From Nitrosococcus watsonii C-113 (GTDB lineage: Bacteria > Pseudomonadota > Gammaproteobacteria > Nitrosococcales > Nitrosococcaceae): a stretch of 64,000 nucleotides of DNA. How positions within the stretch are numbered: position 1 is the first letter of the stretch; each line of letters begins with the position of its first letter. The stretch is from NCBI RefSeq assembly GCF_000143085.1, contig NC_014315.1, positions 2,510,001-2,574,000 of the forward strand, in the 5' to 3' direction. This document shows, piece by piece, positions 1-64,000 of the stretch. The position numbers were made by a program, and so were the translations under genes. Below the pieces are notes generated by a model that was not told the DNA's origin, searched no databases, and was given only the letters and a program-made list of their open reading frames with translations.

Positions 1-162
1 CAGAGGCCAATCTTGAATCCACCAATAAAAAGGCAGTGCTGGTAAGGTTCCGAAGGTGCCCGGGGCACGGGAAGCTAAGCCAGAACCAAAGCCAAAAGCA
101 AGCAAATAGATAGGATTTGCCAGCAACTGGCGCCAGCTAATTTTTGCAATATCTTGAGCCAT
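1..162 (-). CDS. pgpA: Phosphatidylglycerophosphatase A, N-terminal part (cut by window edge)
   Basis: This is the first 54 codons of a minus-strand gene that runs off the left edge; the ATG is at 162-160. PgpA removes the phosphate from phosphatidylglycerophosphate at the inner membrane to give phosphatidylglycerol. The visible N-terminus (starting MAQDIAKISWRQLLANP, then FGFGSGLASRAPGTFGTLPA and a Trp-rich hydrophobic stretch) matches the family's N-terminal signature, in which a Gly-rich GSG..PGT.G motif precedes the first membrane segment. It begins 2 bp after the thiL stop, so the two are almost certainly one transcript, as in many gammaproteobacteria (ribH-nusB-thiL-pgpA). The catalytic part lies outside the window. 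Confidence 0.9.
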   Translation of the reverse strand, partial: MAQDIAKISWRQLLANPIYLLAFGFGSGLASRAPGTFGTLPALPFYWWIQDWPL

Positions 163-164
163 GA

Positions 165-1124
165 TTAAAAGTGACGATAACCCTGCTGCTGGGGAATAAA
201 TGAAGCTCCATTCTGGCGGCGGCAACGGAAACCCGGCTCCTCTTCAATCGTTCCAATCAAGGCGCAAGGACAATCCAGCGCTGAGAGCACCGCCCGTATC
301 CGGTCACGGTACTTGGCAGGCACAGTTACACACAATTCGTAGTCATCGCCTGCGGTTAGCGCCAAAGCCCACGCCTGATCTAGCTCAACAGAAGCACGAA
401 GGGACTCTGAAAGCGGCAAAGCCTCTACTTCAACTGCCGCACCAACACCGCTGCCTTTCAGGATATGCCCCAAATCTGCTGCGAGACCATCCGAGATATC
501 GATAGCAGCATGGGCGAAAGGACGAATTGCCAAGGCTTCACGCACCCGAGGCTGCGGCCAATCCAGACGATGCTCAACACAGCACAAAGTCTCCTGAGAT
601 AATGGGAGTCCTTCTAATCGCGCTCGAAGGGCAAGGCCAGAATCACCCAAGGTTCCCGTTACGTAAATGCCATCACCAGGACGTGCTCCATCACGCCTCA
701 GAGCTTTGCCCCGAGGCACAAAACCATGCAACTGCATCGTGACCGCCAACGGTCCCCGGGTAGTATCCCCCCCTACCAATTGCACGCCGTAGCTTCTGGC
801 AAGCCTACTTAACCCCTGCGTAAATTCAACCAGCCAAGCTCTGTCCACCTCTGGCAAAGTCAACGCCAAGGTCGCCCAGGCTGGTTCTGCCCCCATAGCA
901 GCAAGATCACTCAACCCTACCGCCAGCGCTTTGTGCCCCAAGGCGGCGGGATCTGCCTCGGCAGTAAAATGCACGCCGACCACTAACGTATCCATAGAAA
1001 CCGCTAATTCACAACCTGAGGGGACAGTCATCAAAGCGCAATCGTCACCCACCGCCAGCACAACATCTTCCCGCTTCTGGGTACAATCTGCAAAAAATTC
1101 TTCAATCAGGGAGAACTCATTCAC
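165..1124 (-). CDS. thiL: Thiamine-monophosphate kinase
   Basis: ThiL phosphorylates thiamine monophosphate with ATP to make thiamine diphosphate, the last step of TPP synthesis in the cytosol. The 319-residue length is normal. Visible family motifs are VGDDCAL near residue 25 (Mg/ATP-binding aspartates), the GGDTTRG segment near residue 120, and DISDGLAADLGHI near residue 210. The gene lies 57 bp downstream of nusB and 2 bp before pgpA, in the conserved ribH-nusB-thiL-pgpA order, which supports both assignment and cotranscription. Confidence 0.96.
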   Translation of the reverse strand: MNEFSLIEEFFADCTQKREDVVLAVGDDCALMTVPSGCELAVSMDTLVVGVHFTAEADPAALGHKALAVGLSDLAAMGAEPAWATLALTLPEVDRAWLVEFTQGLSRLARSYGVQLVGGDTTRGPLAVTMQLHGFVPRGKALRRDGARPGDGIYVTGTLGDSGLALRARLEGLPLSQETLCCVEHRLDWPQPRVREALAIRPFAHAAIDISDGLAADLGHILKGSGVGAAVEVEALPLSESLRASVELDQAWALALTAGDDYELCVTVPAKYRDRIRAVLSALDCPCALIGTIEEEPGFRCRRQNGASFIPQQQGYRHF

Positions 1125-1181
1125 ATTTTAAAGCGCTCAGAAGGGCTAGGTGGTACCAGGATCATGTCATCAAGCTCGCTG

Positions 1182-1628
1182 CTAAGTCTGCAACCGCCGT
1201 CTAAGAGCTCGGGACCGAAACTCGGTAGCACGGACTTTTTGAGCCACCTTATCGAGAATGCCGTTGACATAGCGATGGCCATGCTCGGCGCCAAAGCGCT
1301 TAGCCAACTCAATGGCTTCATTTAACACAACCCGATAGGGAATCTCAGGACGACAAAGCAATTCAAATGCCCCTATTCTCAGAATGGCGCATTCCACCGG
1401 GTCAATTTCATGAATAGGCCGATCTAAAAAGGGTCCAAGACACTCATCTAGTTCCCATTGGCGCTGGGGTACTCCCTGCAACAATGCCTGAAAATAGGCG
1501 TGATCAATGCCCCGTATATCTTGAACAATGAATTCAATATCGATTTTATCGACATCCTGCCCCGTCAACTGCCACTGATAAAGTCCCTGCAAAGCAGCCG
1601 TGCGGGCCTTCGAGCGACGATTACTCAC
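1182..1628 (-). CDS. nusB: Transcription antitermination protein NusB
   Basis: NusB binds boxA RNA with NusE (ribosomal protein S10) and helps RNA polymerase read through rRNA operons. The 148-residue all-helical protein has the typical N-terminus ([20 protein letters not shown]) and the conserved [19 protein letters not shown] segment that builds the C-terminal helical bundle, followed by YVNGILDK. The ATG overlaps the ribH stop by 4 bp, indicating translational coupling. Confidence 0.96.
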
Positions 1629-2122
1629 GCTATCTCGCCTTTGGCGCTATGAATTTGCCGCAATACGCCAACCATCTCAATCACAGAAAGGGCAGCCTCT
1701 ACCCCTTTATTTCCGGCTTTAGTGCCCGCCCGCTCTATAGCTTGTTCAATAGTATCCACCGTCAACACACCAAAACCAATGGGTAAGCCATGCTGCAATG
1801 AAATCAACCCCAACCCCTTGCTGCATTCCCCGGCGACATAATCAAAGTGGGGGGTTGCGCCCCGGATAACCGTCCCCAAAGCCACTAAAGCATCAAAGCC
1901 ACCTTGCTGCGCCATAGCTTGAATTGCCAACGGCAACTCAAATGCGCCAGGAACGCGAACGATCTCAATGTCCTTGGAAGCAACCCCATGGCGAAGCAAA
2001 GTATCCACGGTTCCCTCCAGCAAACTAGCGACGATAAATTCATTAAATCGCGCAGCCGCAATACCTATCCGTAAGTTCCGGATCGCATAATCTCCAGTAA
2101 TGGTTTTAATATGGCTCTTCAT
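1625..2122 (-). CDS. ribH: 6,7-dimethyl-8-ribityllumazine synthase
   Basis: RibH condenses 5-amino-6-ribitylamino-uracil with 3,4-dihydroxy-2-butanone 4-phosphate to lumazine, the penultimate step of riboflavin synthesis; the family forms icosahedral or pentameric shells. The 165 residues contain the family's substrate-site elements: AARFNEFI near residue 23, VPGAFELP near 57, and [14 protein letters not shown] with the catalytic His near 89. It is first of the ribH-nusB-thiL-pgpA run. The other rib genes usually found upstream are not here; rlmD precedes it by 59 bp. Confidence 0.96.
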
Positions 2123-2181
2123 GTTTTTTCGCTCCCCCCTACTATTGTACTGGCAACTTCTGCCGAGGGCACCGAATTTCT

Positions 2182-3522
2182 CTAGTGCTTCCTTAGCCGC
2201 TCAAACAAGGCAAGGGTTTCCACATGGGTAGTATGGGGAAACATATCGATCACGCCCGCGTAACGCAAACGGTAGCCCTGTCGATTAACAAGTTCACCCG
2301 CATCCCGGGCAAGGGTAGCAGGATTGCAAGAAATATAAACAATTCGCTGCACCCTTAGTTTTGACATTTGCTGTACCGCAAGTAATGCCCCACTTCGCGG
2401 CGGATCTAGCAGCGCTTTAGAAAAGCCTTCTCGCGCCCAAGCATGATGGGTCCATTCCAATCCATTGAGATCAGCCACATCAAAGCGGACATTTTCTAGC
2501 CGGTTATGCGCTGCATTCGCCCTTGCCCGGGCCACTAACCCAGCATCGCCTTCTATGCCTACAACCTCGGCCCCAGCCATTGCCAACGGCAGGGTAAAGT
2601 TACCTACTCCACAGAACAAGTCTAGCACCCGCTCGCCGGATGCAATTTCAAGTAATGCAAGGACCTGCTGAACCATTTTGGTGTTCACCTCCCGGTTCAC
2701 CTGAGTGAAATCCGTAGGCAGGAATATCATTTCCAACTCTCCAAACTGGGAATAACTTAAACGTGCCTCCGCAGGCCATAGGAGACGTACCGTTTCTGCT
2801 CCCCCCCCTTGGAGATAAATCTGCAATTTATGGGCCTGGCCAAATGCCATTAGCTGTTCAGTATCCGCTGTGGTCAAGGGCACGAGATGACGAAAGACCA
2901 AACCGGTCGATTGATCCCCAGCAGCGACCTCGATCTGGGGAATACGGTCATAGCAGCTTAAAGAGGCGATCAATTCACCTAGCGCTGGCAACAGAGATCC
3001 CACCGGCGGGTGCAGCACCTCACAACGCTCCAATGCCGCAATTAAGGAGCTTCCCTTTTCCCGAAAGCCGACTAGCACGCGATCCTTTTTTTTAACGAAC
3101 TTAACCCCCAGACGCGCTTTGTAGCGATATCCCCAGACCGCCCCCGCCAGAGGGGGCAACCATTGTTCAGGCTCAACACCGCCGAAATGGCGGAACTGCT
3201 CCCTTACCGTTACTTGCTTGAGCTGCAACTGAGCCACCGTGCTCAAATGTTGCAAACTACACCCCCCACAAACCCCAAAATGGCGACAGCGCGGCTCTAC
3301 CCGGCTTGGCGCTGGTTGCAGTACTTCTAGTACACGGCCTTCGTCAAATTTACCGCGCCGGCGGAGATAGTGAAACCATACCGTTTCGCCAGGCAGGGCA
3401 CCATCAATAAAAATAGTTTTGCCGGCTACGTGGGCAATACCACGGCCCTCATGGGTTAGTGCCTCAATGGAAGCCTTTTGAGGCTCTTGAGAGAGAGGTT
3501 TTCGTTTAGGATGATGCGCCAT
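2182..3522 (-). CDS. rlmD: 23S rRNA (uracil-1939-C5)-methyltransferase RlmD (RumA)
   Basis: This SAM-dependent enzyme makes m5U1939 in 23S rRNA. The 446 residues show an N-terminal TRAM-like RNA-binding segment (about 15-75), then the cysteine cluster [14 protein letters not shown] with a further Cys in ERCEVLHP that in this family binds a 4Fe-4S cluster. The SAM-binding motif [16 protein letters not shown] is near residue 300, and the catalytic nucleophile and base region is [12 protein letters not shown] near residue 395. The similar enzyme RlmC is shorter and lacks the TRAM domain, so RlmD is the better call. Confidence 0.94.
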
Positions 3523-3576
3523 TGCCGAGAGATAAATAAAGAGTAAATCTAGAGGTTACAAGCTAACCCCTCCGCT

Positions 3577-4356
3577 TTAGCTAGCCCAGAGGGCCAAAAA
3601 TTCCGAAAAATGAGCTTTGTTCTCAGCCCCTATCACCTCCCGCACCCGTTGGCATTCCTGCTGATAGGTGGCTTTCTCAAGCTGTCCCCGTATGAGTTCA
3701 AATCGCAAGAAAACAAGATAAGTATTCAGCACATCAGTTTCACAGTAATCGCGAATTGCCTCAAGCTCACCGTTTTGAAATAAATCCCATACTTTAGCGC
3801 CACTCATCCCCATTTTACCGGGAAAGCCAAGCAACGTCGCAACTTCGTCCAATGGGGCCACAGCTCGGATTTGGTAGCCAGACAACGCATCCATCAAATC
3901 TAAGTGGCGCTGGTGATAACGATTGAGATAGTTGTTCCAGCGAAAGCTTTGTTCCTTCTCACCGATCTCCCAATAACGCGCGCCCCCAATACCATGCAGC
4001 AAAGCGCGGTAGTGTATCACCGGCAGATCGAAGGCGCCCCCATTCCAAGAGACCAGGGTGGGTACAAATTTTTCAATGCCATCAAAAAAACGTTGTATGA
4101 GTTCTTCCTCCGGAGAGGTGGGATCGCCTAATGACCAAACTTTAAACCTGCCCTGGGAACGGAGCGCCACGGAAATAGCGGCAATGCGGTGCAGATGTAA
4201 ACGTAAAAACTCCCCACCGCCCGTCTCCTGGCGGCGTTTAGAAAACATGATTTCAGCCACCGCGGCATCATCCAAATCCTCCAAGCCATAGAGACGGCGC
4301 GCCCCTTCCACATCCGGGACTGTTTCGATATCAAAGACAAAAACGTTCATCAACAA
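3577..4356 (-). CDS. PolB-like 3'-5' exonuclease family protein
   Basis: A 259-residue DEDDy-type exonuclease domain resembling the proofreading domain of family B DNA polymerases, without a polymerase part. All three Exo motifs are visible: FDIETVPD near residue 8 (Exo I), SWNGGAFDLPVIHYRALL near 105 (Exo II) and YCETDVLNTYLVFL near 210 (Exo III, Y-x3-D). The family is common in proteobacteria, usually annotated as predicted 3'-5' exonuclease, and its cellular role is not settled. Met-1 and Met-3 are alternative starts. It follows the YdbL-like gene by 6 bp. Confidence 0.87.
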   Translation of the reverse strand: MLMNVFVFDIETVPDVEGARRLYGLEDLDDAAVAEIMFSKRRQETGGGEFLRLHLHRIAAISVALRSQGRFKVWSLGDPTSPEEELIQRFFDGIEKFVPTLVSWNGGAFDLPVIHYRALLHGIGGARYWEIGEKEQSFRWNNYLNRYHQRHLDLMDALSGYQIRAVAPLDEVATLLGFPGKMGMSGAKVWDLFQNGELEAIRDYCETDVLNTYLVFLRFELIRGQLEKATYQQECQRVREVIGAENKAHFSEFLALWAS

Positions 4357-4362
4357 AGCTGG

Positions 4363-4989
4363 CTAGCGCTTTTGCACCCATTGCCCCTGGGCATTCTGAT
4401 ACCACCATCCTGGAGGCGCTTTTTGAATCCAGCGACGGGCAAACGTTTCCCGAAGTTGAGCCTCCCACTCAGGATGGCCATTAGCCCTAGCAATTTCTCC
4501 ATAAAGGGCGTTACGATCATTGTTTTCAGCAGCGAGCAACTGATTTACCTGAGTTCGGTCCTTGAGAGGGATTTCCTGGGCCTTTCGTACCGCCACCAAA
4601 CCATCCTGGGTAAGCCCAATGGCGCCGCTTTGGAAATAGGGCCTAAGCTTAGGGTAGCGCCTTTCCATAGAGGCGGTAATACGTTTAATGGTGGGACTTG
4701 AGATATCCAGATTCGGTTCAGCCGCCGCCACTGGCGTAATTAACAAATCAAACACCCAACGCCAGGCAAAGCCTGGCGAAGAAGAGAGCCCTTCTTGCTC
4801 CACCGGGGAAATCGGTGCGGCTGGGGTGGTAGTTGCGTCTTGCTCCCAAACATCTTCAATAATCTTGTCCGCGGCCTTTTCCGCCGCTGCCGCAGGAAAA
4901 TAAATATTGATGGTTACGCAGGCAGCCATTCCTATTGCTGTCAACAAGCTCGACCAACATAACCGCTTTTTCATGGCGCATGCACTCAT
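4363..4989 (-). CDS. YdbL-family (DUF1318) envelope protein with YnbE-like lipoprotein start
   Basis: The 208-residue product begins with a signal sequence; Met-6 (MKKRLCW, at 4974) is the likelier start. A plausible lipobox is IGMAAC near residue 24, followed by the VTINIYFPAAAAEKAAD motif that resembles the small lipoprotein YnbE. The C-terminal half (about 105-200) is the YdbL/DUF1318 domain with GLTQDGLVAVRK and a helical, Arg-rich tail. In Escherichia coli YnbE, YdbL and YdbH are separate gene products that work together in phospholipid transport between membranes. Here the YnbE-like and YdbL-like parts appear fused, directly after the YdbH-like gene. The fusion reading is my inference. 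Confidence 0.75.
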   Translation of the reverse strand: MSACAMKKRLCWSSLLTAIGMAACVTINIYFPAAAAEKAADKIIEDVWEQDATTTPAAPISPVEQEGLSSSPGFAWRWVFDLLITPVAAAEPNLDISSPTIKRITASMERRYPKLRPYFQSGAIGLTQDGLVAVRKAQEIPLKDRTQVNQLLAAENNDRNALYGEIARANGHPEWEAQLRETFARRWIQKAPPGWWYQNAQGQWVQKR

Positions 4990-4994
4990 TCAAT

Positions 4995-7019
4995 TCATTC
5001 CCTAACTGGACCATCCACCAAAGTCACCCTTTTTAGCCGTTTTATGAGCACCGGCCAATCCACCTGGCGGGTATAGCCAATGATATCAATACGAGGAAAG
5101 CCGCCGCCACGGACAATATAATATCCTCCATTAATGGACCCTAATCCTCCCATTTCGCATATTTGGCGGCGAAGACGGCAGCTCAAGCCCATTTTGTCAT
5201 AGGAAAAATTTTTAAACAGCCCTAAAAAACTCCGGGAAAGCAAGCCACTGGCACCTCCACCTAGGCGCGAGAGATTCTCCACCGCTTGCTGGCTAATACG
5301 GTGCCGCAAGGGATCATCTTCCGGGGTCGCCAGTTTCGCATCGAATTGAACCGGCTGCCAATCAACCAAATGGAGTTTCCGTAGTTCGCCGCTAAGCTGG
5401 CCTTCAATTTTACCAAAGGCAAAAGTACGGGTCATAGTCGCCAAATCCAAGCGGTTAATATCAATATCCGCCTCAAGCCGGGGAACTATCCCTAAAGGGT
5501 TTTCTAAGCGCAGGTTCTGGATAACCAACGTGCCATCGAATAGCCGTACCAGCAAAGCACCACCCATCTCCACGACTCCTTCCCGATACCGGACCCGAGG
5601 GATAACCCCGGATAATTTCCCGGCCAAGACGGGCCAACCTAGGGCCTGGCTGACTTTTTCCATGGACAGAGGACTTAATACTCCTTCCAATTCCCAATGG
5701 GCTACGGAAGCCCCTGGGTTTTGTAGAATAAAATCATTAATAAGCAACTGCCCATCAAGTACCGGCAGCCGCAACGGTTGACGAAGCCATAAGCCGTTGT
5801 TCTTACTCTCGGCCAGGAAGTGTGCCGCCCCTAAAGCCAAGGCATAAAGACTCCCCTTGCGCCAACTGACATCCATTGTTAAGGGAATAGCATGGGTGCT
5901 CCAGCCGAATGTTCCCTCCAGGCCCGACATGCTGAACCGCCCTTGCTGATCAACCATGTCTACCCCCTCCAAAAAGCCCTTAAGCCTCCACCGGCCAGGA
6001 GAACGATATGTCCAAACAAGTGCTACCTTTCCGCCGCTTGTCAAATTACCCAATGCCGTCCCCGCCAAAAAAGGTTTCAACCAATGCTGGTACAGGGCGG
6101 GGATTTGGGTCTGCGCCGCCTGAACCCGCGCCTTCGTTATTCCTTGCTGGCCCCACTGGAGCGCCCCGCTAAGCGCCATGACTCCGGTTTGCTTCAAACT
6201 GAATCGGGGAATTTTCCAATCCCCCTCAACCTTCCCTTGCGTTAGCTCAACCTCGGCATGGAGGGGGGTTTCGGAGAAAGCGAAATACACTGGATGGAAA
6301 TAAGCTTCTCCTCCATTTAATTTCATCCCTCCGGTTATCTCCCAACCCTTTTGGGTATTTTGCCCCTTAAGCTGAAGTTTGCCGATCACCGCCTCCCCCA
6401 CTTGAAGCGCGCTTGTATCGGAAAAGCCTACTTCATCAAGCTGAAGCTCAAGGCGGACAGTATGCAGAAATTGGCCTTGCCCCACTAAGGTTGCCTCTAT
6501 CCCCAACCTGCCCTGGAAGGAGAATTCCGAGGACCCAATAGCCGATTGCAGGCCCAAAGAGGCTATTAGCTCAAACAGAGAAGCTAGCTTGAAAGACTTT
6601 CCAGAAATAGATAATTGCCAGCGGGCATCTTCAAAATCCCCAGCAATAGTCCCAGACCCGCCAGCCAAGCCTGGCAATTTAAGCTTGAAGGAAAGAGCCT
6701 GGGTTTCTAAATGGTAGCTAAAACTGAAAAGGCTGCGGTGGACAAAGAAACCTTCGTGGCTGAAACTCACACGCCCCTCCGGGCACCGCACGCCGGAGGG
6801 AGCTAGTTCAATATATCCGCAGCGGATAGCCACTTGCTGCAATTGTTTAAAGGGGGAAGGAAGTAACAAGCGGGCGATATGAAGCTGAACCGAACCTTGA
6901 TTGGCGGCTCGGAACTGAACATTAAGTACTGCCTGCTCCGCTCGCCAGCCGAAACCACCTAGATCGCCAAGGTGGATAGTAAATTTATCAACCGCTCCCA
7001 CGTCCCATGTAAAGAACAT
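4995..7019 (-). CDS. YdbH-like AsmA/TamB-type intermembrane transport protein
   Basis: A 674-residue protein rich in alternating beta-strand sequence with little else, typical of AsmA-like lipid-transfer bridges. The C-terminal part (LRKLHLVDWQPVQFDAKLAT, then FSYDKMGLSCRLRRQICEMGGL) matches the YdbH family C-terminus, and the next gene is YdbL-like, as in enterobacteria. YdbH acts redundantly with TamB and YhdP in moving phospholipids to the outer membrane in E. coli. The family normally starts with a membrane anchor. Here the first ATG (7019) comes after a hydrophobic stretch (SCPASACWWLLLSLG) encoded upstream in the same open frame, and I found no ATG, GTG or TTG between there and the preceding in-frame TGA. 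The true start is therefore doubtful. Confidence 0.75.
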   Translation of the reverse strand: MFFTWDVGAVDKFTIHLGDLGGFGWRAEQAVLNVQFRAANQGSVQLHIARLLLPSPFKQLQQVAIRCGYIELAPSGVRCPEGRVSFSHEGFFVHRSLFSFSYHLETQALSFKLKLPGLAGGSGTIAGDFEDARWQLSISGKSFKLASLFELIASLGLQSAIGSSEFSFQGRLGIEATLVGQGQFLHTVRLELQLDEVGFSDTSALQVGEAVIGKLQLKGQNTQKGWEITGGMKLNGGEAYFHPVYFAFSETPLHAEVELTQGKVEGDWKIPRFSLKQTGVMALSGALQWGQQGITKARVQAAQTQIPALYQHWLKPFLAGTALGNLTSGGKVALVWTYRSPGRWRLKGFLEGVDMVDQQGRFSMSGLEGTFGWSTHAIPLTMDVSWRKGSLYALALGAAHFLAESKNNGLWLRQPLRLPVLDGQLLINDFILQNPGASVAHWELEGVLSPLSMEKVSQALGWPVLAGKLSGVIPRVRYREGVVEMGGALLVRLFDGTLVIQNLRLENPLGIVPRLEADIDINRLDLATMTRTFAFGKIEGQLSGELRKLHLVDWQPVQFDAKLATPEDDPLRHRISQQAVENLSRLGGGASGLLSRSFLGLFKNFSYDKMGLSCRLRRQICEMGGLGSINGGYYIVRGGGFPRIDIIGYTRQVDWPVLIKRLKRVTLVDGPVRE

Positions 7020-7123
7020 GCCCAGGCTTAATAACAGCCACCAGCAAGCACTGGCGGGGCAACTTAAGAACCTTGCGGAAGAAGCTACCTTAGCAAAATG
7101 CGGAGAAATGCCAACTGCTCCCG

Positions 7124-8023
7124 CTAGCCGGGAAAAACAGAAGTAGAAAGATAGCGATCGCCTCGATCACAAATGATCACCACAATCGTACTATTTTGAA
7201 TTTCCTTGGCTAACCGTAGTGCTGCCGCCACCGCCCCCCCCGAAGAGATGCCGACAAAAATTCCTTCTTGGGCTGCGAGTTGCCGAGTCGTCTCTTCCGC
7301 TTCTTCCTGGGACACATCAATAATCTGATCTACTGCCGCCGGATCATAGATTTTGGGCAAGTAGGCTTCTGGCCAGCGCCGGATTCCGGGAATACTGGCC
7401 CCTTCCAAGGGCTGGACTCCAATAATTTTGACTGCCGGATTTTGCGCCTTAAAATAGCGGGAGACCCCCACAATCGTGCCGGTAGTGCCCATAGAACTAA
7501 CAAAATGGGTAATACTGCCACGGGTATCCCGCCAAATCTCGGGACCCGTTCCTTCATAGTGGGCGCGGGGATTATCAGGATTAGCAAACTGATCCAACAC
7601 CCGGCCCTTGCCCTCGGCCTCCATCTCTAAAGCTAGGTCACGAGCCCCTTCCATGCCCTCTTGGGAAGTCACCAAAATGATTTCGGCCCCAAAGGCTTTC
7701 ATGACCGCCCGCCGCTCTGCGCTCATATTCTCGGGCATCACCAACACCATCCGGTAACCTTTGATAGCCGCCATCATGGCCAGGGCAATACCGGTGTTAC
7801 CGCTGGTTGCCTCCACCAAGGTATCGCCTGGCTTAATTTCCCCTCGCTCTTCCGCATACTGAATCATGCTAAGCGCCGGTCGATCCTTCACCGAGCCCGC
7901 GGGATTGTTACCTTCCAATTTCACTAACAGCGTATTGCTGGACTCACCTGGCAGGCGCTGAAGCCTTACCAACGGGGTATGCCCCACAAAATCCTCAATA
8001 GTAGGATAATCCATCCTAGCCAC
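7124..8023 (-). CDS. cysM: Cysteine synthase B (O-acetylserine sulfhydrylase)
   Basis: A PLP enzyme that makes cysteine from O-acetylserine and sulfide or thiosulfate. The 299-residue length is that of CysM. The PLP lysine is in NNPAGSVKDRPALSMI near residue 40, the phosphate-binding loop is EATSGNTGIALAM near 68, and the GTTGTIVGVSRYF loop near 178 also fits. The shortness and the KDRPA signature favour CysM over CysK. It lies 24 bp downstream of acpS. Confidence 0.93.
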   Translation of the reverse strand: MARMDYPTIEDFVGHTPLVRLQRLPGESSNTLLVKLEGNNPAGSVKDRPALSMIQYAEERGEIKPGDTLVEATSGNTGIALAMMAAIKGYRMVLVMPENMSAERRAVMKAFGAEIILVTSQEGMEGARDLALEMEAEGKGRVLDQFANPDNPRAHYEGTGPEIWRDTRGSITHFVSSMGTTGTIVGVSRYFKAQNPAVKIIGVQPLEGASIPGIRRWPEAYLPKIYDPAAVDQIIDVSQEEAEETTRQLAAQEGIFVGISSGGAVAAALRLAKEIQNSTIVVIICDRGDRYLSTSVFPG

Positions 8024-8047
8024 AGGCGCTCCCTATTAATCGAGCAC

Positions 8048-8530
8048 TCATCCACGTTCCTCCAAACCGTGGCCTTCACTGCCATTATCCGGTAATTTGT
8101 GTGGATTTAGCGCCCTTTCCCCCGACTTTAAGTCCGACCTGATATCTTCTCTTTCCGTCAGTAGCGTGACAAAAGCTAAGGCGTAATCCTTCTCGTCCGC
8201 AAGACTAAGCAAACCTCGACCAACGCCTAAAAGACGGACTAGCTCGTTTGCCCGACCTTGCCATTCCAGGAAAGGTTGTCCTCGTTCAGTATGGCCCACG
8301 CCGATATGACAGGGCTGTAAACCACGCTTAAAACCGGTACCCAACGCCTTGACAGCGGCCTCTTTGGCTGCAAAACGCTTGGCCAGAAAATACGCGGGCT
8401 GCTTGCTGGCAGAAAATTCCCTAAATTCATCCCCTGTGAGAATACGCCGTGGAAACCGCTCCCCATACCGCTCAAGCAATGCGGTCATCCGGGAAACCTG
8501 AACAATATCAGTGCCGATCCCGAAAATCAC
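8048..8530 (-). CDS. acpS: Holo-[acyl-carrier-protein] synthase, with C-terminal extension
   Basis: AcpS transfers 4'-phosphopantetheine from CoA to the serine of acyl carrier protein, activating it for fatty acid synthesis. The Mg-binding N-terminal motif [12 protein letters not shown] (residues 4-15) and the second signature [14 protein letters not shown] near residue 52 are intact. The domain ends near residue 127 (YALAFVTLL); the remaining roughly 33 residues are polar and charged, an extension beyond the usual length of about 126. The ATG overlaps the pdxJ stop by 4 bp (recO-pdxJ-acpS order). Confidence 0.93.
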
Positions 8531-9267
8531 CCTCGTGCTTCTCTCATGAGACGTTTCATTTCTCCGACCGCGGACTGCATACCGGTAAACAAAGCACGAG
8601 CCATAATGGCGTGGCCAATATTGAGCTCGACAATATCAGGCAGCGCCGCAATCGCCGCCACATTCTGATAGTTTAGTCCGTGCCCAGCATTCACCTGGAG
8701 GCCGGCTTCCCGCCCCTTTTTCACCGCCTCGACAATCCGTTGGAATTCTTTCCGCCGCCTCTGCTCATCCCTGGCATCGGCAAAATGTCCAGTATGAATC
8801 TCAACCACGGGCGCGCGCGCCTGGGCCGCCGCTTCCACTTGGCGAGGGTCGGCATCAATAAACAAAGAAACCCGGGTTCCCGCCTCCTTTAGGCGAACGC
8901 AGGCTTCGGTGATCCGCCCGAGTTGACCAGCCACGTCCAAGCCACCCTCCGTGGTTAATTCTTCCCGCCGTTCCGGCACCAAGCAACAGTCTTCCGGACG
9001 ATACTGCTCGGCAATGGCTAACATCTCCCCGGTTACTGCCATCTCCAGGTTCATTTTGCTGAGTAAAATGTCCCTTAGCAAAGCGACGTCTCGCTCCTGA
9101 ATATGGCGGCGATCTTCCCGCAGATGGAGGGTAATTCCATCCGCTCCGGCCTGCTCAGCTTCAATGGCAGCCTGGATGGGATCGGGATAACGGGTTCCCC
9201 GCGCCTGGCGCAGGGTGGCTACGTGGTCAATATTAACTCCCAGTAAAATAGCGTGACTTGCAATCAT
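8527..9267 (-). CDS. pdxJ: Pyridoxine 5'-phosphate synthase
   Basis: PdxJ closes the pyridoxine ring from 3-amino-1-hydroxyacetone phosphate and deoxyxylulose 5-phosphate. The 246-residue TIM barrel carries the family's start [18 protein letters not shown], the HLREDRRHI motif near 50, EIHTGHFAD near 155 and the glycine-rich VNAGHGLNY near 195. Its start lies inside the last codons of recO (35-bp overlap). Confidence 0.96.
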
Positions 9268-10006
9268 GGGCGCTCTTCTTTTCTACTCTATTTACATTCC
9301 CTAATCGCCGTAGTTCCTCCAACAGGCCCCGGCTTTTCAAAGGCTTATCCCCCAGATGAACGGCAAGCAGCCATCGCAGCAGCCGCTTGGCCTCGCCCAA
9401 GCTTACCGGATCTGCCAAGGCGCCTTGGGCCAAAGCCTGTAAGGTATGGCCGCTAATCTTCATCCCCTCCAAACCGTTCGATGGCAAACGCACTGGACCT
9501 TTCTCTAATTGGTAACTATACCATTGCTCCGCTTCTATAGGCCGGGAACTATTAACCTCATGATCTAATATTAACCCATACCCTAAACAGGCCAGCAAAT
9601 CGCGCTCGAACAAGCGTAAAGTCTGCTGCCGTTGCCGGGCATGGCGTAATGACGGTAGTGAATGGGCATACGCCGAGAACAGATCTTCTAAAGGATCCCG
9701 GCGCGGCAAAAGACGCAGCAACAATTCATTCAGGTAAAAAGCGCAAATCAACCCTTCCCCAGTGAGCGTAAATGCCGGACCCGTTGCCTCCGCTCCCGTT
9801 AAAGTGACCAAATCACCCCGGCCCGTCCAGGAAAGCAGCAAGGGGCAAAATGGCTGTAATGGGCTAACGCCATGGGAACGCCGCCGTTTCACCCCCTTGG
9901 CAACCAGCCCGACCCGTCCATACTCCGGGGTGAAGGCTTCTACTAAGACGCTGGTCTCCCGATAAGGGCGCGAATGGAGTATATAAGCCGGCTGGAGAAG
10001 TACCTT
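9233..10006 (-). CDS. recO: DNA repair protein RecO
   Basis: RecO anneals single strands and loads RecA with RecR. The open frame reaches up to 10069, but I take Met-22 of that frame (ATG at 10006; [19 protein letters not shown]) as the start. It is where the family's OB-fold begins, and GAGGAT lies about 11 nt upstream; the upstream Met lacks any Shine-Dalgarno. The OB-fold covers about 1-80, with the helical domain after it. The C-terminus overlaps the start of pdxJ by 35 bp, more than usual, so the final residues (after [13 protein letters not shown]) may be an extension of this lineage. Confidence 0.9.
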
Positions 10007-10219
10007 CATCCGTCTTAAATCCTCTATATCACCGCCTTGGAAGGAAGCGATGATAAACTTTTTCGCCATCGCGTAAGAAAATATTTGGCTTTATCGAACC
10101 ACCTGCGAGCGCTTGCGCCGCCACGCGCCGAGCCGAGCAAAAACCCAAGGATGAGTTTACTATTAAATAGGAACTAAGACCCGCCAAATTTCCTTGCTTT
10201 TCTTTTAATATTATGTTAT

Positions 10220-10225
10220 AGGAGG
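10220..10225 (+). promoter_or_regulatory. Strong Shine-Dalgarno (AGGAGG) without a start codon in place
   Basis: AGGAGG sits where the start of the PEP-CTERM gene would be expected, but no ATG, GTG or TTG in the right frame follows at normal spacing. The in-frame codons after it contain TAG (10239) and TGA (10260). This suggests that the original start and signal peptide were damaged. Confidence 0.5.
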
Positions 10226-10271
10226 TATCCGTAACATCTAGCTGAAAAAACCGTTTTTCTGAACTTTAGCA

Positions 10272-11051
10272 GTGCCTATTGATACGTTCGAAGCTACCGG
10301 GGATATTTCGGACGAATTCGAGAATTTTCGGGCTGCCCCAGGAGGCAATAACAACGGCAACGCCCTTGGTCCCATCGCTGACGGCCACCGGCAAATCAAC
10401 TGGGATGCCGGCATCGCACCATTTGACATGCCGGGCGATTTTTTTAACGCTACAGTAACCCGCGGCGCCGAGTTTAACACTGGCGTAGGTTCGGAGTTCC
10501 GAGTAAGCAACCCCGACCTAGCAGACCCAACCGCGTCGGCAGGCGGTGATAACGAATTCGACAGCATCAGCCCGACCTATCCCGACCAGTTCCAGACTTT
10601 CAGCGACCCGCGTCTGTTCACCCCCTTTGGAACCAACGTGTTGAATGTGAATTTCTTTGTTTCCGGCAGCGATACGCCGGCGACAGTAAACGGATTTGGG
10701 GCGGTCTTCACCGATGTCGATTTGGACGATAGCACTTCGCTGAATTTTTTCGATATCAATAATAACCTATTGTTCTCAGACTTTGTAAACCCAGATCCCC
10801 AAGGTTTGTCCTTCCTCGACGCGACCTTCGCACCAGGGGAACTCTTTAGGGTACGCATCACCAGCGGCAACACACCCATTGGCGCCGACGATGATCCGGC
10901 TAACGGCGTCGATATCGCGGTAATGGACGATTTCTTATACGGTGAACCTCAAGCGGCCGTGGTGGGAGAAGTCCCGGAAGCTTCCTCCTTAGCCTTATTC
11001 GGCCTCGGGCTTATTACACTAGGTCTGATGATCCCACAGCGTAAAAAATAG
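10272..11051 (+). pseudogene. PEP-CTERM-type exported protein lacking its signal peptide
   Basis: The open frame begins at a GTG at 10272 and gives up to 259 residues. Its C-terminus is a textbook sorting tail: EVPEASS, a hydrophobic helix (LALFGLGLITLGLMIP) and a basic end (QRKK). This is the PEP-CTERM signal that exosortases process, here with PEA instead of PEP. The body is Asp/Asn/Gly/Phe-rich with no recognised enzyme motif. Such proteins must be exported, yet there is no signal peptide. Upstream in the same frame I read codons for LKKPFF and TLAVP separated by TGA, with another stop (TAG) before them and a good AGGAGG at 10220. I infer loss of the signal peptide by deletion or point mutation, so the gene is probably non-functional. 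A sequencing error could mimic this. Confidence 0.6.
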
Positions 11052-11060
11052 TCTAATCCT

Positions 11061-11101
11061 CCAAAGCCGGCAAAGGTAGTAGGTACCTTTACCGGCTTTG
11101 G
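11061..11101 (+). terminator. Long hairpin after the PEP-CTERM gene
   Basis: Two 18-nt arms (11061-11078 and 11084-11101, outer part CCAAAGCCGG / CCGGCTTTGG) pair with one mismatch around a 5-nt loop, 10 bp after the stop codon. There is no T-tract, so it may act as a transcript-end stabiliser or a weak bidirectional terminator. Confidence 0.6.
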
Positions 11102-11200
11102 ATCTCCATTTAGGCGAGACCGAGAGGGCGCAATCATGCCTTGCTCCGCCCCACCCCAGGGGGCTATCCGCTTAGGTTCGTAAGGACGATTCTAAACAAG

Positions 11201-12299
11201 CTAAAGCCCACTTTTGAGGCTTGCCTCGATAAATGGGTCCAAATCGCCATCCAATACCCCCTGGGTATTGCCTATTTCAACGCCGGTGCGCAAATCCTTG
11301 ATCCGGGACTGATCCAATACATAGTTGCGAATCTGGCTCCCCCAACCAATATCCGCCTTGGCTTCCTCCGCCGCCTGTTTCTCGGCTTGGCGGCTGCGCA
11401 TCTCCAATTCATAGAGCTTAGCACGAAGCTGCGCCATGGCGTGGGCCTTATTCTGATGTTGGGACCGTTCGCTTTGGCATTGGACCACCAGGTTAGAAGA
11501 CAGGTGGGTAATTCTTACCGCCGAGTCGGTCCGATTAACATGCTGCCCGCCGGCGCCACTGGCCCGGTAGGTATCAATACGCAAATCCGCCGGATTGATC
11601 TCAATGTCTATTCTTTCATCGACTTCCGGATAGACGAATACCGAGGCAAAAGAAGTATGCCGGCGGTTGCCCGAATCAAAGGGCGACTTACGCACTAGCC
11701 GATGGACTCCGGTTTCGGTCCGCAACCAGCCAAAGGCGTATTCTCCCTCAAAGTGAATGGTAGCACTCTTGATACCGGCAACCTCGCCTTCGGAGACTTC
11801 AGTCAGCCCCGTTTTAAAATCATGTTTTTCTCCCCAGCGCAGATACATTCTTAGCAACATACTGGCCCAATCTTGAGCTTCGGTCCCGCCGGAGCCGGCT
11901 TGAATATCCAGATAGGCATTGTTAGGGTCCATTTCACCGGCGAACATGCGCTGGAACTCCAGCTTTGCCAGACGCTGCTCCACAGCATCCAACTCAGCAA
12001 TCATTTCCTGGGCGGTGCCTTCATCATCTTCTTCTACAGCGAGTTCAAATAATTCCTTGGCTTGCATAATTTCTTCACCTAGTTCTGCGAGTGGGCTTAC
12101 CACCGACTGCAATTGCGCACGCTCTTGACCCAACTGTTGCGCCCGCTCCGGCTCGTCCCAAACAGAAGGAACGGCTAGTTCCCGGTCAACCTCCACTAAC
12201 CGCTCTTGCTTTGCCGCAAAGTCAAAGATACCCCCTCAGGGCTTCCAGGCGCCCTTTAAGATCACTTGCCCGCTGCAATACGCTACCTTGTTCCAGCAT
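11201..12299 (-). CDS. prfB: Peptide chain release factor 2 with programmed +1 frameshift
   Basis: RF2 recognises UGA and UAA and releases the finished peptide. The gene starts at ATG 12299 (M-L-E-Q-G-S-V-L-Q...), reads 25 codons to an in-frame TGA (12224-12222), and continues in the +1 frame to 11201, giving about 365 residues, the E. coli length. The shift site AGG GGG TAT CTT TGA C matches the classical autoregulatory signal, with an internal Shine-Dalgarno-like AGGGGG placed before CTT-TGA. The stop-codon recognition motif SPF ([12 protein letters not shown]) and the peptidyl-hydrolysis motif GGQ ([15 protein letters not shown]) are intact. When RF2 is scarce, frameshifting raises its synthesis. 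Confidence 0.96.
12221..12236 (-). promoter_or_regulatory. RF2 programmed frameshift site
   Basis: On the minus strand the sequence reads AGGGGGTATCTTTGAC. This consists of a Shine-Dalgarno-like element, the slippery CUU codon and the UGA stop followed by C, the known RF2 autoregulatory signal. Confidence 0.95.
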
Positions 12300-12426
12300 A
12301 TCTCACACCCTCATAACTTATTAATAAATAAAGAAAATGAATTATATCCGAAACTCTCATGGCCACCTCGGCGTGCCTCTAGAATGCGAGGATAATATTC
12401 AGATTAACCAGATTTCACCGGCGTAA

Positions 12427-13227
12427 CTATTGAGGTAAATAGCGCAAGGGGTCCACGGGCTGCCCATGATGGCGAATCTCAAAATGTAGCTTTACCCGAT
12501 CGGTCCCACTACGTCCCATTTCAGCAATTTTCTGCCCCCCTTTTACGGAATCGCCTTCTTTGCTTACTAGCAGCCGGTTATGGGCATAGGCGCTAAGAAA
12601 GTCAGCATCGTGCTTGACGATAATTAGCTTGCCATAGCGGGGCAGCCCCCGCCCGCTATAAACGACCTTACCATCAGCTACCGCGACTACTGGCTGACCT
12701 AATGTCCCAACAATATCCACCCCCTTACGGCCAGTTTCAGTGCGGGAGAAATTCTTAATGACCTCCCCCTGGGTAGGCCAATACCAACGAATACCATCGG
12801 CGACTTTGGTTGGCATTTCAAGGGACAAGGCTTTTTTGGCCGGAACAGCTTTAACCTTGGTTAGTGAAGGTGAGGCCGTCGATTGGGTAACAGATTCCTT
12901 ATTCCTAGGTGCTGGTTTCGGCTCGGCTATGGAAGCGGTCACTTGACCCTTGGCCGTATTCTTTGAAGGAGAGTTTAGACGTAGTTTCTGCCCTACATAG
13001 ATAGTATAAGGCGGGTGAATACCATTCCAGTGAGCAAGCGTGCGATAATGCACTCCATATCTCCAGCCAATGGAATATAAAGTATCTCCCCGTCTCACTG
13101 TATAATGGGAGGGACGGGGGCCTACATGGGGAACAGCACCGAGATGATGGACGGGAGCCATCCTTCCACCGCTGCTACAAGCAGCCAAAAGAATAATCAT
13201 CGCTAAGGCTGGCAAAAACAACCGCAC
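12427..13227 (-). CDS. nlpD: NlpD-like LysM/M23 lipoprotein (murein hydrolase activator)
   Basis: A lipoprotein signal with lipobox LLAAC (Cys-17) is followed by a LysM peptidoglycan-binding domain (about 42-86; YTVRRGDTLYSIGWRYG). A Lys/Pro/Ser linker then leads to a C-terminal LytM (M23-fold) domain (about 150-264). The zinc ligands of active LytM enzymes are missing: KGVDIVG replaces the His-containing first motif and KLHFEIR the HxH. This is the degenerate NlpD/EnvC state, which activates AmiA/B/C amidases at the division septum rather than cutting peptidoglycan itself. The C-terminus ends PLRYLPQ, as in E. coli NlpD. The gene sits in the surE-pcm-nlpD order, but prfB and not rpoS follows. 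Confidence 0.9.
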   Translation of the reverse strand: MRLFLPALAMIILLAACSSGGRMAPVHHLGAVPHVGPRPSHYTVRRGDTLYSIGWRYGVHYRTLAHWNGIHPPYTIYVGQKLRLNSPSKNTAKGQVTASIAEPKPAPRNKESVTQSTASPSLTKVKAVPAKKALSLEMPTKVADGIRWYWPTQGEVIKNFSRTETGRKGVDIVGTLGQPVVAVADGKVVYSGRGLPRYGKLIIVKHDADFLSAYAHNRLLVSKEGDSVKGGQKIAEMGRSGTDRVKLHFEIRHHGQPVDPLRYLPQ

Positions 13228-13318
13228 TGAAAAACTAAACTCCAGTGGTTAAAAATTCAAGAACAATACCCCAACCCTTCCTGGAGCAACAGGATACACC
13301 CCATTTGATGACTACCGC

Positions 13319-13900
13319 TTATCGCGATAACAGCAAGTAGCCCGCAAACGCTATTAGCACCGCTATCCAACCCATTAAATCCACATATTTCCGAAGTCCA
13401 GCTTCCATCCGAGCGCCCCCCCAACGCATCAAGGCGGCAACCAGAAAAAATCGAGCCCCCCGACCCACGAGAGAAGCCATGATAAAAGGGGCAAGGGGCA
13501 TAACCGCTACACCAGCGGCAATAGTAAATACTTTATACGGGATAGGAGAAAAACCTGCTAGCAGCACAGCCCATCCTCCCCATTCCTCGAACCATAGACG
13601 GGCCTTCAAATAAGAGTCCCAATAGTCCCCTTGTTGCAGCAAGGGTGTTACCAAGCTAAAAGCCAATGCCCCAATCCCATATCCTAACAACCCTCCCAGC
13701 ACCGATGCCACCGTAGTAAGCATGGCATAATGCCAAGCCCGGCTTGGGGAGGCTAAAGCCATAGGCGCCAGCATGACATCGGGAGGCACCACAAAAAAGG
13801 AGGATTCGGTAAAACTGACCAAAACCAACCAGCGAACAGCATGGCGATGCCGTGACCAACCCATAGCCTTGTCATAGAGCAGGGTAAAAAGTTTCGTCAA
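13319..13900 (-). CDS. YqaA/DedA-family inner membrane protein
   Basis: A 193-residue polytopic membrane protein of the VTT (SNARE-associated/DedA) fold. The signature FTESSFFVVPPDVMLAPMA (about 28-46), with the conserved Glu and PPD, marks the YqaA branch. A re-entrant helix and four to five membrane segments follow, with GFSPIPYKVFTIAAG near 112 as the second conserved half-motif. DedA proteins are implicated in lipid scrambling and proton-motive-force homeostasis; the role of YqaA itself is not settled. It sits 2 bp after pcm and before nlpD. Confidence 0.85.
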   Translation of the reverse strand: MTKLFTLLYDKAMGWSRHRHAVRWLVLVSFTESSFFVVPPDVMLAPMALASPSRAWHYAMLTTVASVLGGLLGYGIGALAFSLVTPLLQQGDYWDSYLKARLWFEEWGGWAVLLAGFSPIPYKVFTIAAGVAVMPLAPFIMASLVGRGARFFLVAALMRWGGARMEAGLRKYVDLMGWIAVLIAFAGYLLLSR

Positions 13901-13902
13901 GC

Positions 13903-14544
13903 TTATTCTCCTACAAGCGGCACGAAACTAACCCGCTCTAAAGTTTTCATTTCAAAATCATCAGCCGTTCTAGTCACAACCATTAAGGACTGAGCGCTAG
14001 ACGACGCTCCTACCGGAATCACCATCCGCCCCCCAACCGCCAATTGCTTGAGAAAAGACTGGGGCATTTCCATAGGCGCGGCGGCGACCAATATCCCTTG
14101 ATAAGGTCCATAGGCCGGCCATCCCCAAAGTCCATCGGCGCATTTAGCCCGGATATTCGTTATCCCAAGATAGTTAAAACGAGCCTGGGCTTGCGTCAAC
14201 AGCGGCTTGATTCGTTCCACCGTATACACCAAGCCTGTCAAACCCGCTAAAATAGCTGTCTGATAACCAGATCCCGTCCCCACCTCCAACACTTTCTGGA
14301 GCGGTCCACCAGCAAGGAGAGCTTCTGTCATACGCGCCACAATATAAGGCTGGGAAATCGTTTGCCTAAAACCGATAGGAAGGGCAGTATCTTCATAGGC
14401 CCGGCTAGAAAGCGCCTCATCCACAAAAATATGGCGGGGCGTTTCCTGGATTGCCTTGAGCACAGCAGGATCACGGATGCCCTCTTCACGTAATCGTTGG
14501 ACTAGCCGCTCTCGCTCTCGGGCCCGCCGGGAAGTCATCCTCAT
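13903..14544 (-). CDS. pcm: Protein-L-isoaspartate O-methyltransferase
   Basis: Pcm methylates isoaspartyl residues to start repair of damaged proteins, using SAM. The open frame extends up to 14751, inside surE. I choose the ATG at 14544 (or 14538), just after the surE stop, giving about 213 residues, the normal size. It contains the substrate segment [19 protein letters not shown], where the family has a Pro-x-GxxQTISQP motif, and the SAM-binding motif [16 protein letters not shown]. The late PVG and LMVV strands follow. The surE-pcm order is conserved in proteobacteria. Confidence 0.93.
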
Positions 14545-14560
14545 ACCAAGCAAGTTTTTT

Positions 14561-15316
14561 TCACGGACGAGGGATTCGCTGGAGCCATCCGGCAACTTGA
14601 TCGAGGGCCGTGTAACGAGTGAGATCCACCTGAATTGGGGTAATAGAAACGGTTCCCCGGGCGATTGCGTGGAAATCCGTGCCGGGTCCCGCATCTTGAC
14701 TTTCACCGGCCGGACCCACCCAATAAATAGGACGACCGCGGGGATCGGCATCTTTAATAACAGGCTCGGATCGGTGCCGATGGCCGAGGCGAGTTGCTTC
14801 GAAACCGGTTATTTGGGTCCTAGGCAAATTGGGAACATTGACATTAAGTATGGTATCAGCAGGCAAGGGGTCTTCCATAAGACTGGTGACCAACCGGCGC
14901 GCTACCCAAGCCGCGGTATCAAAATGCTCCGGCTCCGCTGACGCCAAAGAAACCGCGATAGCAGGCAACCCCAAGAACCTCCCTTCCATAGCAGCGGCCA
15001 CCGTACCCGAATAGATAACATCATCGCCGAGATTAGCACCCCAATTAACCCCTGAAACCACCATATCAGGCTCTTTTTCTAAGAGTCCGGTAATCCCCAA
15101 GTGAACGCAATCCGTGGGCGTCCCTTCCACCCGATAGAATCCATTTTCCCCAAGCGTAGCCCGCAACGGCGTATCTAACGTTAAAGAATGACTGGCTCCA
15201 CTTCGGTCCCGGTCCGGCGCTACTACAATAACTTCCGCGATTTTAGCTAGGCAATCAGCCAGTACCCGGATTCCAGGCGCTAGGTAACCGTCATCATTAC
15301 TAACTAATATCCTCAT
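14561..15316 (-). CDS. surE: 5'/3'-nucleotidase SurE
   Basis: SurE is a metal-dependent survival nucleotidase that removes phosphate from nucleoside monophosphates and short polyphosphates. The 251-residue protein starts [16 protein letters not shown] with the Asp-Asp metal ligands at residues 8-9. The [13 protein letters not shown] segment and [22 protein letters not shown] (metal Asn and substrate loop) are intact. It is the first gene of the surE-pcm-yqaA-nlpD cluster; the region upstream is non-coding. Confidence 0.95.
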
Positions 15317-15821
15317 ATTATTAGAAATTCCTTTCTTTAGGCCACTAACCGGATCACTGCCAATGCTTTAATTGTGGGCGGGAAAAATCCCCCTCGATAC
15401 TATAAACGCTCCCATTAGCTTTCCTGGCCTCTCCTCCCAACTAATAGACCTCTTCATGCTAGCACGCCTAGCAACTGAAATCGCTGAATTCAGGCGAACA
15501 ATTTATACCCCATTATATCCTGCGCCGGCGAGCGACGACCATGGTCGTATAAAAAAAGGTCAAATGCCTTCAAGAAAACTCAAGGGAAGAAAAAAGCAAT
15601 GGGAAGGGAAATAAAAATAAATAGCACAAAAATTTTCACATAAAATTTGCTTAACATTCAATGCTGGCGACGGCGGCCAATGAAACCTAAGCCTCACCGG
15701 CAGGCCAGTGCCTAAAAGGACTAAGACGCTGGGCTTAGGAACGTTTCGCCCCCGCCGCCTTGCTTCCGCGTGACATCATGGGAAGCTGGATTATCGGCCA
15801 AAACAGCGCTTGGATATTTCA
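15317..15821. other. 505-bp intergenic region between glrR and surE
   Basis: No gene is supported here. The frame at 15372-15614 (+) has no family resemblance and an AT-rich, low-complexity Lys/Arg end. The segment 15655-15790 is GC-rich with several short inverted repeats (for example GGCGACGGCGGCC and a CTAAG..CTTAG pair) and would suit a small RNA or leader, but I cannot name one. In enterobacteria the GlrR-regulated sRNA GlmY lies next to glrK; I could not identify a GlmY-like transcript. Confidence 0.4.
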
Positions 15822-17189
15822 CTAAGATTTGGCAGGCTTAAAATCGGCGGGGTCCAGAGTATGACGTTGGAGAAGTTTATAAAAATCGGTGCGATTACGC
15901 CGGGCTAACCGGGACGCCCGAGTCACATTACCATCGGTAATTTTAAGTAGACCCGCAAGATATTCCTGCTCGAATTGCCTTCGCGCATCAGCAAAGGAAG
16001 GAAATTGACCTGATTGCTGGCGCAGCGCTTTTTTTACTAGCTTGGCGGAAATGATAGGTGTGGTCGACAAAACCACGGTTTGTTCCACCACATTACATAG
16101 CTGACGAACATTGCCAGGCCAAGGGGCACTCACCAATAACTCGATTGCTTCAGCCGAAAATCCTCGAATGTTTTTTTTGCTCCCGCGCCGAAAGGTGAGT
16201 AGAAAATGATTGGCAAGAAACAGGATATCTTCCCGCCGTTCAGCGAGAGAGGGAATCTCCAAAATCACAACATTAAGCCGATAATAAAGATCCTCCCGGA
16301 AGTTACCATCCCGCACCTCCGCATCCAGATCTTTGTGGGTGGCCGAAATAATGCGTACATCCACCTTTACCGTAGAGGTATTTCCTACTGGCCGTACTTG
16401 CTGCTCTTGTAGAGCTCGCAGCAATTTTACCTGGAGAGCAGGTGGCATATCGCCAATTTCATCTAAAAACAAGGTGCCACCATGAGCAGCCTGAAATAAT
16501 CCTGGATGATCCCGAGTTGCGCCGGTAAATGCGCCCTTGGCGTGGCCAAATAACTCAGATTCCAACAATAACTCCGGAATAGCCGCGCAGTTAACAGCAA
16601 TAAAGGGTTGTTTGCTACGCGGGCTTGCCTTGTGAATAGCTTTAGCCAGTAACTCTTTGCCTGTGCCACTATCCCCCCGTAAACAAATACTGGCCTCGCT
16701 TTCGGCCACCAGCCGGGCCTGACTGAGTAGATCCTCCATCAAGGGGCTGCGGGTGATAATTTCCTCACGCCAACTCTCTGGGGGAGGGGCTTCCGAATCG
16801 TGGCAAATACCGGAAACGCGAAGCGCCTTTTCCAATTGGCTCAATAGCTCCCGGCTATTATAAGGCTTGGTCAGAAAAGCAAAAACTCCATTTTTAGTGG
16901 CCTGCACCGCATCAGGAATAGAACCATGGGCGGTAAGAATGATCACCGGTAATGCTGGGTTTTTGCGGTGAATGCAATCCGCTAACGCCATCCCATCCAT
17001 GCCTCCCATTCGCAAATCCGTGATCACGGCGTGGGGACGGGCTAATTCCACCTGGGCTAGCGCTTCTTCTCCGCTTCCCGCTTTAACAGGCTCGTAGCCA
17101 CCGTTCTCTAAACGCATAGAGAGTAACGACAATAAATCGCGATCATCGTCTACCAATAAAACTCTGTTATTTTCAGTCATTTGCTTCAT
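15822..17189 (-). CDS. glrR: Sigma-54-dependent response regulator GlrR (QseF-like)
   Basis: A 455-residue NtrC-type regulator. The receiver domain occupies residues 8-125 with phospho-acceptor Asp in HAVITDLRMGG near 57. The AAA+ domain (about 145-380) has Walker A GDSGTGKELL, the sigma-54-contacting GAFTGA loop and Walker B GTLFLDEIGDMP. A Fis-type helix-turn-helix lies at the end (DGNVTRASRLARRNRTDFYKLL). The gene overlaps the yfhG-like lipoprotein gene by 17 bp, and the kinase gene precedes that. This glrK-yfhG-glrR order is that of the E. coli locus controlling glmY and rpoE. What it activates here is unknown. Confidence 0.9.
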   Translation of the reverse strand: MKQMTENNRVLLVDDDRDLLSLLSMRLENGGYEPVKAGSGEEALAQVELARPHAVITDLRMGGMDGMALADCIHRKNPALPVIILTAHGSIPDAVQATKNGVFAFLTKPYNSRELLSQLEKALRVSGICHDSEAPPPESWREEIITRSPLMEDLLSQARLVAESEASICLRGDSGTGKELLAKAIHKASPRSKQPFIAVNCAAIPELLLESELFGHAKGAFTGATRDHPGLFQAAHGGTLFLDEIGDMPPALQVKLLRALQEQQVRPVGNTSTVKVDVRIISATHKDLDAEVRDGNFREDLYYRLNVVILEIPSLAERREDILFLANHFLLTFRRGSKKNIRGFSAEAIELLVSAPWPGNVRQLCNVVEQTVVLSTTPIISAKLVKKALRQQSGQFPSFADARRQFEQEYLAGLLKITDGNVTRASRLARRNRTDFYKLLQRHTLDPADFKPAKS

Positions 17190-17943
17190 TCTTCTGCTCA
17201 GGGAACTGCAAATCTTCCTGGGATTGGTTTCGGTACTCGAGCCGCTTTTCTATAGTTTTGATCGCTTCAAGCTTTTGCTCTAATGTTTCCGCCCTTCCTC
17301 GTTCATCTTCTAATTGCTGCTCCAAACTTTTAGCCCACTCTTGCTCTTGCTTACGGCGGCCATCAAGATATTTCAACCCGCTTCTCAAACGTCTCACCTG
17401 TTCTTGCTGTTGTTGAAGCTGCTCTTGAAGTAAGCGGTAACGCCGTTTCTGTTGGGCTTCTTCCATAAGGAAACCCTGCAAGAAAAGGGCTAAATCATAA
17501 AGCCCTTTGGCCCCCTCATATTCTTTGGCATCCTCCAACTCGGTCTTTAAAAAAGATCGTAGCATAGCCTGGGCTTGCTCTGAGTCTTGGAAAGGGACTT
17601 CGGGCAGGGAGAGGAGCAAAATGAGCTGCAAACGATCAAAGGCTGTAGGTTCTTTGGCGGTAGCCTGCCACGCCCGATCCAGTTCCCGCTGTAGTTCCGC
17701 TTCCGACAAGGAGTGTAAACCCCGATAGTACTGAAGTAAAAGCTCCGAATCCCCAGGCTCTTGTTCCAACGGGTTGGGTGATGGGGTAGACAGCTTATAA
17801 GCAGGTGCCGAGAGTTCATAAACCGGAATTGGAGACCCCGGCTTCAAACCAGTGCAGCCTCCTAATAAAAAAAGAGCCAGCATGACTCTCCCTACCCCTG
17901 CAACCGTCCCATAATCCGCCAACAACGCTCTCACGAACGCCAC
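17173..17943 (-). CDS. YfhG/QseG-like outer-membrane lipoprotein
   Basis: A lipoprotein signal with lipobox LLGGC lies near residue 29 (an alternative start at Met-21, 17883, would give a shorter n-region). The mature part is almost entirely helical and charged. It has a long coiled coil from about 165 to 245, rich in Gln, Glu, Arg and Leu (EQLQQQQEQVRRL, then EQEWAKSLEQQLEDE). It lies between the kinase (13-bp overlap) and the response regulator (17-bp overlap), exactly where E. coli has yfhG/qseG. QseG is reported to interact with the kinase from the periplasm; the same role here is inference from position. Confidence 0.82.
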   Translation of the reverse strand: MAFVRALLADYGTVAGVGRVMLALFLLGGCTGLKPGSPIPVYELSAPAYKLSTPSPNPLEQEPGDSELLLQYYRGLHSLSEAELQRELDRAWQATAKEPTAFDRLQLILLLSLPEVPFQDSEQAQAMLRSFLKTELEDAKEYEGAKGLYDLALFLQGFLMEEAQQKRRYRLLQEQLQQQQEQVRRLRSGLKYLDGRRKQEQEWAKSLEQQLEDERGRAETLEQKLEAIKTIEKRLEYRNQSQEDLQFPEQKNEAND

Positions 17944-19406
17944 TCCTCTGCTACCACGGGTAGAGTCACGCGAAAATGCGCGCCCTCTCGACTCTCCTTG
18001 ACAAGCTCGATATTGCCCCCGTGGGCGAGGACGATTTCTTTCACAATTGAAAGCCCAAGGCCAGTCCCCTTGACAGGGCCTGATGGCTGCGTTTTACCTT
18101 GATAAAAGGAATCAAATATCCGTACGCTATCCTCGGGAGCAACGCCAGAACCTGAATCATGCACCTCCAGGCAAACCTCGTCCTCTTCCTGAGTTAACTT
18201 AATTTCCACTGAGCTGCCCGATGGCGAATATTTAAGGGCATTAGACAGTAGGTTATCAATAATAATTTTCAAATGTTCCCGGTCACCAAAAATTTCTACC
18301 GGATTCAAAGCTGCGATAAGCTCAACCTGCTTTGATAAGCTACTCGGTATATGATCGTTTAACACGATCTTAATCAATTGATCCAGCCGCACTACTTCGG
18401 GGGTACGCTCGATTTGATTAGTACCAGCCAAATTAAACCGGAGCATATCTTCAATCAATTTCTGTAAACGCAGGCTATTGCTACGTAAAATCCGGGCTAC
18501 TTCCAATTGCTGTGCGCTCAAATGGCCAATGATTTGATCGCACAGTAATTCCGATCCTTCACGCAGGGCCGCCAGCGGTGTTTTAAGCTCGTGAGAGACG
18601 TGCCGGAGAAATTTTATTTTGGTTTCTTCTAGCTCGACCAAACGACAACGTAGCCAATCCAGCTGTTGTCCCAGCACTTCCAGATCTCGGGGGCCGGTTA
18701 CCTCGATGGGCGTATCGAAATCTCCATTCCCAAGGCGCCTGATAGCTTTATCAAGCTGGTGAAAATACCTTCTAATCAGGAAGGTAAATAAAACAGCCAA
18801 TAACCCTGCCGCGGGGATAAGACCTAAAGCCTGCCAAAAAAGCGATTTCTGAGCCTCTCGCGCCGTCTCTTGTAAAGTATCTACCTCCTTGCCCACCAAT
18901 TGGTTGCTTTCCGCCAGCAAAGTCCGGGCCTGCCGAGCCAAACCTAAAAATTGGTTAGCCGCTTGTTTGCTAGCCTCGGAGTTTAATGTATAAACACTCA
19001 AGACATCATAAATAGCATTTTCCTCCCGCGCCAGGGAGTCAAACCCCTGTCGCTGCACCTCGCTAAGCGGTAATTCTAACATTTGCTCTAGTATATCCTT
19101 GAATTTACGCCGGTTAGCCATATAAGCTCGATACAGCGCAGGATCATCTAGCACCTGGAACTGCCTTGCAGCCCGTTCCATAGCGATAAGCTGCTGTACC
19201 AGGATCCGGCTCCCTTGAGTCACCTGGACGCTTTTATAAACAGCTACCGTGCTTTGGCGCGCTAAATGTTCCATTTGAACGGCCGCAAAAATAAGGCCGG
19301 CGGATAAAGGTACCGCCACAATCAAAAACCCACCCAAAATCAAAGTGATAAAAGAGTTTAGGCGCACCCAATAGAAGCGTCCAGGTCGGTATGTTTTAGC
19401 CCGCAT
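17931..19406 (-). CDS. glrK: Sensor histidine kinase GlrK (QseE-like)
   Basis: The frame extends to 19649, but I start at ATG 19406 (MRAKTYRPGRFYWVRLNSF), directly before the first membrane helix; the upstream part reads like non-coding sequence. Order: helix TM1, a helical periplasmic sensor of about 130 residues, TM2 (WQALGLIPAAGLLAVLFTFL), HAMP, then the HisKA H-box FLRHVSHELKTPLAALREG with the phospho-His. The HATPase domain has N-box DNLLSNALKYSPSG, G1 DSGSGV and G2 GTGLGLSIV. It phosphorylates the GlrR-like regulator two genes downstream. Confidence 0.9.
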   Translation of the reverse strand: MRAKTYRPGRFYWVRLNSFITLILGGFLIVAVPLSAGLIFAAVQMEHLARQSTVAVYKSVQVTQGSRILVQQLIAMERAARQFQVLDDPALYRAYMANRRKFKDILEQMLELPLSEVQRQGFDSLAREENAIYDVLSVYTLNSEASKQAANQFLGLARQARTLLAESNQLVGKEVDTLQETAREAQKSLFWQALGLIPAAGLLAVLFTFLIRRYFHQLDKAIRRLGNGDFDTPIEVTGPRDLEVLGQQLDWLRCRLVELEETKIKFLRHVSHELKTPLAALREGSELLCDQIIGHLSAQQLEVARILRSNSLRLQKLIEDMLRFNLAGTNQIERTPEVVRLDQLIKIVLNDHIPSSLSKQVELIAALNPVEIFGDREHLKIIIDNLLSNALKYSPSGSSVEIKLTQEEDEVCLEVHDSGSGVAPEDSVRIFDSFYQGKTQPSGPVKGTGLGLSIVKEIVLAHGGNIELVKESREGAHFRVTLPVVAEEWRS

Positions 19407-19669
19407 TGATTTGATCAATTGCTGCCCTAAGAGGACAATTCTAGAATTCCAAGAGACCCGGGCGCTTTTCCTAACTCTCTCAAAAGGCCAGCGGATCGAT
19501 AGTAAACAGTAGCAGTTTGACCCTCCGTTTATGAAACTTAGAACCTGGCCCTCTATAATAAAATAGGCATTCGCCGCCGAGGATGATGACGAAAAAGCCC
19601 TTGCACGCATTACTACATCCTCTGGCATGGCAGCATTTAATAGGGCCAAAATGGTAATAAATTATTGTT
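19407..19669. promoter_or_regulatory. Divergent promoter region between glrK and the FN3/amidohydrolase operon
   Basis: 263 bp separate two divergent operons, so it must hold promoters for both. I see AT-rich blocks near 19550-19570 and 19650-19668 but no operator I can name. If the GlrK/GlrR pair controls its neighbour, a sigma-54 promoter or binding site would be expected here; I did not find a convincing TGGC-N8-TTGC element by eye. Confidence 0.45.
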
Positions 19670-20164
19670 ATGAGGATTCAAACCAACATTACAGCAAAGC
19701 TTAGCCCAGCGCTTATAATAGCCTTTTTCTTGATAGCCTTACCCATCTGGGCAGATCCGTCACCTCCTTCCACCCCCGAACTTATCTCCGATAGCCCTAC
19801 GGCAACCGCAGGATTTTACCATCTAAACTGGCAAGGAAGCGATTTATCGATGTTAACCTACGAACTTCAGGAGGCCAATGACATGGAATTTACGCAGCCT
19901 ACAATCCTTTACCGGGGACCAGACCAAGGAACACTGATTAGCGGACAAAACAACGGTCACTACTTCTATCGAGTCCGCGCCTTAAAGCAGGGACAGACAG
20001 CAAGTTCCTGGAGTTCTCCCCGAGCCGTGACCGTGCAGCACCACTCACTTACCCGCGCTTTTGCCTTTTTCGGCGCAGGCGCCACGGTACTCCTGGCCAC
20101 CCTTGCCCTGATAATTTTCGGGGCCTGGCAAAGTCAAAAAGAGGACTCCTCAAAGTATGAATAG
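19670..20164 (+). CDS. Membrane-anchored protein with a single fibronectin-III-like domain
   Basis: 164 residues: an N-terminal signal sequence (hydrophobic core LIIAFFLIALPIWA, cleavage plausible after WA, about residue 28), an FN3-like beta domain (about 33-125) and a C-terminal membrane helix (about 132-153). The FN3-like domain shows LNWQGSDLSMLTYELQEAND, then YRGPDQGTL and YFYRVRALKQGQTASSWSSP. A short charged tail (QSQKEDSSKYE) ends the protein. It is predicted to sit in the inner membrane with the FN3 domain in the periplasm. It is the first gene of the amidohydrolase/symporter run, and its stop overlaps the next start by 8 bp, so it belongs with that system. I do not know a characterised homologue; a substrate-capture or scaffold role is only a guess. 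Confidence 0.75.
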   Translation: MRIQTNITAKLSPALIIAFFLIALPIWADPSPPSTPELISDSPTATAGFYHLNWQGSDLSMLTYELQEANDMEFTQPTILYRGPDQGTLISGQNNGHYFYRVRALKQGQTASSWSSPRAVTVQHHSLTRAFAFFGAGATVLLATLALIIFGAWQSQKEDSSKYE

Positions 20165-21395
20165 GCCTCTTAGGGTAAATTTTGAGCGGCTGCAAGCAGA
20201 TGTGGAGACCTTGTCCCATATTGGCCGACGGGCTGATTACGGCCTTTACCGCATGGCCTTTAGCGAAGCTGATCAGGCAGCCCGTGAATGGTTCCAAGGG
20301 CGCATCCAGGAAGCAGGACTGGATCTTTATATAGACGGCGCCGCTAACATTCATGCCCGCTTCAACTGGAATGGAGAACGCCCCAGCGTCATGACCGGCT
20401 CCCATCTCGATACCGTTCCTGGCGCTGGCCACCTGGATGGAGCCCTAGGCGTATTGGTTGGGCTTGAATGCGTGCGCCGCCTCAAAGAACTCGACCTCTC
20501 TTTACGCTATGCGGTAGAAGCAATTGCCTTTACCGACGAGGAAGGGCGCTTTGGCGGCCTATTGGGATCCCAAGCTATCAGCGGCCAGCTTACCCCGGAA
20601 GCTATCCACCATGCCCGCGACTTAGATGGAATCAGCCTTTCCCAGGCCATGACCGATCAGGGACTTAATCCCGCGGATATCCTGCGAGCACGGCGCAAGC
20701 CAGAAAGTCTCATCGCCTTTTTGGAACTCCACATTGAGCAGGGTCCCGTCCTAGAGAGGCAAGGCATTAGCGTAGGCGTTGTTGAAGGAATTGTGGGCCT
20801 GTTTAAATGGGAGGTGACTCTTAAGGGTACTGCTAACCATGCTGGCACCACGCCCATGGACATGCGCCAGGATTCCTTGCAGGGTCTAGCTGAATTTGCG
20901 GGAGAAATTGCGCGGATTCTGGAAGAAAACGGCGGTCCCCGCAGCGTGGCCACTATTGGCCGGGTCGAGGTTTTTCCTGGAGCCGCTAATGTGATCCCAG
21001 GAAGTGTTAAGTTCTCCCTGGATGTGCGGGATACCGAGGCTACCCTTCTCAAGGAGTTAGCCCATGCTTTCCGTCGCGCCCTCTCGGCAATCGCCCGCCG
21101 CCGAGGGCTCATGTTTGAATTTGAAGTGTTGAGTGAAATTGAACCGGTCAAGTGTGACCCCGGCATCATGGAGACCATCTTTAAGGCAGCCCGAAGTCTC
21201 GGGGTAGAACCACTGCAAATGCCAAGCGGGGCCGCCCATGACACCCAAATCATGGCAGCCCTGACCCGGGCAGGCATGATTTTCGTTCCTAGCCAAGGAG
21301 GACGCAGCCATTCCCCAGCGGAATGGACTCCCTGGGAAGACATCGAAACGGGCGCAAACGTGGCCTTGAATACGCTCTATCAATTAGCCCATTAA
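20157..21395 (+). CDS. M20-family amidohydrolase (N-carbamoyl-amino-acid hydrolase / allantoate amidohydrolase type)
   Basis: A 412-residue, two-metal amidase of the hydantoinase/carbamoylase branch of peptidase family M20. Metal ligands are visible: SHLDTVPGAGHLDGALG (His and bridging Asp, about 82-98), TDEEGRFGG (Glu pair, near 127), ELHIEQGPVLE (His, near 192) and GGRSHSPAEWT (His, near 385). The lid domain (about 210-325) contains GTANHAGTTPMDMRQD, the substrate and dimer-arm signature of this branch. Known members hydrolyse N-carbamoyl amino acids, allantoate, ureidoglycine or beta-ureidopropionate, releasing ammonia and CO2. The exact substrate cannot be read from sequence. A Shine-Dalgarno GAGGA lies 12 nt before the ATG. 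Confidence 0.88.
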   Translation: MNRPLRVNFERLQADVETLSHIGRRADYGLYRMAFSEADQAAREWFQGRIQEAGLDLYIDGAANIHARFNWNGERPSVMTGSHLDTVPGAGHLDGALGVLVGLECVRRLKELDLSLRYAVEAIAFTDEEGRFGGLLGSQAISGQLTPEAIHHARDLDGISLSQAMTDQGLNPADILRARRKPESLIAFLELHIEQGPVLERQGISVGVVEGIVGLFKWEVTLKGTANHAGTTPMDMRQDSLQGLAEFAGEIARILEENGGPRSVATIGRVEVFPGAANVIPGSVKFSLDVRDTEATLLKELAHAFRRALSAIARRRGLMFEFEVLSEIEPVKCDPGIMETIFKAARSLGVEPLQMPSGAAHDTQIMAALTRAGMIFVPSQGGRSHSPAEWTPWEDIETGANVALNTLYQLAH

Positions 21396-21419
21396 TCTTT
21401 AATTTCAATTAGGATCACC

Positions 21420-22154
21420 ATGACCCATTCCGACGTACCCTTAAAGGAAAGTTTTGATCCGCTGCGGGCCAGCTACCGGGAAACCGTTACCGAAATTCCC
21501 GCCGTGGTGGAATCCCTAGAAAGACGCCACACCGCACTGCTGGTGGTAGACTTGCAGTACCTGGATGCCGCGCCTGGCTATGGAGTTTTTTCCCATTTAG
21601 CCAAGGGGAAAGTGCCTAAAGATACCCCCGAATTTTATTATTTCGATCAGCTTGAGCGGATCATTTTGCCCAACGTGCAGCGTCTGCAAGCCGCCTTTCG
21701 GGGCAATAACCTGGAAGTCATTCATACCCGCATCCAGTCCCTGACCAAGGATGGCCGTGATCGTGGCCCGCAGCACAAACGCTTGGGGCTCCATGCCCCC
21801 GCTGGTTCCAAGGAGGCTGAGTTTCTACCGGCAATCGCCCCCCAGGGAGATGAGATCATCATCAGCAAAACCGCCAGTGGGGTTTTTAATTCCACTAATT
21901 TGTCCTATATCTTGCACAACCTAGGAATTACGGGCCTTTTTGTGGCGGGAGTCTATACCAACGAATGCGTCTCCACGGCTATTCGCGACGCCTGCGATTT
22001 AGGTTTTTTCACCACCCTTATTCAGGATGCCTGCACCACCGTCACTCCAGAGCTGCAAAAGGCGACCCTGCGTGCCCTGAAAGATCGCTATGCTCGAGTC
22101 TTCTCCACCGATGAGGCCATTGCTGAAATCAACCAGGTAGTAGTGGCCACATGA
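21420..22154 (+). CDS. Isochorismatase-superfamily amidohydrolase
   Basis: A cysteine hydrolase of 244 residues with the full Asp-Lys-Cys triad: LLVVDLQYLDA (Asp, about 43), IISKTASGVFNSTNL (Lys, about 144) and VYTNECVSTAIRDACDLGF (Cys, about 183), the last preceded by the cis-peptide region. Relatives include N-carbamoylsarcosine amidase, ureidoacrylate amidohydrolase (RutB), biuret hydrolase and nicotinamidase; most act on ureido or amide groups. The N-terminal extension (about 1-36) and the loop with HTRIQSLTKDGRDRGPQHKRLG fit the ureidoacrylate/biuret-hydrolase side better than nicotinamidase, but this is judgement by eye. It sits 25 bp after the M20 gene and overlaps the symporter start by 4 bp (ATGA). 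Confidence 0.85.
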   Translation: MTHSDVPLKESFDPLRASYRETVTEIPAVVESLERRHTALLVVDLQYLDAAPGYGVFSHLAKGKVPKDTPEFYYFDQLERIILPNVQRLQAAFRGNNLEVIHTRIQSLTKDGRDRGPQHKRLGLHAPAGSKEAEFLPAIAPQGDEIIISKTASGVFNSTNLSYILHNLGITGLFVAGVYTNECVSTAIRDACDLGFFTTLIQDACTTVTPELQKATLRALKDRYARVFSTDEAIAEINQVVVAT

Positions 22155-23599
22155 ATTCAGTTCATAGCGCCATCCTGGACCCGCGCCTGGGTTGGATCAC
22201 GCTGGCCATGCTCAGCATAGTGTGGGTTTGGCTCGGCTGGTTTTGGGGACGCAATGCCAAGGCTCTGGATGAATATGTACTGGCCGGGCGCCGGGTAGGA
22301 CTTGCCCTAGGCACTGCCACTGCCATGGCCACCTGGGTTACCAGCAATACCACCATGGCCGCGCCCCAACTGGCTTTTCAAATGGGCATCTGGGGTATGT
22401 TGGGTTATTCCCTGGGGGCGGTGGGGCTGCTCATGTTCGCCCCCCTTGCCCAGCGAATCCGCAAGCTTATGCCCAATGGCTACACCAGCGGCGATTTTAT
22501 CCGCTTGCGCTATGGAAAAGGGGCCTGGCGGCTTTTTCTTGCTATCTCCCTATGCTACGGTCTGGGCTGGCTAGTTAGTATGGGAATGGCGGGGGGAATC
22601 CTCATCAATGCCCTGACAGGTATTCCCTACCATTATGGCATGACGATCATTCTAAGCATTTGCGTCAGTTATACCTTGCTGGGAGGATTCCGCGCCGTTA
22701 TCGGTACTGATTTCATCCAATCGCTCCTGATTCTATCGGGGCTAGTGGTGATTGCCTGGCTTGCCATCGATAAGGTCGGTTTTGACCGTATCCATGCCGC
22801 GGTTGTCGAGAAGCGACCCCAATTACTTAACCTCCTCATGCCTGCCGCTTTAATGTTTCTTTTCAATAATTTGTTGTTTGGGGTGGGGGAAGTGTTCCAT
22901 TCCAATGTATGGTGGAGCCGGGCGTTTTCCTTTCGGGAAGGCATAGGGTTTAAGGCCTATTTCACCGCCGGCATCCTGTGGATGCCAATTCCGGTCGTCG
23001 CGGGTTTTATTGCCCTGGCGGTTCCCGCTCTAGATCTCAATATCCCGGCGGCCGACATGGTAGGCCCCATGGTTGCCGGAGAATTGCTGGGGGTTACCGG
23101 CGCGGTCCTGGTGCTGGTTATGGTGTTCTCGGCCCTCTCATCAAGCCTGGATTCCTTATTGGCGGCAACCAGTATCCTGGTAGTGGAAGATCTCTACCGG
23201 CGTCACTGGCGCCCCCATGCCACGGCCTCGCAACTCCGTAAAGCGACGGTGATCGCGATCATCGGTCTTGGAATCTTAACCTGGCTTCTGTGCGTCCCCC
23301 GTTTAGCGACGCTGGCCGAATTGCTCTATTTCACTGGCGCTTTTGTCGCCAGCACCATCTGGCCCATCGCGGCGGGTCTCTATTGGCGCCGCACCAACCC
23401 CACTGGCGCAGTGGTAGCCATGGGCCTAGGCAGCATGGCCGGTCTCGCGGGTTATTTCGCGATTGGCTTCTATGTCGCCGCCCTCATAGGTGCCTTCGTA
23501 TCAATGGTCATTGTGCTGCTTAGCACCTGGCTTTGGCCCAGGGATTTTAACTGGGATAACCTACACGAATCTCATCCACAAGGGGAAAGTCCATGCTGA
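22151..23599 (+). CDS. Sodium:solute symporter (SSS family)
   Basis: 482 residues with about 13 predicted membrane helices. The core SSS signatures are present: a GRR.. motif after TM1 (YVLAGRRVGLALGTATAMATW), the GGFRAVIGTDFIQSLLIL segment in the middle, and FSALSSSLDSLLAATSILVVEDLYRR, whose Ser pair belongs to the Na2 site. It should import a small solute with sodium. Position between two carbamoyl/ureido hydrolases and a carbamoyltransferase suggests a ureido compound, hydantoin or similar as cargo; DUR3 urea transporters belong to the same family. It overlaps both neighbours (4 bp upstream, 7 bp with the 40-residue gene downstream). Confidence 0.9.
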   Translation: MNSVHSAILDPRLGWITLAMLSIVWVWLGWFWGRNAKALDEYVLAGRRVGLALGTATAMATWVTSNTTMAAPQLAFQMGIWGMLGYSLGAVGLLMFAPLAQRIRKLMPNGYTSGDFIRLRYGKGAWRLFLAISLCYGLGWLVSMGMAGGILINALTGIPYHYGMTIILSICVSYTLLGGFRAVIGTDFIQSLLILSGLVVIAWLAIDKVGFDRIHAAVVEKRPQLLNLLMPAALMFLFNNLLFGVGEVFHSNVWWSRAFSFREGIGFKAYFTAGILWMPIPVVAGFIALAVPALDLNIPAADMVGPMVAGELLGVTGAVLVLVMVFSALSSSLDSLLAATSILVVEDLYRRHWRPHATASQLRKATVIAIIGLGILTWLLCVPRLATLAELLYFTGAFVASTIWPIAAGLYWRRTNPTGAVVAMGLGSMAGLAGYFAIGFYVAALIGAFVSMVIVLLSTWLWPRDFNWDNLHESHPQGESPC

Positions 23600-23715
23600 T
23601 ATCGGCTGAATGGTTAACCCGATTAGTGACGGTAGCCTTGATTATTACTACCACCGCGCCTTTTATTTTGCTGTTATTACTGCTCCGTGATTGGTTGAAG
23701 GGACGGCTATGGTGA
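23593..23715 (+). CDS. Small single-helix membrane protein (40 aa) coupled to the symporter
   Basis: A 40-codon frame starts at ATG 23593 inside the last codons of the symporter and ends at TGA 23713-23715, overlapping the start of the carbamoyltransferase (ATG 23709). It begins MLISAEWLTRLVTVALIITT, continues with a Leu/Ile-rich helix, and ends RDWLKGRLW. The composition is one membrane helix with a basic C-terminus. Overlaps on both sides argue that it is translated. Other SSS transporters are accompanied by small one- or two-helix partners, so an accessory subunit is the natural guess. It is too short for family assignment by eye. Confidence 0.72.
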   Translation: MLISAEWLTRLVTVALIITTTAPFILLLLLLRDWLKGRLW

Positions 23716-24791
23716 AAAAATTTGACCCCTCATTAAGGAAACCCTTACAACCGAAGGATGATACGGCGGGGATTGAACGGCCCTTGGCTTTAATGGAGCA
23801 AGTGCCAGAAGATCCCGCCCCACTGGTGAGCTTGGCTAACCGCCCCGTGCTTAGCGCCCGCCAATTCGACCGAGATAAGATCATTCAATTGAGCCGCTTG
23901 GCGGCCCTTTATGAAACCACCCCTACCTGGCTACAGCTCCCCCTAGCCGGGAAAATCCTCATTAATGCCTTCTATGAGCCCAGCACCCGGACCCGCCTTT
24001 CCTTTGAAAGCGCCTGGCATCGGCTAGGAGGCGATGTGATGCCCATCACCGATCCGGCGACCACCGGCATCGCCAAGGGCGAAACCTTAGCTGATGTGGC
24101 TGAAATGTTCAATAATTACGGAGACTTGGTCGTACTGCGGGATAGCAGCGAAGAGGCCGTCTACCAAATGCTGGAGTCCTTACGCATTCCTATCATCAAT
24201 GCCGGTAATGGCATCGATGAGCATCCCACTCAAGCCTTAGCCGATCTGTATACACTGTTTAAATGGCGGCCGCAGCTTATGGCAGCTAAGGTTTCCGCCT
24301 CGGCCCAAATACGAATAGGCATCGTGGGCGCACCCCGCTACATGCGCACAGTGCGCAGCCTGCTGTTGTTCCTAGCCCTATTTGCGCCAGCAATAAAGGA
24401 GGTCGTGGTTATCTGCCAGCAAGAAGCCGTATTTGCAAAAGAGCAACGAGAAGAACTGGCCCTTTCCGGCCTTACCCTTCGTACCGCCCGTCATCTCAAT
24501 CCAGAACTTCCTGCCTTGGATGTGATCTATATCAATTCCATCGCTTGGCGGGGGGATAGCTTCGAAAAAATAGGGGAAGACTTGCGACTTTGCCGATCCT
24601 CTCCCCTCAAACCAGGGGCGATTATTCTCCATCCTTTAGCCCGGGGAAAAGAACTCTCCACCGATTTGGATAACACCGAGCATAACTGGTACTTTGCCCA
24701 GGCCCGGGGCGCCGTCTTTATGCGCATGGCCCTGCTCACTTCCCTCGTGCAACGAATCGATCAAGTGATGGATACTCCCATACAAAGCTAA
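23709..24791 (+). CDS. Aspartate/ornithine carbamoyltransferase-like protein of unknown acceptor
   Basis: The frame opens at TTG 23691, but ATG 23709 has a good AAGGGA 8 nt upstream and overlaps the previous stop, giving 360 residues. Carbamoyl-phosphate elements are intact: YEPSTRTRLSFESAW (about 90-105), AKGETLADV with the ATCase 80s-loop Lys, and HPTQALADL near 172. HPLARGKEL near 319 corresponds to the ATCase HPLPR loop. The acceptor site differs: where ATCase has the aspartate-binding RVQKER segment, this protein has SIAWRGDSF, and OTCase motifs are also absent. The N-terminal extension of about 40 residues is unusual. I infer a carbamoyltransferase with another acceptor, or one working in reverse to make carbamoyl phosphate from a ureido compound. 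It is not the housekeeping PyrB. Confidence 0.82.
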   Translation: MVKKFDPSLRKPLQPKDDTAGIERPLALMEQVPEDPAPLVSLANRPVLSARQFDRDKIIQLSRLAALYETTPTWLQLPLAGKILINAFYEPSTRTRLSFESAWHRLGGDVMPITDPATTGIAKGETLADVAEMFNNYGDLVVLRDSSEEAVYQMLESLRIPIINAGNGIDEHPTQALADLYTLFKWRPQLMAAKVSASAQIRIGIVGAPRYMRTVRSLLLFLALFAPAIKEVVVICQQEAVFAKEQREELALSGLTLRTARHLNPELPALDVIYINSIAWRGDSFEKIGEDLRLCRSSPLKPGAIILHPLARGKELSTDLDNTEHNWYFAQARGAVFMRMALLTSLVQRIDQVMDTPIQS

Positions 24792-24926
24792 GTGCCTTAA
24801 TCCCGGAGAATGCTTTCTCCCCAATTATTAACCGACCCAATAAGTAACGCTCAAAGCTTCCTACTTGGGAAGCACCGCTTTCCATCTCCTTGCAGCTGAT
24901 TATTAACCCACAAAAGGAATGAATTT

Positions 24927-26939
24927 ATGTGTGGTATTGCTGGCTACATTCATCTAAACCCTAGCCGCCCTATCGACCCCCAAACCCTCGTGGCCATGGC
25001 CGCCATCCAACATCATCGTGGTCCTGATGGCTTCGGTTATCAACTCATCGACAAGCAAGGGGTCGGCTTCAGCCACGCCCGCCTCTCCATTATCGACCTG
25101 GAAGCAAACCGGGGCCGGCAGCCTTTTACCTCCGAAGATGGCCGGCTGCTACTTACCACTAATGGGGAATTTTATGACTACAAGCGATTGCGGGCCGATT
25201 CCATCTCCCGTGGCGCCCGCTTTCGCACTAAAAGCGACTCAGAGTTAGTACTCCATCTCTACCCCCGGCTGGGGCTGCGAGGGATGTTGCCTCACTTACG
25301 GGGAGAATTCGCCTTTGCCCTTTATGATCAAGAAAGGGATCGGTTAATGCTGATCCGAGACCGCTTCGGTATCAAACCCCTCTACTGGACCCAGGTCAAT
25401 GACACCCTGGTATTTGGCTCCGAAATCAAGGCCCTGTTTGCCCACCCTGAAGTGCCACGCTGCTTCAGCCCCCAGGGCCTGTTTCATCAGCTCATGCAAA
25501 CCATGGTGCCAGGCAGCACCGCCTTCGAGGGCATTCAGCAAGTCAAACCGGGACATGTAGTCATGGTGGAACGCAAGCAGGGTAATTTCCAAATCCGGGA
25601 AGAGAAATACTGGGATTTGGATTTTCCCCGGCTCTCGGAACGCTCCGACTCCCTCCCTGAAGAACACCATATTGAAGGAGTCCGGGCTCAGCTTACCGAG
25701 GCGGTACAACTTCGGCTAGAAGCGGATGTCCCGGTGGGCTGTTATCTCTCCGGCGGTATCGACTCCTGCATTGCCTTGGGCCTCTCGGCTGCTATCCAAC
25801 AAGCGCCGGTCAAAGCCTTTACTATCGGCTTTGATGATGTGGACTACGATGAAACCCCCATCGCCCAAGAAATGGCGCGAGCCACAGGAGCTGATCAAGA
25901 TATCATCCATCTTAAGGCTGATCACCTCTATGACCACTTCGCTGAAACCCTCTGGCACACGGAACGAACCATCTATAACACTCTCGGTGTCGCTAAACTG
26001 CTCATGAGTCGTCATGTCCACCAAACCCAATACAAAGTCGTGGTGACTGGGGAGGGCTCGGATGAATTATTCGGCGGCTACCCCTCTTTCCGCCGGGATA
26101 TGATTCTCCATGGGCTGGAAACTCTCTCTGCCCAGGAGCGGGTCCAGTGGGAGCGGGGTTTAGCCGAGAGTAACCAACTTTTCCGGGGAGCCATGCTAGC
26201 CGAGAACGAGACCCATAATCCTGCCCTGGACGCCCTAGTAGGCTTCACACCAAGTTGTCTGCAACCTTGGCTCCACGCGGCGGAACATGTCCCCGCCTTG
26301 TTGAGTGTCCCGCTCCGGGAGCAAGTTGAAAGCTATGACCCAGGCCAGGCTATTGCCGAGCATTTGGACGGGGATATGCTGGCCAACCGGCACCCCCTGG
26401 ATAAGGCCCAGTATGTCTGGATAAAAACCATGCTGGAGGGGCAAATCTTGACCTGGGGAGGCGATCGGGTGGATATGGCCAATTCCATGGAAGCCCGCCC
26501 CCCCTTTCTGGACCATCACCTGGCCGAATTTGCCACGGGACTGCCCCCCGCCATGCGGATCAAGGGGCAAAAGGAGAAATATGTGCTACGGGAAGCTATG
26601 CGGGGACTCCTGCCCAACGTGCTTTATGAACGGGAAAAGTTTGCCTTCATGGCGCCACCCGCCCATACCGATCCTAAAAAATGGGCGGCCATGAACCAAC
26701 TAGCTCAAAAATACCTGACCGAGGAGGCCATTACCCATACTGGATTACTGGACGCGCAAGGGGTTAAGGCTCTGTTTGCCTTGCATGAAGCTGAAGGGAC
26801 GCCCTTATCGACTAAAGTCCGGCTAGATGCGGTTATCAACCATCTTTTGGGGGTGCAAATCCTGCATCAGCATTTTATCGCCACTGATATCCCGGCGCTG
26901 GCTCGGCAGCGGGCGCAGGAGTTGGGCTGGCATATTTAA
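24927..26939 (+). CDS. asnB: Asparagine synthase (glutamine-hydrolysing) family amidotransferase
   Basis: A 670-residue AsnB-type protein: an N-terminal class II glutaminase domain with catalytic Cys-2 (MCGIAGY) and the HRGPDG and NGEFYDY motifs, then a synthetase domain with the PP-loop SGGIDSCIALGL near residue 279 and the TGEGSDELFGGYP segment. MEARPPFLDHHL near 525 is also typical. It transfers glutamine-derived ammonia to an acyl-adenylate, classically aspartate. The gene lies 135 bp after the carbamoyltransferase, with its own Shine-Dalgarno (AAAGGAA), so it may be cotranscribed or separate. Insertions relative to short bacterial AsnB leave room for a different acceptor. The symbol refers to the family. 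Confidence 0.85.
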   Translation: MCGIAGYIHLNPSRPIDPQTLVAMAAIQHHRGPDGFGYQLIDKQGVGFSHARLSIIDLEANRGRQPFTSEDGRLLLTTNGEFYDYKRLRADSISRGARFRTKSDSELVLHLYPRLGLRGMLPHLRGEFAFALYDQERDRLMLIRDRFGIKPLYWTQVNDTLVFGSEIKALFAHPEVPRCFSPQGLFHQLMQTMVPGSTAFEGIQQVKPGHVVMVERKQGNFQIREEKYWDLDFPRLSERSDSLPEEHHIEGVRAQLTEAVQLRLEADVPVGCYLSGGIDSCIALGLSAAIQQAPVKAFTIGFDDVDYDETPIAQEMARATGADQDIIHLKADHLYDHFAETLWHTERTIYNTLGVAKLLMSRHVHQTQYKVVVTGEGSDELFGGYPSFRRDMILHGLETLSAQERVQWERGLAESNQLFRGAMLAENETHNPALDALVGFTPSCLQPWLHAAEHVPALLSVPLREQVESYDPGQAIAEHLDGDMLANRHPLDKAQYVWIKTMLEGQILTWGGDRVDMANSMEARPPFLDHHLAEFATGLPPAMRIKGQKEKYVLREAMRGLLPNVLYEREKFAFMAPPAHTDPKKWAAMNQLAQKYLTEEAITHTGLLDAQGVKALFALHEAEGTPLSTKVRLDAVINHLLGVQILHQHFIATDIPALARQRAQELGWHI

Positions 26940-27021
26940 AGCATTATGGGCCGGATTCGAAGTTACTCGGCAAAGATTTGAGGTGTTGCCGGGTTATAAT
27001 TTTTGGATAACGGCCAATTTC

Positions 27022-27051
27022 GGCGGGATGCGCTGCGCTTTTCTGCCCTAC
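27022..27051 (+). repeat. REP hairpin, copy 1 (diverged)
   Basis: GGCGGGATGCGCT, then GCGCTTTTCTGCCCTAC: a diverged member of the palindromic REP family listed below, in the gap between asnB and rmlD (convergent genes). Confidence 0.75.
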
Positions 27052-27068
27052 ATACTTAACAATCAACC

Positions 27069-27953
27069 TTAAGAAAGCGCCAATTCCAATGCCGTCCGCC
27101 AACTGGGCAGTTGAATGCCAAAGGTATCCTTTATCCGGGTATTATCCAAACAGGAAAAGGCAGGACGCCGGGCGGGGATCGGATAATCCGCGCTAGGAAT
27201 AGCTTCCAACCTTGCTACCGGCCCCGCCCCTTGCGCTAGGCGCGCCAAAATAGCCTGCGCAAAACCATGCCAAGTCGTCTTTCCCCCACAGCTTAGGTGG
27301 TAAATACCTGCCTGGGGAATAGAGTCCTGCCTCTGGCCCCGGGACTGGGCAACGATTTGCGCCGTTCCTTCCGCAATCAAACGGCTCCAGGTAGGTGTGC
27401 CCCATTGATCATTCACCACCGTAAGCACTTCCCTTTCCTGGGCCAAGCGCTGCATGGTTAACAAAAAATTATGCCCCCTCAACCCATAGACCCAACTGGT
27501 GCGCAAAATCAAATAGGCTCCACCCACGGCAGCAATGGCTTGCTCTCCCGCCAATTTGGTTTGGCCATAAACGTTCAGAGGCCGAGGAGTATCCCCCTCG
27601 CGATAGGGGTAAACGCCCTGTCCATCAAACACATAATCAGTGGAATAATGAATCAATGCCGCGCCCTGCTGACGGGCTGTTTCCGCCAATACGCCAGGAG
27701 CCTTGCCATTAATAGCCAACGCTTGCTCCGGTTCCTCCTCTGCCTTATCCACGGCGGTATAAGCTGCGGCATTGACAATCAAGGTCGGCTGGATCTCGGC
27801 AAGGTAAGGGCGAATACTGTCCACTTGAGCCAGATTCAGACGCTCCCGCCCCGGAATAAACACCTCCCCCAAGGGCGCCAAGGACCGCTGTAACTCCCAG
27901 CCCACCTGGCCTGAGGCGCCTACTAGAAGTATCCGCCTCTGAGGGCCATTCAC
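27069..27953 (-). CDS. rmlD: dTDP-4-dehydrorhamnose reductase
   Basis: RmlD reduces dTDP-4-keto-L-rhamnose to dTDP-L-rhamnose with NAD(P)H. The 294-residue SDR has the dinucleotide motif LLVGASGQVGWELQRSL at the start. The HYSTDYVFDG segment near 103 and the active-site YGQTKLAGEQ near 129 (Tyr-x3-Lys) are present. It is the last gene of zwf-rmlBACD, its ATG overlapping the rmlC stop by 4 bp. Confidence 0.95.
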   Translation of the reverse strand: MNGPQRRILLVGASGQVGWELQRSLAPLGEVFIPGRERLNLAQVDSIRPYLAEIQPTLIVNAAAYTAVDKAEEEPEQALAINGKAPGVLAETARQQGAALIHYSTDYVFDGQGVYPYREGDTPRPLNVYGQTKLAGEQAIAAVGGAYLILRTSWVYGLRGHNFLLTMQRLAQEREVLTVVNDQWGTPTWSRLIAEGTAQIVAQSRGQRQDSIPQAGIYHLSCGGKTTWHGFAQAILARLAQGAGPVARLEAIPSADYPIPARRPAFSCLDNTRIKDTFGIQLPSWRTALELALS

Positions 27954-28495
27954 GGCAATAGCTCCGCCTCCTTAAAAGCACAACCAGCTTGATCCTTGGC
28001 GGAAATGAGCGGCACCTCCTCCAAAGGCCAATCAATGGCCAGATCGGGATCATCCCAGCGAATGCAGCGCTCATACTCCGGCGCATAGTAGGCGGTAGTT
28101 TTATATAAAAATTCCGCATACTCGCTTAACACCAAAAAACCGTGAGCAAACCCTCCTGGTATCCAAAGCTGGCGCCTGTTTTCCGCCGAGAGACGGTAAC
28201 CCACCCAGCGGCCAAAGCCAGGAGAATGGCGCCGCAGATCAACGGCCACGTCAAAAACTTCACCAGCAATTACCCGAACTAACTTCCCTTGGGGCTGGTG
28301 AATTTGGTAGTGTAATCCCCGCAGAACATGCTTGGCCGAATAGGAATGGTTATCCTGCACAAACTCGGCCTGGATATCGGTTGCCGCCGCAAAGGCAACC
28401 CGATTATAGCTTTCAAAGAAAAATCCCCGTTCATCGCCAAAGACACGGGGTTCGATCAACAAAACGCCGGGGAGCGGTGTTGAGGTTGCCTTCAT
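27950..28495 (-). CDS. rmlC: dTDP-4-dehydrorhamnose 3,5-epimerase
   Basis: RmlC epimerises C3 and C5 of dTDP-4-keto-6-deoxyglucose. This 181-residue cupin has the substrate-binding EPRVFGDERGFFFESYN, the catalytic-His region QDNHSYSAKHVLRGLHYQ and the later PGGFAHGFLVLSE with catalytic Tyr in the following strand. It lies between rmlA (18 bp) and rmlD (overlap 4 bp). Confidence 0.95.
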   Translation of the reverse strand: MKATSTPLPGVLLIEPRVFGDERGFFFESYNRVAFAAATDIQAEFVQDNHSYSAKHVLRGLHYQIHQPQGKLVRVIAGEVFDVAVDLRRHSPGFGRWVGYRLSAENRRQLWIPGGFAHGFLVLSEYAEFLYKTTAYYAPEYERCIRWDDPDLAIDWPLEEVPLISAKDQAGCAFKEAELLP

Positions 28496-28513
28496 GGAAA
28501 TCAGGGACTCTTT

Positions 28514-29392
28514 TTAATACACTTTATCCTGCAACAAGCTTAGCAAGTAGTTACCATAACCGCTTTTTTGCAGCGGCTCGGCTAAACGCTCCAACGCTTC
28601 AGCACCGATATAACCCATCCGATAGGCAATTTCCTCGGGGCAGGCAATCTTCAGACCTTGCCGTTTTTCGATAGTGTGAATGAACAAGGCGGCGTCCAGC
28701 AGGGAATCGTGGGTACCGGTATCCAGCCAGGCCATGCCGCGGCTCATCACTTCCACAAACAACTGCCCTTGTCTCAAGTAATGCCGGTTGACATCGGTAA
28801 TCTCCAGCTCACCCCGCGCGGATGGGGTTAGGGACTCGGCGATTTCTATTACCTGGGCATTATAAAAATACAACCCTGTCACCGCATACCGGGATTTGGG
28901 CACCACCGGTTTCTCCTCAATGCTCAAAACCTTATGGCCATCTTCAAACTCTACGACGCCGTAACGCTCTGGATCGTGGACGGGATAAGCAAATACCGTA
29001 GCGCCCGAATCTCGCTTGGCAGCCTCCTGTAATAGCATAGAAAGATCATCGCCATGGAAGATATTATCCCCCAGTATCAAAGCACAGGGCTCCTCCCTAA
29101 TGAAGTCCTTGCCGAGGATAAAAGCCTGGGCGATGCCCTCGGGCCGGGACTGCACCTGGTAAGAAAAGCTCAACCCCCACTGGGAACCTTCCCCCAATAA
29201 CTGCTCGATACGGGGCAAATCCTGGGGGGTGGAAATAACCAGAATCTCCCGGATACCGGCCAGCATCAAGACCGAGAGGGGATAGTAGAGCATGGGTTTA
29301 TCGTAAACAGGCAGAAGCTGCTTGCAAACCGGTTGGGTGACGGGATACAGCCGGGTTCCCGACCCCCCCGCCAGGATAATCCCCTTACGCAT
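28514..29392 (-). CDS. rmlA: Glucose-1-phosphate thymidylyltransferase
   Basis: RmlA makes dTDP-glucose from dTTP and glucose 1-phosphate. The open frame runs to 29596, inside rmlB, but the real start is the ATG at 29392 ([17 protein letters not shown]), which overlaps the rmlB stop by 8 bp and places the nucleotide-binding GGSGTRL loop correctly. The product is 292 residues, the usual length. Other features are [32 protein letters not shown] (metal Asp) and [18 protein letters not shown]. Confidence 0.95.
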
Positions 29393-30461
29393 GGGCTTGC
29401 CCCTTGGTACCCAAACGCTCTCGGCAATAACTGCCATCTTGCACCCGTCGGCACCAATTCTGATTATCCAGATACCATTGCACCGTCTTGCGCAACCCCG
29501 TCTCAAAGGTTTCCCGTGGCCGCCAGCCCAGTTCGCGGGCAATTTTTCCCGCATCAATGGCATACCGCCGATCATGACCGGGCCGATCCGCCACAAAGGT
29601 AATCAGGGAGCGGTGAGGGCGATGGGAAGACTGGGAAAACAGTTCATCGAGAAGTTGGCAAATGAGTTCCACTACCTCGACGTTGGTTTTTTCATTATGC
29701 CCGCCAATATTGTAAGTTTCTCCCGGCCGTCCCTTATCAAGGACGATTTCCAGCGCCCGGACATGATCTTCTACATATAGCCAATCCCGCACATTATCAC
29801 CCGCGCCATACACCGGCAGGGATTTGCCCTCAATACCATTAAGGACCATCAGCGGGATAAGTTTTTCCGGAAATTGGCGGGGACCGTAATTATTGGAGCA
29901 ATTGGTAATCAAAACCGGCAATCCATACGTATGATGCCAGGCCCGCACAAGATGATCCGAAGCGGCTTTGCTCGCGGCGTAGGGGGAATTAGGCTGATAG
30001 GGAGAGTCTTCCCGGAACAGCCCCGTTGCGCCTAAGGAACCAAACACTTCATCGGTGGAAACATGATGAAAACGAAACCGAGCTTGGGCGCTTTTAGCAA
30101 GCTTCCGCCAATACTCCAAGGCTGCTTCCAGCAAAATATAAGTCCCCGTCACATTGGTGTCGATAAAGGCCGCTGGGCTGTCAATGGAGCGATCCACGTG
30201 GGATTCGGCGGCCAGATGCAGCACCGCCTCCGGCTGGTAACGGGCAAATATTTGCGCCATACTCTCCCGCTGGCAGATATCGGCATGGACAAATTCATAG
30301 CGGGGATGGGAAGCAAGGTCTTCCAGGGACTCCGGATTGCCGGCATAGGTGAGTTTATCCACATTAATCACCCCCCGATCCGTGGCTGCAAGAAAATGCC
30401 GCACCACGGCAGAACCAATAAAACCGGCCCCTCCAGTAATCAAAAGCGGTTGCTGAATCAT
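29385..30461 (-). CDS. rmlB: dTDP-glucose 4,6-dehydratase
   Basis: RmlB oxidises, dehydrates and reduces dTDP-glucose to dTDP-4-keto-6-deoxyglucose with bound NAD. The 358-residue SDR shows the Rossmann motif [16 protein letters not shown], the catalytic [10 protein letters not shown] (Thr-Asp-Glu), the YxxxK motif in [14 protein letters not shown] and [19 protein letters not shown]. It starts the rml genes 13 bp after zwf. Confidence 0.95.
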
Positions 30462-30474
30462 AAGCCTTTATTGC

Positions 30475-31947
30475 TTAAAGAGTATTACGCCAATGCTGAT
30501 CCTCGCGGTCAAACAAGCGGGATGTTTCAGGAGGCCCCCAACCGCCCGCCCCATAGCTATGGATAAACTCCCGCTCACTGGCCCACACTTTAAGTATGGG
30601 GTCCACCACCCGCCAGGCCCAGCGTACTTCGTCATAGCGCAAAAATAGAGAATTGTCCCCCCCCACCACATCCAAAAGCAAGGCTTCATAGGCATCCAGT
30701 TTCATCTCTTCTTGCCGGCAAAAAGCAGCATCCAGGGTGGTGATCTCCGTATCCATTTCCAGCCCCGGTTTTTTGACATGCAGCTCAATCCGCATGCATT
30801 CATCGGGCTGAATACCCAATAAAAGCCAATTAGGCTCGATACGCTGGATGGGAGTGTGCCGAAATAACTGCTGGGGAACCCGCTTGAAGCGGATCGAAAT
30901 TTGAGAGGTGGTCGTGGCCATCCGTTTACCCGTACGCAAATAAAAAGGTATATGACGCCAACGCCAGTTATCGATATAAAGCTTGAGGGCCGCATAAGTT
31001 TCCGTCGTGCTATCCTCGGCAACGCCTTCTTCAGCTAGATAGCCAGGCACTTTTTTATCGTTGATAGTACCGGAAGCGTATTGGGCACGAAAAGCATGGG
31101 CATTAACAGCACGGGCCGGAATGGGGCGGATTGATTTCAATACCTTGACTTTCTCATCCCGCAAGGATTCCGGGTCCATATTGGGGGGAGGCTCCATGGC
31201 CACGAGGGCAAGCATTTGCAACAGATGGCTTTGAATCATATCCCGCAGGGCGCCGGTTCCCTCATAATAGCCTGCCCGTCCATCCAGCCCCTGGGTTTCC
31301 GCATGGGTAATTTGAATGTGATCGATATAATTACGATTCCATAAAGGTTCGAGCATCAAATTAGCAAAGCGGAATACAAACACATTTTGCACCGTCCCTT
31401 TACCCAAATAATGGTCGATACGGAAGATTTGGGACTCCGCAAAATATCGATGCAAACGAGATTCCAGCCTCTCGGCGCTTTCCAGATCGTAGCCAAAGGG
31501 CTTTTCCACCACTAACCGCCGCCACCCCTCCTGTTCCGAATTGAGACCCACCGCCCCGAGATTATCCGACACTACGCTAAACTCCGCCGGGCGGATAGAC
31601 AGATAGAACACGCTATTGGAAGGGAAGTCCTGGGTTCCCTCCTCTAGGTGATCTTTAAGACGTTGGTAGGTTTCCGACTCTCCAAAGTCCCCCTGAAAAT
31701 AATGCAACCGCTGCTGAAAACGGGCTAAAACCGTTTCATCCAGCCCCCCTCTTGCCTTGGGCCCGATATCCTCGGCCACCCATTGGCGCCAATGCTCGTT
31801 ATTCCAGTCCCGGCGCCCAAGGCCCACAATCGCCATTTTAGCAGGCAGCCGTTGCGCCAACTCCAGATGATAGAGGGCGGGCAGGAGCTTATTACGACTC
31901 AGGTTACCGGTAGCACCGAAAATTACGAAAGTACACGATTCGACCAT
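30475..31947 (-). CDS. zwf: Glucose-6-phosphate 1-dehydrogenase
   Basis: Zwf oxidises glucose 6-phosphate with NADP to 6-phosphogluconolactone. The frame opens at a TTG at 31974, but I use the ATG at 31947 ([16 protein letters not shown]), which has GAGGTGG in the Shine-Dalgarno position; the product is 490 residues. The coenzyme motif is [17 protein letters not shown] and the catalytic motif is [13 protein letters not shown] near 188. It heads the dTDP-rhamnose genes with a 13-bp gap, an uncommon operon partner; sharing the G6P/G1P pool is the obvious link. Confidence 0.95.
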
Positions 31948-32349
31948 ATCCACCTCGCCTGGGAAACCCAGCAACTACAGAAAATTTCTAGTCTGATGGG
32001 AGCATTAAATGAAAACCAAAATTTCTCTATATCCACCACAAAAGCGTAAATCCCGCTTAACAGCAGCCATAATATTTATATTTACACTTTAAACGGCCAG
32101 AGCAACATCACTATCAAAAACCAAGCCCCCTGTTAGCCTAGCCTATAAAAGTAAATATTGGTATTTTAATAAAATTTTATTAATGATAAGCTCTAACAAT
32201 CTTGGCTTTCTCCTAATTGGGGGTAGGGGCTTGCCATGCCTAGCCCGGCTACTTAGCTCGTTACTCTTTAAAAAAACAAAAATAATTTTTAAAATTAATG
32301 CCTTATGCTTTATAGCCTAGCAAATTCCCTGATCTTTTGAGCGCTCAAA
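31948..32349. promoter_or_regulatory. AT-rich divergent intergenic region zwf / glgA
   Basis: About 400 bp, very AT-rich in the 32080-32330 part. It must carry promoters for zwf and glgA. The clearest element is a perfect 18-bp palindrome at 32166-32183 (listed separately). I see no coding sequence. Confidence 0.55.
32166..32183. promoter_or_regulatory. Perfect 18-bp AT palindrome, possible operator
   Basis: TTAATAAAATTTTATTAA is a perfect inverted repeat about midway between two divergent genes of glucose-phosphate metabolism. Its symmetry suits a dimeric repressor, but AT-rich palindromes also arise by chance. Confidence 0.35.
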
Positions 32350-33825
32350 GTGTATAAAATCCTGTTTGCCACCAGCGAAGCGCACCCGCTCATTAAAACT
32401 GGCGGTTTAGGAGATGTTGCGGGTATTTTACCTATAGAACTCGCCCGTTTAGGGTTAGAAGTAGGTATTATCCTACCCGCCTACCCCACCTGTAAAACCT
32501 ATCTTAAAAACTTAAAAGAAGTTGTCTATTTACGGCTCCCCGCCGTGCTAGAGCCCGTACGTATTTTGAAAGGCCAACTGCCCGAGGGGCCTAACCCGGT
32601 TTGGCTGGTAGACAGCCCTGCTCATTTTGACCGTCCAGGCAACCCTTATCTCAACGAGAAAGGTCAAGATTGGCCAGATAACGCGGCGCGTTTTACCACT
32701 TTCTGCCAGGCCGTTGCTGCCTTGGCAAATAATCCAGAGTTTGGCTGGCAGCCTGATCTTATCCATTGCAACGATTGGCAAACCGGCTTGATTCCCCCCT
32801 TTCTCACCCTCCTAAAAAGTCGACCTGCCACGCTGTTCACCATTCATAACCTTGCCTACCAGGGGGTATTTCCCCGGCAACAATTTGACGCCCTAAAATT
32901 GCCAACTAAATGGTGGTCACCCGCTGCGTTAGAGTTTTATCACCAATTCTCCTTCATTAAAGGAGGTCTGGTATTTGCCGATTGGCTTACTACCGTCAGT
33001 CCCACCTATGCCAAGGAAATACTTACTCCAAAACTTGGCTTCGGCCTGGACGGGGTACTTCGCGAACGCGCGCAACACCTGACCGGCATCCTCAATGGGG
33101 CGGATTACCAACGCTGGGATCCACGCCATGATCCCTTTATCGAAAAACGTTATGATCAAACCTGCTGGTCCCATAAGGCAGACAACAAGCTGGCGTTACA
33201 GCGTTGCTATGATCTCCCCGAAGACAAAAATCTTCCCCTACTGGGTTTTGTAGGGCGATTGGTGGAACAAAAAGGGATTGACCTTATTCTCGACGCCCTC
33301 CCGAAGCTGCTTACTGAAAAAATTCAAGTGGTTTTCCTGGGTGAAGGGGAGGAGCGTCATCAAAATACCCTGCAAAAACTCGCTTCCCGCTATCCGAGCC
33401 AAATAGGGGTATCCATCCGTTATGATGAACGGCTCGCCCACGGCATCCAAGCCGGCGCTGATATTTTTCTCATGCCTTCCCGCTTTGAACCTTGCGGTCT
33501 AACCCAACTATATGCCCTACGGTACGGCACGGTACCCATTGTGCGCCGCACCGGCGGCCTCTCCGATACTATCGTAGATGCCACCGAAGAAAATCTCCGG
33601 CAAGAACTCGCCACCGGTTTTACCTTCACGGAATCCTCCCCCTCTGCCCTGCTGATCGCAATCCAGCGGGCCCTAGCTTGCTATGCCCAGAGCCGTCAAT
33701 GGCGCCGACTCGCCCTTACTGGCATGGCGCAGAATTTTAGCTGGCAGATCAGTGCTAAAGCCTATCTTGAACTTTATCAGCAGCTCATTTCCCCGAAATT
33801 CAGTTGCAAAAGTAACGTCCTCTGA
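32350..33825 (+). CDS. glgA: Glycogen synthase (ADP-glucose)
   Basis: GlgA extends alpha-1,4-glucan from ADP-glucose. The start is a GTG (GTG TAT AAA ATC) at 32350, placing the ADP-glucose-binding KTGGLGDVAG motif at residues 16-25, as in the family. The GT5 C-terminal half has GFVGRLVEQKGIDLILDAL near 300 and the E-x7-E motif PSRFEPCGLTQLYALRYG near 380. Length 491 is normal. ppc follows after 38 bp; no other glg gene is nearby. Confidence 0.95.
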   Translation: MYKILFATSEAHPLIKTGGLGDVAGILPIELARLGLEVGIILPAYPTCKTYLKNLKEVVYLRLPAVLEPVRILKGQLPEGPNPVWLVDSPAHFDRPGNPYLNEKGQDWPDNAARFTTFCQAVAALANNPEFGWQPDLIHCNDWQTGLIPPFLTLLKSRPATLFTIHNLAYQGVFPRQQFDALKLPTKWWSPAALEFYHQFSFIKGGLVFADWLTTVSPTYAKEILTPKLGFGLDGVLRERAQHLTGILNGADYQRWDPRHDPFIEKRYDQTCWSHKADNKLALQRCYDLPEDKNLPLLGFVGRLVEQKGIDLILDALPKLLTEKIQVVFLGEGEERHQNTLQKLASRYPSQIGVSIRYDERLAHGIQAGADIFLMPSRFEPCGLTQLYALRYGTVPIVRRTGGLSDTIVDATEENLRQELATGFTFTESSPSALLIAIQRALACYAQSRQWRRLALTGMAQNFSWQISAKAYLELYQQLISPKFSCKSNVL

Positions 33826-33863
33826 CTAAGCCAAATATTCTATACTCAGTTAGGCAGGTTATA

Positions 33864-36737
33864 ATGACATCCATGAAACAACAAACACCTGAAACCCATC
33901 CCGCGCCCCAAGAGCAGGCGGGAAACACCACGCCCTGGCGGGATAAGGAACTGCGCGCTCGCGTCAAACTATTTGGCAACCTCCTGGGTCAGGTCATCCA
34001 AAGCCAGTCGGGGGAAAAAGTATTCGCCGCTGTCGAGGCCTTGCGCAAGGGCTACATTAACCTGCGCAAACAAGAAAATCCTGACAAACGAATCCAATTG
34101 CTACGCCTTATCGACACGCTGGATGTGAAGAAAATCACCCAGGTAGTGCGGGCCTTTAGCATCTACTTTAGCCTCGCCAACATTGCCGAAGAAGCTTACC
34201 AACACCGACAGCGACAACGCCGCATCGATGCAGGTGGATCTCTTTGGCGAGGCTCCTTCGAAAAAACTCTACAGGAGATCCGGGAAAGCGGAGTGAATCC
34301 CGAACAGCTCCAAATTATGCTGGATAATTTGGCCTATATTCCCGTCATTACCGCCCATCCCACCGAAGCCAAGCGCCGCACGGTGATGGAACATCTGCGC
34401 AAAATCTTCCTTGCCGGTAAACTTCTGGACGAGATGCGCCTCAGTCAGCGGGAGGAAGAAGCCCTCCACCGCCAATTAGAGCGGCAGATCCAGGTCCTGT
34501 GGAAGACCGATGAAGTTCGCGCCCACCGGCCTCAAGTCCAGGACGAAATCATCAACGGCCTCTTCTATTTCAAGGTCAGCTTGTTCCAGGCCGTACCCGA
34601 AACCTACCGCCAGCTAGAAGAAGCCATCAACAAAGTCTATGGTGACATGCTACCGGAGAACACCACGCTTCGGGTCCCCAGCTTTTTACACTTTGGCTCT
34701 TGGATCGGCGGAGACCGGGATGGCAACCCCAATGTCACGCCGGAAGTCACCGCCATGGCCGTGCGATTGCAAATGCGGATGGCCCTAGAACATTATGTCG
34801 CCTGCCTTACTCAATTGACGCGTATTCTCACCCATTCCATTCCTCTTATCAGGCCCTCAACGGCCCTGACGGAAAGTATTCACCAGGATTTGAGCGATTG
34901 TCCGGAGACTTTTCGGGGCGATCCTGACCGCTTTAGCCGCGAACCCTACCGGCGCAAGCTCTACCTGATGCGCTATCGTTTGCTGGATAACCTGCGGGCT
35001 GTGGAACAATATCTGCAGCCAGAAAACCAACCTACCCCCCCGCAAGGCGTCGGTTATCCTTCCGAGGAACGGTTTCTCGAGGATCTCTATCTCCTTCGCG
35101 ACAGCCTGCGCAGCCATGGTGACGGCAATATTGCCGCACGGGAATTGCAAGATCTAATTCGCCTGGTAGAAAGCTTTGGCTTTTACCTCCTCAAACTCGA
35201 TGTTCGCCAGGAATCAGGCCGCCATACTGAAGCAGTGGCAGAATTAATTAAACATCTCGAACTGCACCCCAGCTATCTTGATCTTTCCGAAACTGAACGG
35301 CTAGAGTTCCTCTCCGAACAACTCGCCCGCGAAGAAGAAATCACCATCCAGCGGGAGCAGCTTACCTCCGCTACCCGGGAAACACTGGAACTCTTTCACG
35401 TCATGGCGCAAATGCGCCAGGAAGTAAGCCCCCGGGTTTTCGGTCATTACGTGATTTCCATGACCCACGCCGCTAGCCATGTCATGGAGGTCATGTATCT
35501 AGGCCATCTTGCTGGCCTCGCCGGACGCCGGCAGGGGCAATGGCATTGCGGTCTACAAATCTCCCCCCTGTTTGAAACCATCGAGGATTTAGAACATATC
35601 GAGCCGGTCATGACCGCCCTGCTTGATGATTCCAGCTATCAAGCCTTGCTCCGCGCCGCCGGCAACCAGCAAGAAGTCATGATTGGCTACTCGGACTCCT
35701 GTAAGGACGGCGGTATCCTGTCCTCCTCCTGGAAACTATATGACGCCCAAAAGCGGGTCACGGCCCTTACCGGCAGCCGGGGGATAGATTGCCGTATCTT
35801 TCATGGCCGAGGCGGAACCATTGGCCGGGGTGGTGGCCCTACTTTTGACGCTATCTTGTCTCAACCCCAGGGGACTGTCCACGGTCAAATCAAATTTACG
35901 GAGCAGGGAGAAGTCCTCTCTTCCCGCTACAGCAACCCCGAGACCGCGATTTATGAGCTCAACATGGGTATCAGTGGCCTGATTAAGGCCAGCACTTGTC
36001 TCGTTCAACCTCCCCGAGAAGAAAAGCGCGATTATCTCGGCATCATCGACTCGTTAGTGGAAACAGGCGAGCAGACTTACCGGGAATTCACGGAACAAAC
36101 GCCTGGCTTTCAAGATTATTTCTATGAAGCCACCCCGGTCAATGAAATTGGCCTATTGAACATTGGCTCCCGTCCCCCTCACCGGAAAAAGGGAGATCGT
36201 TCCAAAAACTCGGTCCGGGCCATCCCTTGGGTCTTTGGCTGGGCCCAGGCCCGGCATACTTTTCCCGCCTGGTATGGTATCGGCAGTGCCTTGGAAAAGT
36301 GGCGGGCCGGCGCTCCTGATCGGCTCGCCAAACTCCAGGCCATGTATGAAGAGTGGCCCTATTTCCGCGCCCTGCTCAGCAATACCCAAATGTCCCTGGC
36401 CAAGGCTGAGTTGCACATCGCTCAGCAATACGCCGGCTTGTGCCTAGATCCGGAAACGGGACAGAAAATATTCGCCCTGCTCAGGGCGGAGTACCAACGC
36501 ACGGTCACCCAGGTGCTCCATATCGTGGGAGCCCGCGCCCTGCTGGAGGAAAATCCTCCCCTGGCCCTGTCCCTGCAACGCCGGGACCCTTATCTGGACC
36601 CCCTCAATCATATCCAGCTCACCCTGCTTAAACGCACCCGCGATCCACAAATCACTCCCGAGGAACGGGAAGCGTGGCTTGATCCTCTGCTCCGCTCCAT
36701 CAATGCCATCGCGGCCGGAATGCGCAATACGGGCTGA
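33864..36737 (+). CDS. ppc: Phosphoenolpyruvate carboxylase
   Basis: Ppc carboxylates PEP with bicarbonate to oxaloacetate, feeding the TCA cycle in an autotroph. The 957 residues have the N-terminal catalytic His in VITAHPTEAKRRTVMEH near 163 and the Arg-rich IFHGRGGTIGRGGGP near 645, and end in the invariant INAIAAGMRNTG. SWIGGDRDGNPNVT near 280 is also typical. The N-terminal tail of about 30 polar residues is longer than usual. Confidence 0.97.
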   Translation: MTSMKQQTPETHPAPQEQAGNTTPWRDKELRARVKLFGNLLGQVIQSQSGEKVFAAVEALRKGYINLRKQENPDKRIQLLRLIDTLDVKKITQVVRAFSIYFSLANIAEEAYQHRQRQRRIDAGGSLWRGSFEKTLQEIRESGVNPEQLQIMLDNLAYIPVITAHPTEAKRRTVMEHLRKIFLAGKLLDEMRLSQREEEALHRQLERQIQVLWKTDEVRAHRPQVQDEIINGLFYFKVSLFQAVPETYRQLEEAINKVYGDMLPENTTLRVPSFLHFGSWIGGDRDGNPNVTPEVTAMAVRLQMRMALEHYVACLTQLTRILTHSIPLIRPSTALTESIHQDLSDCPETFRGDPDRFSREPYRRKLYLMRYRLLDNLRAVEQYLQPENQPTPPQGVGYPSEERFLEDLYLLRDSLRSHGDGNIAARELQDLIRLVESFGFYLLKLDVRQESGRHTEAVAELIKHLELHPSYLDLSETERLEFLSEQLAREEEITIQREQLTSATRETLELFHVMAQMRQEVSPRVFGHYVISMTHAASHVMEVMYLGHLAGLAGRRQGQWHCGLQISPLFETIEDLEHIEPVMTALLDDSSYQALLRAAGNQQEVMIGYSDSCKDGGILSSSWKLYDAQKRVTALTGSRGIDCRIFHGRGGTIGRGGGPTFDAILSQPQGTVHGQIKFTEQGEVLSSRYSNPETAIYELNMGISGLIKASTCLVQPPREEKRDYLGIIDSLVETGEQTYREFTEQTPGFQDYFYEATPVNEIGLLNIGSRPPHRKKGDRSKNSVRAIPWVFGWAQARHTFPAWYGIGSALEKWRAGAPDRLAKLQAMYEEWPYFRALLSNTQMSLAKAELHIAQQYAGLCLDPETGQKIFALLRAEYQRTVTQVLHIVGARALLEENPPLALSLQRRDPYLDPLNHIQLTLLKRTRDPQITPEEREAWLDPLLRSINAIAAGMRNTG

Positions 36738-36745
36738 TTTTAAAC

Positions 36746-36780
36746 CGGTGGTCCCGCTTACTACTCTCAGCGGACCACCG
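36746..36780. terminator. Hairpin between convergent ppc and ggt
   Basis: Arms CGGTGGTCC-C-GC (36746-36757) and GCGGACCACCG (36770-36780) pair over 11 bp with one bulged C. The 3' arm overlaps the ggt stop region. There is no T-tract; it probably ends or stabilises both transcripts. Confidence 0.5.
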
Positions 36781-38443
36781 CCTCTCCCACACCTCGTGGA
36801 TCACTGGCCGCCTCAACCCGATTTTGCGCCCGATCCCAAAATACCGCCTGCATATTCCCCCAGGGCCGCCCACGGGGCGCCAGGGAATGCCCCAAAGCCT
36901 GCAAGTTTTTAATAAGCCCTCCAGCAAAAGCCTGGGGTTCATATTCCACCTCATCAGGGAAATATTGATGGTGAAAACGAGGCTGGGAAACCAGGCGGGT
37001 TAAATCCGCCCCCGCCACGTGCTCCAGAACTCCAAGCAACACCATGGTGATAATACGGCTTCCCCCTGGCGTTCCCAACACCAAAACCCCCTGTTCGTTC
37101 TCCACGAAGGTGGGGGTCATGCTCGATAAGGGCCTTTTCCCCGGCGCTATGGCATTCGCCTGGCTACCAATCAGGCCATAGACATTAGGCACGCCAGGGG
37201 CGGCTGCGAAATCATCCATCTCATCATTGAGCAGGACTCCCGTGCCAGGAGGCATAAAACCCGAGCCGAAAGGGTAATTGATACTGAGCGTGGCGGCGAC
37301 CCAATTCCCTTCCCGATCAATAATAGAAAAATGCGTGGTATGGGGACCGCCTGCTTGAGTTTGAATACCGGGAAGATCGGCACTGGAAGTGGCCCGATCC
37401 CGGCGTATACCCGCTCTCAGCCCGGCCCCATAATAAGGATGGATGAGCCTTTTTACCGGTATATCGACGAAATCCGGATCGCCCAAATACTGCGCCCGAT
37501 CCCGGTAAGCCCGGCGCATGGCCTCGATAATCAGATGAGTGCGCGTGGTAGCCGATAGAGCGGAAAGATCCTCCTGGGCCAGCATATTCAGCATCGTTAA
37601 TAAGGCAATGCCCCCCGAGGAAGGTGGGCTAGCGGAGATGATCTTAAAACCTCGGTATTCGCCCCGCACCGGCGCTCTTTCCACTACCTGGTATTGGGCT
37701 AAATCTTCCAAGCTCCAAATCCCGCCAGCAGCCCGTACCCCTTTTACCAAGGCTTCCGCTACCGGCCCCCGGTAAAAACCCGCCGCGCCCTGTTTAGCAA
37801 GGGCTGCCAGGGTCGCCGCCAAAGCCGGTTGCTTAATCCGCGCCCCCAGGGCGGGGACTTTTCCATTGGCCAGAAATACCTGACCAGCGGCGGGCCAGCG
37901 TTTAAGCACCGGGAGTCGAAAGGCCGCCCGGCGGCGATAGGGCTTATCCACCGTAAACCCTTCCTTCGCATAGCCAATAGCCGGGGCCAGGGTTTTGGCA
38001 AGGGATAAACGACCATAATGCTCCGCCAAATGGGCCAGAGCCGCCGGCTGGCCAGGAATGGCCGCGGCCAGGGGTCCATCGACGGAAGCTCCTTCAATCA
38101 ATGCGCCGGCTTCATTAAGATACATCCGGGCGGTTGCCGCCAGGGGCGCCCGTTCCCGGCCATCAAGCATGATCTCGGTATCCTCCTTGGCAAGATGAAG
38201 CAACCAAAATCCGCCCCCGCCCAAGCCGGAACTATAGGGCTCCACCACCGCCAGGGCCGCGCTCACCGCCACCGCCGCATCAAAGGCATTCCCCCCCGCC
38301 ACCAGTGCCTTGTGACCGGCCTGGGTAGCCAGGGAATGGGCGCTGGCAATCGCCGCCGCCGGCGGCTGCCCTTCCCGGGCAAGCCCCAAACCGCTACCAG
38401 CAACCAGCCAAACAACCAGCGCAATACGAAAGAAAATCATCAT
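36767..38443 (-). CDS. ggt: Gamma-glutamyltransferase (glutathione hydrolase)
   Basis: A periplasmic Ntn-hydrolase that cleaves gamma-glutamyl bonds such as that of glutathione. The 558 residues start with a signal sequence (MMIFFRIALVVWLVAGSGLGLA) and the canonical SAHSLATQAGHKALVAGGNAFDAAVA. The autocleavage site and catalytic Thr lie in GGPHTTHFSIIDREGNWV near 379, splitting the precursor into large and small subunits. The PGGSRIITMVLLGVLEH segment closes the site. It is convergent with ppc, with 29 bp between them. Confidence 0.94.
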   Translation of the reverse strand: MMIFFRIALVVWLVAGSGLGLAREGQPPAAAIASAHSLATQAGHKALVAGGNAFDAAVAVSAALAVVEPYSSGLGGGGFWLLHLAKEDTEIMLDGRERAPLAATARMYLNEAGALIEGASVDGPLAAAIPGQPAALAHLAEHYGRLSLAKTLAPAIGYAKEGFTVDKPYRRRAAFRLPVLKRWPAAGQVFLANGKVPALGARIKQPALAATLAALAKQGAAGFYRGPVAEALVKGVRAAGGIWSLEDLAQYQVVERAPVRGEYRGFKIISASPPSSGGIALLTMLNMLAQEDLSALSATTRTHLIIEAMRRAYRDRAQYLGDPDFVDIPVKRLIHPYYGAGLRAGIRRDRATSSADLPGIQTQAGGPHTTHFSIIDREGNWVAATLSINYPFGSGFMPPGTGVLLNDEMDDFAAAPGVPNVYGLIGSQANAIAPGKRPLSSMTPTFVENEQGVLVLGTPGGSRIITMVLLGVLEHVAGADLTRLVSQPRFHHQYFPDEVEYEPQAFAGGLIKNLQALGHSLAPRGRPWGNMQAVFWDRAQNRVEAASDPRGVGEAVVR

Positions 38444-38469
38444 TTATCAACTAACTCCAGGTAATTTCC

Positions 38470-38500
38470 GTAGGGCGGGAAAGCATTAGCGCATCCCGCC
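38470..38500 (-). repeat. REP hairpin, copy 2 (reverse orientation, left flank of RAYT)
   Basis: Read on the minus strand: GGCGGGATGCGCT..., ending CTTTCCCGCCCTAC. It lies upstream of the RAYT gene and is inverted relative to copy 3. Confidence 0.8.
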
Positions 38501-38585
38501 TTTTACTAATCTTTTTGGCGGCAACAACCCCATCATTCATCCCCCCACCTTCCATAATCCTTCGCAACTCAATTATACTGCGCTC

Positions 38586-39114
38586 ATGCCTCACTATCTC
38601 CGCGCTTTCGTTCCCGGCGGGACCTTCTTCTTTACCGTAACCTTGCTTGAGCGGCAGAGTCGATTGTTGACCGATCACATTGATGATCTGCGCCTTGCAT
38701 TTGCCGATGCGCGCCGACGGCAGCCTTTTACCATTGAGGCCCATCGTTATTCTGCCCGATCATCTCCATTGCCTCTGGACCCTGCCCCCAGGAGACGGGA
38801 ATTTCTCCTCTCGCTGGCATGATATCAAGGCCCGCTTCTCCGCCCGGATTCCTCCGGGGGAGAAGCTGTCGGCACGCCGTCTGAAAAGGGGCGAGCGGGG
38901 TATTTGGCAACGGCGGTTCTGGGAGCACGTCATCCGTAATGAGCGGGATTTTCAACTACATGCGGATTACATCCACTATAACCCGGTCAAGCACGGCCAT
39001 GGAGAGAAAGCGGCCGATTGGCCCTATTCCAGTTTCCGGCGTTTCGTGCAACGAGGTTTATATCCATTGGATTGGGCCGCGAGCAGCAAGGTGCGTGAGT
39101 TATCCATGGAATAA
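38586..39114 (+). pseudogene. REP-associated tyrosine transposase (RAYT), single-base frameshift
   Basis: The N-terminal part (38586 to about 38742; MPHYLRAFVPGGTFFFTVTL...PFTIEA) and the C-terminal part (from about 38742 to 39114; IVILPDHLHCLW... ) lie in different frames. Removing one C from the GGCCC run near 38740-38743 restores PFTIEA-IVILPDHLH and one protein of about 175 residues. The HUH-type metal motif DHLHC and the catalytic Tyr region DYIHYNPVKHG are both present, so only the frameshift breaks it. RAYTs are single-copy transposases domesticated to spread REP sequences, and this one sits between two inverted REPs. The frameshift could be real decay or a base-call error. Confidence 0.88.
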
Positions 39115-39124
39115 CCCTCATAAA

Positions 39125-39155
39125 GGCGAGATGCGCTAACGCTTTCGCGCCCTAC
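39125..39155 (+). repeat. REP hairpin, copy 3 (right flank of RAYT)
   Basis: GGCGAGATGCGCTAACGC, then TTTCGCGCCCTAC: forward orientation, so copies 2 and 3 form an inverted pair around the RAYT gene. Confidence 0.78.
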
Positions 39156-39166
39156 GGGTAAAAAAT

Positions 39167-40081
39167 TTAATGGGTGGGAGATGTTGGCTTCAGCTTTTGC
39201 CAGGCTTCCCGGTTCATCTGGATGCCTTCAGCATTGCGGATTTGATTAAGGTGCGTTTGCACCACCTGATTCAAGTGGGTTGCTTTAATATCCTCCACCA
39301 AACTTTCCTTCACCTCCGCAAAAGATTTCGTTTTGGGGGCTTGCCGTTCCTCCAGGCGGATAATATGAAATCCAAACCGGCTTTTCACGACCGGGCTGAT
39401 TGCTCCTGGTTGTTCCAGAGCAAAGGCGGCCTCCTCGAAGGACTGGGTGGTCATTCCCTTGGCAATGAAGCCTAAATCCCCTTTATTTTTTTCAAGGGAA
39501 GGATCTTCCGAATACTGGAGGGCCAGTTCCGAAAAAGGCTTTTCGTCCGTCAGGGCCAATTGGCGAACTTGCTCCGCCAGTTCCCTGGCTTCTTCCTCGG
39601 AGCGCTCTTCGGGCTTGATTAAAATATGGGAGACTTTTACCCGCTCCGGCTGCTGGTATTTTTCCGGGTTAGCCTGATAACGCTCCCGCGCCAGGGCTTC
39701 GAAATCCGGATTGTCCGCCAGGGCTTGCTGCCGCAACTGCCGGAGGCGGGCTTTACCGAGAATTTCCTCCTTCTCCAGCTTGAGTTCCTGTTGGACTTCC
39801 GGGTTTTGCTCCAGGCCCTGTTCCTGGGCTTCCTTGGCTAGCACCCGGTAAGTAAAGATTTTATCCAGTAGTTGGTGAATCCGCTCCCCGCTGGCGGCTA
39901 TATTCGCCCGGTATTGTTCCGGTATCGTTTCCAGCTCGGCTTGAAAATCCGCCGCCGTCACCACGATATCCTTATAGCGGATCAACACCTCTTCCTCTGG
40001 CTCCGCCGCCCTTGCGCCGAAAGCCACCAGTGCGGACAGAATTAAGATTGACGTGATTCCACTTTTAAATCCAACCTGCAT
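39167..40081 (-). CDS. Periplasmic peptidyl-prolyl isomerase, SurA/PpiC (parvulin) type
   Basis: 304 residues with a signal peptide (hydrophobic core SILILSALVAFGA, cleavage after ARA, about 26). A helical SurA_N-like chaperone segment spans about 40-140, and a parvulin domain about 148-245 (VKVSHILIKPEERSEE; LALQYSEDPSLEKNKGDLGF; FGFHIIRLEER). A C-terminal helix completes the clamp. It probably helps fold exported proteins. The order resembles single-parvulin EpsD/PrsA-like chaperones; it is not SurA itself, which has two parvulin domains. Confidence 0.88.
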   Translation of the reverse strand: MQVGFKSGITSILILSALVAFGARAAEPEEEVLIRYKDIVVTAADFQAELETIPEQYRANIAASGERIHQLLDKIFTYRVLAKEAQEQGLEQNPEVQQELKLEKEEILGKARLRQLRQQALADNPDFEALARERYQANPEKYQQPERVKVSHILIKPEERSEEEARELAEQVRQLALTDEKPFSELALQYSEDPSLEKNKGDLGFIAKGMTTQSFEEAAFALEQPGAISPVVKSRFGFHIIRLEERQAPKTKSFAEVKESLVEDIKATHLNQVVQTHLNQIRNAEGIQMNREAWQKLKPTSPTH

Positions 40082-40163
40082 ACATGGTCACCCTTGGTTG
40101 TTAGCTTTTATCCAACTGCATGATGCCTCATTTTACTGCTAAACCCAAGTGGCAGCCCTTCAT

Positions 40164-40193
40164 GGCGGGATGCGCTCCGCTTTCCCGCCCTAC
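40164..40193 (+). repeat. REP hairpin, copy 4
   Basis: GGCGGGATGCGCTCCGC, then TTTCCCGCCCTAC, between the parvulin and DUF29 genes. Confidence 0.8.
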
Positions 40194-40219
40194 TCACTTT
40201 ATTCCTCAGAGATTTTTAG

Positions 40220-40663
40220 CTAAACATTATTGGGATAGAAATCCATGTCTAACACTTGTTCCAATGTCCAGCCTGTTTGCTCGAAGGTGCTAGGAAAGGT
40301 GGTTTCAGCCTTATGGGTATCTGCTACTGCTTTAAGCACGGCGCTTTCATAAGCTTCTGTGTTGATGGTTGCGAATTGAGACTGAAGGCTTGGATTATCC
40401 CTCAAGAGACGTTTCACCCGTAACCGCTGCTCTTTAACCGTCGCCCGCCAACGATGCCCTCGCCTATCCGGCTGATACTGCCATTTGAGCAGGTGCATTA
40501 GCAGCACGCTTAAGCGACTTTCAATCCCCCTACGCTCGCTTCTGCCCATGTCCTCCAGTTCCTCAATCAAAACCTCCATGTTCACTTCATTCAACCTCCC
40601 TTGGCGTAGCTTCTCGATAGTCTCTTGGGTCCAAGCGTAATAGTCTTCGTTAGGGTTAGTCAT
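40220..40663 (-). CDS. DUF29-family protein
   Basis: 147 residues from ATG 40663 (MTNPNEDYYAWTQET); the longer frame to 40822 would run through a REP and a terminator, so it is rejected. The sequence matches the DUF29 pattern: DYYAWTQETIEKLRQGRL, then NMEVLIEELEDMGRSERR, LLMHLLKWQYQPDRRG, and a Phe/Pro-rich end. The fold is helical and the function unknown; these genes are common in cyanobacteria and proteobacteria, often near mobile DNA. Confidence 0.85.
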   Translation of the reverse strand: MTNPNEDYYAWTQETIEKLRQGRLNEVNMEVLIEELEDMGRSERRGIESRLSVLLMHLLKWQYQPDRRGHRWRATVKEQRLRVKRLLRDNPSLQSQFATINTEAYESAVLKAVADTHKAETTFPSTFEQTGWTLEQVLDMDFYPNNV

Positions 40664-40691
40664 AAATACCGCCGTGGGAATATTAAGAGTT

Positions 40692-40725
40692 GTAGGGCGG
40701 GATGCGCTTCGCTTTCCCGCCCTAC
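40692..40725 (+). repeat. REP hairpin, copy 5 (near consensus)
   Basis: Arms GTAGGGCGGGATGCGCT and CGCTTTCCCGCCCTAC. It is one of the two best-preserved copies, 10 bp from the following terminator. Confidence 0.85.
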
Positions 40726-40736
40726 TGTCTACGCAT

Positions 40737-40768
40737 AAAAAAACCTGCCCCAATACAGGGGGCAGGTT
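40737..40768 (-). terminator. Rho-independent terminator of the secreted-protein gene
   Basis: On the minus strand, AACCTGCCCC (40768-40759) pairs with GGGGCAGGTT (40751-40742) around a 7-nt loop, followed by a run of Ts. It lies 58 bp downstream of the stop at 40826. Confidence 0.85.
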
Positions 40769-40825
40769 GTTGACAACAGGGACAAAGAGAGAAAAACTCT
40801 CTACTTGTCCCGTTTTTTCCAAAGT

Positions 40826-41449
40826 TCAGGGCCGGACAGTCAAAACACAGGTTTTACCCTTTGGACAGGTGTCTTGTCCGTTTCTCATATCGAAATGGCG
40901 GATGTTGAACCAATAGGTCTGACCCGGCTCCAGGCTACAAACGCCAGGATTCTTTTTAAACTGCCCGCTGAAATCCACCAGGATACGCTCATTAAAAGCT
41001 TCTTTAGCACAGCCCGATTTCACGGTAAAGTCTCCTGGGCAAGCGCTGATTACAGCCTGTTTAAGGGGGCTGGGGCCTTGGATATTTTCTGCAAACGATA
41101 TCGACCCAAAGCCTCTACTGAAGTGCTGTCGGTCAAAGGCCAAAGCAACCGATTGATTTCTCTTAATTTTATAAGGAGTCCAAACTTGGGGCATATCCTT
41201 CTCTATCACCCCCTCGGGAACTAGACAGCTATCCGGAACAGGTGGCGTATTGGGGTCAGGGTCCGTGCTAGGAGGTGGATTAACCGGTGGCGGGCCAGGA
41301 GGGTCAACAGGTGGCCGTGGGGAGTCATCCGCCACAATTTGAATATCGTTGACCCCAGGGTATTTTTCTCCATCCAGAAACACTGTAAACCCACTGCTAC
41401 TCTGGGCCGCTACCAAGGCCACCAGAGCTAACAAATAACGACTTTTCAT
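40826..41449 (-). CDS. Secreted Cys-containing protein with a proline-rich linker, function unknown
   Basis: 207 residues: signal peptide (MKSRYLLALVALVAAQSSSG, cleavage about 20), a short conserved-looking N-part, and a proline/Asp linker (about 43-72: PRPPVDPPGPPPVNPPP and following). A C-terminal domain with six cysteines follows (SCLVPEG, ACPGDF, GCAKEAF, VCSLEPG, TCPKG, TCVLTV), which probably forms disulfides in the periplasm or outside. I recognise no family. It has its own terminator. The neighbouring gene also encodes a secreted protein, but the two are 285 bp apart. Confidence 0.7.
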   Translation of the reverse strand: MKSRYLLALVALVAAQSSSGFTVFLDGEKYPGVNDIQIVADDSPRPPVDPPGPPPVNPPPSTDPDPNTPPVPDSCLVPEGVIEKDMPQVWTPYKIKRNQSVALAFDRQHFSRGFGSISFAENIQGPSPLKQAVISACPGDFTVKSGCAKEAFNERILVDFSGQFKKNPGVCSLEPGQTYWFNIRHFDMRNGQDTCPKGKTCVLTVRP

Positions 41450-41663
41450 CTTATCATCTCCATGATAACGGGCAATTTCAACATACCGCCCTCATTGTCT
41501 CAAAGAAAGTAAATCTTCTCGCTGGCGTGATTTTATCATCACCAGGCGAACCATGGGACCGGCGCGGTGATCCCTGCTAGCCCAGGTTAGCGGCCATGGT
41601 AGCATTTCCTTAAGACAAAAACCCTAGAGCTATCTCTCATTTTCCATTACTCAAGACTGTATA

Positions 41664-41700
41664 AAAAAAGCGGGCGGGCCAGACAGGCCCGTCCGCTTTT
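41664..41700 (-). terminator. Rho-independent terminator after the 480-residue secreted protein
   Basis: AAAGCGGGCGGGCC (about 41667-41680) and GGCCCGTCCGCTTT (41686-41699) form a strong stem with a 5-nt loop. The T-run lies on the minus-strand side, 35 bp after the stop codon at 41735. Confidence 0.85.
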
Positions 41701-41734
41701 CGATTATCACGGGAATAAAAAACCGCAGAACAGG

Positions 41735-43177
41735 TTACTGAGCTCCACTCCCTGAAACTAGTCGGCTAAAGGCATGGTCAAACATGCCGCCATAGTTAAT
41801 CAGCACGCCTGCCTGATCCACGCCATTGACATATTCCTGGGTAGCAAAGCCAATCACCGGCAAGCCGTAAAACACATTCCCTTCTTCGCTGACCAGTTGA
41901 TGGGCATCATTAATGTTATTAACAAAGGAAAGGCGCATCCAGCCATCCGGTCCCACCGAGGAGGTGTCCACATTCAATTCTAGCGCAGAACCCAAGACAC
42001 TAGTGTTGTTAAAGGTAATAACATTGGTTTCCCAACACAGGGCGTTAACACCGCCTGGCGGCTTAGGCGAAAAGTCCAGCCCCCCTTGCTGCGTGCGTTC
42101 ATCCCGGTCCCAAATCGTCAACCCCACCTCTTCACAGGCACCATCCGGGGTTAACGTTTCAATAAACGGCGGGAGAGGTGGAGCATCCACAACGGTATGA
42201 TGGAAGCGCTTAGTAGGGAAAGTGACAACCCAATCAGTGCCGGCACCAATAGACTCATTGGTCACAAAGTAGTTCATGGCCGTATTGTGCATCAACACCG
42301 AACTGGCAGCATCAATTCTCCTGTCCACAAAAGGCCAAGTTGAATCCACTACCGTTGGGATATTGGCGGCTCCCTGCTGAGAAACAAAGACAGTGCTACG
42401 TGGATGCGCACTTTCAAGGCTCGGAAGCGTGTCTCCTGGATTAGTATGGCTAGGAAAATTAAAAGGACTCCCTGGCTCAAAAAAGAAAAAATTATCTAAC
42501 GCGGTGGCCTGATAGGCATAGGCGGCGCCCTGGCTGACATTCATAACCAAGCCATGGCCAAACAAACCGCCTGGATTGGATACTATATTACGATCCTTAT
42601 CCTCTGCCCAGTCGCCACCGTTCCAGGCTTGCTCCAGCACAGAACAATCGGCTGGTTCTCCATTCACGTGGGTAGCCGCGGTGGCAGGAGCAAAACCGCT
42701 GGAGTCGGTTACTACCCCCATTTCAATGACTTCTAGATGCCCCTCCCGGGTTCTATCCAAGGAAACATCTATCCCTTCTGGCTCACCCTGGCCAAACTTA
42801 AAATTCCGGAACTCTACCCCATCCTCCGGTATTTTCGGCACCGTACAGGAAGTATCCTGGGTCGTTAAGCGGGCGCCATTCTCAGTGGCCGTCACAATTC
42901 CGGTCCAAATATCATGGGGGGACAGGTACAGATTAAAGTCCAACACCTCCTGGGTGTTTTTACCATCTAGGAAACGCACCTTGACTGCCTTCACGTCGGC
43001 CGTGGTGTTAGTCACCGCAATCAGGGTATCCTGATTATTTCTGACCGAATAATAGGGATAGAGCAGCACTTCTCCCAAGCCATCGGGGTTGACGTTCACC
43101 GCCTGGGCGGTGTTCAGCATACCGGCGGAGCCGGCAAGCGCCATCGAAACGGCCGTGGCCAATTTCGTTTTTCTCAT
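41735..43177 (-). CDS. Large secreted protein of a conserved, uncharacterised family
   Basis: I start at ATG 43177 (MRKTKLATAVSMALAGSAG), which has AAAAGGAGAATGCG upstream; the frame opens 30 bp earlier. The product is 480 residues. The signal peptide ends ...NTAQA (about 26). The mature start VNVNPDGLGEVLLYPYYSVRNNQ and the next strand DTLIAVTNTTADVKAVKVRFLDG look like a family I have seen in other gammaproteobacteria as hypothetical exported protein. It is beta-rich with four Cys. No catalytic motif is seen. A strong terminator follows. Confidence 0.72.
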   Translation of the reverse strand: MRKTKLATAVSMALAGSAGMLNTAQAVNVNPDGLGEVLLYPYYSVRNNQDTLIAVTNTTADVKAVKVRFLDGKNTQEVLDFNLYLSPHDIWTGIVTATENGARLTTQDTSCTVPKIPEDGVEFRNFKFGQGEPEGIDVSLDRTREGHLEVIEMGVVTDSSGFAPATAATHVNGEPADCSVLEQAWNGGDWAEDKDRNIVSNPGGLFGHGLVMNVSQGAAYAYQATALDNFFFFEPGSPFNFPSHTNPGDTLPSLESAHPRSTVFVSQQGAANIPTVVDSTWPFVDRRIDAASSVLMHNTAMNYFVTNESIGAGTDWVVTFPTKRFHHTVVDAPPLPPFIETLTPDGACEEVGLTIWDRDERTQQGGLDFSPKPPGGVNALCWETNVITFNNTSVLGSALELNVDTSSVGPDGWMRLSFVNNINDAHQLVSEEGNVFYGLPVIGFATQEYVNGVDQAGVLINYGGMFDHAFSRLVSGSGAQ

Positions 43178-43324
43178 CGCATTCTCCTTTTCTATATTTA
43201 GTGTCAAGTAGCACCGAACAGGACTGATATCGGAACTTAAGAAATTAGCTTAATAATTCGCCTAAAGCAATTGAATTTTCAAAATTCTCCCCATAAAATC
43301 AATAAAAACCCTGAAGCCTTTGGT

Positions 43325-43768
43325 TTAATCTTCTGGCAGCAGCCACCACTGGCCTTCCGCCTGGGTCCATTTTTCCTTAATGGGCCTTTCTCCTTCGTAA
43401 TAATTGCCCGTGGGCGGGGTGGCATAGCGGTAGCGGAGGGTAAGAGTCACATCACAGGCGTCATCAGCGCAGGCAATATCCTTCACCGTGGCTCCCTTCC
43501 ATTGGACCTTATCGCCGATACGTGCCTGGTAAAGCTCCAGGGAGTTCACCGCCCGATAGCCGGGACTCAAGTAGCCATAGGCTTTCTCCATATCCCGCTG
43601 GGCAAGGGCCTGCCAGCGTTCAACGGCCCGCTGCCCGACGACCTCTTCAGGGGGAGGTGAACTACAGCCACCTAAGCCGGTGATCACCCACGTAAGAAAA
43701 AATAGTGTTAACCCGGTATTTCGGCCAGAACGGGAAAACCCGCTAGCCCAATCAAGTAAAACTTGCAA
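43325..43768 (-). CDS. Small lipoprotein, function unknown
   Basis: 147 residues with a TTG start, a hydrophobic segment (TGLTLFFLTWVITGLGGC) and lipobox GLGGC at Cys-35. The mature part has an NTF2-like pattern: AVERWQALAQRDMEKAYGYLSP, then VKDIACADDACDVTLTLRYRY and EKWTQAEGQWWLLPED at the C-terminus. That layout (helix pair, then a curved sheet ending in W-x2) suggests an NTF2-like fold. The gene stands alone. Confidence 0.65.
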   Translation of the reverse strand: MQVLLDWASGFSRSGRNTGLTLFFLTWVITGLGGCSSPPPEEVVGQRAVERWQALAQRDMEKAYGYLSPGYRAVNSLELYQARIGDKVQWKGATVKDIACADDACDVTLTLRYRYATPPTGNYYEGERPIKEKWTQAEGQWWLLPED

Positions 43769-44323
43769 GAACTTAAACGCTCCCTCTGTTATTGTAGGTT
43801 TTTCCTTTTATCATCTAACTCGGATATTTGGAATTTCTCCATGACGGATAGCCGTTTTATGCCTACAAAACTTCATCCGCCTGGAGAATTCGCGTTTCCT
43901 CGCAGCCTTCGGCGAAGGGTTTTCCTTGGCCTCTGTTGTTTTGCCGCTCCTCGCGCTTTCACTTCGGGTGCCCCCCACCCTAGGTTCCGTGAACAAGCGC
44001 ATGCTAGCGCGAACTCATGGCGAAACGCAAATAATTTTAGCCCTCGCGCTTGATACGCCGTTTCAGTTCGCGCCATCCCTAGGGAGTCATTCAACATCTA
44101 TGTTTAATTCCAAAGAGTTAGAAGTTACTTTTTATCCTGAACGCTAACTTTCGCCTAGCAGAGGATAACTCCCTTGGCAAGCAACTTCAATAGTCAATTG
44201 TAAGCTTTTTTTGCGAAAATGAAACAAAAAACACAAAACGTTGCATTAAAGCAACACAATCGAATGATTGATGGCTGCCAATAGGTTTAATGCATCATTA
44301 ATGCCAAACATCTTCCTCCCTAC
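43769..44323. other. 555-bp region without a supported gene
   Basis: Short frames cover 43763-44147 on both strands, but none has a Shine-Dalgarno or recognisable motif. Their overlap in opposite directions over a GC-rich block (43880-44060) looks like chance. That block contains repeated GCGTTTC / GCGAAAC and CGCGAACT-like words, so a decayed element or structured RNA is possible. 44150-44320 is AT-rich and featureless. Confidence 0.4.
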
Positions 44324-44929
44324 TCAGCAGGCACCTTCCAAGATCTCTCGAAGGACCAAGGAAACCGAAGGAAACGCCTGGGGGCTAAGGCTATCGCTAG
44401 GTTGATATTCCCGCATAGATTGATAACTTTCTCCCACAGGCTGTCGGTAAACCCAAAGCCGCCGCCCTGGAAGATCCACGAGCCAACACTCTACGATACC
44501 GGCTTGGGCATAGCGGGGCAACTTAAAATCCCGATCTTACTCTAAAGAGCTTTCCGCCACTTCCAGGAGCAACCACACATCCTCCGGACCCGGATGGGCA
44601 CTCCCATAGAAATCCGGGCGTGGCTTAAGCAGAACCAGATCGGGTTGGGGTTCCGAATAGCGGGAAAGTCCTAGGGGACTTTGGACCCGGACAATCGCCC
44701 GCCCTCCTAGCTCTCGGCTCAACCAAGCCGTAAGGTGATCTACCGTGGCCGCATGCCGACTCCCACGGGGACTCATCTCCAGAATGTCCCCATCCCACAA
44801 TTCCACCCGGTCATCTTCCCGGAGGATACCGGACGCGGCCATCCGGTGGTACTCCTCAACGGTAAAAGCATGTCGTTTGTAACTGTTCCGCCAGCTAAAG
44901 CATGCGGCTTTCCACTGCACAAGGAGCAC
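44324..44929 (-). pseudogene. Uma2-family (DUF820) protein, interrupted by an in-frame TAA
   Basis: The frame carries KRHAFTVEEYHRMAASGIL, ELWDGDILEMSP, EPQPDLVLLKPRPD and WLLLEVAESSLE. It then meets TAA (44539-44537) and continues unbroken as DRDFKLPRYAQAGIVECWLV to 44324. Uma2 proteins normally read LEYDRxxKLPxYA, so the TAA replaces a Tyr codon (TAT or TAC). One nonsense mutation thus splits a typical PD-(D/E)xK-like domain of about 185 residues. The first 14 or so codons come from the end of the neighbouring TnpB element, so the native start may have been lost by that insertion as well. Confidence 0.85.
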
Positions 44930-45030
44930 ACTTATGCGCGAACATAGGCTGAGTTACAGCAGCCCTTCTGGCGATATTGCCAGCGGCGTTATGGTCTGCG
45001 TGATTACTGTGCCCGCATTCCACACACCGA
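44880..45030 (-). ncRNA. Putative omega RNA (reRNA) overlapping the 3' end of tnpB
   Basis: In characterised TnpB elements the guide RNA is transcribed from the last part of tnpB through the right-end hairpin into flanking DNA, which supplies the guide. Here the hairpin is at 44907-44888 (minus direction), and the guide would begin near AACAGTTACAAACG, inside the former Uma2 gene. Boundaries are inferred. Confidence 0.4.
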
Positions 45031-46060
45031 AACTCAGACTGGGTTGGTCGGTTAGCTTTGTCGATACGGCCACAGGCCGGGCACTCGCGGCTAGTGTTGC
45101 GTGGGTCGACTATCACCACCGGCACGCCAGCACGTTTAGCCTTATACTCGATAAAGGCGCGAAGCTGAGCGAAGCCCCAGTTATGCAAGCGTTTCCTCTG
45201 CGCTTTGTTGGCCTTAACCCGTGCCCGGATATGCTTGAGATTTTCAAGTCCAATGCCGAGACGTGAGCGTTCCGCAAGGGAGACGATGCGTTTGGAGATA
45301 CAATGGTTCTCGTATTTTTGAAACCGTTTCTGCCTGCCGCTTATGTGGCGAAGGCAGCGTTTAGCGGCCCGTGTGCCGAGGCGCTGCAAGGTGGCGCGTC
45401 GTTTGGCGTAACGCTCGCGGTAGGCTTGGACTTTAGCCCCGCAGTGCCTCTCACCCAGGCTGTCAGTGGCGATATTGACAATACCAAAATCCACACCCAA
45501 CATGCCTTCAGGGGTCAGCAATTTGGGATCGTCAAAGTCACATACAGCGGCCAAATACCATTGGCTGCGCACGAACATCAAATCAACTTCACCCTTTCTG
45601 TACTCAAGCAGCTTGCGTTGGTGATCGCCACACGTGTAACCAATCTTCTCGCGGCCACAGAGCAACCACAGGGAAACTTTCTCATCGCAGACAAAGCGCA
45701 GGATACGGTCATCATAGGGCTGCGCGGCATGTTTACGGAAGGTGTGTTTAGTTTTCTGATTCAGCTTATAGGCGTCCGCCACTTTAGCAATGCAGCGCAC
45801 CGCCACTTGGGCAGACAGTTGAAATTGAGCGCGAAGGTCTTGGTAGGTAAGTTTATGCAAATCGTATTGCCGAAACATCTGGCTTTCCCAAGCGCGTTCG
45901 GAAAGCCAGTTGCACGCTTTATTGCAACGCTCAAGGGTCAAGCGCAAAGCGCGTTCTTGCGCTGGAGTTGGCGTTAGTTTAAGGTTAGCTACCAGCTTCA
46001 TGAATTCAAGTATGGAGTATTTTATTGATAGATCAACCCACGGGCGGCTTTCCTCCGCCC
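44888..46060 (-). mobile_element. IS200/IS605-type element carrying only tnpB
   Basis: The element consists of tnpB with hairpins at both sides and no tnpA. At the right (3') end an imperfect hairpin CCGC...GCGG (44888-44907) overlaps the tnpB stop. On the left side a hairpin GGGCGG-7nt-CCGCCC (46042-46060) lies upstream of the start. Exact ends and the target tetranucleotide cannot be fixed without an empty site. It inserted between gspD and the Uma2 gene and probably needs TnpA from elsewhere. Confidence 0.65.
44895..46001 (-). CDS. tnpB: TnpB RNA-guided nuclease (IS605-type)
   Basis: 368 residues. The RuvC-like catalytic triad is complete: LGVDFGIVNIATDS (Asp, about 172), IGLENLKHIR (Glu, about 255) and NHADHNAAGNIARR (Asp, about 337). 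The zinc finger between them is intact (ECPACGR and FRCVECG). The N-terminal helix-turn-helix/OB part (MKLVANLKLTPTPAQERALR) is typical. TnpB proteins use an RNA made from the element's 3' end to cut DNA, helping element maintenance; they are the ancestors of Cas12. All key residues are present, so it is probably active. Confidence 0.93.
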   Translation of the reverse strand: MKLVANLKLTPTPAQERALRLTLERCNKACNWLSERAWESQMFRQYDLHKLTYQDLRAQFQLSAQVAVRCIAKVADAYKLNQKTKHTFRKHAAQPYDDRILRFVCDEKVSLWLLCGREKIGYTCGDHQRKLLEYRKGEVDLMFVRSQWYLAAVCDFDDPKLLTPEGMLGVDFGIVNIATDSLGERHCGAKVQAYRERYAKRRATLQRLGTRAAKRCLRHISGRQKRFQKYENHCISKRIVSLAERSRLGIGLENLKHIRARVKANKAQRKRLHNWGFAQLRAFIEYKAKRAGVPVVIVDPRNTSRECPACGRIDKANRPTQSEFRCVECGHSNHADHNAAGNIARRAAVTQPMFAHKCAPCAVESRML

Positions 46061-46099
46061 CCTGAAAGAGGCGCTCTCCAGCCGCAATTTTTATGGAAA

Positions 46100-48616
46100 T
46101 TAAGGCTTAGCACTATTTTCGTCGGTGGAAGGCGACGGTTTTTCTCCGTTTTCTTTTTCGATTTTGAAAGTAATCCCTCCCGTCTTCTCTGCTACATCCG
46201 AGGCATTTTTCAGCTTCTCGCGAAGTTCCTCGGTCACCAGGCGGGCTTCGTATTGATCCCGCACCACCCGGGGAGTCATGAGCACAACGAGTTCGGTACG
46301 CTGCCTACTTCGTGTCGTCGTGCCGAATAAAGGCCCAATAAGCGGCAGCTTATAAAGAAACGGCACGCCACTTTGATTGAATGCGTCATTGTTCCGGATA
46401 AGCCCTCCCAGGACAATGGTTTCGCCGGATTGCACCGTCACCACGCTCTGGAAATTCCGTTGCAGGAAAGTAGGATTACCGCCGACCGTGGTTGCCCCGC
46501 CAGGCAGCGAAGTGCCCCCTACATCGGTGACTTCCTGGGTAAGTTCCATGGTCACCCGGCCACCCGCGTTAACCCGTGGCGTGACCGTCAATAATACCCC
46601 GGTATCCCGGTACCGTATTTGTTGAGTCGTACCTCCTATTCCGGTGGTTTGCCCCTGTTGGATAGGCACCTGATCCCCTACCCGGATTTCCGCGGTTTGA
46701 TTATCAAGCGCCAGTAATTGGGGCGAAGAAAGAATTTCCACCTTGTTCTCGGAAGCCAGGAGACGCAGCAGCGCGCGCACCACGCCACCATCGGCAAACG
46801 CATAGGTGAAACCACCACCCGCCATGAGTGCTTGCAGTCCGCCTTCTCCCAAAGCAGGAAGGGCACCTTGCCCGCCTGCTCCCTGACCAGAAGCCAGATC
46901 ATTGGTAAAATACCATTGCAAGCCATATTGGAGGCTGCCTGTCAGCGCCACCTCGGCGATGGTGGCTTCCACCAACACCTGGCGGGGTGGAATATCCAAC
47001 TGCCGGAGAGCCGACAGGATTTTTTCATAGATGGGCGGAATGGCGGAGATCAGCAAGGAGTTATTTTCCAGATCGGGGATCACCCGCACCTCAGGCTCCT
47101 TATTTTCATCCTCCTTGCCGCCAAGGCGGGCAAACTCGATGCCGGCAGCCGCGGAGCCAGGCGTCTTGGGTGTTGGTGTTTCAGCCGCCCCCTCGGTACT
47201 GGCTTGAAACACCCTCGGATTTTCTTCCCCAGAGGCTTCGGAATCCGGCGCCACGGAAGCCTTGTAGTTCACCCCCCCGGATGAGCCAAAACTGCCGCCA
47301 AAGCCGCCACCCCGGGATGAACCAAAACCGCCGCCGCCAAAGCTACCACCCCGAGATGAACCAAAACCGCCGCCACCAAAACCTCCACCCCGGGATGAAC
47401 CAAACCCTCTACTCCCCCCCCGGGAAGATGAAAAAAGTTCCGTCGCCTGCTGGCCCGGCGCTACCCGGGCCGAGGGAAGCCCGCTCCCGCCTTCCAGTCC
47501 AAAAGCGGCTTGCAGCAAAGCCGCCAGATGATCTGCCCGGCCGTGCTGAACCGGATAGACATAGAGTCTTTCAGTCTTTTCGTCCTCCCCCTGATCCAAG
47601 CGCTCTATCCAGGTTTTGGCCTCCTTCAGATACTGGGATTGGGAAGTCACCACTAAAATCCCGTTGAGACGTTCGATGGGTATAAAACGAAACATACCCG
47701 CCAAGGGAGTGCTCGCCTCGGGCCCCATGACTGTATTTAATTCAGTTACCAGCAGTTCGGCATCGGTATACTCCAACCGATAAAGACCAACGGACATCCC
47801 TTCCAGCCAATTGACATCAAAGATATCAATGGTCTCCTGCCATTGATCCAGCTCTTTTGCCGTACCGGCCAGAACAAGCAAATTCCGGGCGGGATCGACC
47901 CGGACCAGCCCATCCTTGGGGACAAAAGGCTTAAGAATTTTCTCCATCTCTTCAGCCCCAATATACTCCAGGGGCATGATCCGCACGCTGTAACCCATAG
48001 CGGATTTCGCCCTGCTTAAACGGGGCGAGAGGTTACCTTGCACGGCCTCATTGAGGGGCACAATTTTATTCAGCCCCTCGGTCTGGATTAAGGCCGCATT
48101 ATTGAGCCGCAACAGCGTTTCCAGAGTTGGCACTAAGTCATCCTTGGGCAGAGGGCGGCCAGTCTGGACGGTCACCGTTCCCTGCACTGCCCTATCAATG
48201 ACATAATTTTCTTCCAAAATATCGCCGAGTATGGTTTTGACTACTTCGCGGATGTCGGTATTCTCAAAATTGAGCACAATGGCGCCTTCCCGTACCTGGA
48301 AAGTCCGGGGCTTGCTCGCCGCCTCGCGGTTAATAAAATGATTGCTTCCCGGGTAGGTTTCATCACTCTCTGGCTTCACCTTTTCTTCTTCGGCGGCTGG
48401 CGTTGCTTCAATCTTGGCACTTTTGGCTACAGTATCCTCTGCCTGGCGCGCTTGCCCAGAGGCGGAGATGGCAGCAGGGGAAGACCCATTAGCCGACCCG
48501 GAGCCAGAGGGCTGAGTCACGCAGGCAACCAGAACACCCGCCCCTAAAAGGATGATCCACCACGCCCCTGTGGGCCGTCCGCTTCTTTTCTGTTCCCGCA
48601 ACTTAATCCCCCTCAA
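46100..48616 (-). CDS. gspD: Type II secretion secretin GspD, with a glycine-rich repeat insertion
   Basis: GspD forms the outer-membrane channel of the type II secretion system. 838 residues: a lipoprotein-like signal with lipobox VLVAC near 32, N0 domain (about 107-180; VREGAIVLNFENTDIREVVKTI), N1-N3 domains, and a secretin core from about 545 with VLVEATIAEVALTG, then VTPRVNAGGRVTMELTQEVT and GLIRNNDAFNQSGVPFLYKLP. Between N3 and the core there is a Gly/Ser/Arg/Phe-rich stretch (about 395-445) built on GFGSSRGG units, encoded by 39-bp tandem repeats. It ends the T2SS gene run, next to the TnpB element. Confidence 0.93.
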   Translation of the reverse strand: MRGIKLREQKRSGRPTGAWWIILLGAGVLVACVTQPSGSGSANGSSPAAISASGQARQAEDTVAKSAKIEATPAAEEEKVKPESDETYPGSNHFINREAASKPRTFQVREGAIVLNFENTDIREVVKTILGDILEENYVIDRAVQGTVTVQTGRPLPKDDLVPTLETLLRLNNAALIQTEGLNKIVPLNEAVQGNLSPRLSRAKSAMGYSVRIMPLEYIGAEEMEKILKPFVPKDGLVRVDPARNLLVLAGTAKELDQWQETIDIFDVNWLEGMSVGLYRLEYTDAELLVTELNTVMGPEASTPLAGMFRFIPIERLNGILVVTSQSQYLKEAKTWIERLDQGEDEKTERLYVYPVQHGRADHLAALLQAAFGLEGGSGLPSARVAPGQQATELFSSSRGGSRGFGSSRGGGFGGGGFGSSRGGSFGGGGFGSSRGGGFGGSFGSSGGVNYKASVAPDSEASGEENPRVFQASTEGAAETPTPKTPGSAAAGIEFARLGGKEDENKEPEVRVIPDLENNSLLISAIPPIYEKILSALRQLDIPPRQVLVEATIAEVALTGSLQYGLQWYFTNDLASGQGAGGQGALPALGEGGLQALMAGGGFTYAFADGGVVRALLRLLASENKVEILSSPQLLALDNQTAEIRVGDQVPIQQGQTTGIGGTTQQIRYRDTGVLLTVTPRVNAGGRVTMELTQEVTDVGGTSLPGGATTVGGNPTFLQRNFQSVVTVQSGETIVLGGLIRNNDAFNQSGVPFLYKLPLIGPLFGTTTRSRQRTELVVLMTPRVVRDQYEARLVTEELREKLKNASDVAEKTGGITFKIEKENGEKPSPSTDENSAKP
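47279..47425. repeat. 39-bp tandem repeats inside gspD
   Basis: The word CGGGATGAACC (or CGAGATGAACC) recurs at 47313, 47352 and 47391, exactly 39 bp apart, with a shorter diverged unit before 47313. The repeats code for GFGSSRGG/GGGFGG units, so copy number can change without shifting the frame. Confidence 0.85.
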
Positions 48617-48781
48617 TAACTAACTATTTTGCCGCGCCGTGGCAGGCGAATTTTCTATCTACCTTCTCCGCCGGCAATTCGTCCCCTGTCGTGCTTATGG
48701 GAACCCTCCCTAGTCAAAATGATAAATCCACCGCCTAGCCTTTTTATGTCCGTGGCAAACGACCAGATTTATCCGCCCATC

Positions 48782-49378
48782 TCATCGGTTTGAACGCCGC
48801 ACCGCCTGTCTCCGGCGCGGGGGCTTTTCTCGCTCTATTGACTCAAAATTGCGAATGAGTTCTAACGTTTCCGCGCGGCCATCATCCCTGAACAGCACCC
48901 GGTTGGGAAAAATTTGCTGTACTTTCCAACCTTCCAGTCTTTCCCCTTCGCTCACCCGCAGGCTTTTATTATTTTTAATATCCTGCAGCAAGGCCACGGT
49001 CTTTTCGGCGGTCACGACTACGCCGCTCAAGATAAAAAGATCCTTGACATGGCTTTTTAGCCGTTCGGCTTCCTCCATGGCTTTCTTCCGGGCTTCTTCA
49101 GCCACGTCTTTTTCAGGGTCGGGAGGACGCCGACTAGGCCGGAAAAGGGGGCGGGCCACGATTTCCTCGTAGTTACCCAAAGGGGGCAAGGCGATTTCCT
49201 CGCTCCGCTCCTGGGTAGGCACTAAATCCGCCAAATTTGGACTGGCGGGAGCGGCTTTCTCTTCCTGTGCGAGCTGGAAGGGATATCTGGCCTCCAGGGC
49301 AATCGCCACCACCACCAAGAGGCACAAGCCAGCGAGCAAGTAGGCCAGCGCCCGGTGATTAGGCGCCGCCGACCGCAC
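48782..49378 (-). CDS. GspC/GspN-like type II secretion inner-membrane protein
   Basis: 198 residues: one N-terminal membrane helix (LAYLLAGLCLLVVVAIALEA), a Pro-rich stretch and a GspC homology-region-like beta domain (about 110-180). That domain shows ARPLFRPSRRPP, LSGVVVTAEKTVALLQD, then VSEGERLEGWKVQQI and NRVLFRDDG. In GspC this domain contacts the secretin N0 domain. No PDZ domain follows, so it is a short form. It overlaps gspM by 20 bp and precedes gspD. Confidence 0.78.
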   Translation of the reverse strand: MRSAAPNHRALAYLLAGLCLLVVVAIALEARYPFQLAQEEKAAPASPNLADLVPTQERSEEIALPPLGNYEEIVARPLFRPSRRPPDPEKDVAEEARKKAMEEAERLKSHVKDLFILSGVVVTAEKTVALLQDIKNNKSLRVSEGERLEGWKVQQIFPNRVLFRDDGRAETLELIRNFESIEREKPPRRRQAVRRSNR

Positions 49379-49967
49379 TCTTCCCCCGCATATAGCCGTA
49401 CAGTTCGAAACTAACTGTTAACTGGGTCTCTTCGATGATGGTGCGTCGATCATGCCGGCTACGGCGCCGGATCTGGCGGCTACGGACCTGCAGATCATCC
49501 ACGAACAACAGGGGCCGGGAAGCTTCCAAATCATATAAAACTTTCTGCAAAATTTCGGTATCGCCAGTCATTCGAACCCTAATCCCAACCTTTGGAAAGG
49601 GTTCATTTTCAACCACCGGCGAGCTTTGCGTGCTGGTCAGCACTCCTCCGCTAGACTCTACCACTGCTTTAACTCGTCGCCGCAGCTCAGTCGCCGCCAA
49701 CGGCGCGGATGGTTGCTCCAGGTAATAGGCATTGGCGGCTTGCTGCCGTTGCAATTGTTTTAACCTGGCCTCCAACGCTGGTCTGCTGGCGATAATACGA
49801 TTGTATCTTGCTAGCCGCTGTTGCATGGAAGCGATATTTTCATGATAAAACCCATGCTTGGCAATGACCGGTTGAAGCAAAACCCAATAAGCCATCAGCA
49901 AAACCAGCAATAATAACCCTACGGCCCCAGCGCAATGCCACTTTTCCGATAAATAAAGATTCCTCAT
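49359..49967 (-). CDS. gspM: Type II secretion protein GspM-like
   Basis: 202 residues with one membrane helix (VGLLLLVLLMAYWVLLQPVI), a coiled coil (about 45-75), and a ferredoxin-like periplasmic domain with LRRRVKAVVESSGGVLTSTQS and VLYDLEASRPLLFVDDLQV. This is the GspM (PF10741-like) branch that pairs with a PilN-like GspL. Overlaps: 4 bp with gspL, 20 bp with the GspC-like gene. Confidence 0.82.
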   Translation of the reverse strand: MRNLYLSEKWHCAGAVGLLLLVLLMAYWVLLQPVIAKHGFYHENIASMQQRLARYNRIIASRPALEARLKQLQRQQAANAYYLEQPSAPLAATELRRRVKAVVESSGGVLTSTQSSPVVENEPFPKVGIRVRMTGDTEILQKVLYDLEASRPLLFVDDLQVRSRQIRRRSRHDRRTIIEETQLTVSFELYGYMRGKSAVGGA

Positions 49968-51085
49968 GGCGAAGGCAACTCCTCCTCCAACTTAGGAATC
50001 TGGGCGGTAATATGGAAGCGGTCCCGCCCCGTCCTGGCGTTGGTGGTGACGGGGGAGCGAAATTGAACGCTTTGAAAATAAGGGGAGACTTCCAATAAGG
50101 CAATTAGAGCCGAAGCCTCGGCTGCTTCCCCCCGAATATCCAGTTCCGCTCGCCCCCTTGAAAAGGTAAGCTGCTGAAGCCACACATTATCCGGTAAAAT
50201 ATGAGTGAGTTCATAGAGAAGTTCGACCGCCGAGGGATAGGCATGCTTTTCCTTCCCTAAAAAGGCCGAAGCCTCAACCACTTTTTCCAGTTGCTGGCGA
50301 ATAGCCATGACAGATTCCGCCTTTTGCTGAGCGGCTGCAACCCGGGGCATCAGCTCAATCACTACCGTGCGCGCTTGCCATAAGGGCAACAGGATAGCCG
50401 CTGCCAAGAGAAGAATCAGCGCCAGGCCGAGTCCCATATTAAGGCGCGGCAAGGGTCTAGCTTTAGAGGAGCGTTTTTCTTCAGGCAAGAGGTTGGTGTG
50501 CTCCCTATCTGCGCCCGCCACATCGACCACCGCAGGTTGAAGCCCCCAATGGGATAACCGCTCCAGCCACTCGTCCAGGATACGCCGGGGCACAACAATC
50601 AAGCTGACGACTATCTGGCGCGTGGCCAAATTACGTTTCCTGATGGCAAAATCGTAGTAAACCTGATTGACGGCAAAAGGTGTGTGACGCTCCATTTCAA
50701 AGGCCAACACTTGGCGTAAATTCTCTTCCGCCGCGCTAGGCAGTACCAGGGACTTGGACAGCACCTGCCCTGGTGGCAGGCGGAATACCAGGACCGTATC
50801 CTCCTCAAGGAGGTTATCCCATTGCCCCGCACCCTCGTAAAAGCCGAGATTTTCCCGGGATTCACCCCGCTCCCGCTGGACCCGCACGCCGCTTCCCTGG
50901 GGCTCCAGCACCACGCTCGTGGTCTCGCGCCAAAACCACTGCCGCACCCGCCGGGGGAGGCAACCTAGTAATCCCTGTCCCCACCAATCGAGGAAACTAC
51001 TAATATTCAGAGACGACGCCATCTCTTTAGACAAGATCTGAGTGCCTTTCCCTGGGTGCTTTGCCTGGCGTTTGGCCGCGCTCAT
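49964..51085 (-). CDS. gspL: Type II secretion protein GspL-like (PilN domain)
   Basis: 373 residues. The cytoplasmic part (about 1-205) includes LPSAAEENLRQVLAFEMERHTPF, the hallmark segment of GspL/PilM-like proteins. A membrane helix lies at about 217-237 (LGLALILLLAAAILLPLW) and a PilN-like periplasmic domain at about 240-365 (ELTHILPDNVWLQQLTFSRG). GspL couples the cytoplasmic ATPase GspE to GspM. GspE is not in this window. Confidence 0.85.
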   Translation of the reverse strand: MSAAKRQAKHPGKGTQILSKEMASSLNISSFLDWWGQGLLGCLPRRVRQWFWRETTSVVLEPQGSGVRVQRERGESRENLGFYEGAGQWDNLLEEDTVLVFRLPPGQVLSKSLVLPSAAEENLRQVLAFEMERHTPFAVNQVYYDFAIRKRNLATRQIVVSLIVVPRRILDEWLERLSHWGLQPAVVDVAGADREHTNLLPEEKRSSKARPLPRLNMGLGLALILLLAAAILLPLWQARTVVIELMPRVAAAQQKAESVMAIRQQLEKVVEASAFLGKEKHAYPSAVELLYELTHILPDNVWLQQLTFSRGRAELDIRGEAAEASALIALLEVSPYFQSVQFRSPVTTNARTGRDRFHITAQIPKLEEELPSP

Positions 51086-51383
51086 CGGAATGTATCCTTA
51101 CTCATCATGGCTTCCTTTTCTAAAGGCGCTTGCTGATAACACAACGGGCAGCCAGATCCTTAACCTCTTCATGCATACAGCGCTATTGGCTGCCTCGCGG
51201 GAGCCATTGAACCGTGCGTAACCAGCCCTGTTCTTGCCAAAATTCTTATTGAAATATCCTCCTCCATAGTAGCTTCTGGCACTGTCATAATGGTATGAAA
51301 ATAGCTTCAACGTTTGGCTCTGAATATATTCGGCAGGGGATGCTCGCACTTGAAACCGATCCCAATATCGGTTGCTGGGATAG
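51086..51383. other. 298-bp gap inside the T2SS run
   Basis: A 119-codon frame crosses this gap on the minus strand (51098-51457) but overlaps gspK antiparallel in frame choice and has no Shine-Dalgarno, no family motif and a Tyr/Asn-rich composition. I treat it as non-coding. A gap this long in an otherwise overlapping operon could hold an internal promoter. Confidence 0.4.
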
Positions 51384-52271
51384 TTACAGGTTTTCCCGCC
51401 ATTGGAGTATGGACGAATTGGGGATAAAACCTCCCGTACCGGAAGAACCGAGAGCAATCACCGCTTCTATAACGGCGGCGCCTCCTTCCTCTGGTTTAGC
51501 TTCAGCGCGCACACTATACGCCAAACCGCTTGCCTGGGCCAAATATCCCCCGCCAATGGGCGGTAATGGCGGCGGTATATCTCCCCTGGCCGCCATTATC
51601 CTTCGTTCCTCAAGATAAGCTTCAATTAATTGGAGATCCACCCCCGGTATGGCTAGCAGCACTTCTCTTGGCGCTACCGTGGGATCAACCCCCGCTTGCC
51701 CTGAATAGACTGTTAATGATGGCGCCATGCGCTGATACAAGGCCGACGAGATCCCTAAAACCTGCTGCAATTCCGTGACATCATCAAAAGGGCCATCCTT
51801 GGCGCCATAGGGCAATCCCGCGGCAAAGTAATCTTTATCCTCCGCCCCCTCTAAAAGAGGAATATCATCGGGATCACGCCAATCCTCGATGGCATCCAGC
51901 AAGCGGCCCTGCCCATTCGCGGGAACGCCCGCCGCCATCAATAAGCCGCCTAATAACTCTCGGCTGGCAGTATTTAAATCAATCAAACCGGCTACATCTC
52001 GAACGGAGATCATGACGGTTTCCGTGCCAAATTTCCATGGATAAGGGATACCATTGGGAGGAAAACGGCGCAATGGAGGTGGACGGAGCATATCCAGCGC
52101 GGCATAGGCAATACCCGCCTCCGCCAAGGCCCGGGCCTTGGCCCGTCCCACCACATTAACGGCCAGGGTAGATTCAATGCGTAAGGTGTAAGTAAAACTG
52201 CCAGCGATAATAGCTAACAAAGTCAGCATCCATAACACCACAATCAGGGCAATGCCATGCTCCCTCAACAT
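51384..52271 (-). CDS. gspK: Type II secretion minor pseudopilin GspK
   Basis: Start at ATG 52271 (MLREHGIALIVVLWMLTLL), 4 bp after the gspJ stop; the frame opens 99 bp earlier without support. The product is 295 residues. The prepilin-like leader is cut after the Gly of REHG, giving a mature N-terminus IALIVVLW, which in GspK lacks the usual Glu-5. The large periplasmic domain includes DLNTASRELLGGLL (helix-hairpin-helix-like) and LLDAIEDWRDPDD, the family signature. GspK caps the pseudopilus tip with GspI and GspJ. Confidence 0.9.
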   Translation of the reverse strand: MLREHGIALIVVLWMLTLLAIIAGSFTYTLRIESTLAVNVVGRAKARALAEAGIAYAALDMLRPPPLRRFPPNGIPYPWKFGTETVMISVRDVAGLIDLNTASRELLGGLLMAAGVPANGQGRLLDAIEDWRDPDDIPLLEGAEDKDYFAAGLPYGAKDGPFDDVTELQQVLGISSALYQRMAPSLTVYSGQAGVDPTVAPREVLLAIPGVDLQLIEAYLEERRIMAARGDIPPPLPPIGGGYLAQASGLAYSVRAEAKPEEGGAAVIEAVIALGSSGTGGFIPNSSILQWRENL

Positions 52272-52275
52272 GGGC

Positions 52276-53061
52276 TTACTCTGGAATAGGCTGAGACTGA
52301 GCACGGCCAGGAAACGAAGAGTCAGAACCAAAATCAATCCCGGGGAGTCCGCCGCCCATTCCCATGCCACCTCCGATTACGCCCTCGGAGGGCTCCGCCC
52401 GAATCGGCACCACCAGCTCGGGCCACGCCCCATGCGGGGTATGGACTTCCAAACGAACTAATTGGGGCGGTTCCTGGGGATTTTCCCATTGTCCGCGCCA
52501 CTCAGGAACCGTTCCTCCAACCGCCCGGCCAAAATAGGAAAAAGTGGCCGTTTTCACAGCTTTCAGCAAAACTTCTTCCTCCCGTTCCTCTACTTCTTGT
52601 TGGCCCGCTGGCCGGTAAGGCCACCAACGCATGACCAAGCGGGACTCGCCTCCCTCCTGAATCACCTCAAACATTATCCAATAAAGCCCACCAAGACCTA
52701 AACGGGTCAGAAGAGGCGCTACAAACTGCATGGTATTTGAGGTGCCGGCAAACGTCGCGACTTGGCCCCGTTCGGCATCACTGTAGAAAAGCAATTTTTG
52801 CTCCCGAATTTGACGCCGGAACAAACCTTCTATGGCTCTTACTTTCTCCACTACCGCTAGCCTTCTCTCAGTAGCTTCCCAACTTCGGGTCGATAGACGC
52901 AGAGCACTAAAAAGAATGACTAAAATCATCCCCACTAAAGTCATGGCAATCAGCAACTCCGCCAATGTAAACCCCTGGCGATAGCGCAAGGCCCCACGCT
53001 TCCGCCGAAGCCGGGGTAAAACCGCCCTAGAAGGGGCTTCTTTGAGGAACGCCGCGCACAT
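52276..53061 (-). CDS. gspJ: Type II secretion minor pseudopilin GspJ
   Basis: 261 residues with the class III prepilin site RQGFTLAELLIAMTLVGM (cleavage after Gly-30, Glu-5 present) and a beta-rich C-terminal part (LFRRQIREQKLLFY, FEVIQEGGESRLVMRWWPYR). A Gly/Met-rich tail (GGGMGMGGGLPG) is unusual. The leader before the site is about 29 residues; a start at an internal codon is possible. It is the first T2SS gene here; gspE-gspI must lie elsewhere. Confidence 0.88.
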   Translation of the reverse strand: MCAAFLKEAPSRAVLPRLRRKRGALRYRQGFTLAELLIAMTLVGMILVILFSALRLSTRSWEATERRLAVVEKVRAIEGLFRRQIREQKLLFYSDAERGQVATFAGTSNTMQFVAPLLTRLGLGGLYWIMFEVIQEGGESRLVMRWWPYRPAGQQEVEEREEEVLLKAVKTATFSYFGRAVGGTVPEWRGQWENPQEPPQLVRLEVHTPHGAWPELVVPIRAEPSEGVIGGGMGMGGGLPGIDFGSDSSFPGRAQSQPIPE

Positions 53062-53151
53062 GCTATAACTCTATCCAATTATATAAGGTTAATATAACCT
53101 GAGTTCCAGATAAGTGAGAGAAGTTTCCCGGAGCAGAAATTTAAAAGCACC

Positions 53152-53186
53152 CAGGGCCCGGATACGTTACGCTTTCCCGTCCTGCC
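53152..53186 (+). repeat. REP hairpin, copy 6 (degenerate)
   Basis: AGGGCCCGGATACGTTACGC, then TTTCCCGTCCTGCC: same layout as the other copies with several substitutions, in the divergent gap between gspJ and the TPR gene. Confidence 0.6.
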
Positions 53187-53220
53187 TTTTCTTCTTCCAA
53201 GCCCGGGCTGCTATCCAAAA

Positions 53221-55473
53221 TTGGCTGACGTTAACATAAATAAGCAAATTAAAAAGCCCACAAGGAATATTACTCAAGGAATGAGCATCGAGAAATTGCT
53301 AGCGAAGGCCCGCCAATTACAGGCCGCAAACCGGGTTCAGGAAGGCACCCAAATCTACCGCCAAATTCTGGCCGAATATCCTCATCACTCAGCCGCTCTT
53401 CTGGGCTTGGGCAACGCCGCGCTTCAAAACAAGGATTTTACCGCAGCTATCCAGTGGTTAGAGCGTCTGCTTGCGGTTATCGGCCCCAAAAAGCAGCTAT
53501 TAACCACCCTGAGTATGGCCCACAGTAATCGTGGCTCCCGTCTGTTTGAGAAGGCCGCGCTGCCCCAGGCCCAGGCCCATTTCCAGCGGGCCCTGGAACT
53601 CGACCCTCGTAATCGGCTTGCCTGGCGCAATTTAGTGCTCGCTCAACTCCAGCAGGGACACAATCAAGCCGCCGTTGCCAGCGCCCGCCAGGCAAGCGGC
53701 CTCGACCTGCGGGATCATGAAATCCGTTTACTGCTAGCGCGGGCCCTCCTCGCTAACCAGCAATACCCCGCGGGACTGGGACTGCTCGCTATCCTAACCA
53801 ATATTTCTCTGCCTGATGATATTGCCCTGGGCGTGGCCGAACAATGGCTGCTTTACCACCAACCAAAACGTGCCTGGGCATTGTTAGAGCGGCAACAAAA
53901 TCTTAGCGCGAATCCTAAGGCATTGATATCCCGTGTCATGACTCTCGCCCGCCGCCATGGAGAAAACTGGCAGGCAGCCCAATGGCTGCGCCGCTGGCTT
54001 AAGCGCCACGATGCCCAGGAAAAACAATGGCTAACTTTCGCCCGCGCCCTCGACCGGGCTGGCGAGGCCCGAAAAGCCATAACCGTCTACCGGCATCTTC
54101 TGACGAACTATCCCGATGCCTGGCAAACGCGGCTAGGCGCGGCCCTCACCCTGCCGGTTATCTACCGCGATCGCCAGCACCTGGCTACCGCGCGGGGCCG
54201 GTTCCAGCAAGAATTGCAAGCCCTCAAGGACTGGCAACCGGCGAGTCCACCGCGGCTGGAGGATCTGCTCTGGTCCAACTTCTTCCTAGCTTACCAAGGT
54301 GGGAATGATTTCTCCCTGCAACGGGATTATGGTGATTGGCTCCATCATTGGGCCAGCCGCGCCCTGGATGCCCCTAGTCCAACCCGCCGCCAACATGCCA
54401 GGCCGCACCGTATCGGTCTGGTGTCAAGCGCTTTCCGCGACTGCACGGTGGGTCACTACTTTGGCCGCTGGCCGGGGAGCTTGCGGCAGGGGGGCTTTGA
54501 AGTTATCGTTTACCAATTAGGCCCAAAACGGGATCACCATACCCGGATCGTCGCCGATTCAGCCAGTCAATTCCGCTACCTGGACGGTCGCCTTGCCTCT
54601 TGCGGGGCCCAAATAGCAGCGGATCGGCTGGATGCCCTCATTTACCCGGAGCTGGGCATGGACGCCCGGCTGCTGGTGCTGGCCGCCCTTCGCTTAGCCC
54701 CGTTTCAGGGCTGTGCTTGGGGCCATCCTGTCACCAGTGGGCTGCCTACCATGGACATGTACTTCTCCTGCGCCACCATGGAGCCACCCGAAGCTCGGAC
54801 CCATTACCGTGAACGGTTGCTGTTCCTGCCGGGACTAGGCACTAGCTATCCAGCTCCGCCTGAACCTCCTCTTGCCGATCGGCACGACCTTGGCCTGCCA
54901 GAAAAGCGCACGCTCTATCTCCTGCCCCAGTCGCCCTTTAAAATTCACCCGGATACCGATACCCTGGTGGCCCAAGTGCTGGCCGAGGATAGGCAGGGAA
55001 TGTTGGTACTATTTACCGGCCAAGATCGCCGGGTTACGGACAAACTGCTAACACGCCTGGGAATGGCCTTAACCCAAGCGGGGGCTAACCCAAAGCGCCA
55101 ACTGCTACTGCTGCCCGCTACGTCTCGCGTACGCTATTTACAAATCAACCGCTGCTGCGATCTCATGCTGGATACGCCCCATTGGTCGGGGGGCAATACC
55201 GCCCTGGATGCCTTGGGTTCCGGGCTTCCTCTCATTGCTCTGCCCAGCACCTACATGCGGGGGCGGCAAAGCGCAGCCATGCTAAATTTGCTGGAACGCC
55301 CTGAATTGATTGCCCAGGACGCCGGAGATTATGTCCGTAAAGCGCTCCAGTATGGCCGGGACAAAGAAGCCAACCAAGCCTTGCGGGCGCAGCTTTTAGC
55401 CCGACGCGATCGTCTCTTTGTCCAGCAAGCGCCCCTTGATACGCTAACCGCCTTTTTTAAATCCTTGAACTAA
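53221..55473 (+). CDS. TPR-GT41 (O-GlcNAc transferase/SPINDLY-like) glycosyltransferase
   Basis: 750 residues from a TTG at 53221; ATG 53281 (MSIEKLLAK) is an alternative. The N-terminal half is TPR helical repeats (about 25-300; ILAEYPHHSAALLGLGNAAL and similar). The C-terminal part (about 390-745) resembles family GT41: LVSSAFRDCTVGHYFGRW, then QGCAWGHPVTSGLPTMDMYF and DTPHWSGGNTALDALGSGLP, the donor-site pattern. Such enzymes modify proteins with a hexose or HexNAc. It stands at the start of the glycan region with a membrane protein gene 16 bp downstream. Confidence 0.85.
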   Translation: MADVNINKQIKKPTRNITQGMSIEKLLAKARQLQAANRVQEGTQIYRQILAEYPHHSAALLGLGNAALQNKDFTAAIQWLERLLAVIGPKKQLLTTLSMAHSNRGSRLFEKAALPQAQAHFQRALELDPRNRLAWRNLVLAQLQQGHNQAAVASARQASGLDLRDHEIRLLLARALLANQQYPAGLGLLAILTNISLPDDIALGVAEQWLLYHQPKRAWALLERQQNLSANPKALISRVMTLARRHGENWQAAQWLRRWLKRHDAQEKQWLTFARALDRAGEARKAITVYRHLLTNYPDAWQTRLGAALTLPVIYRDRQHLATARGRFQQELQALKDWQPASPPRLEDLLWSNFFLAYQGGNDFSLQRDYGDWLHHWASRALDAPSPTRRQHARPHRIGLVSSAFRDCTVGHYFGRWPGSLRQGGFEVIVYQLGPKRDHHTRIVADSASQFRYLDGRLASCGAQIAADRLDALIYPELGMDARLLVLAALRLAPFQGCAWGHPVTSGLPTMDMYFSCATMEPPEARTHYRERLLFLPGLGTSYPAPPEPPLADRHDLGLPEKRTLYLLPQSPFKIHPDTDTLVAQVLAEDRQGMLVLFTGQDRRVTDKLLTRLGMALTQAGANPKRQLLLLPATSRVRYLQINRCCDLMLDTPHWSGGNTALDALGSGLPLIALPSTYMRGRQSAAMLNLLERPELIAQDAGDYVRKALQYGRDKEANQALRAQLLARRDRLFVQQAPLDTLTAFFKSLN

Positions 55474-55489
55474 TAAACCATCGCTACCC

Positions 55490-56893
55490 ATGATCCTTCT
55501 TCAACTTTTGACCGCCCTCTTTCTCCCCTGGCTCCTGGGCGTGGCCTGGTTAAGAATCGGCTGGTCGCGGACCACCCGTGGCGCTGGTCCCTTGGTGCTG
55601 GGCTATGCCTACCTATTAGGCATGCTGGCTACCACACTCATAATGCGCCTCTGGGACGCAGTGGGGTTAAAGCAGGCTTTTTGGCCCCTTGCGGGCCTAT
55701 TTCTGGCCTTGACCCTAGTAGGATTTTGGATGAGCCGCACAAGCACCAGGCAAAGTGATGGATACGTGGATAATAGCACCGTCCATTCCTGGGATTCCTG
55801 GCAGACAGGGCTTTTTGCCCTATTGCTTGCCCTGCTTGCTATCCGTTTTGTTAACCTGGGGCTAGAGATTCTTTGGCGCCCCTTATATCCTTGGGATGCC
55901 TGGACCACCTGGGCACCCCGAGCCCAGGTGTGGTTTGCCCTAAAAGAGCTAGTACCTTTCGTCGACAGTACCACCTGGCTCCATCACCCCAGCAGGGACA
56001 TCTATACCTTGCCGGCCTGGTCCTATCCCGAAACCGTTTCCCTTATCCAGCTCTGGATCAGTCTGGCCCTGGAGCAATGGGACGACTCCTTAATTAATTT
56101 GCCCTGGCTATTTTGCGCCGCCGCGCTGGGGCTCGCCTTCTACGGCCAACTCCGGCTTTGGGGCCTGGCGCCCCTGGCGGGCCTGCTCGGCAGCTACCTG
56201 CTGCTTTCCCTGCCGCTCCTCAATACCCATACCGCCCTTGCCGGCTATGCCGATTTATGGCTCGCAGCTACCTATTCCCTGGCTGGAATGGCCTTCTTGC
56301 AATGGCTGCGCAACGGTGATCCCTGGCAGGGCGGGCTGGCGCTGCTGCTGGCCCTCGCCTGCCCCCTCATCAAGCGGGAAGGACTCATCTGGATGTTCAC
56401 TTTTCTGCCCCCCCTTCTCATCGCCTGTCTCCCCTTCAGGACACGACTATTGGCCGGGGCGGGAGGAGCGGCGCTGCTTGCCATCTGGTATGTAAGCGGG
56501 GGCATTCGGATAGGGGAATTCCAGCTTACCCCGGACGTCATTCAGATACCGTCCCTAGGACGTTTTGAGATTTTACTCCAGGGAGGATGGGAGCCGTTCC
56601 AGCAAAATCTGCTGGTGCTGGATAACTGGCACCTTCTCTGGTACTTGGTCATCCCGATAGTGATTTTTTCCATACCCCTTATGATCGCCCGGCGCCAGCG
56701 CTTGATTGGCCTCACCTTTATCGGCAGCGGCTTAGTGGTTATTTTCGGCACTTTTTTTCTGACCGACAATGCTGCCTGGGCTGAATTCTACACCAGCATC
56801 AACCGGATACTGCTGCACTGGGCGCCGCTGCTGCTATTCTATGTGTTGGTGTTGCTGCAAGCATCGCACCCGGGACAACCGCTGAAGCAATAA
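55490..56893 (+). CDS. Polytopic membrane protein, possibly a glycosyltransferase of the GT-C type
   Basis: 467 residues with about 11 membrane helices. A loop after TM4 reads LYPWDAWTTWAPRAQVWF, and a further loop has HHPSRDIYTLPAWSYPETV. Acidic loop residues followed by many helices suit GT-C transferases that use lipid-linked sugars, but I recognise no exact family. It is cotranscribed with the TPR-GT41 gene (16-bp gap), so a role in the same modification is plausible. Confidence 0.6.
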   Translation: MILLQLLTALFLPWLLGVAWLRIGWSRTTRGAGPLVLGYAYLLGMLATTLIMRLWDAVGLKQAFWPLAGLFLALTLVGFWMSRTSTRQSDGYVDNSTVHSWDSWQTGLFALLLALLAIRFVNLGLEILWRPLYPWDAWTTWAPRAQVWFALKELVPFVDSTTWLHHPSRDIYTLPAWSYPETVSLIQLWISLALEQWDDSLINLPWLFCAAALGLAFYGQLRLWGLAPLAGLLGSYLLLSLPLLNTHTALAGYADLWLAATYSLAGMAFLQWLRNGDPWQGGLALLLALACPLIKREGLIWMFTFLPPLLIACLPFRTRLLAGAGGAALLAIWYVSGGIRIGEFQLTPDVIQIPSLGRFEILLQGGWEPFQQNLLVLDNWHLLWYLVIPIVIFSIPLMIARRQRLIGLTFIGSGLVVIFGTFFLTDNAAWAEFYTSINRILLHWAPLLLFYVLVLLQASHPGQPLKQ

Positions 56894-56895
56894 TA

Positions 56896-57339
56896 TTAGC
56901 CGGGCAACACGACGGGGCCCTGGATAAACGGGTTAATGATAGTCACTCCGCCCAGTTGCTGTTCATGTTGCAAATCTTCAGTCAACAGATAATTGCTGTT
57001 AACCTGTTGCGCCGCCGAAACGATAAGGGAGTCCCACCAAGAAAACTGGTATTGATCTTGAATTATCCAAGCACTCTCAATAAGCCCTTGATTGATACTT
57101 ATCGGCTGCCAGGCGATAAGATTGCGAATATCTGCCCGCGCCTCCATAGAATCCAGCCCGGGGTTAAGCTTCTGAGTAACGGTCACATAATATTCATTCA
57201 ATACCTGAAAACTGAGCTGTCCTTTTCGCAGCCGCCATAATTCAGCAAGCCACTTTCCCGAACGTGCCTGCTTTTCAGGCTCTGAAGCATCACGAAAATA
57301 AACCAGGATATTAGTATCAACGAAGCAGATCCCGGTCAT
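56896..57339 (-). CDS. PIN-domain toxin-like ribonuclease (VapC family), orphan
   Basis: 147 residues with the PIN acidic residues in order: FVDTNILVY (Asp near 7), FQVLNEYYV (Glu near 64), FSWWDSLIVSAA (Asp near 104) and LLTEDLQHEQQ (Asp near 121). PIN toxins cut RNA and are normally preceded by a VapB-type antitoxin gene. On the minus strand upstream (57340-57700) I find no such gene; instead a degraded lipoprotein gene lies there on the other strand. It may be an orphan or chromosomal remnant. Confidence 0.85.
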   Translation of the reverse strand: MTGICFVDTNILVYFRDASEPEKQARSGKWLAELWRLRKGQLSFQVLNEYYVTVTQKLNPGLDSMEARADIRNLIAWQPISINQGLIESAWIIQDQYQFSWWDSLIVSAAQQVNSNYLLTEDLQHEQQLGGVTIINPFIQGPVVLPG

Positions 57340-57385
57340 CGCAGAATTAAAGCGGAAAGATAATCATATTAATTAAAAAATAGAG

Positions 57386-57664
57386 ATGGAGGGATACAAG
57401 CCGTTCGAAGCGACATTCACAAGGAGTGTAAGCGGTTAGGTTTGGGGGAACTTGGCCTTTGGCGGCCGTATCGGGCTGGCGGTGGATACGATTAACGGGG
57501 GAATGTACAAACTTACGCCCGAGCAACTCTCGACAGAGCTGGCAGAAGAAGCAAAGGCCGTTGCCGTTGATGACAGCGATCAACTCTATCTAGCCGTGGT
57601 GCTGAAACCTCATCCTCGCTGGGAAAAGATAGGGGTTTTAAATCCGTTAGCGGGTCATCCATAA
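57386..57664 (+). pseudogene. Remnant of a PEGA/GNxxFGG-type lipoprotein gene
   Basis: The reading frame gives EGYKPFEATFTRSVSG, then TAG, then VWGNLAFGGRIGLAVDTINGG and MYKLTPEQLSTELAEEA. This is the C-terminal signature of bacterial lipoproteins that read SGWVWGNxxFGGxIGxxVD; the TAG stands where TGG (Trp) is expected. The N-terminal half and signal peptide are missing. It is a truncated, mutated remnant. Confidence 0.7.
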
Positions 57665-57720
57665 ACGAATTCCACGACACATTGAGCCCGTCCAGGCGGA
57701 CTCAAGCGGGCAAAAAACAT

Positions 57721-58119
57721 CTACCAAACCTGATCACCGTTCCCGCCAGCGCCCCCCTCCTTCTGGGCGGGCCGGTTCCGCCGCTCCTTTTCCAACAACG
57801 CTTCCAGCATCGCTAGCCGCTGCGTCAGCCGGCGCAACTTACGCTCCTGCCGGGAACGCTCCAAGTCCATGGTCAGCATTTTAATCAGAAGCAACCCCAT
57901 CCCTAGCACTACCGCCAGAATGGGTGGGTAAGCTACGCCAAATAAAGGCGCCACCGTATCGAACAGGCGGGGGAAAGCACCCAATACCACGACCATGGCG
58001 GCCACCACTAACCACCAGATAGCATAGGGGCCATGTAAATGATCCCGGCGTACCAAGAAAAGAATCAGGCCAGCAATCAACAGCCCAATCAGGGTGGAAG
58101 TCCACTGGTAATCAATCAT
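57721..58119 (-). CDS. DUF2304-family membrane protein
   Basis: 132 residues from ATG 58119, which overlaps the glycosyltransferase stop by 4 bp (the frame opens at 58167). Three to four membrane helices (TLIGLLIAGLILFLVRR, WWLVVAAMVVVLGAF, PPILAVVLGMGLLLIKM) are followed by a basic coiled coil (RQERKLRRLTQRLAML...). DUF2304 proteins are regular partners of GT2 dolichyl-phosphate-mannose-synthase-like enzymes, as here; they may act as membrane anchor or flippase. Confidence 0.83.
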   Translation of the reverse strand: MIDYQWTSTLIGLLIAGLILFLVRRDHLHGPYAIWWLVVAAMVVVLGAFPRLFDTVAPLFGVAYPPILAVVLGMGLLLIKMLTMDLERSRQERKLRRLTQRLAMLEALLEKERRNRPAQKEGGAGGNGDQVW

Positions 58120-58844
58120 CGCTGGGCTACCCGCCGCTTCCCATTCATACCTACCTTGGCGAGGCATAGAAGGCTCGTTTGCAGCATATATTTTCCCACC
58201 ACCAGCCAGGAAGGAAATACCCGCGAGCCGCCATGGTCCCGCTCGCGCATAGGCACTGGAATTTCCCGAAGGCGCAACCTAGCATGGCGCAGCAGCAATA
58301 ACACCCCCACATCCTGATAATCAAGTAAGGTGGCATCGGGAGCAGCCAGCACTTTCATGGCAGCCTCGTTATAAGCACGGAAACCGGAAGTCAAATCCTC
58401 AATCCCCAGTCCCGTCAGTTTTCGAAAATAACTCCAGGCAAGCTGCCGGGCGCGGCTGCCCCGCTCAGGGCAAGCACCGATCACCACGTCTACCTCTCCC
58501 GAAACCAGCGTTGCGAGCAGCAAAGGGAGATATTCTGGCAGATGCTGACCATCGGCATCCATGGTTAATACCTGCTGATAGCCGGTCCTCAGTGCATAGC
58601 GCATACCCGCCTGAGTCGCGCCCCAAGCCCCCAGATTGCAGCTCAGGGGCAAAACGGTGGCACCGGCGGAGCGGGCGATACAGGCAGTTTCGTCCGTGCT
58701 GGCATCGTCAATCACGACCACATCTCCACCCAAATGCTCTTTGGCTGCCTCCACTAGGCCGCCAATGGTTGCTGCTTCATTATGGGCCGGAATCAAAACC
58801 GCAAATCCCGCCAAAACGGGAAATGATTGAGAATGTGAGTGCAT
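58116..58844 (-). CDS. GT2 family glycosyltransferase (polyprenyl-phosphate mannosyl/glucosyl synthase-like)
   Basis: 242 residues from ATG 58844 (MHSHSQSFPVL); the upstream TTG lies in a terminator T-run. The GT-A fold shows VLIPAHNEAATIGGLVEAA, VVVIDDASTDETACIA and the metal DxD region LTMDADGQHLPEYLPLLL near 92. The short length with no C-terminal membrane helices and the DUF2304 partner point to a DPM1-type synthase charging undecaprenyl phosphate. Confidence 0.85.
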   Translation of the reverse strand: MHSHSQSFPVLAGFAVLIPAHNEAATIGGLVEAAKEHLGGDVVVIDDASTDETACIARSAGATVLPLSCNLGAWGATQAGMRYALRTGYQQVLTMDADGQHLPEYLPLLLATLVSGEVDVVIGACPERGSRARQLAWSYFRKLTGLGIEDLTSGFRAYNEAAMKVLAAPDATLLDYQDVGVLLLLRHARLRLREIPVPMRERDHGGSRVFPSWLVVGKYMLQTSLLCLAKVGMNGKRRVAQR

Positions 58845-58860
58845 AAGAGTATGATTTAAC

Positions 58861-58891
58861 AAAAAAAACGCCAGCGAATGCTGGCGTTTTT
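58861..58891 (-). terminator. Bidirectional terminator between cytochrome c and GT2 genes
   Basis: AACGCCAGC (58867-58875) and GCTGGCGTT (58880-58888) form a 9-bp stem with a GAAT loop and T-runs on both strands. It lies 28 bp after the stop of the cytochrome c gene. Confidence 0.9.
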
Positions 58892-58918
58892 CTCCTGCTG
58901 GCAGGAAAATTGGGCTTT

Positions 58919-59257
58919 TTACTTAAGGCTACCTATAAAAGCCGCTACATCGGCAATGTTCTTCTCACTCATAGCCGCCGCATTAGCGTTCATGATAGCG
59001 CCAGGCCCTTCGCCTTTCCGCTCGCCACTCTTGAAGGCATGGAGTTGCTCGGAGATATAAGCGGCATCATGGCCCGCCAATTTTGGGAACATGGCGGGGT
59101 TAACACTCTCCCCTTTTGGCCCGTGGCAAGCCGCGCATCCGTGCTGAGTATAGTACGCCTTGCCAGCCTCAGCATCACCATCACCCTCAGCCATTAATAA
59201 GCCCGAGGAACAAATCAGAGCCGCGCTAGCTACTGTTAACAGAGCTTTTTTTAGCAT
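58919..59257 (-). CDS. Periplasmic monohaem cytochrome c (class I, cytochrome c-553 type)
   Basis: 112 residues from ATG 59257 (MLKKALLTVASAALICSSG), with a GGAGG 11 nt upstream; the frame opens 15 bp earlier. After the signal peptide (ending near LLMAEG) comes the haem-binding CAACH and the axial Met region MNANAAAMSEKNIADVAAFI. It carries one electron in the periplasm. Its partner is not apparent from the neighbours. Confidence 0.93.
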   Translation of the reverse strand: MLKKALLTVASAALICSSGLLMAEGDGDAEAGKAYYTQHGCAACHGPKGESVNPAMFPKLAGHDAAYISEQLHAFKSGERKGEGPGAIMNANAAAMSEKNIADVAAFIGSLK

Positions 59258-59399
59258 TTTTTCTTCCTCCACAATTTATCTTAAGGAACTAGAAATAAAT
59301 CCTTATAAGTTTTATTGCTATCAGGTGTTCCAAATACACCTATAGAGATTTTCCCCGAGAGTGGCGCCAATGTAAAGCAATCGTCTCAAAACTTAACCG

Positions 59400-59433
59400 G
59401 TAGGGCGGGATGCGCTACGCTTTCCCGCCCTAC
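59400..59433 (+). repeat. REP hairpin, copy 7 (near consensus)
   Basis: Arms GTAGGGCGGGATGCGCT and CGCTTTCCCGCCCTAC. The copy lies immediately before the end of the GT4 gene. Confidence 0.85.
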
Positions 59434-59434
59434 C

Positions 59435-60517
59435 TCACAGCAGCTTACCCATTTTTTCCAAAAAAATTCTTTTATCAAATTTCCGCGCCTGCATTTCACA
59501 TGCTTGCCGCATCTCTAACGCTCGCCGGGGAGTCAGCGCACGTACCGCCGCGATAATATCTTCCGGTGAGGGCTCCGGGCCAACCAGTAGACCCGTTTCC
59601 CCATCCACAATAGTCTCCAACAATCCTCCTTCCGCCGCTCCTATCACAGGCTTTCCCGCCGCCATGGACTCCACGGGAGACATGCCAAAATCCTCATCCT
59701 TCGGAACATAAAGCGTAGCAATGCAACGGCCTATCAATTGCCTTAGCTTATCTTCATCCACCAGGCCCGTGAAAGTAATGTTTTCCGCCCCCCCGGCAAG
59801 GCGCTTCAGGCGGCTAATCTCAGGCCCGCTGGAAGCGATGATGAGCTTTTTATCACCCATCTGAAGAAAGGCCTTAACGATAAGATCCACGCCCTTGAGA
59901 AAATCCAACCGGGCGGTGGAAAGGTAGTAATCCTCCTGCCCGCCCCAGGTAAAGCGTTCAACCTCACAAGGAGGATAAATAACGGTAGAAGGCTTACCAA
60001 GATAATGATGAATACGATTTTTGACGTTCTCGGAATTGGCAATAATAGTATCCATTTCCGCCACCGCCTCCTCATAGCGAGGCCGTAAATAATCAATCAA
60101 AAATTGCAGCACGGGACGTTGCCAGGGAGGAATTTGGGCAAGGAAAAATGTTTTTTTATCATAAATAAACCGGGGCGGCGTATGGCAGTAAAAAAGATTA
60201 AAGCCATTTTGGTGGTTCCTAACCGCCAAGGGCGCCACCACGCCACTATAAATTACCGTATCATAACGAGACAGAAATGAAGTTTTGTGTTGGAAAGCCT
60301 TAATATGCTTTAGGGTGCGCCACCCAATTAGGCGGGAACTCACTTCCAAATCAAAAACCCGAAGGCCCTCCAACACTTCCCGCCCATAAGAAGTGTCCTG
60401 CCAGAAACCAAAGCCAATATCCAACCCCAGTTCCTGGCATAGAAGCAACACCAGCCGCTCGCCCCCGCCACGAATTTCAAAGAAATCATGCAACAGGATG
60501 GATTTTGGGCTACTCAT
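59435..60517 (-). CDS. GT4 family glycosyltransferase
   Basis: 360 residues. N-terminal acceptor half with FFEIRGGGERLVLLLCQELG; C-terminal GT-B half with YYLSTARLDFLKGVDLIVKAF and FTGLVDEDKLRQLIGRC. PKDEDFGMSPVESMAAGKPVIG near 275 is the E-x7-E donor-binding motif of family GT4. It probably transfers a hexose in lipopolysaccharide, capsule or exopolysaccharide assembly. It overlaps the sulfotransferase gene upstream by 4 bp. Confidence 0.9.
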   Translation of the reverse strand: MSSPKSILLHDFFEIRGGGERLVLLLCQELGLDIGFGFWQDTSYGREVLEGLRVFDLEVSSRLIGWRTLKHIKAFQHKTSFLSRYDTVIYSGVVAPLAVRNHQNGFNLFYCHTPPRFIYDKKTFFLAQIPPWQRPVLQFLIDYLRPRYEEAVAEMDTIIANSENVKNRIHHYLGKPSTVIYPPCEVERFTWGGQEDYYLSTARLDFLKGVDLIVKAFLQMGDKKLIIASSGPEISRLKRLAGGAENITFTGLVDEDKLRQLIGRCIATLYVPKDEDFGMSPVESMAAGKPVIGAAEGGLLETIVDGETGLLVGPEPSPEDIIAAVRALTPRRALEMRQACEMQARKFDKRIFLEKMGKLL

Positions 60518-61551
60518 GGAGAATCAGAACAGTCCTTTGAGCCATTCCGAACGAGAAACAACAACCGAGTTACCTCGGAGCGTTGTCGCGAATATTCCAT
60601 TAATAGACTACGGGCGGGATCATTAAGCGATAAACCTTCATAACGGCTCCAAGCGGCAGCATGCTGCTTTTTAATTTCCGCCAGGGGCAACCGTCCAAAG
60701 TAGGCATTAAGGCCCAGTTCATCGAGCATTTGCTCGCAGCGCTTCTCAATGGTCTGAAACCAGGACTCAGCATACCGCTCCGCCCACTGGCCCGAGGATT
60801 GGGGCTGAATCAGCGGACCCAAATCATCTATTTGCCGGGAATCCAGATAGCCCGCCTGGGACAGTTTTTCCAGACCTAAAGCGGGATTGTCCCGGAAATC
60901 GGCATCGTAGGATAAGGATAAATCGCTGCACCGGCGACCCATAAGGTAGCTCAGTTTCCAAAAATAATAGTGCCGCTCATAGAGGGATTGAATCCCCGGA
61001 TCAGCCAGGAAAGGAAAATATTCCGCTAGGGCGACAGACCATTCCAGTAGATCGTATACATGGCCTTGACCCGGATTATCCGCTGCTTCCGGCGCCAGAT
61101 GCCGAGTCATGGAGAAATAGGAATCGCGGCTATCCCGGTAGAGGTGGACAATCCTGGCCGTGGGAAAATGGGTCCGTATCCAGGGCAGCCGGAAATCTAT
61201 CCGGTTAAACTGGAGTACGGGAATTGCCGGCGCCGCGCTTTGGAGAAGAGATTGAAGATAAAATTTTAGCTCATCCCAGGATTCATGGGCTTCTAGCAAT
61301 AGCCGGGAAAGGCCAAATTCGGGTTGGTGTCTGTTCTCTATAAGGGGCAGCTGATTTTGATAGCTGGCCCAATAACTCTGGACGCCCCGATGGGAGTCCA
61401 TGGGCAAAGTATAGCGAATATGGGCCAGCAAATTATCGTGGCAAGGTTCATAGTAGGCATGGTAGCCCTTGGCCTGATCAAAAATATGCCACAGCAAAGT
61501 GGAACCGCTACGGAAGCGGGCAGTAATAAAAAGAGGGACTTGTTTTGACAT
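60514..61551 (-). CDS. Sulfotransferase family protein
   Basis: 345 residues from ATG 61551 (MSKQVPLFITARFRSGSTLLW; the frame opens 12 bp earlier). The PAPS 5'-phosphosulfate loop FRSGSTLLWH is near the N-terminus and a 3'-phosphate loop region (VHLYRDSRDSYFSMTRHL) near 165. It would transfer sulfate from PAPS to a sugar or other acceptor. Placed between two glycan genes. Confidence 0.82.
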   Translation of the reverse strand: MSKQVPLFITARFRSGSTLLWHIFDQAKGYHAYYEPCHDNLLAHIRYTLPMDSHRGVQSYWASYQNQLPLIENRHQPEFGLSRLLLEAHESWDELKFYLQSLLQSAAPAIPVLQFNRIDFRLPWIRTHFPTARIVHLYRDSRDSYFSMTRHLAPEAADNPGQGHVYDLLEWSVALAEYFPFLADPGIQSLYERHYYFWKLSYLMGRRCSDLSLSYDADFRDNPALGLEKLSQAGYLDSRQIDDLGPLIQPQSSGQWAERYAESWFQTIEKRCEQMLDELGLNAYFGRLPLAEIKKQHAAAWSRYEGLSLNDPARSLLMEYSRQRSEVTRLLFLVRNGSKDCSDSP

Positions 61552-61677
61552 AAACGCTTGCATAACCAGGATAAACTGTGCCCAGCTACCTTACAATCGG
61601 AGTTGGCGGCTTAACGTTCGCGACCGGGGCTAATCGCCCCATGAGTGCCTCATGCGCCGCTACGCTTAGTAACCCGG

Positions 61678-63063
61678 CTAGGGGGTCGTCATACATCCCT
61701 GTATTCCTTCTAAGCGCTCGGCCCGTAGCCAATTGAGGGCAATGCCGACCTGGCGCTCATCCGGGTTGGCCGGATCAAGGGATTGGGGGGAAAGAGTCCG
61801 ATTCACCTTGAAAACCAGCCGAACCAGGCCGCGGGACTTGTCGGCGATAATGTTGACGGGAAGCAGGCAGCGATAACGTCTTACGGTCGTTTCCCTGGTT
61901 CCTTCTGTTATTTCCAGTTCCAGGGGAACGCCATGGGCGGTAACCTGCAAACTACCTAGGATATCTAATGCCAGAGCATGGACGATCCGGAATTCAAGCA
62001 TCCACTCCTGACCCCCCTGAATAGGCAAGTCGATAAAAGATTCCGTTCCGGGACCCGACCAGCGAAAAGTTGAATTATCGGCTGGCGCCCGCTCCCGCCT
62101 ATGCCATCCAGACCCTAATAAAGGCTCTTGGAGGGAAAGATAAAGACTTTCCTGGGCTAAAGGTCGCGCTTCCAGATGATGCCGATAATGACGGTCGAGA
62201 AGCTGGTTGACCAGAGCCGGATTTTTGGCAAACGTTCCAGGAACCACTTCCCCTGGCCGGGCGTAACGCATCAAATCCCCCAACATGTCCGCCACGCGAT
62301 CCTGGAAAAGACGCTCCGCCTCTTGGTACAGGGCCATATCCAATTTATTACAATTGAGCACCTTCTCCCGCACCTCTTCCGGCAAATCATCACTATTTGA
62401 CCCGCCCGGCGCTACCCGCAGCTTTTGAACCTGCCCCACGGGCGGCCAGCCAAACGTCCAGCTTAGCAGCGCCATGGATTCATCAAAGCGCTCGGCCAAA
62501 CCCAACCAGGCGCAGGCATGGAGCATCCTTTTAGCCCGTTCCAAACGCTGCTCAGCGGATAGGGAAACTTCATGCTCCAGCACCCATTTATCTACCGCGG
62601 ACCGGGACTCGGCGGATAAAAAAATTGGGCCTGTATCGGGATCGTGCCGGAGATCAAAGGAAAGATGGCGGACTTGCATATCGCTGACCTTTTTCCTTGT
62701 TTCCGGGGAATCGAGAAAGTCGGAAAAAGACATAGCGCGCTCTTTTACTAAATGATGAACCCGGGTGCCCGACTCCCGTAAAATAAACCGATAGGTGGAA
62801 AGCGTAAGCGACAGGGGGTGGCGCAGCATGGTGAGATAAAGGGGCGGTTCCGGTAAAAATGGTTGCAAACCGCCGGCACCAAAATGGCCCCGGAAAAACC
62901 GGTACTGAGGAAGCGACTCTTGGGGCAAGGTAACCAGCTCGCGCCATAATTGCGCAGGGCAAATATCATTGGCGTCAAAGCGGGCATCCAGCAGCGGGAT
63001 CAGGGTCGTTCCCGCCGTTTTTGGAATATGGATGAAATAGAAACGGTCGCTGAAATTCAGCAT
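61678..63063 (-). CDS. Sulfotransferase family 2-like protein
   Basis: 461 residues. The PAPS loop FYFIHIPKTAGTTLIPLLD is at residues 8-26 and the second loop YLTMLRHPLSLTLSTYRF near 78, as in heparan/chondroitin-type carbohydrate sulfotransferases found in bacteria. The C-terminal 170 residues (from about 300) look beta-rich (TESFIDLPIQGGQEWMLEFR) and may be a carbohydrate-binding or jelly-roll domain. The two-domain layout is unusual. Confidence 0.82.
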   Translation of the reverse strand: MLNFSDRFYFIHIPKTAGTTLIPLLDARFDANDICPAQLWRELVTLPQESLPQYRFFRGHFGAGGLQPFLPEPPLYLTMLRHPLSLTLSTYRFILRESGTRVHHLVKERAMSFSDFLDSPETRKKVSDMQVRHLSFDLRHDPDTGPIFLSAESRSAVDKWVLEHEVSLSAEQRLERAKRMLHACAWLGLAERFDESMALLSWTFGWPPVGQVQKLRVAPGGSNSDDLPEEVREKVLNCNKLDMALYQEAERLFQDRVADMLGDLMRYARPGEVVPGTFAKNPALVNQLLDRHYRHHLEARPLAQESLYLSLQEPLLGSGWHRRERAPADNSTFRWSGPGTESFIDLPIQGGQEWMLEFRIVHALALDILGSLQVTAHGVPLELEITEGTRETTVRRYRCLLPVNIIADKSRGLVRLVFKVNRTLSPQSLDPANPDERQVGIALNWLRAERLEGIQGCMTTP

Positions 63064-63102
63064 AATCCGGGAATATATTTCTAATAAATGTCAGCTTTTA
63101 CA

Positions 63103-63969
63103 CTAACGCTGTAACAAAAGATTAGTAAAGCCGCAGGACAAAAGCTGTTGGCGGTTGATGGGATGAACGCCGCTGTTTGCAAGGTTAAAGATATTAAAGC
63201 CAAACCCTTCCACCATATCAATAAAACTGTCCAGCGGCATGCGGTTTTTAAAGCGGTCAGGCGAATATTCAATAATCACTTTGATATTTCTGGAGCGATG
63301 GATAAGTTGGGACATGCCCTTCAGGCCCAGGGGCTCCGAACCTTCAATATCCATTTTCACCACATCGGCGGTAAAATCGGAACCCAAAAATTCATCAAGG
63401 GTAACCACGGGAACGGTAATTTCATCCATGCCTTTGTTTTTAGACTGCTTTTCCGATACAAAAAACGACCCTCCCCCCATTTGATTGGGAGGAAAACGAA
63501 GCACCATTTCTCCTGCCCGATCCATGACGCCCTTATTGAACAATTGCGCTTTGCCATTGCGGAACATTCCATTCGCTATGAAACTTCTTTCAACCAAGGC
63601 GCACAGCCTTGGGTTTGCCTCGAAGGCCATGATTTTGCCCCGTTCTCCCACGAGAGGCGCGGCAATCACCGAAAAATAGCCCAGATTCGCGCCAATATCG
63701 AGCACCGTATCCCCTTTTTTTATCAAGCTAGTAAACGTCCTGGTAATATGGGGCTCCCATCTCCCCGTGCTGATGATATGAGGCGCGATACTGATGTCAT
63801 CAGTAAACACATACAGTTTCGAGCCATTGGCAAGGAAAGTCAGCGCGGTATGGTCGCCAAGGTAAAAGGTGCGGGTGTCGAGCAGCTTTCTTACCTCTTC
63901 TCGCAGCTGCTTGTTTTCCTCTAAAAGCTGATTAAGCTTGCCTTCGATGGAGTAAGTATCGGTAGGCAT
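63103..63969 (-). CDS. FkbM-family SAM-dependent methyltransferase (start near window edge)
   Basis: The gene starts near the right edge. ATG 63969 ([19 protein letters not shown]) gives 288 residues, but an in-frame start further upstream outside the window is possible. A short coiled coil (about 10-32) precedes the FkbM core: [15 protein letters not shown] (SAM motif I, about 90), [13 protein letters not shown], then [17 protein letters not shown] near 205. FkbM enzymes O-methylate sugars or polyketides; next to sulfotransferases and glycosyltransferases, a glycan target is likely. Confidence 0.85.
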
Positions 63970-64000
63970 TTTAGTCCGCACGTGATTCCATAGCTGCAAT

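What the first reader, a model, noticed from the sequence alone, without database searches (positions are those of the whole stretch)
19670..26939. Possible undescribed ureido/carbamoyl-compound pathway: FN3 anchor, two amidohydrolases, SSS symporter, small TM protein, atypical carbamoyltransferase and AsnB
Five genes plus a 40-residue ORF are packed with overlapping or near-overlapping ends on the plus strand, followed by AsnB. Two hydrolases of families that cut ureido/N-carbamoyl groups, a sodium symporter and a carbamoyltransferase together suggest import of an N-carbamoyl compound and recovery of carbamoyl, CO2 and ammonia, or the reverse as a biosynthetic route. I know no described pathway with exactly this set. 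For an ammonia oxidiser, such a system would yield both substrate and CO2.
Basis: partly seen in the sequence, partly recalled or inferred. Interest (0 to 1): 0.8.

Follow-up and report, generated by a model that had tools for sequence, protein, structure and literature searches.

The report
Gene cluster for a salt-protectant molecule
A tightly packed set of seven genes in an ammonia-oxidising bacterium most likely makes, takes up and recycles an unusual urea-like derivative of glutamine that protects cells against salt, a compound described in 1991 from one purple bacterium and, as far as this search could see, still without assigned genes.

Summary
In detail: seven genes (FN3 anchor, M20 N-carbamoyl hydrolase, isochorismatase-fold hydrolase, SSS symporter, 40-residue membrane protein, ATCase-like carbamoyltransferase, AsnB-like amidotransferase) lie at 19670-26939, and the set is conserved in order across Gammaproteobacteria and, reordered, in Spirochaetota. 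The best explanation is not ureide nutrition but a compatible-solute system. The carbamoyltransferase keeps the carbamoyl-phosphate site but has lost ATCase's Arg229/Gln231; AsnB would amidate its product. [quoted passage not shown] The genome of that species' type strain (DSM 4180) carries the genes, and its only other carbamoyltransferase matches are PyrB and ornithine carbamoyltransferase. Named hosts are mostly marine or haloalkaliphilic; MarR/EctR-like regulators adjoin many copies; within the ammonia-oxidiser family the cluster tracks ectoine synthase; carbamate kinase was over cut-off in 0 of 7 host genomes. The hydrolases look like a recycling module, FN3 + SSS + 40-mer like a transporter module. 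My searches of an open-access library found no paper assigning CGA genes. All substrates are inferred; nothing has been assayed.

The parts
19670..20164 (+). FN3-domain anchor: signal peptide, FN3-like beta-sandwich, C-terminal transmembrane helix; probable partner of the symporter
   Evidence: alignment; AF2 and Foldseek; FN3-like gene found in 60 of 70 SSS loci and in none of the 10 loci without SSS; travels with SSS in detached copies L107, L108
20157..21395 (+). M20 N-carbamoyl-L-amino-acid hydrolase, proposed last recycling step
   Evidence: NF006771 559 bits (cut-off 399), TIGR01879 386 bits, ErtE model 394 bits (cut-off 520); PDB best 3n5f N-carbamoyl-L-amino acid hydrolase; 131 invariant columns in 39 rows
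21420..22154 (+). isochorismatase-fold cysteine hydrolase, proposed to remove the 1-amide
   Evidence: PF00857; BiuH model only 67 bits (cut-off 370); D47, K152, C185 (L001 numbering) invariant in 39 rows
22151..23599 (+). SSS-family sodium:solute symporter
   Evidence: PF00474 100 bits, TIGR00813 145 bits, under its cut-off of 184; orthologue near CTase in 70 of 80 loci and elsewhere in the genomes of L020, L007 and L009
23593..23715 (+). 40-residue single-pass membrane protein following the symporter
   Evidence: equivalent after SSS in 70 of 70 loci with SSS and CTase, and after detached SSS in L107 and L108
23709..24791 (+). ATCase-like carbamoyltransferase with altered acceptor site, proposed glutamine N-carbamoyltransferase
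   Evidence: clade separate from PyrB and OTCase; AF2 model and Foldseek
24927..26939 (+). AsnB-like glutamine-dependent amidotransferase, proposed to amidate the alpha-carboxylate
   Evidence: near CTase in 78 of 80 loci
19531..19559 (+). promoter-like site upstream of the cluster (weak)
   Evidence: 2 such sites in the stretch against 6.0 expected in shuffles, so no evidence of function

Best explanation
[quoted passage not shown] Step 1: the ATCase-like enzyme transfers carbamoyl from carbamoyl phosphate to the alpha-amino group of L-glutamine. Step 2: the AsnB-like enzyme activates the alpha-carboxylate with ATP and amidates it with glutamine-derived ammonia, giving an uncharged solute. 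Uptake or salvage: the SSS symporter with the 40-residue membrane protein and the FN3 anchor. Recycling when salt falls: the isochorismatase-fold enzyme removes the 1-amide, then the M20 enzyme, whose characterised relatives need a free alpha-carboxylate (recalled), removes the carbamoyl group as CO2 and ammonia. Shown here by computation: gene content, conservation, modules, active-site residues, named hosts, presence in the CGA producer's genome. Inferred: every substrate and product, the order of the hydrolases, the direction of transport, control by salt.
For: (1) CGA is reported from E. [quoted passage not shown]). FOUO00000000 is E. marismortui DSM 4180T; L020 (NZ_FOUO01000006) carries M20-hydrolase-CTase-AsnB with a MarR-family gene 50 bp upstream, and the SSS orthologue with FN3 and the 40-mer lies elsewhere in that genome. 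That genome has three carbamoyltransferase matches: this one, a PyrB and an ornithine carbamoyltransferase, both of the latter over their NCBIfam cut-offs. (2) CTase: S52 T53 R54 T55 K84 R105 H134 Q137 and R167 (E. coli ATCase numbering) kept in 64 of 64 readable rows; R229 is A or S, Q231 is A, S or V, K232 is W in all 64 (83 sequences available, 18 dropped by my extraction as incomplete, 1 unreadable fragment). It fits an acceptor with one carboxylate and a neutral side chain. It forms a clade apart from PyrB and OTCase. (3) AsnB: glutaminase (C1 R49 N74 G75 E76 D98) and synthetase (SGGxDS, E348, K449) residues kept in 75 of 75 rows (83 available), while the position of E. coli R387 holds G in 75 of 75 (gapped region, role recalled). 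(4) AsnB in 78 of 80 loci; SSS in 70 of 80. [quoted passage not shown] (6) A MarR-family gene within 150 bp of the cluster in 27 of 84 loci searched; regulators 43-52% identical to the EctR beside the own ectoine synthase gene lie 0.7-5.8 kb away in 18 more, and two class-sample loci have a 47-50% one about 0.3 kb upstream. (7) Of six genomes of the own family, CTase and ectoine synthase occur in the same four. (8) arcC over cut-off in 0 of 7 host genomes. (9) The closest named equivalog of the M20 enzyme in NCBIfam is ErtE, N-carbamyl-L-glutamate amidohydrolase.
Against: No enzyme, metabolite or expression data. CGA is reported, in what I read, from one species; I found no report for Nitrosococcus, Thioalkalivibrio or Idiomarina. 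A Raman study of E. marismortui extracts saw no CGA signal and calls it a minor solute, though the compound was not in its reference library (PMC3857566); PMC7824335 says such solutes occur in halophiles only in addition to betaine. Glutamine as acceptor is deduced from lost residues and from the known product; another neutral amino acid is not excluded. No MarR/EctR homologue lies in the window itself. The regulators next to the Thioalkalivibrio and Ectothiorhodospira copies are only 28-33% identical to EctR, little above MarR-family level; 14 of the EctR-like ones are 4-6 kb away, on the other side of unrelated genes. One host, E. lacustris (L079), is from low-mineralised soda lakes (abstract of PMC10224512), so strong halophily is not universal. 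Two hydrolases of N-carbamoyl type beside a symporter would also suit a catabolic route.
Confidence: 0.72

Rival explanations
1. The cluster makes a compatible solute, but a different N-carbamoyl amino-acid amide (for example of asparagine or another neutral amino acid).
For: The lost Arg229/Gln231 only say that the acceptor is not aspartate-like; no residue here identifies glutamine. CGA itself is documented in one species.
Against: The one organism with a known solute of this type has this CTase as its only carbamoyltransferase match besides PyrB and OTCase, and the family is one clade. The closest M20 equivalog acts on an N-carbamoyl glutamate.
Confidence: 0.13
2. One reading: import and breakdown of a ureido or N-carbamoyl compound as a nitrogen and carbon source, with the CTase running backwards.
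For: A symporter, a carbamoylase-family M20 enzyme and an isochorismatase-fold hydrolase together.
Against: ATP-consuming AsnB is near CTase in 78 of 80 loci; no carbamate kinase over cut-off in 7 of 7 host genomes, though only 2 of 14 control genomes were over it; 25 of 80 loci have SSS-CTase-AsnB with no hydrolase of the pair found nearby; family members that carry amoA can lack the set.
Confidence: 0.1
3. The CTase and AsnB are spare pyrimidine and asparagine enzymes that happen to sit beside a transporter and two hydrolases.
For: Both would be named PyrB-like and AsnB-like by homology.
Against: Genuine PyrB and OTCase exist in the own, DSM 4180 and T. sibirica genomes; the aspartate site is lost in all 64 readable rows; the linkage holds across phyla.
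Confidence: 0.02

Closest known systems
[quoted passage not shown] not read, cited in PMC1224877, PMC3857566, PMC7876524)
   Same: the compound predicted here; the type-strain genome carries all the genes
   Different: in what I read it is known only as a metabolite, without genes
N-acetylglutaminylglutamine amide (NAGGN) osmolyte system with AsnO (Sagot et al. 2010; not read, cited in PMC13060819)
   Same: neutral, N-capped, C-amidated glutamine derivative; amide made by an AsnB-like enzyme; TIGR03104 scores 310 bits
   Different: below the TIGR03104 cut-off of 570; carbamoyl cap from an ATCase-like enzyme instead of an acetyl cap; one glutamine instead of two
Aspartate carbamoyltransferase (PyrB)
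   Same: fold and carbamoyl-phosphate site
   Different: Arg229, Gln231 and part of the 230s loop lost; below the TIGR00670 cut-off; linked to AsnB
ErtE and other M20 N-carbamoyl-L-amino-acid hydrolases
   Same: family, metal-site residues, likely N-carbamoyl amino-acid substrate
   Different: 394 bits against the ErtE cut-off of 520; falls in NF006771, named 'allantoate amidohydrolase', probably a misnomer here
Ectoine locus with its MarR-type regulator EctR/CosR (passages of PMC7876524 and PMC5924519)
   Same: osmolyte genes next to a MarR-type regulator, as in many copies of this cluster
   Different: unrelated enzymes and product; no such regulator in this window

Membership tests
CGA biosynthesis and recycling system (proposed) | present in the organism from which CGA was isolated | tested here: met
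   L020 = NZ_FOUO01000006, type-strain genome of E. marismortui, DSM 4180; that the 1991 isolation used this very strain was not checked
CGA biosynthesis and recycling system (proposed) | carbamoyltransferase accepting a neutral one-carboxylate amino acid (glutamine) | tested here: inconclusive
   residue pattern fits; no activity data
CGA biosynthesis and recycling system (proposed) | CGA accumulates with salt and depends on these genes | not testable with these tools
   needs NMR or LC-MS and mutants
NAGGN system | amidotransferase above the TIGR03104 cut-off | tested here: not met
   309.9 against 570.1 bits
NAGGN system | acetyltransferase/ligase partner beside the amidotransferase (recalled) | tested here: not met
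   genes on both sides are other families: CTase before it, rml genes and G6PD after it; not searched genome-wide
Aspartate carbamoyltransferase (PyrB) | carbamoyl-phosphate-binding residues | tested here: met
   64 of 64 readable rows
Aspartate carbamoyltransferase (PyrB) | Arg229 and Gln231 of the aspartate site (roles recalled) | tested here: not met
   kept in 0 of 64 readable rows
Aspartate carbamoyltransferase (PyrB) | above the TIGR00670 cut-off | tested here: not met
   192.5 (window) and 182.8 (DSM 4180) against 236.95 bits; the genuine PyrBs score 300-302
Glutamine-dependent asparagine synthase superfamily | N-terminal Cys nucleophile, SGGxDS loop, E348, K449 | tested here: met
   75 of 75 rows
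Catabolic carbamoyltransferase pathway | carbamate kinase in the genome | tested here: not met
   TIGR00746 over cut-off in 0 of 7 genomes; in 2 of 14 controls
FN3 domain | FN3 beta-sandwich fold | tested here: met
   AF2 model pLDDT 89, Foldseek hits mainly FN3 domains, best E 5e-5; no Pfam match at E 0.001
EctR/CosR-regulated osmolyte locus | EctR-like MarR gene beside the cluster | tested here: inconclusive
   absent from the window; MarR-family gene within 150 bp in 27 of 84 loci, but 28-33% to EctR there; 43-52% in 18 loci at 0.7-5.8 kb

The most novel reading that the evidence does not exclude
CGA, treated as a curiosity of one purple bacterium, is a widespread compatible solute of marine, haloalkaliphilic and ammonia-oxidising bacteria, made by a carbamoyltransferase of new specificity plus an AsnB-type amide-forming enzyme, and moved by a three-part sodium symporter: SSS, an obligatory 40-residue membrane subunit and an FN3-domain anchor on the outer face of the membrane.
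Probability: 0.5. Interest if true: 0.82.

Novelty: new variant of a known kind. Interest (0 to 1): 0.75.

Why it matters
If true, it would give genes to a compatible solute known as a metabolite since 1991, and show that the capacity is not confined to one species: the CTase motif was found in 16 of 274 sampled genomes of the class (15 of 222 genera). It would explain how some halophiles with no ectoine synthase, such as the Idiomarina loihiensis, Kangiella aquimarina and Thiorhodospira sibirica genomes tested, can make a neutral solute. It would add a new specificity to the carbamoyltransferases, correct names now carried by homology (aspartate carbamoyltransferase, asparagine synthase, allantoate amidohydrolase), and propose a multi-part SSS transporter with a conserved 40-residue partner. 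Each step can be tested with one enzyme assay or one NMR experiment.

Tried and rejected
Ureide nutrition for ammonia oxidation: rejected as lead explanation because the set follows neither ammonia oxidation nor the hydrolases and no carbamate kinase was found over cut-off. NAGGN system: rejected on the TIGR03104 score and the missing acetylating partner next door. Spare PyrB/AsnB: rejected on residues and on the presence of genuine PyrB and OTCase. Salt-regulated expression of these genes in print: two searches for Thioalkalivibrio and Idiomarina and one for Nitrosococcus solutes gave nothing on these genes. Promoter and terminator scans were uninformative (2 promoter-like sites against 6.0 expected). 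NCBIfam has no EctR/CosR model, so the regulators could only be compared pairwise. The MarR regulator was looked for in the window and not found. Mapping of the AsnB acceptor site onto AsnO or PesC residues was not possible from the text read. Rows dropped: CTase alignment used 65 of 83 sequences (18 dropped by the script as lacking a start codon or reaching a contig end, one further row an unreadable fragment; the window's own copy was represented by its genus mates); AsnB 75 of 83; ISO 39 of 42 and M20 39 of 39 at over 55% identity. One search kept the best 80 of 152 relatives; the other 72 were not examined. In the script the 'isolates' tally is wrong (the stored titles lack the MAG tag) and is not used.


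Full report
OBSERVATION. Gene ends overlap at four of six junctions. The carbamoyltransferase probably starts at ATG 23709, coupled to the stop of the 40-residue ORF. The second hydrolase is a cysteine hydrolase of the isochorismatase fold, not a metal amidohydrolase. The FN3 reading, unsupported by Pfam, is borne out by an AlphaFold2 model (mean pLDDT 89) whose PDB matches are mainly FN3 domains. The flanks are a histidine kinase and response regulator upstream and rml sugar genes and glucose-6-phosphate dehydrogenase downstream, with no visible link.

CONSERVATION. A scan of species genomes with the carbamoyltransferase found 152 relatives, of which the best 80 were kept. In these 80 loci AsnB lies nearby in 78, SSS in 70, the M20 enzyme at 55% identity or more in 39 and the cysteine hydrolase in 40; 14 further loci have a more distant M20 nearby, and the two such enzymes I scanned fall in the same NCBIfam subfamily over its cut-off. 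One of the two loci without AsnB (L015) ends just after the CTase; the other is Thiorhodospira sibirica, which has AsnB and SSS orthologues elsewhere in its genome. To avoid picking by neighbourhood, I screened 274 genomes of the class with a DNA pattern for the CTase motif YIN[AS]I[AS]W: 16 match, the own one included (15 of 222 genera), and the reversed control pattern none. In the 15 other loci, 12 have FN3-M20-hydrolase-SSS-40mer-CTase in the window's order and 3 have M20-hydrolase-CTase-AsnB; AsnB is found in 14, the last locus ending at its contig end. Four of these 15 are probably contigs already seen. In Leptospiraceae and Spirochaetaceae the same genes are reordered, which argues for a functional unit moved between phyla rather than a frozen operon.

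MODULES. The genes fall into three modules. (a) CTase + AsnB: the most constant. (b) SSS + 40-mer + FN3 anchor: the 40-mer follows SSS in 70 of 70 loci that have SSS and CTase; an FN3-like gene was found in 60 of the 70, and in none of the 10 loci without SSS; five of the ten exceptions are SSS genes at or near a contig start. In Ectothiorhodospira the three sit together elsewhere in the genome (L107, L108). (c) M20 + cysteine hydrolase: present in sulfur-oxidising and purple Gammaproteobacteria, Nitrosococcus and Spirochaetota copies, not found as a pair in the Idiomarina and Kangiella copies.

ENZYMES. The CTase model is an ATCase fold and the family forms a clade apart from PyrB and OTCase (23 against 22 rows, SH-aLRT 99). 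All carbamoyl-phosphate residues checked and Arg167 are kept in 64 of 64 readable rows, but Arg229 and Gln231 are kept in none, replaced by small residues, and Lys232 by Trp. The roles of Arg229 and Gln231 in holding aspartate are recalled; PMC6981877 (passages) states that Arg167 interacts with aspartate. The simple reading is an acceptor with one carboxylate and an uncharged side chain. Genuine PyrB and OTCase, over their curated cut-offs, are separate genes in the own, E. marismortui and T. sibirica genomes. AsnB keeps its glutaminase and synthetase residues in 75 of 75 rows and scores 310 bits to the NAGGN amidotransferase model against a cut-off of 570. The M20 enzyme's closest named equivalog is ErtE, N-carbamyl-L-glutamate amidohydrolase.

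WHAT IT MAKES. [quoted passage not shown] This is a known compatible solute of Ectothiorhodospira marismortui (passages of PMC1224877 and PMC3857566; original 1991 paper not read). The E. marismortui DSM 4180 type-strain genome is FOUO00000000 (PMC8877833), and locus L020 from it carries M20-hydrolase-CTase-AsnB. A survey of osmotic genes in phototrophs gives no gene for this solute in the passages I read, and notes that T. [quoted passage not shown] T. sibirica has CTase, AsnB and SSS, scattered. Four paper searches for the compound returned no paper on its genes; the library is open-access only, so this is not proof of absence from print.

OSMOTIC LINK. Named hosts (Ectothiorhodospira, Thioalkalivibrio, Idiomarina, Pseudidiomarina, Aliidiomarina, Kangiella, Thiohalobacter, Thiohalophilus and others) are marine, halophilic or haloalkaliphilic by general knowledge; an exception in degree is E. 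lacustris from low-mineralised soda lakes (abstract). A MarR-family gene lies within 150 bp upstream of 27 of 84 loci searched, including DSM 4180; in 18 more, a regulator 43-52% identical to the EctR beside the own ectoine synthase lies 0.7-5.8 kb away; two class-sample loci have one, 47-50% identical, about 0.3 kb upstream of the FN3 gene. EctR and CosR are MarR-type repressors of osmolyte genes (passages of PMC7876524). The 28-33% identity of the first group to EctR is weak, and the window has no such gene. In the own family, the four genomes of the genus have both CTase and ectoine synthase and the two other genera have neither, although all three genomes tested have the ammonia/methane monooxygenase A gene. 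Five CGA-cluster hosts from other groups (E. marismortui, T. sibirica, I. loihiensis, K. aquimarina, a Spirochaetaceae genome) have no ectoine synthase match.

DIRECTION. Carbamate kinase, needed to profit from running a carbamoyltransferase backwards, is over cut-off in 0 of 7 host genomes, with only weak sub-cut-off matches in 6, as in most controls. Together with ATP-consuming AsnB this favours synthesis. The hydrolase pair then reads as recycling: the M20 class needs a free alpha-carboxylate (recalled), so the cysteine hydrolase should act first on the 1-amide. This order is inference.

VERDICT. The unit is real and conserved. A compatible-solute function is well supported; CGA as the exact product is the best single reading at about 0.72. 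The compound and the enzyme families are known; the pathway, the CTase specificity and the three-part transporter would be new.

Noticed in passing
window 23593-23715 and L001-L080: A 40-residue single-pass membrane protein follows this SSS symporter in 70 of 70 loci with SSS and CTase, with a conserved -D-W-x-K-x-x-LW-like end; probably an unannotated transporter subunit.
   Followed up: partly
window 19670-20164; L107 6310-6807; L108 7163-7627: The FN3-domain anchor family has no Pfam match but a clear FN3 fold and goes with the symporter, also where the symporter is detached from the cluster.
   Followed up: partly
L007, L109, L110 (Thiorhodospira sibirica): CTase, AsnB and SSS orthologues are kept but dispersed over the genome; no FN3-like match was found beside the SSS.
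   Followed up: partly
L036, L039-L041, L043, L046: Leptospiraceae and Spirochaetaceae MAGs carry the set in another order (SSS-CTase-M20-hydrolase-AsnB), suggesting transfer between phyla.
   Followed up: no
window 20157-21395: NCBIfam subfamily NF006771 'allantoate amidohydrolase' takes in these M20 enzymes (559 bits, cut-off 399); the name is probably wrong for them.
   Followed up: partly
L070 18143-18634 and other Idiomarinaceae loci: EctR-like regulators sit 4-6 kb from the cluster; the I. loihiensis genome has no ectoine synthase match, so this EctR relative must control something else.
   Followed up: no
window 15822-19649 and 27069-31974, minus strand: Flanks: NtrC-type response regulator and histidine kinase upstream; rmlD, rmlC, a nucleotidyl transferase (rmlA-like) and glucose-6-phosphate dehydrogenase downstream; no visible link to the cluster.
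   Followed up: no
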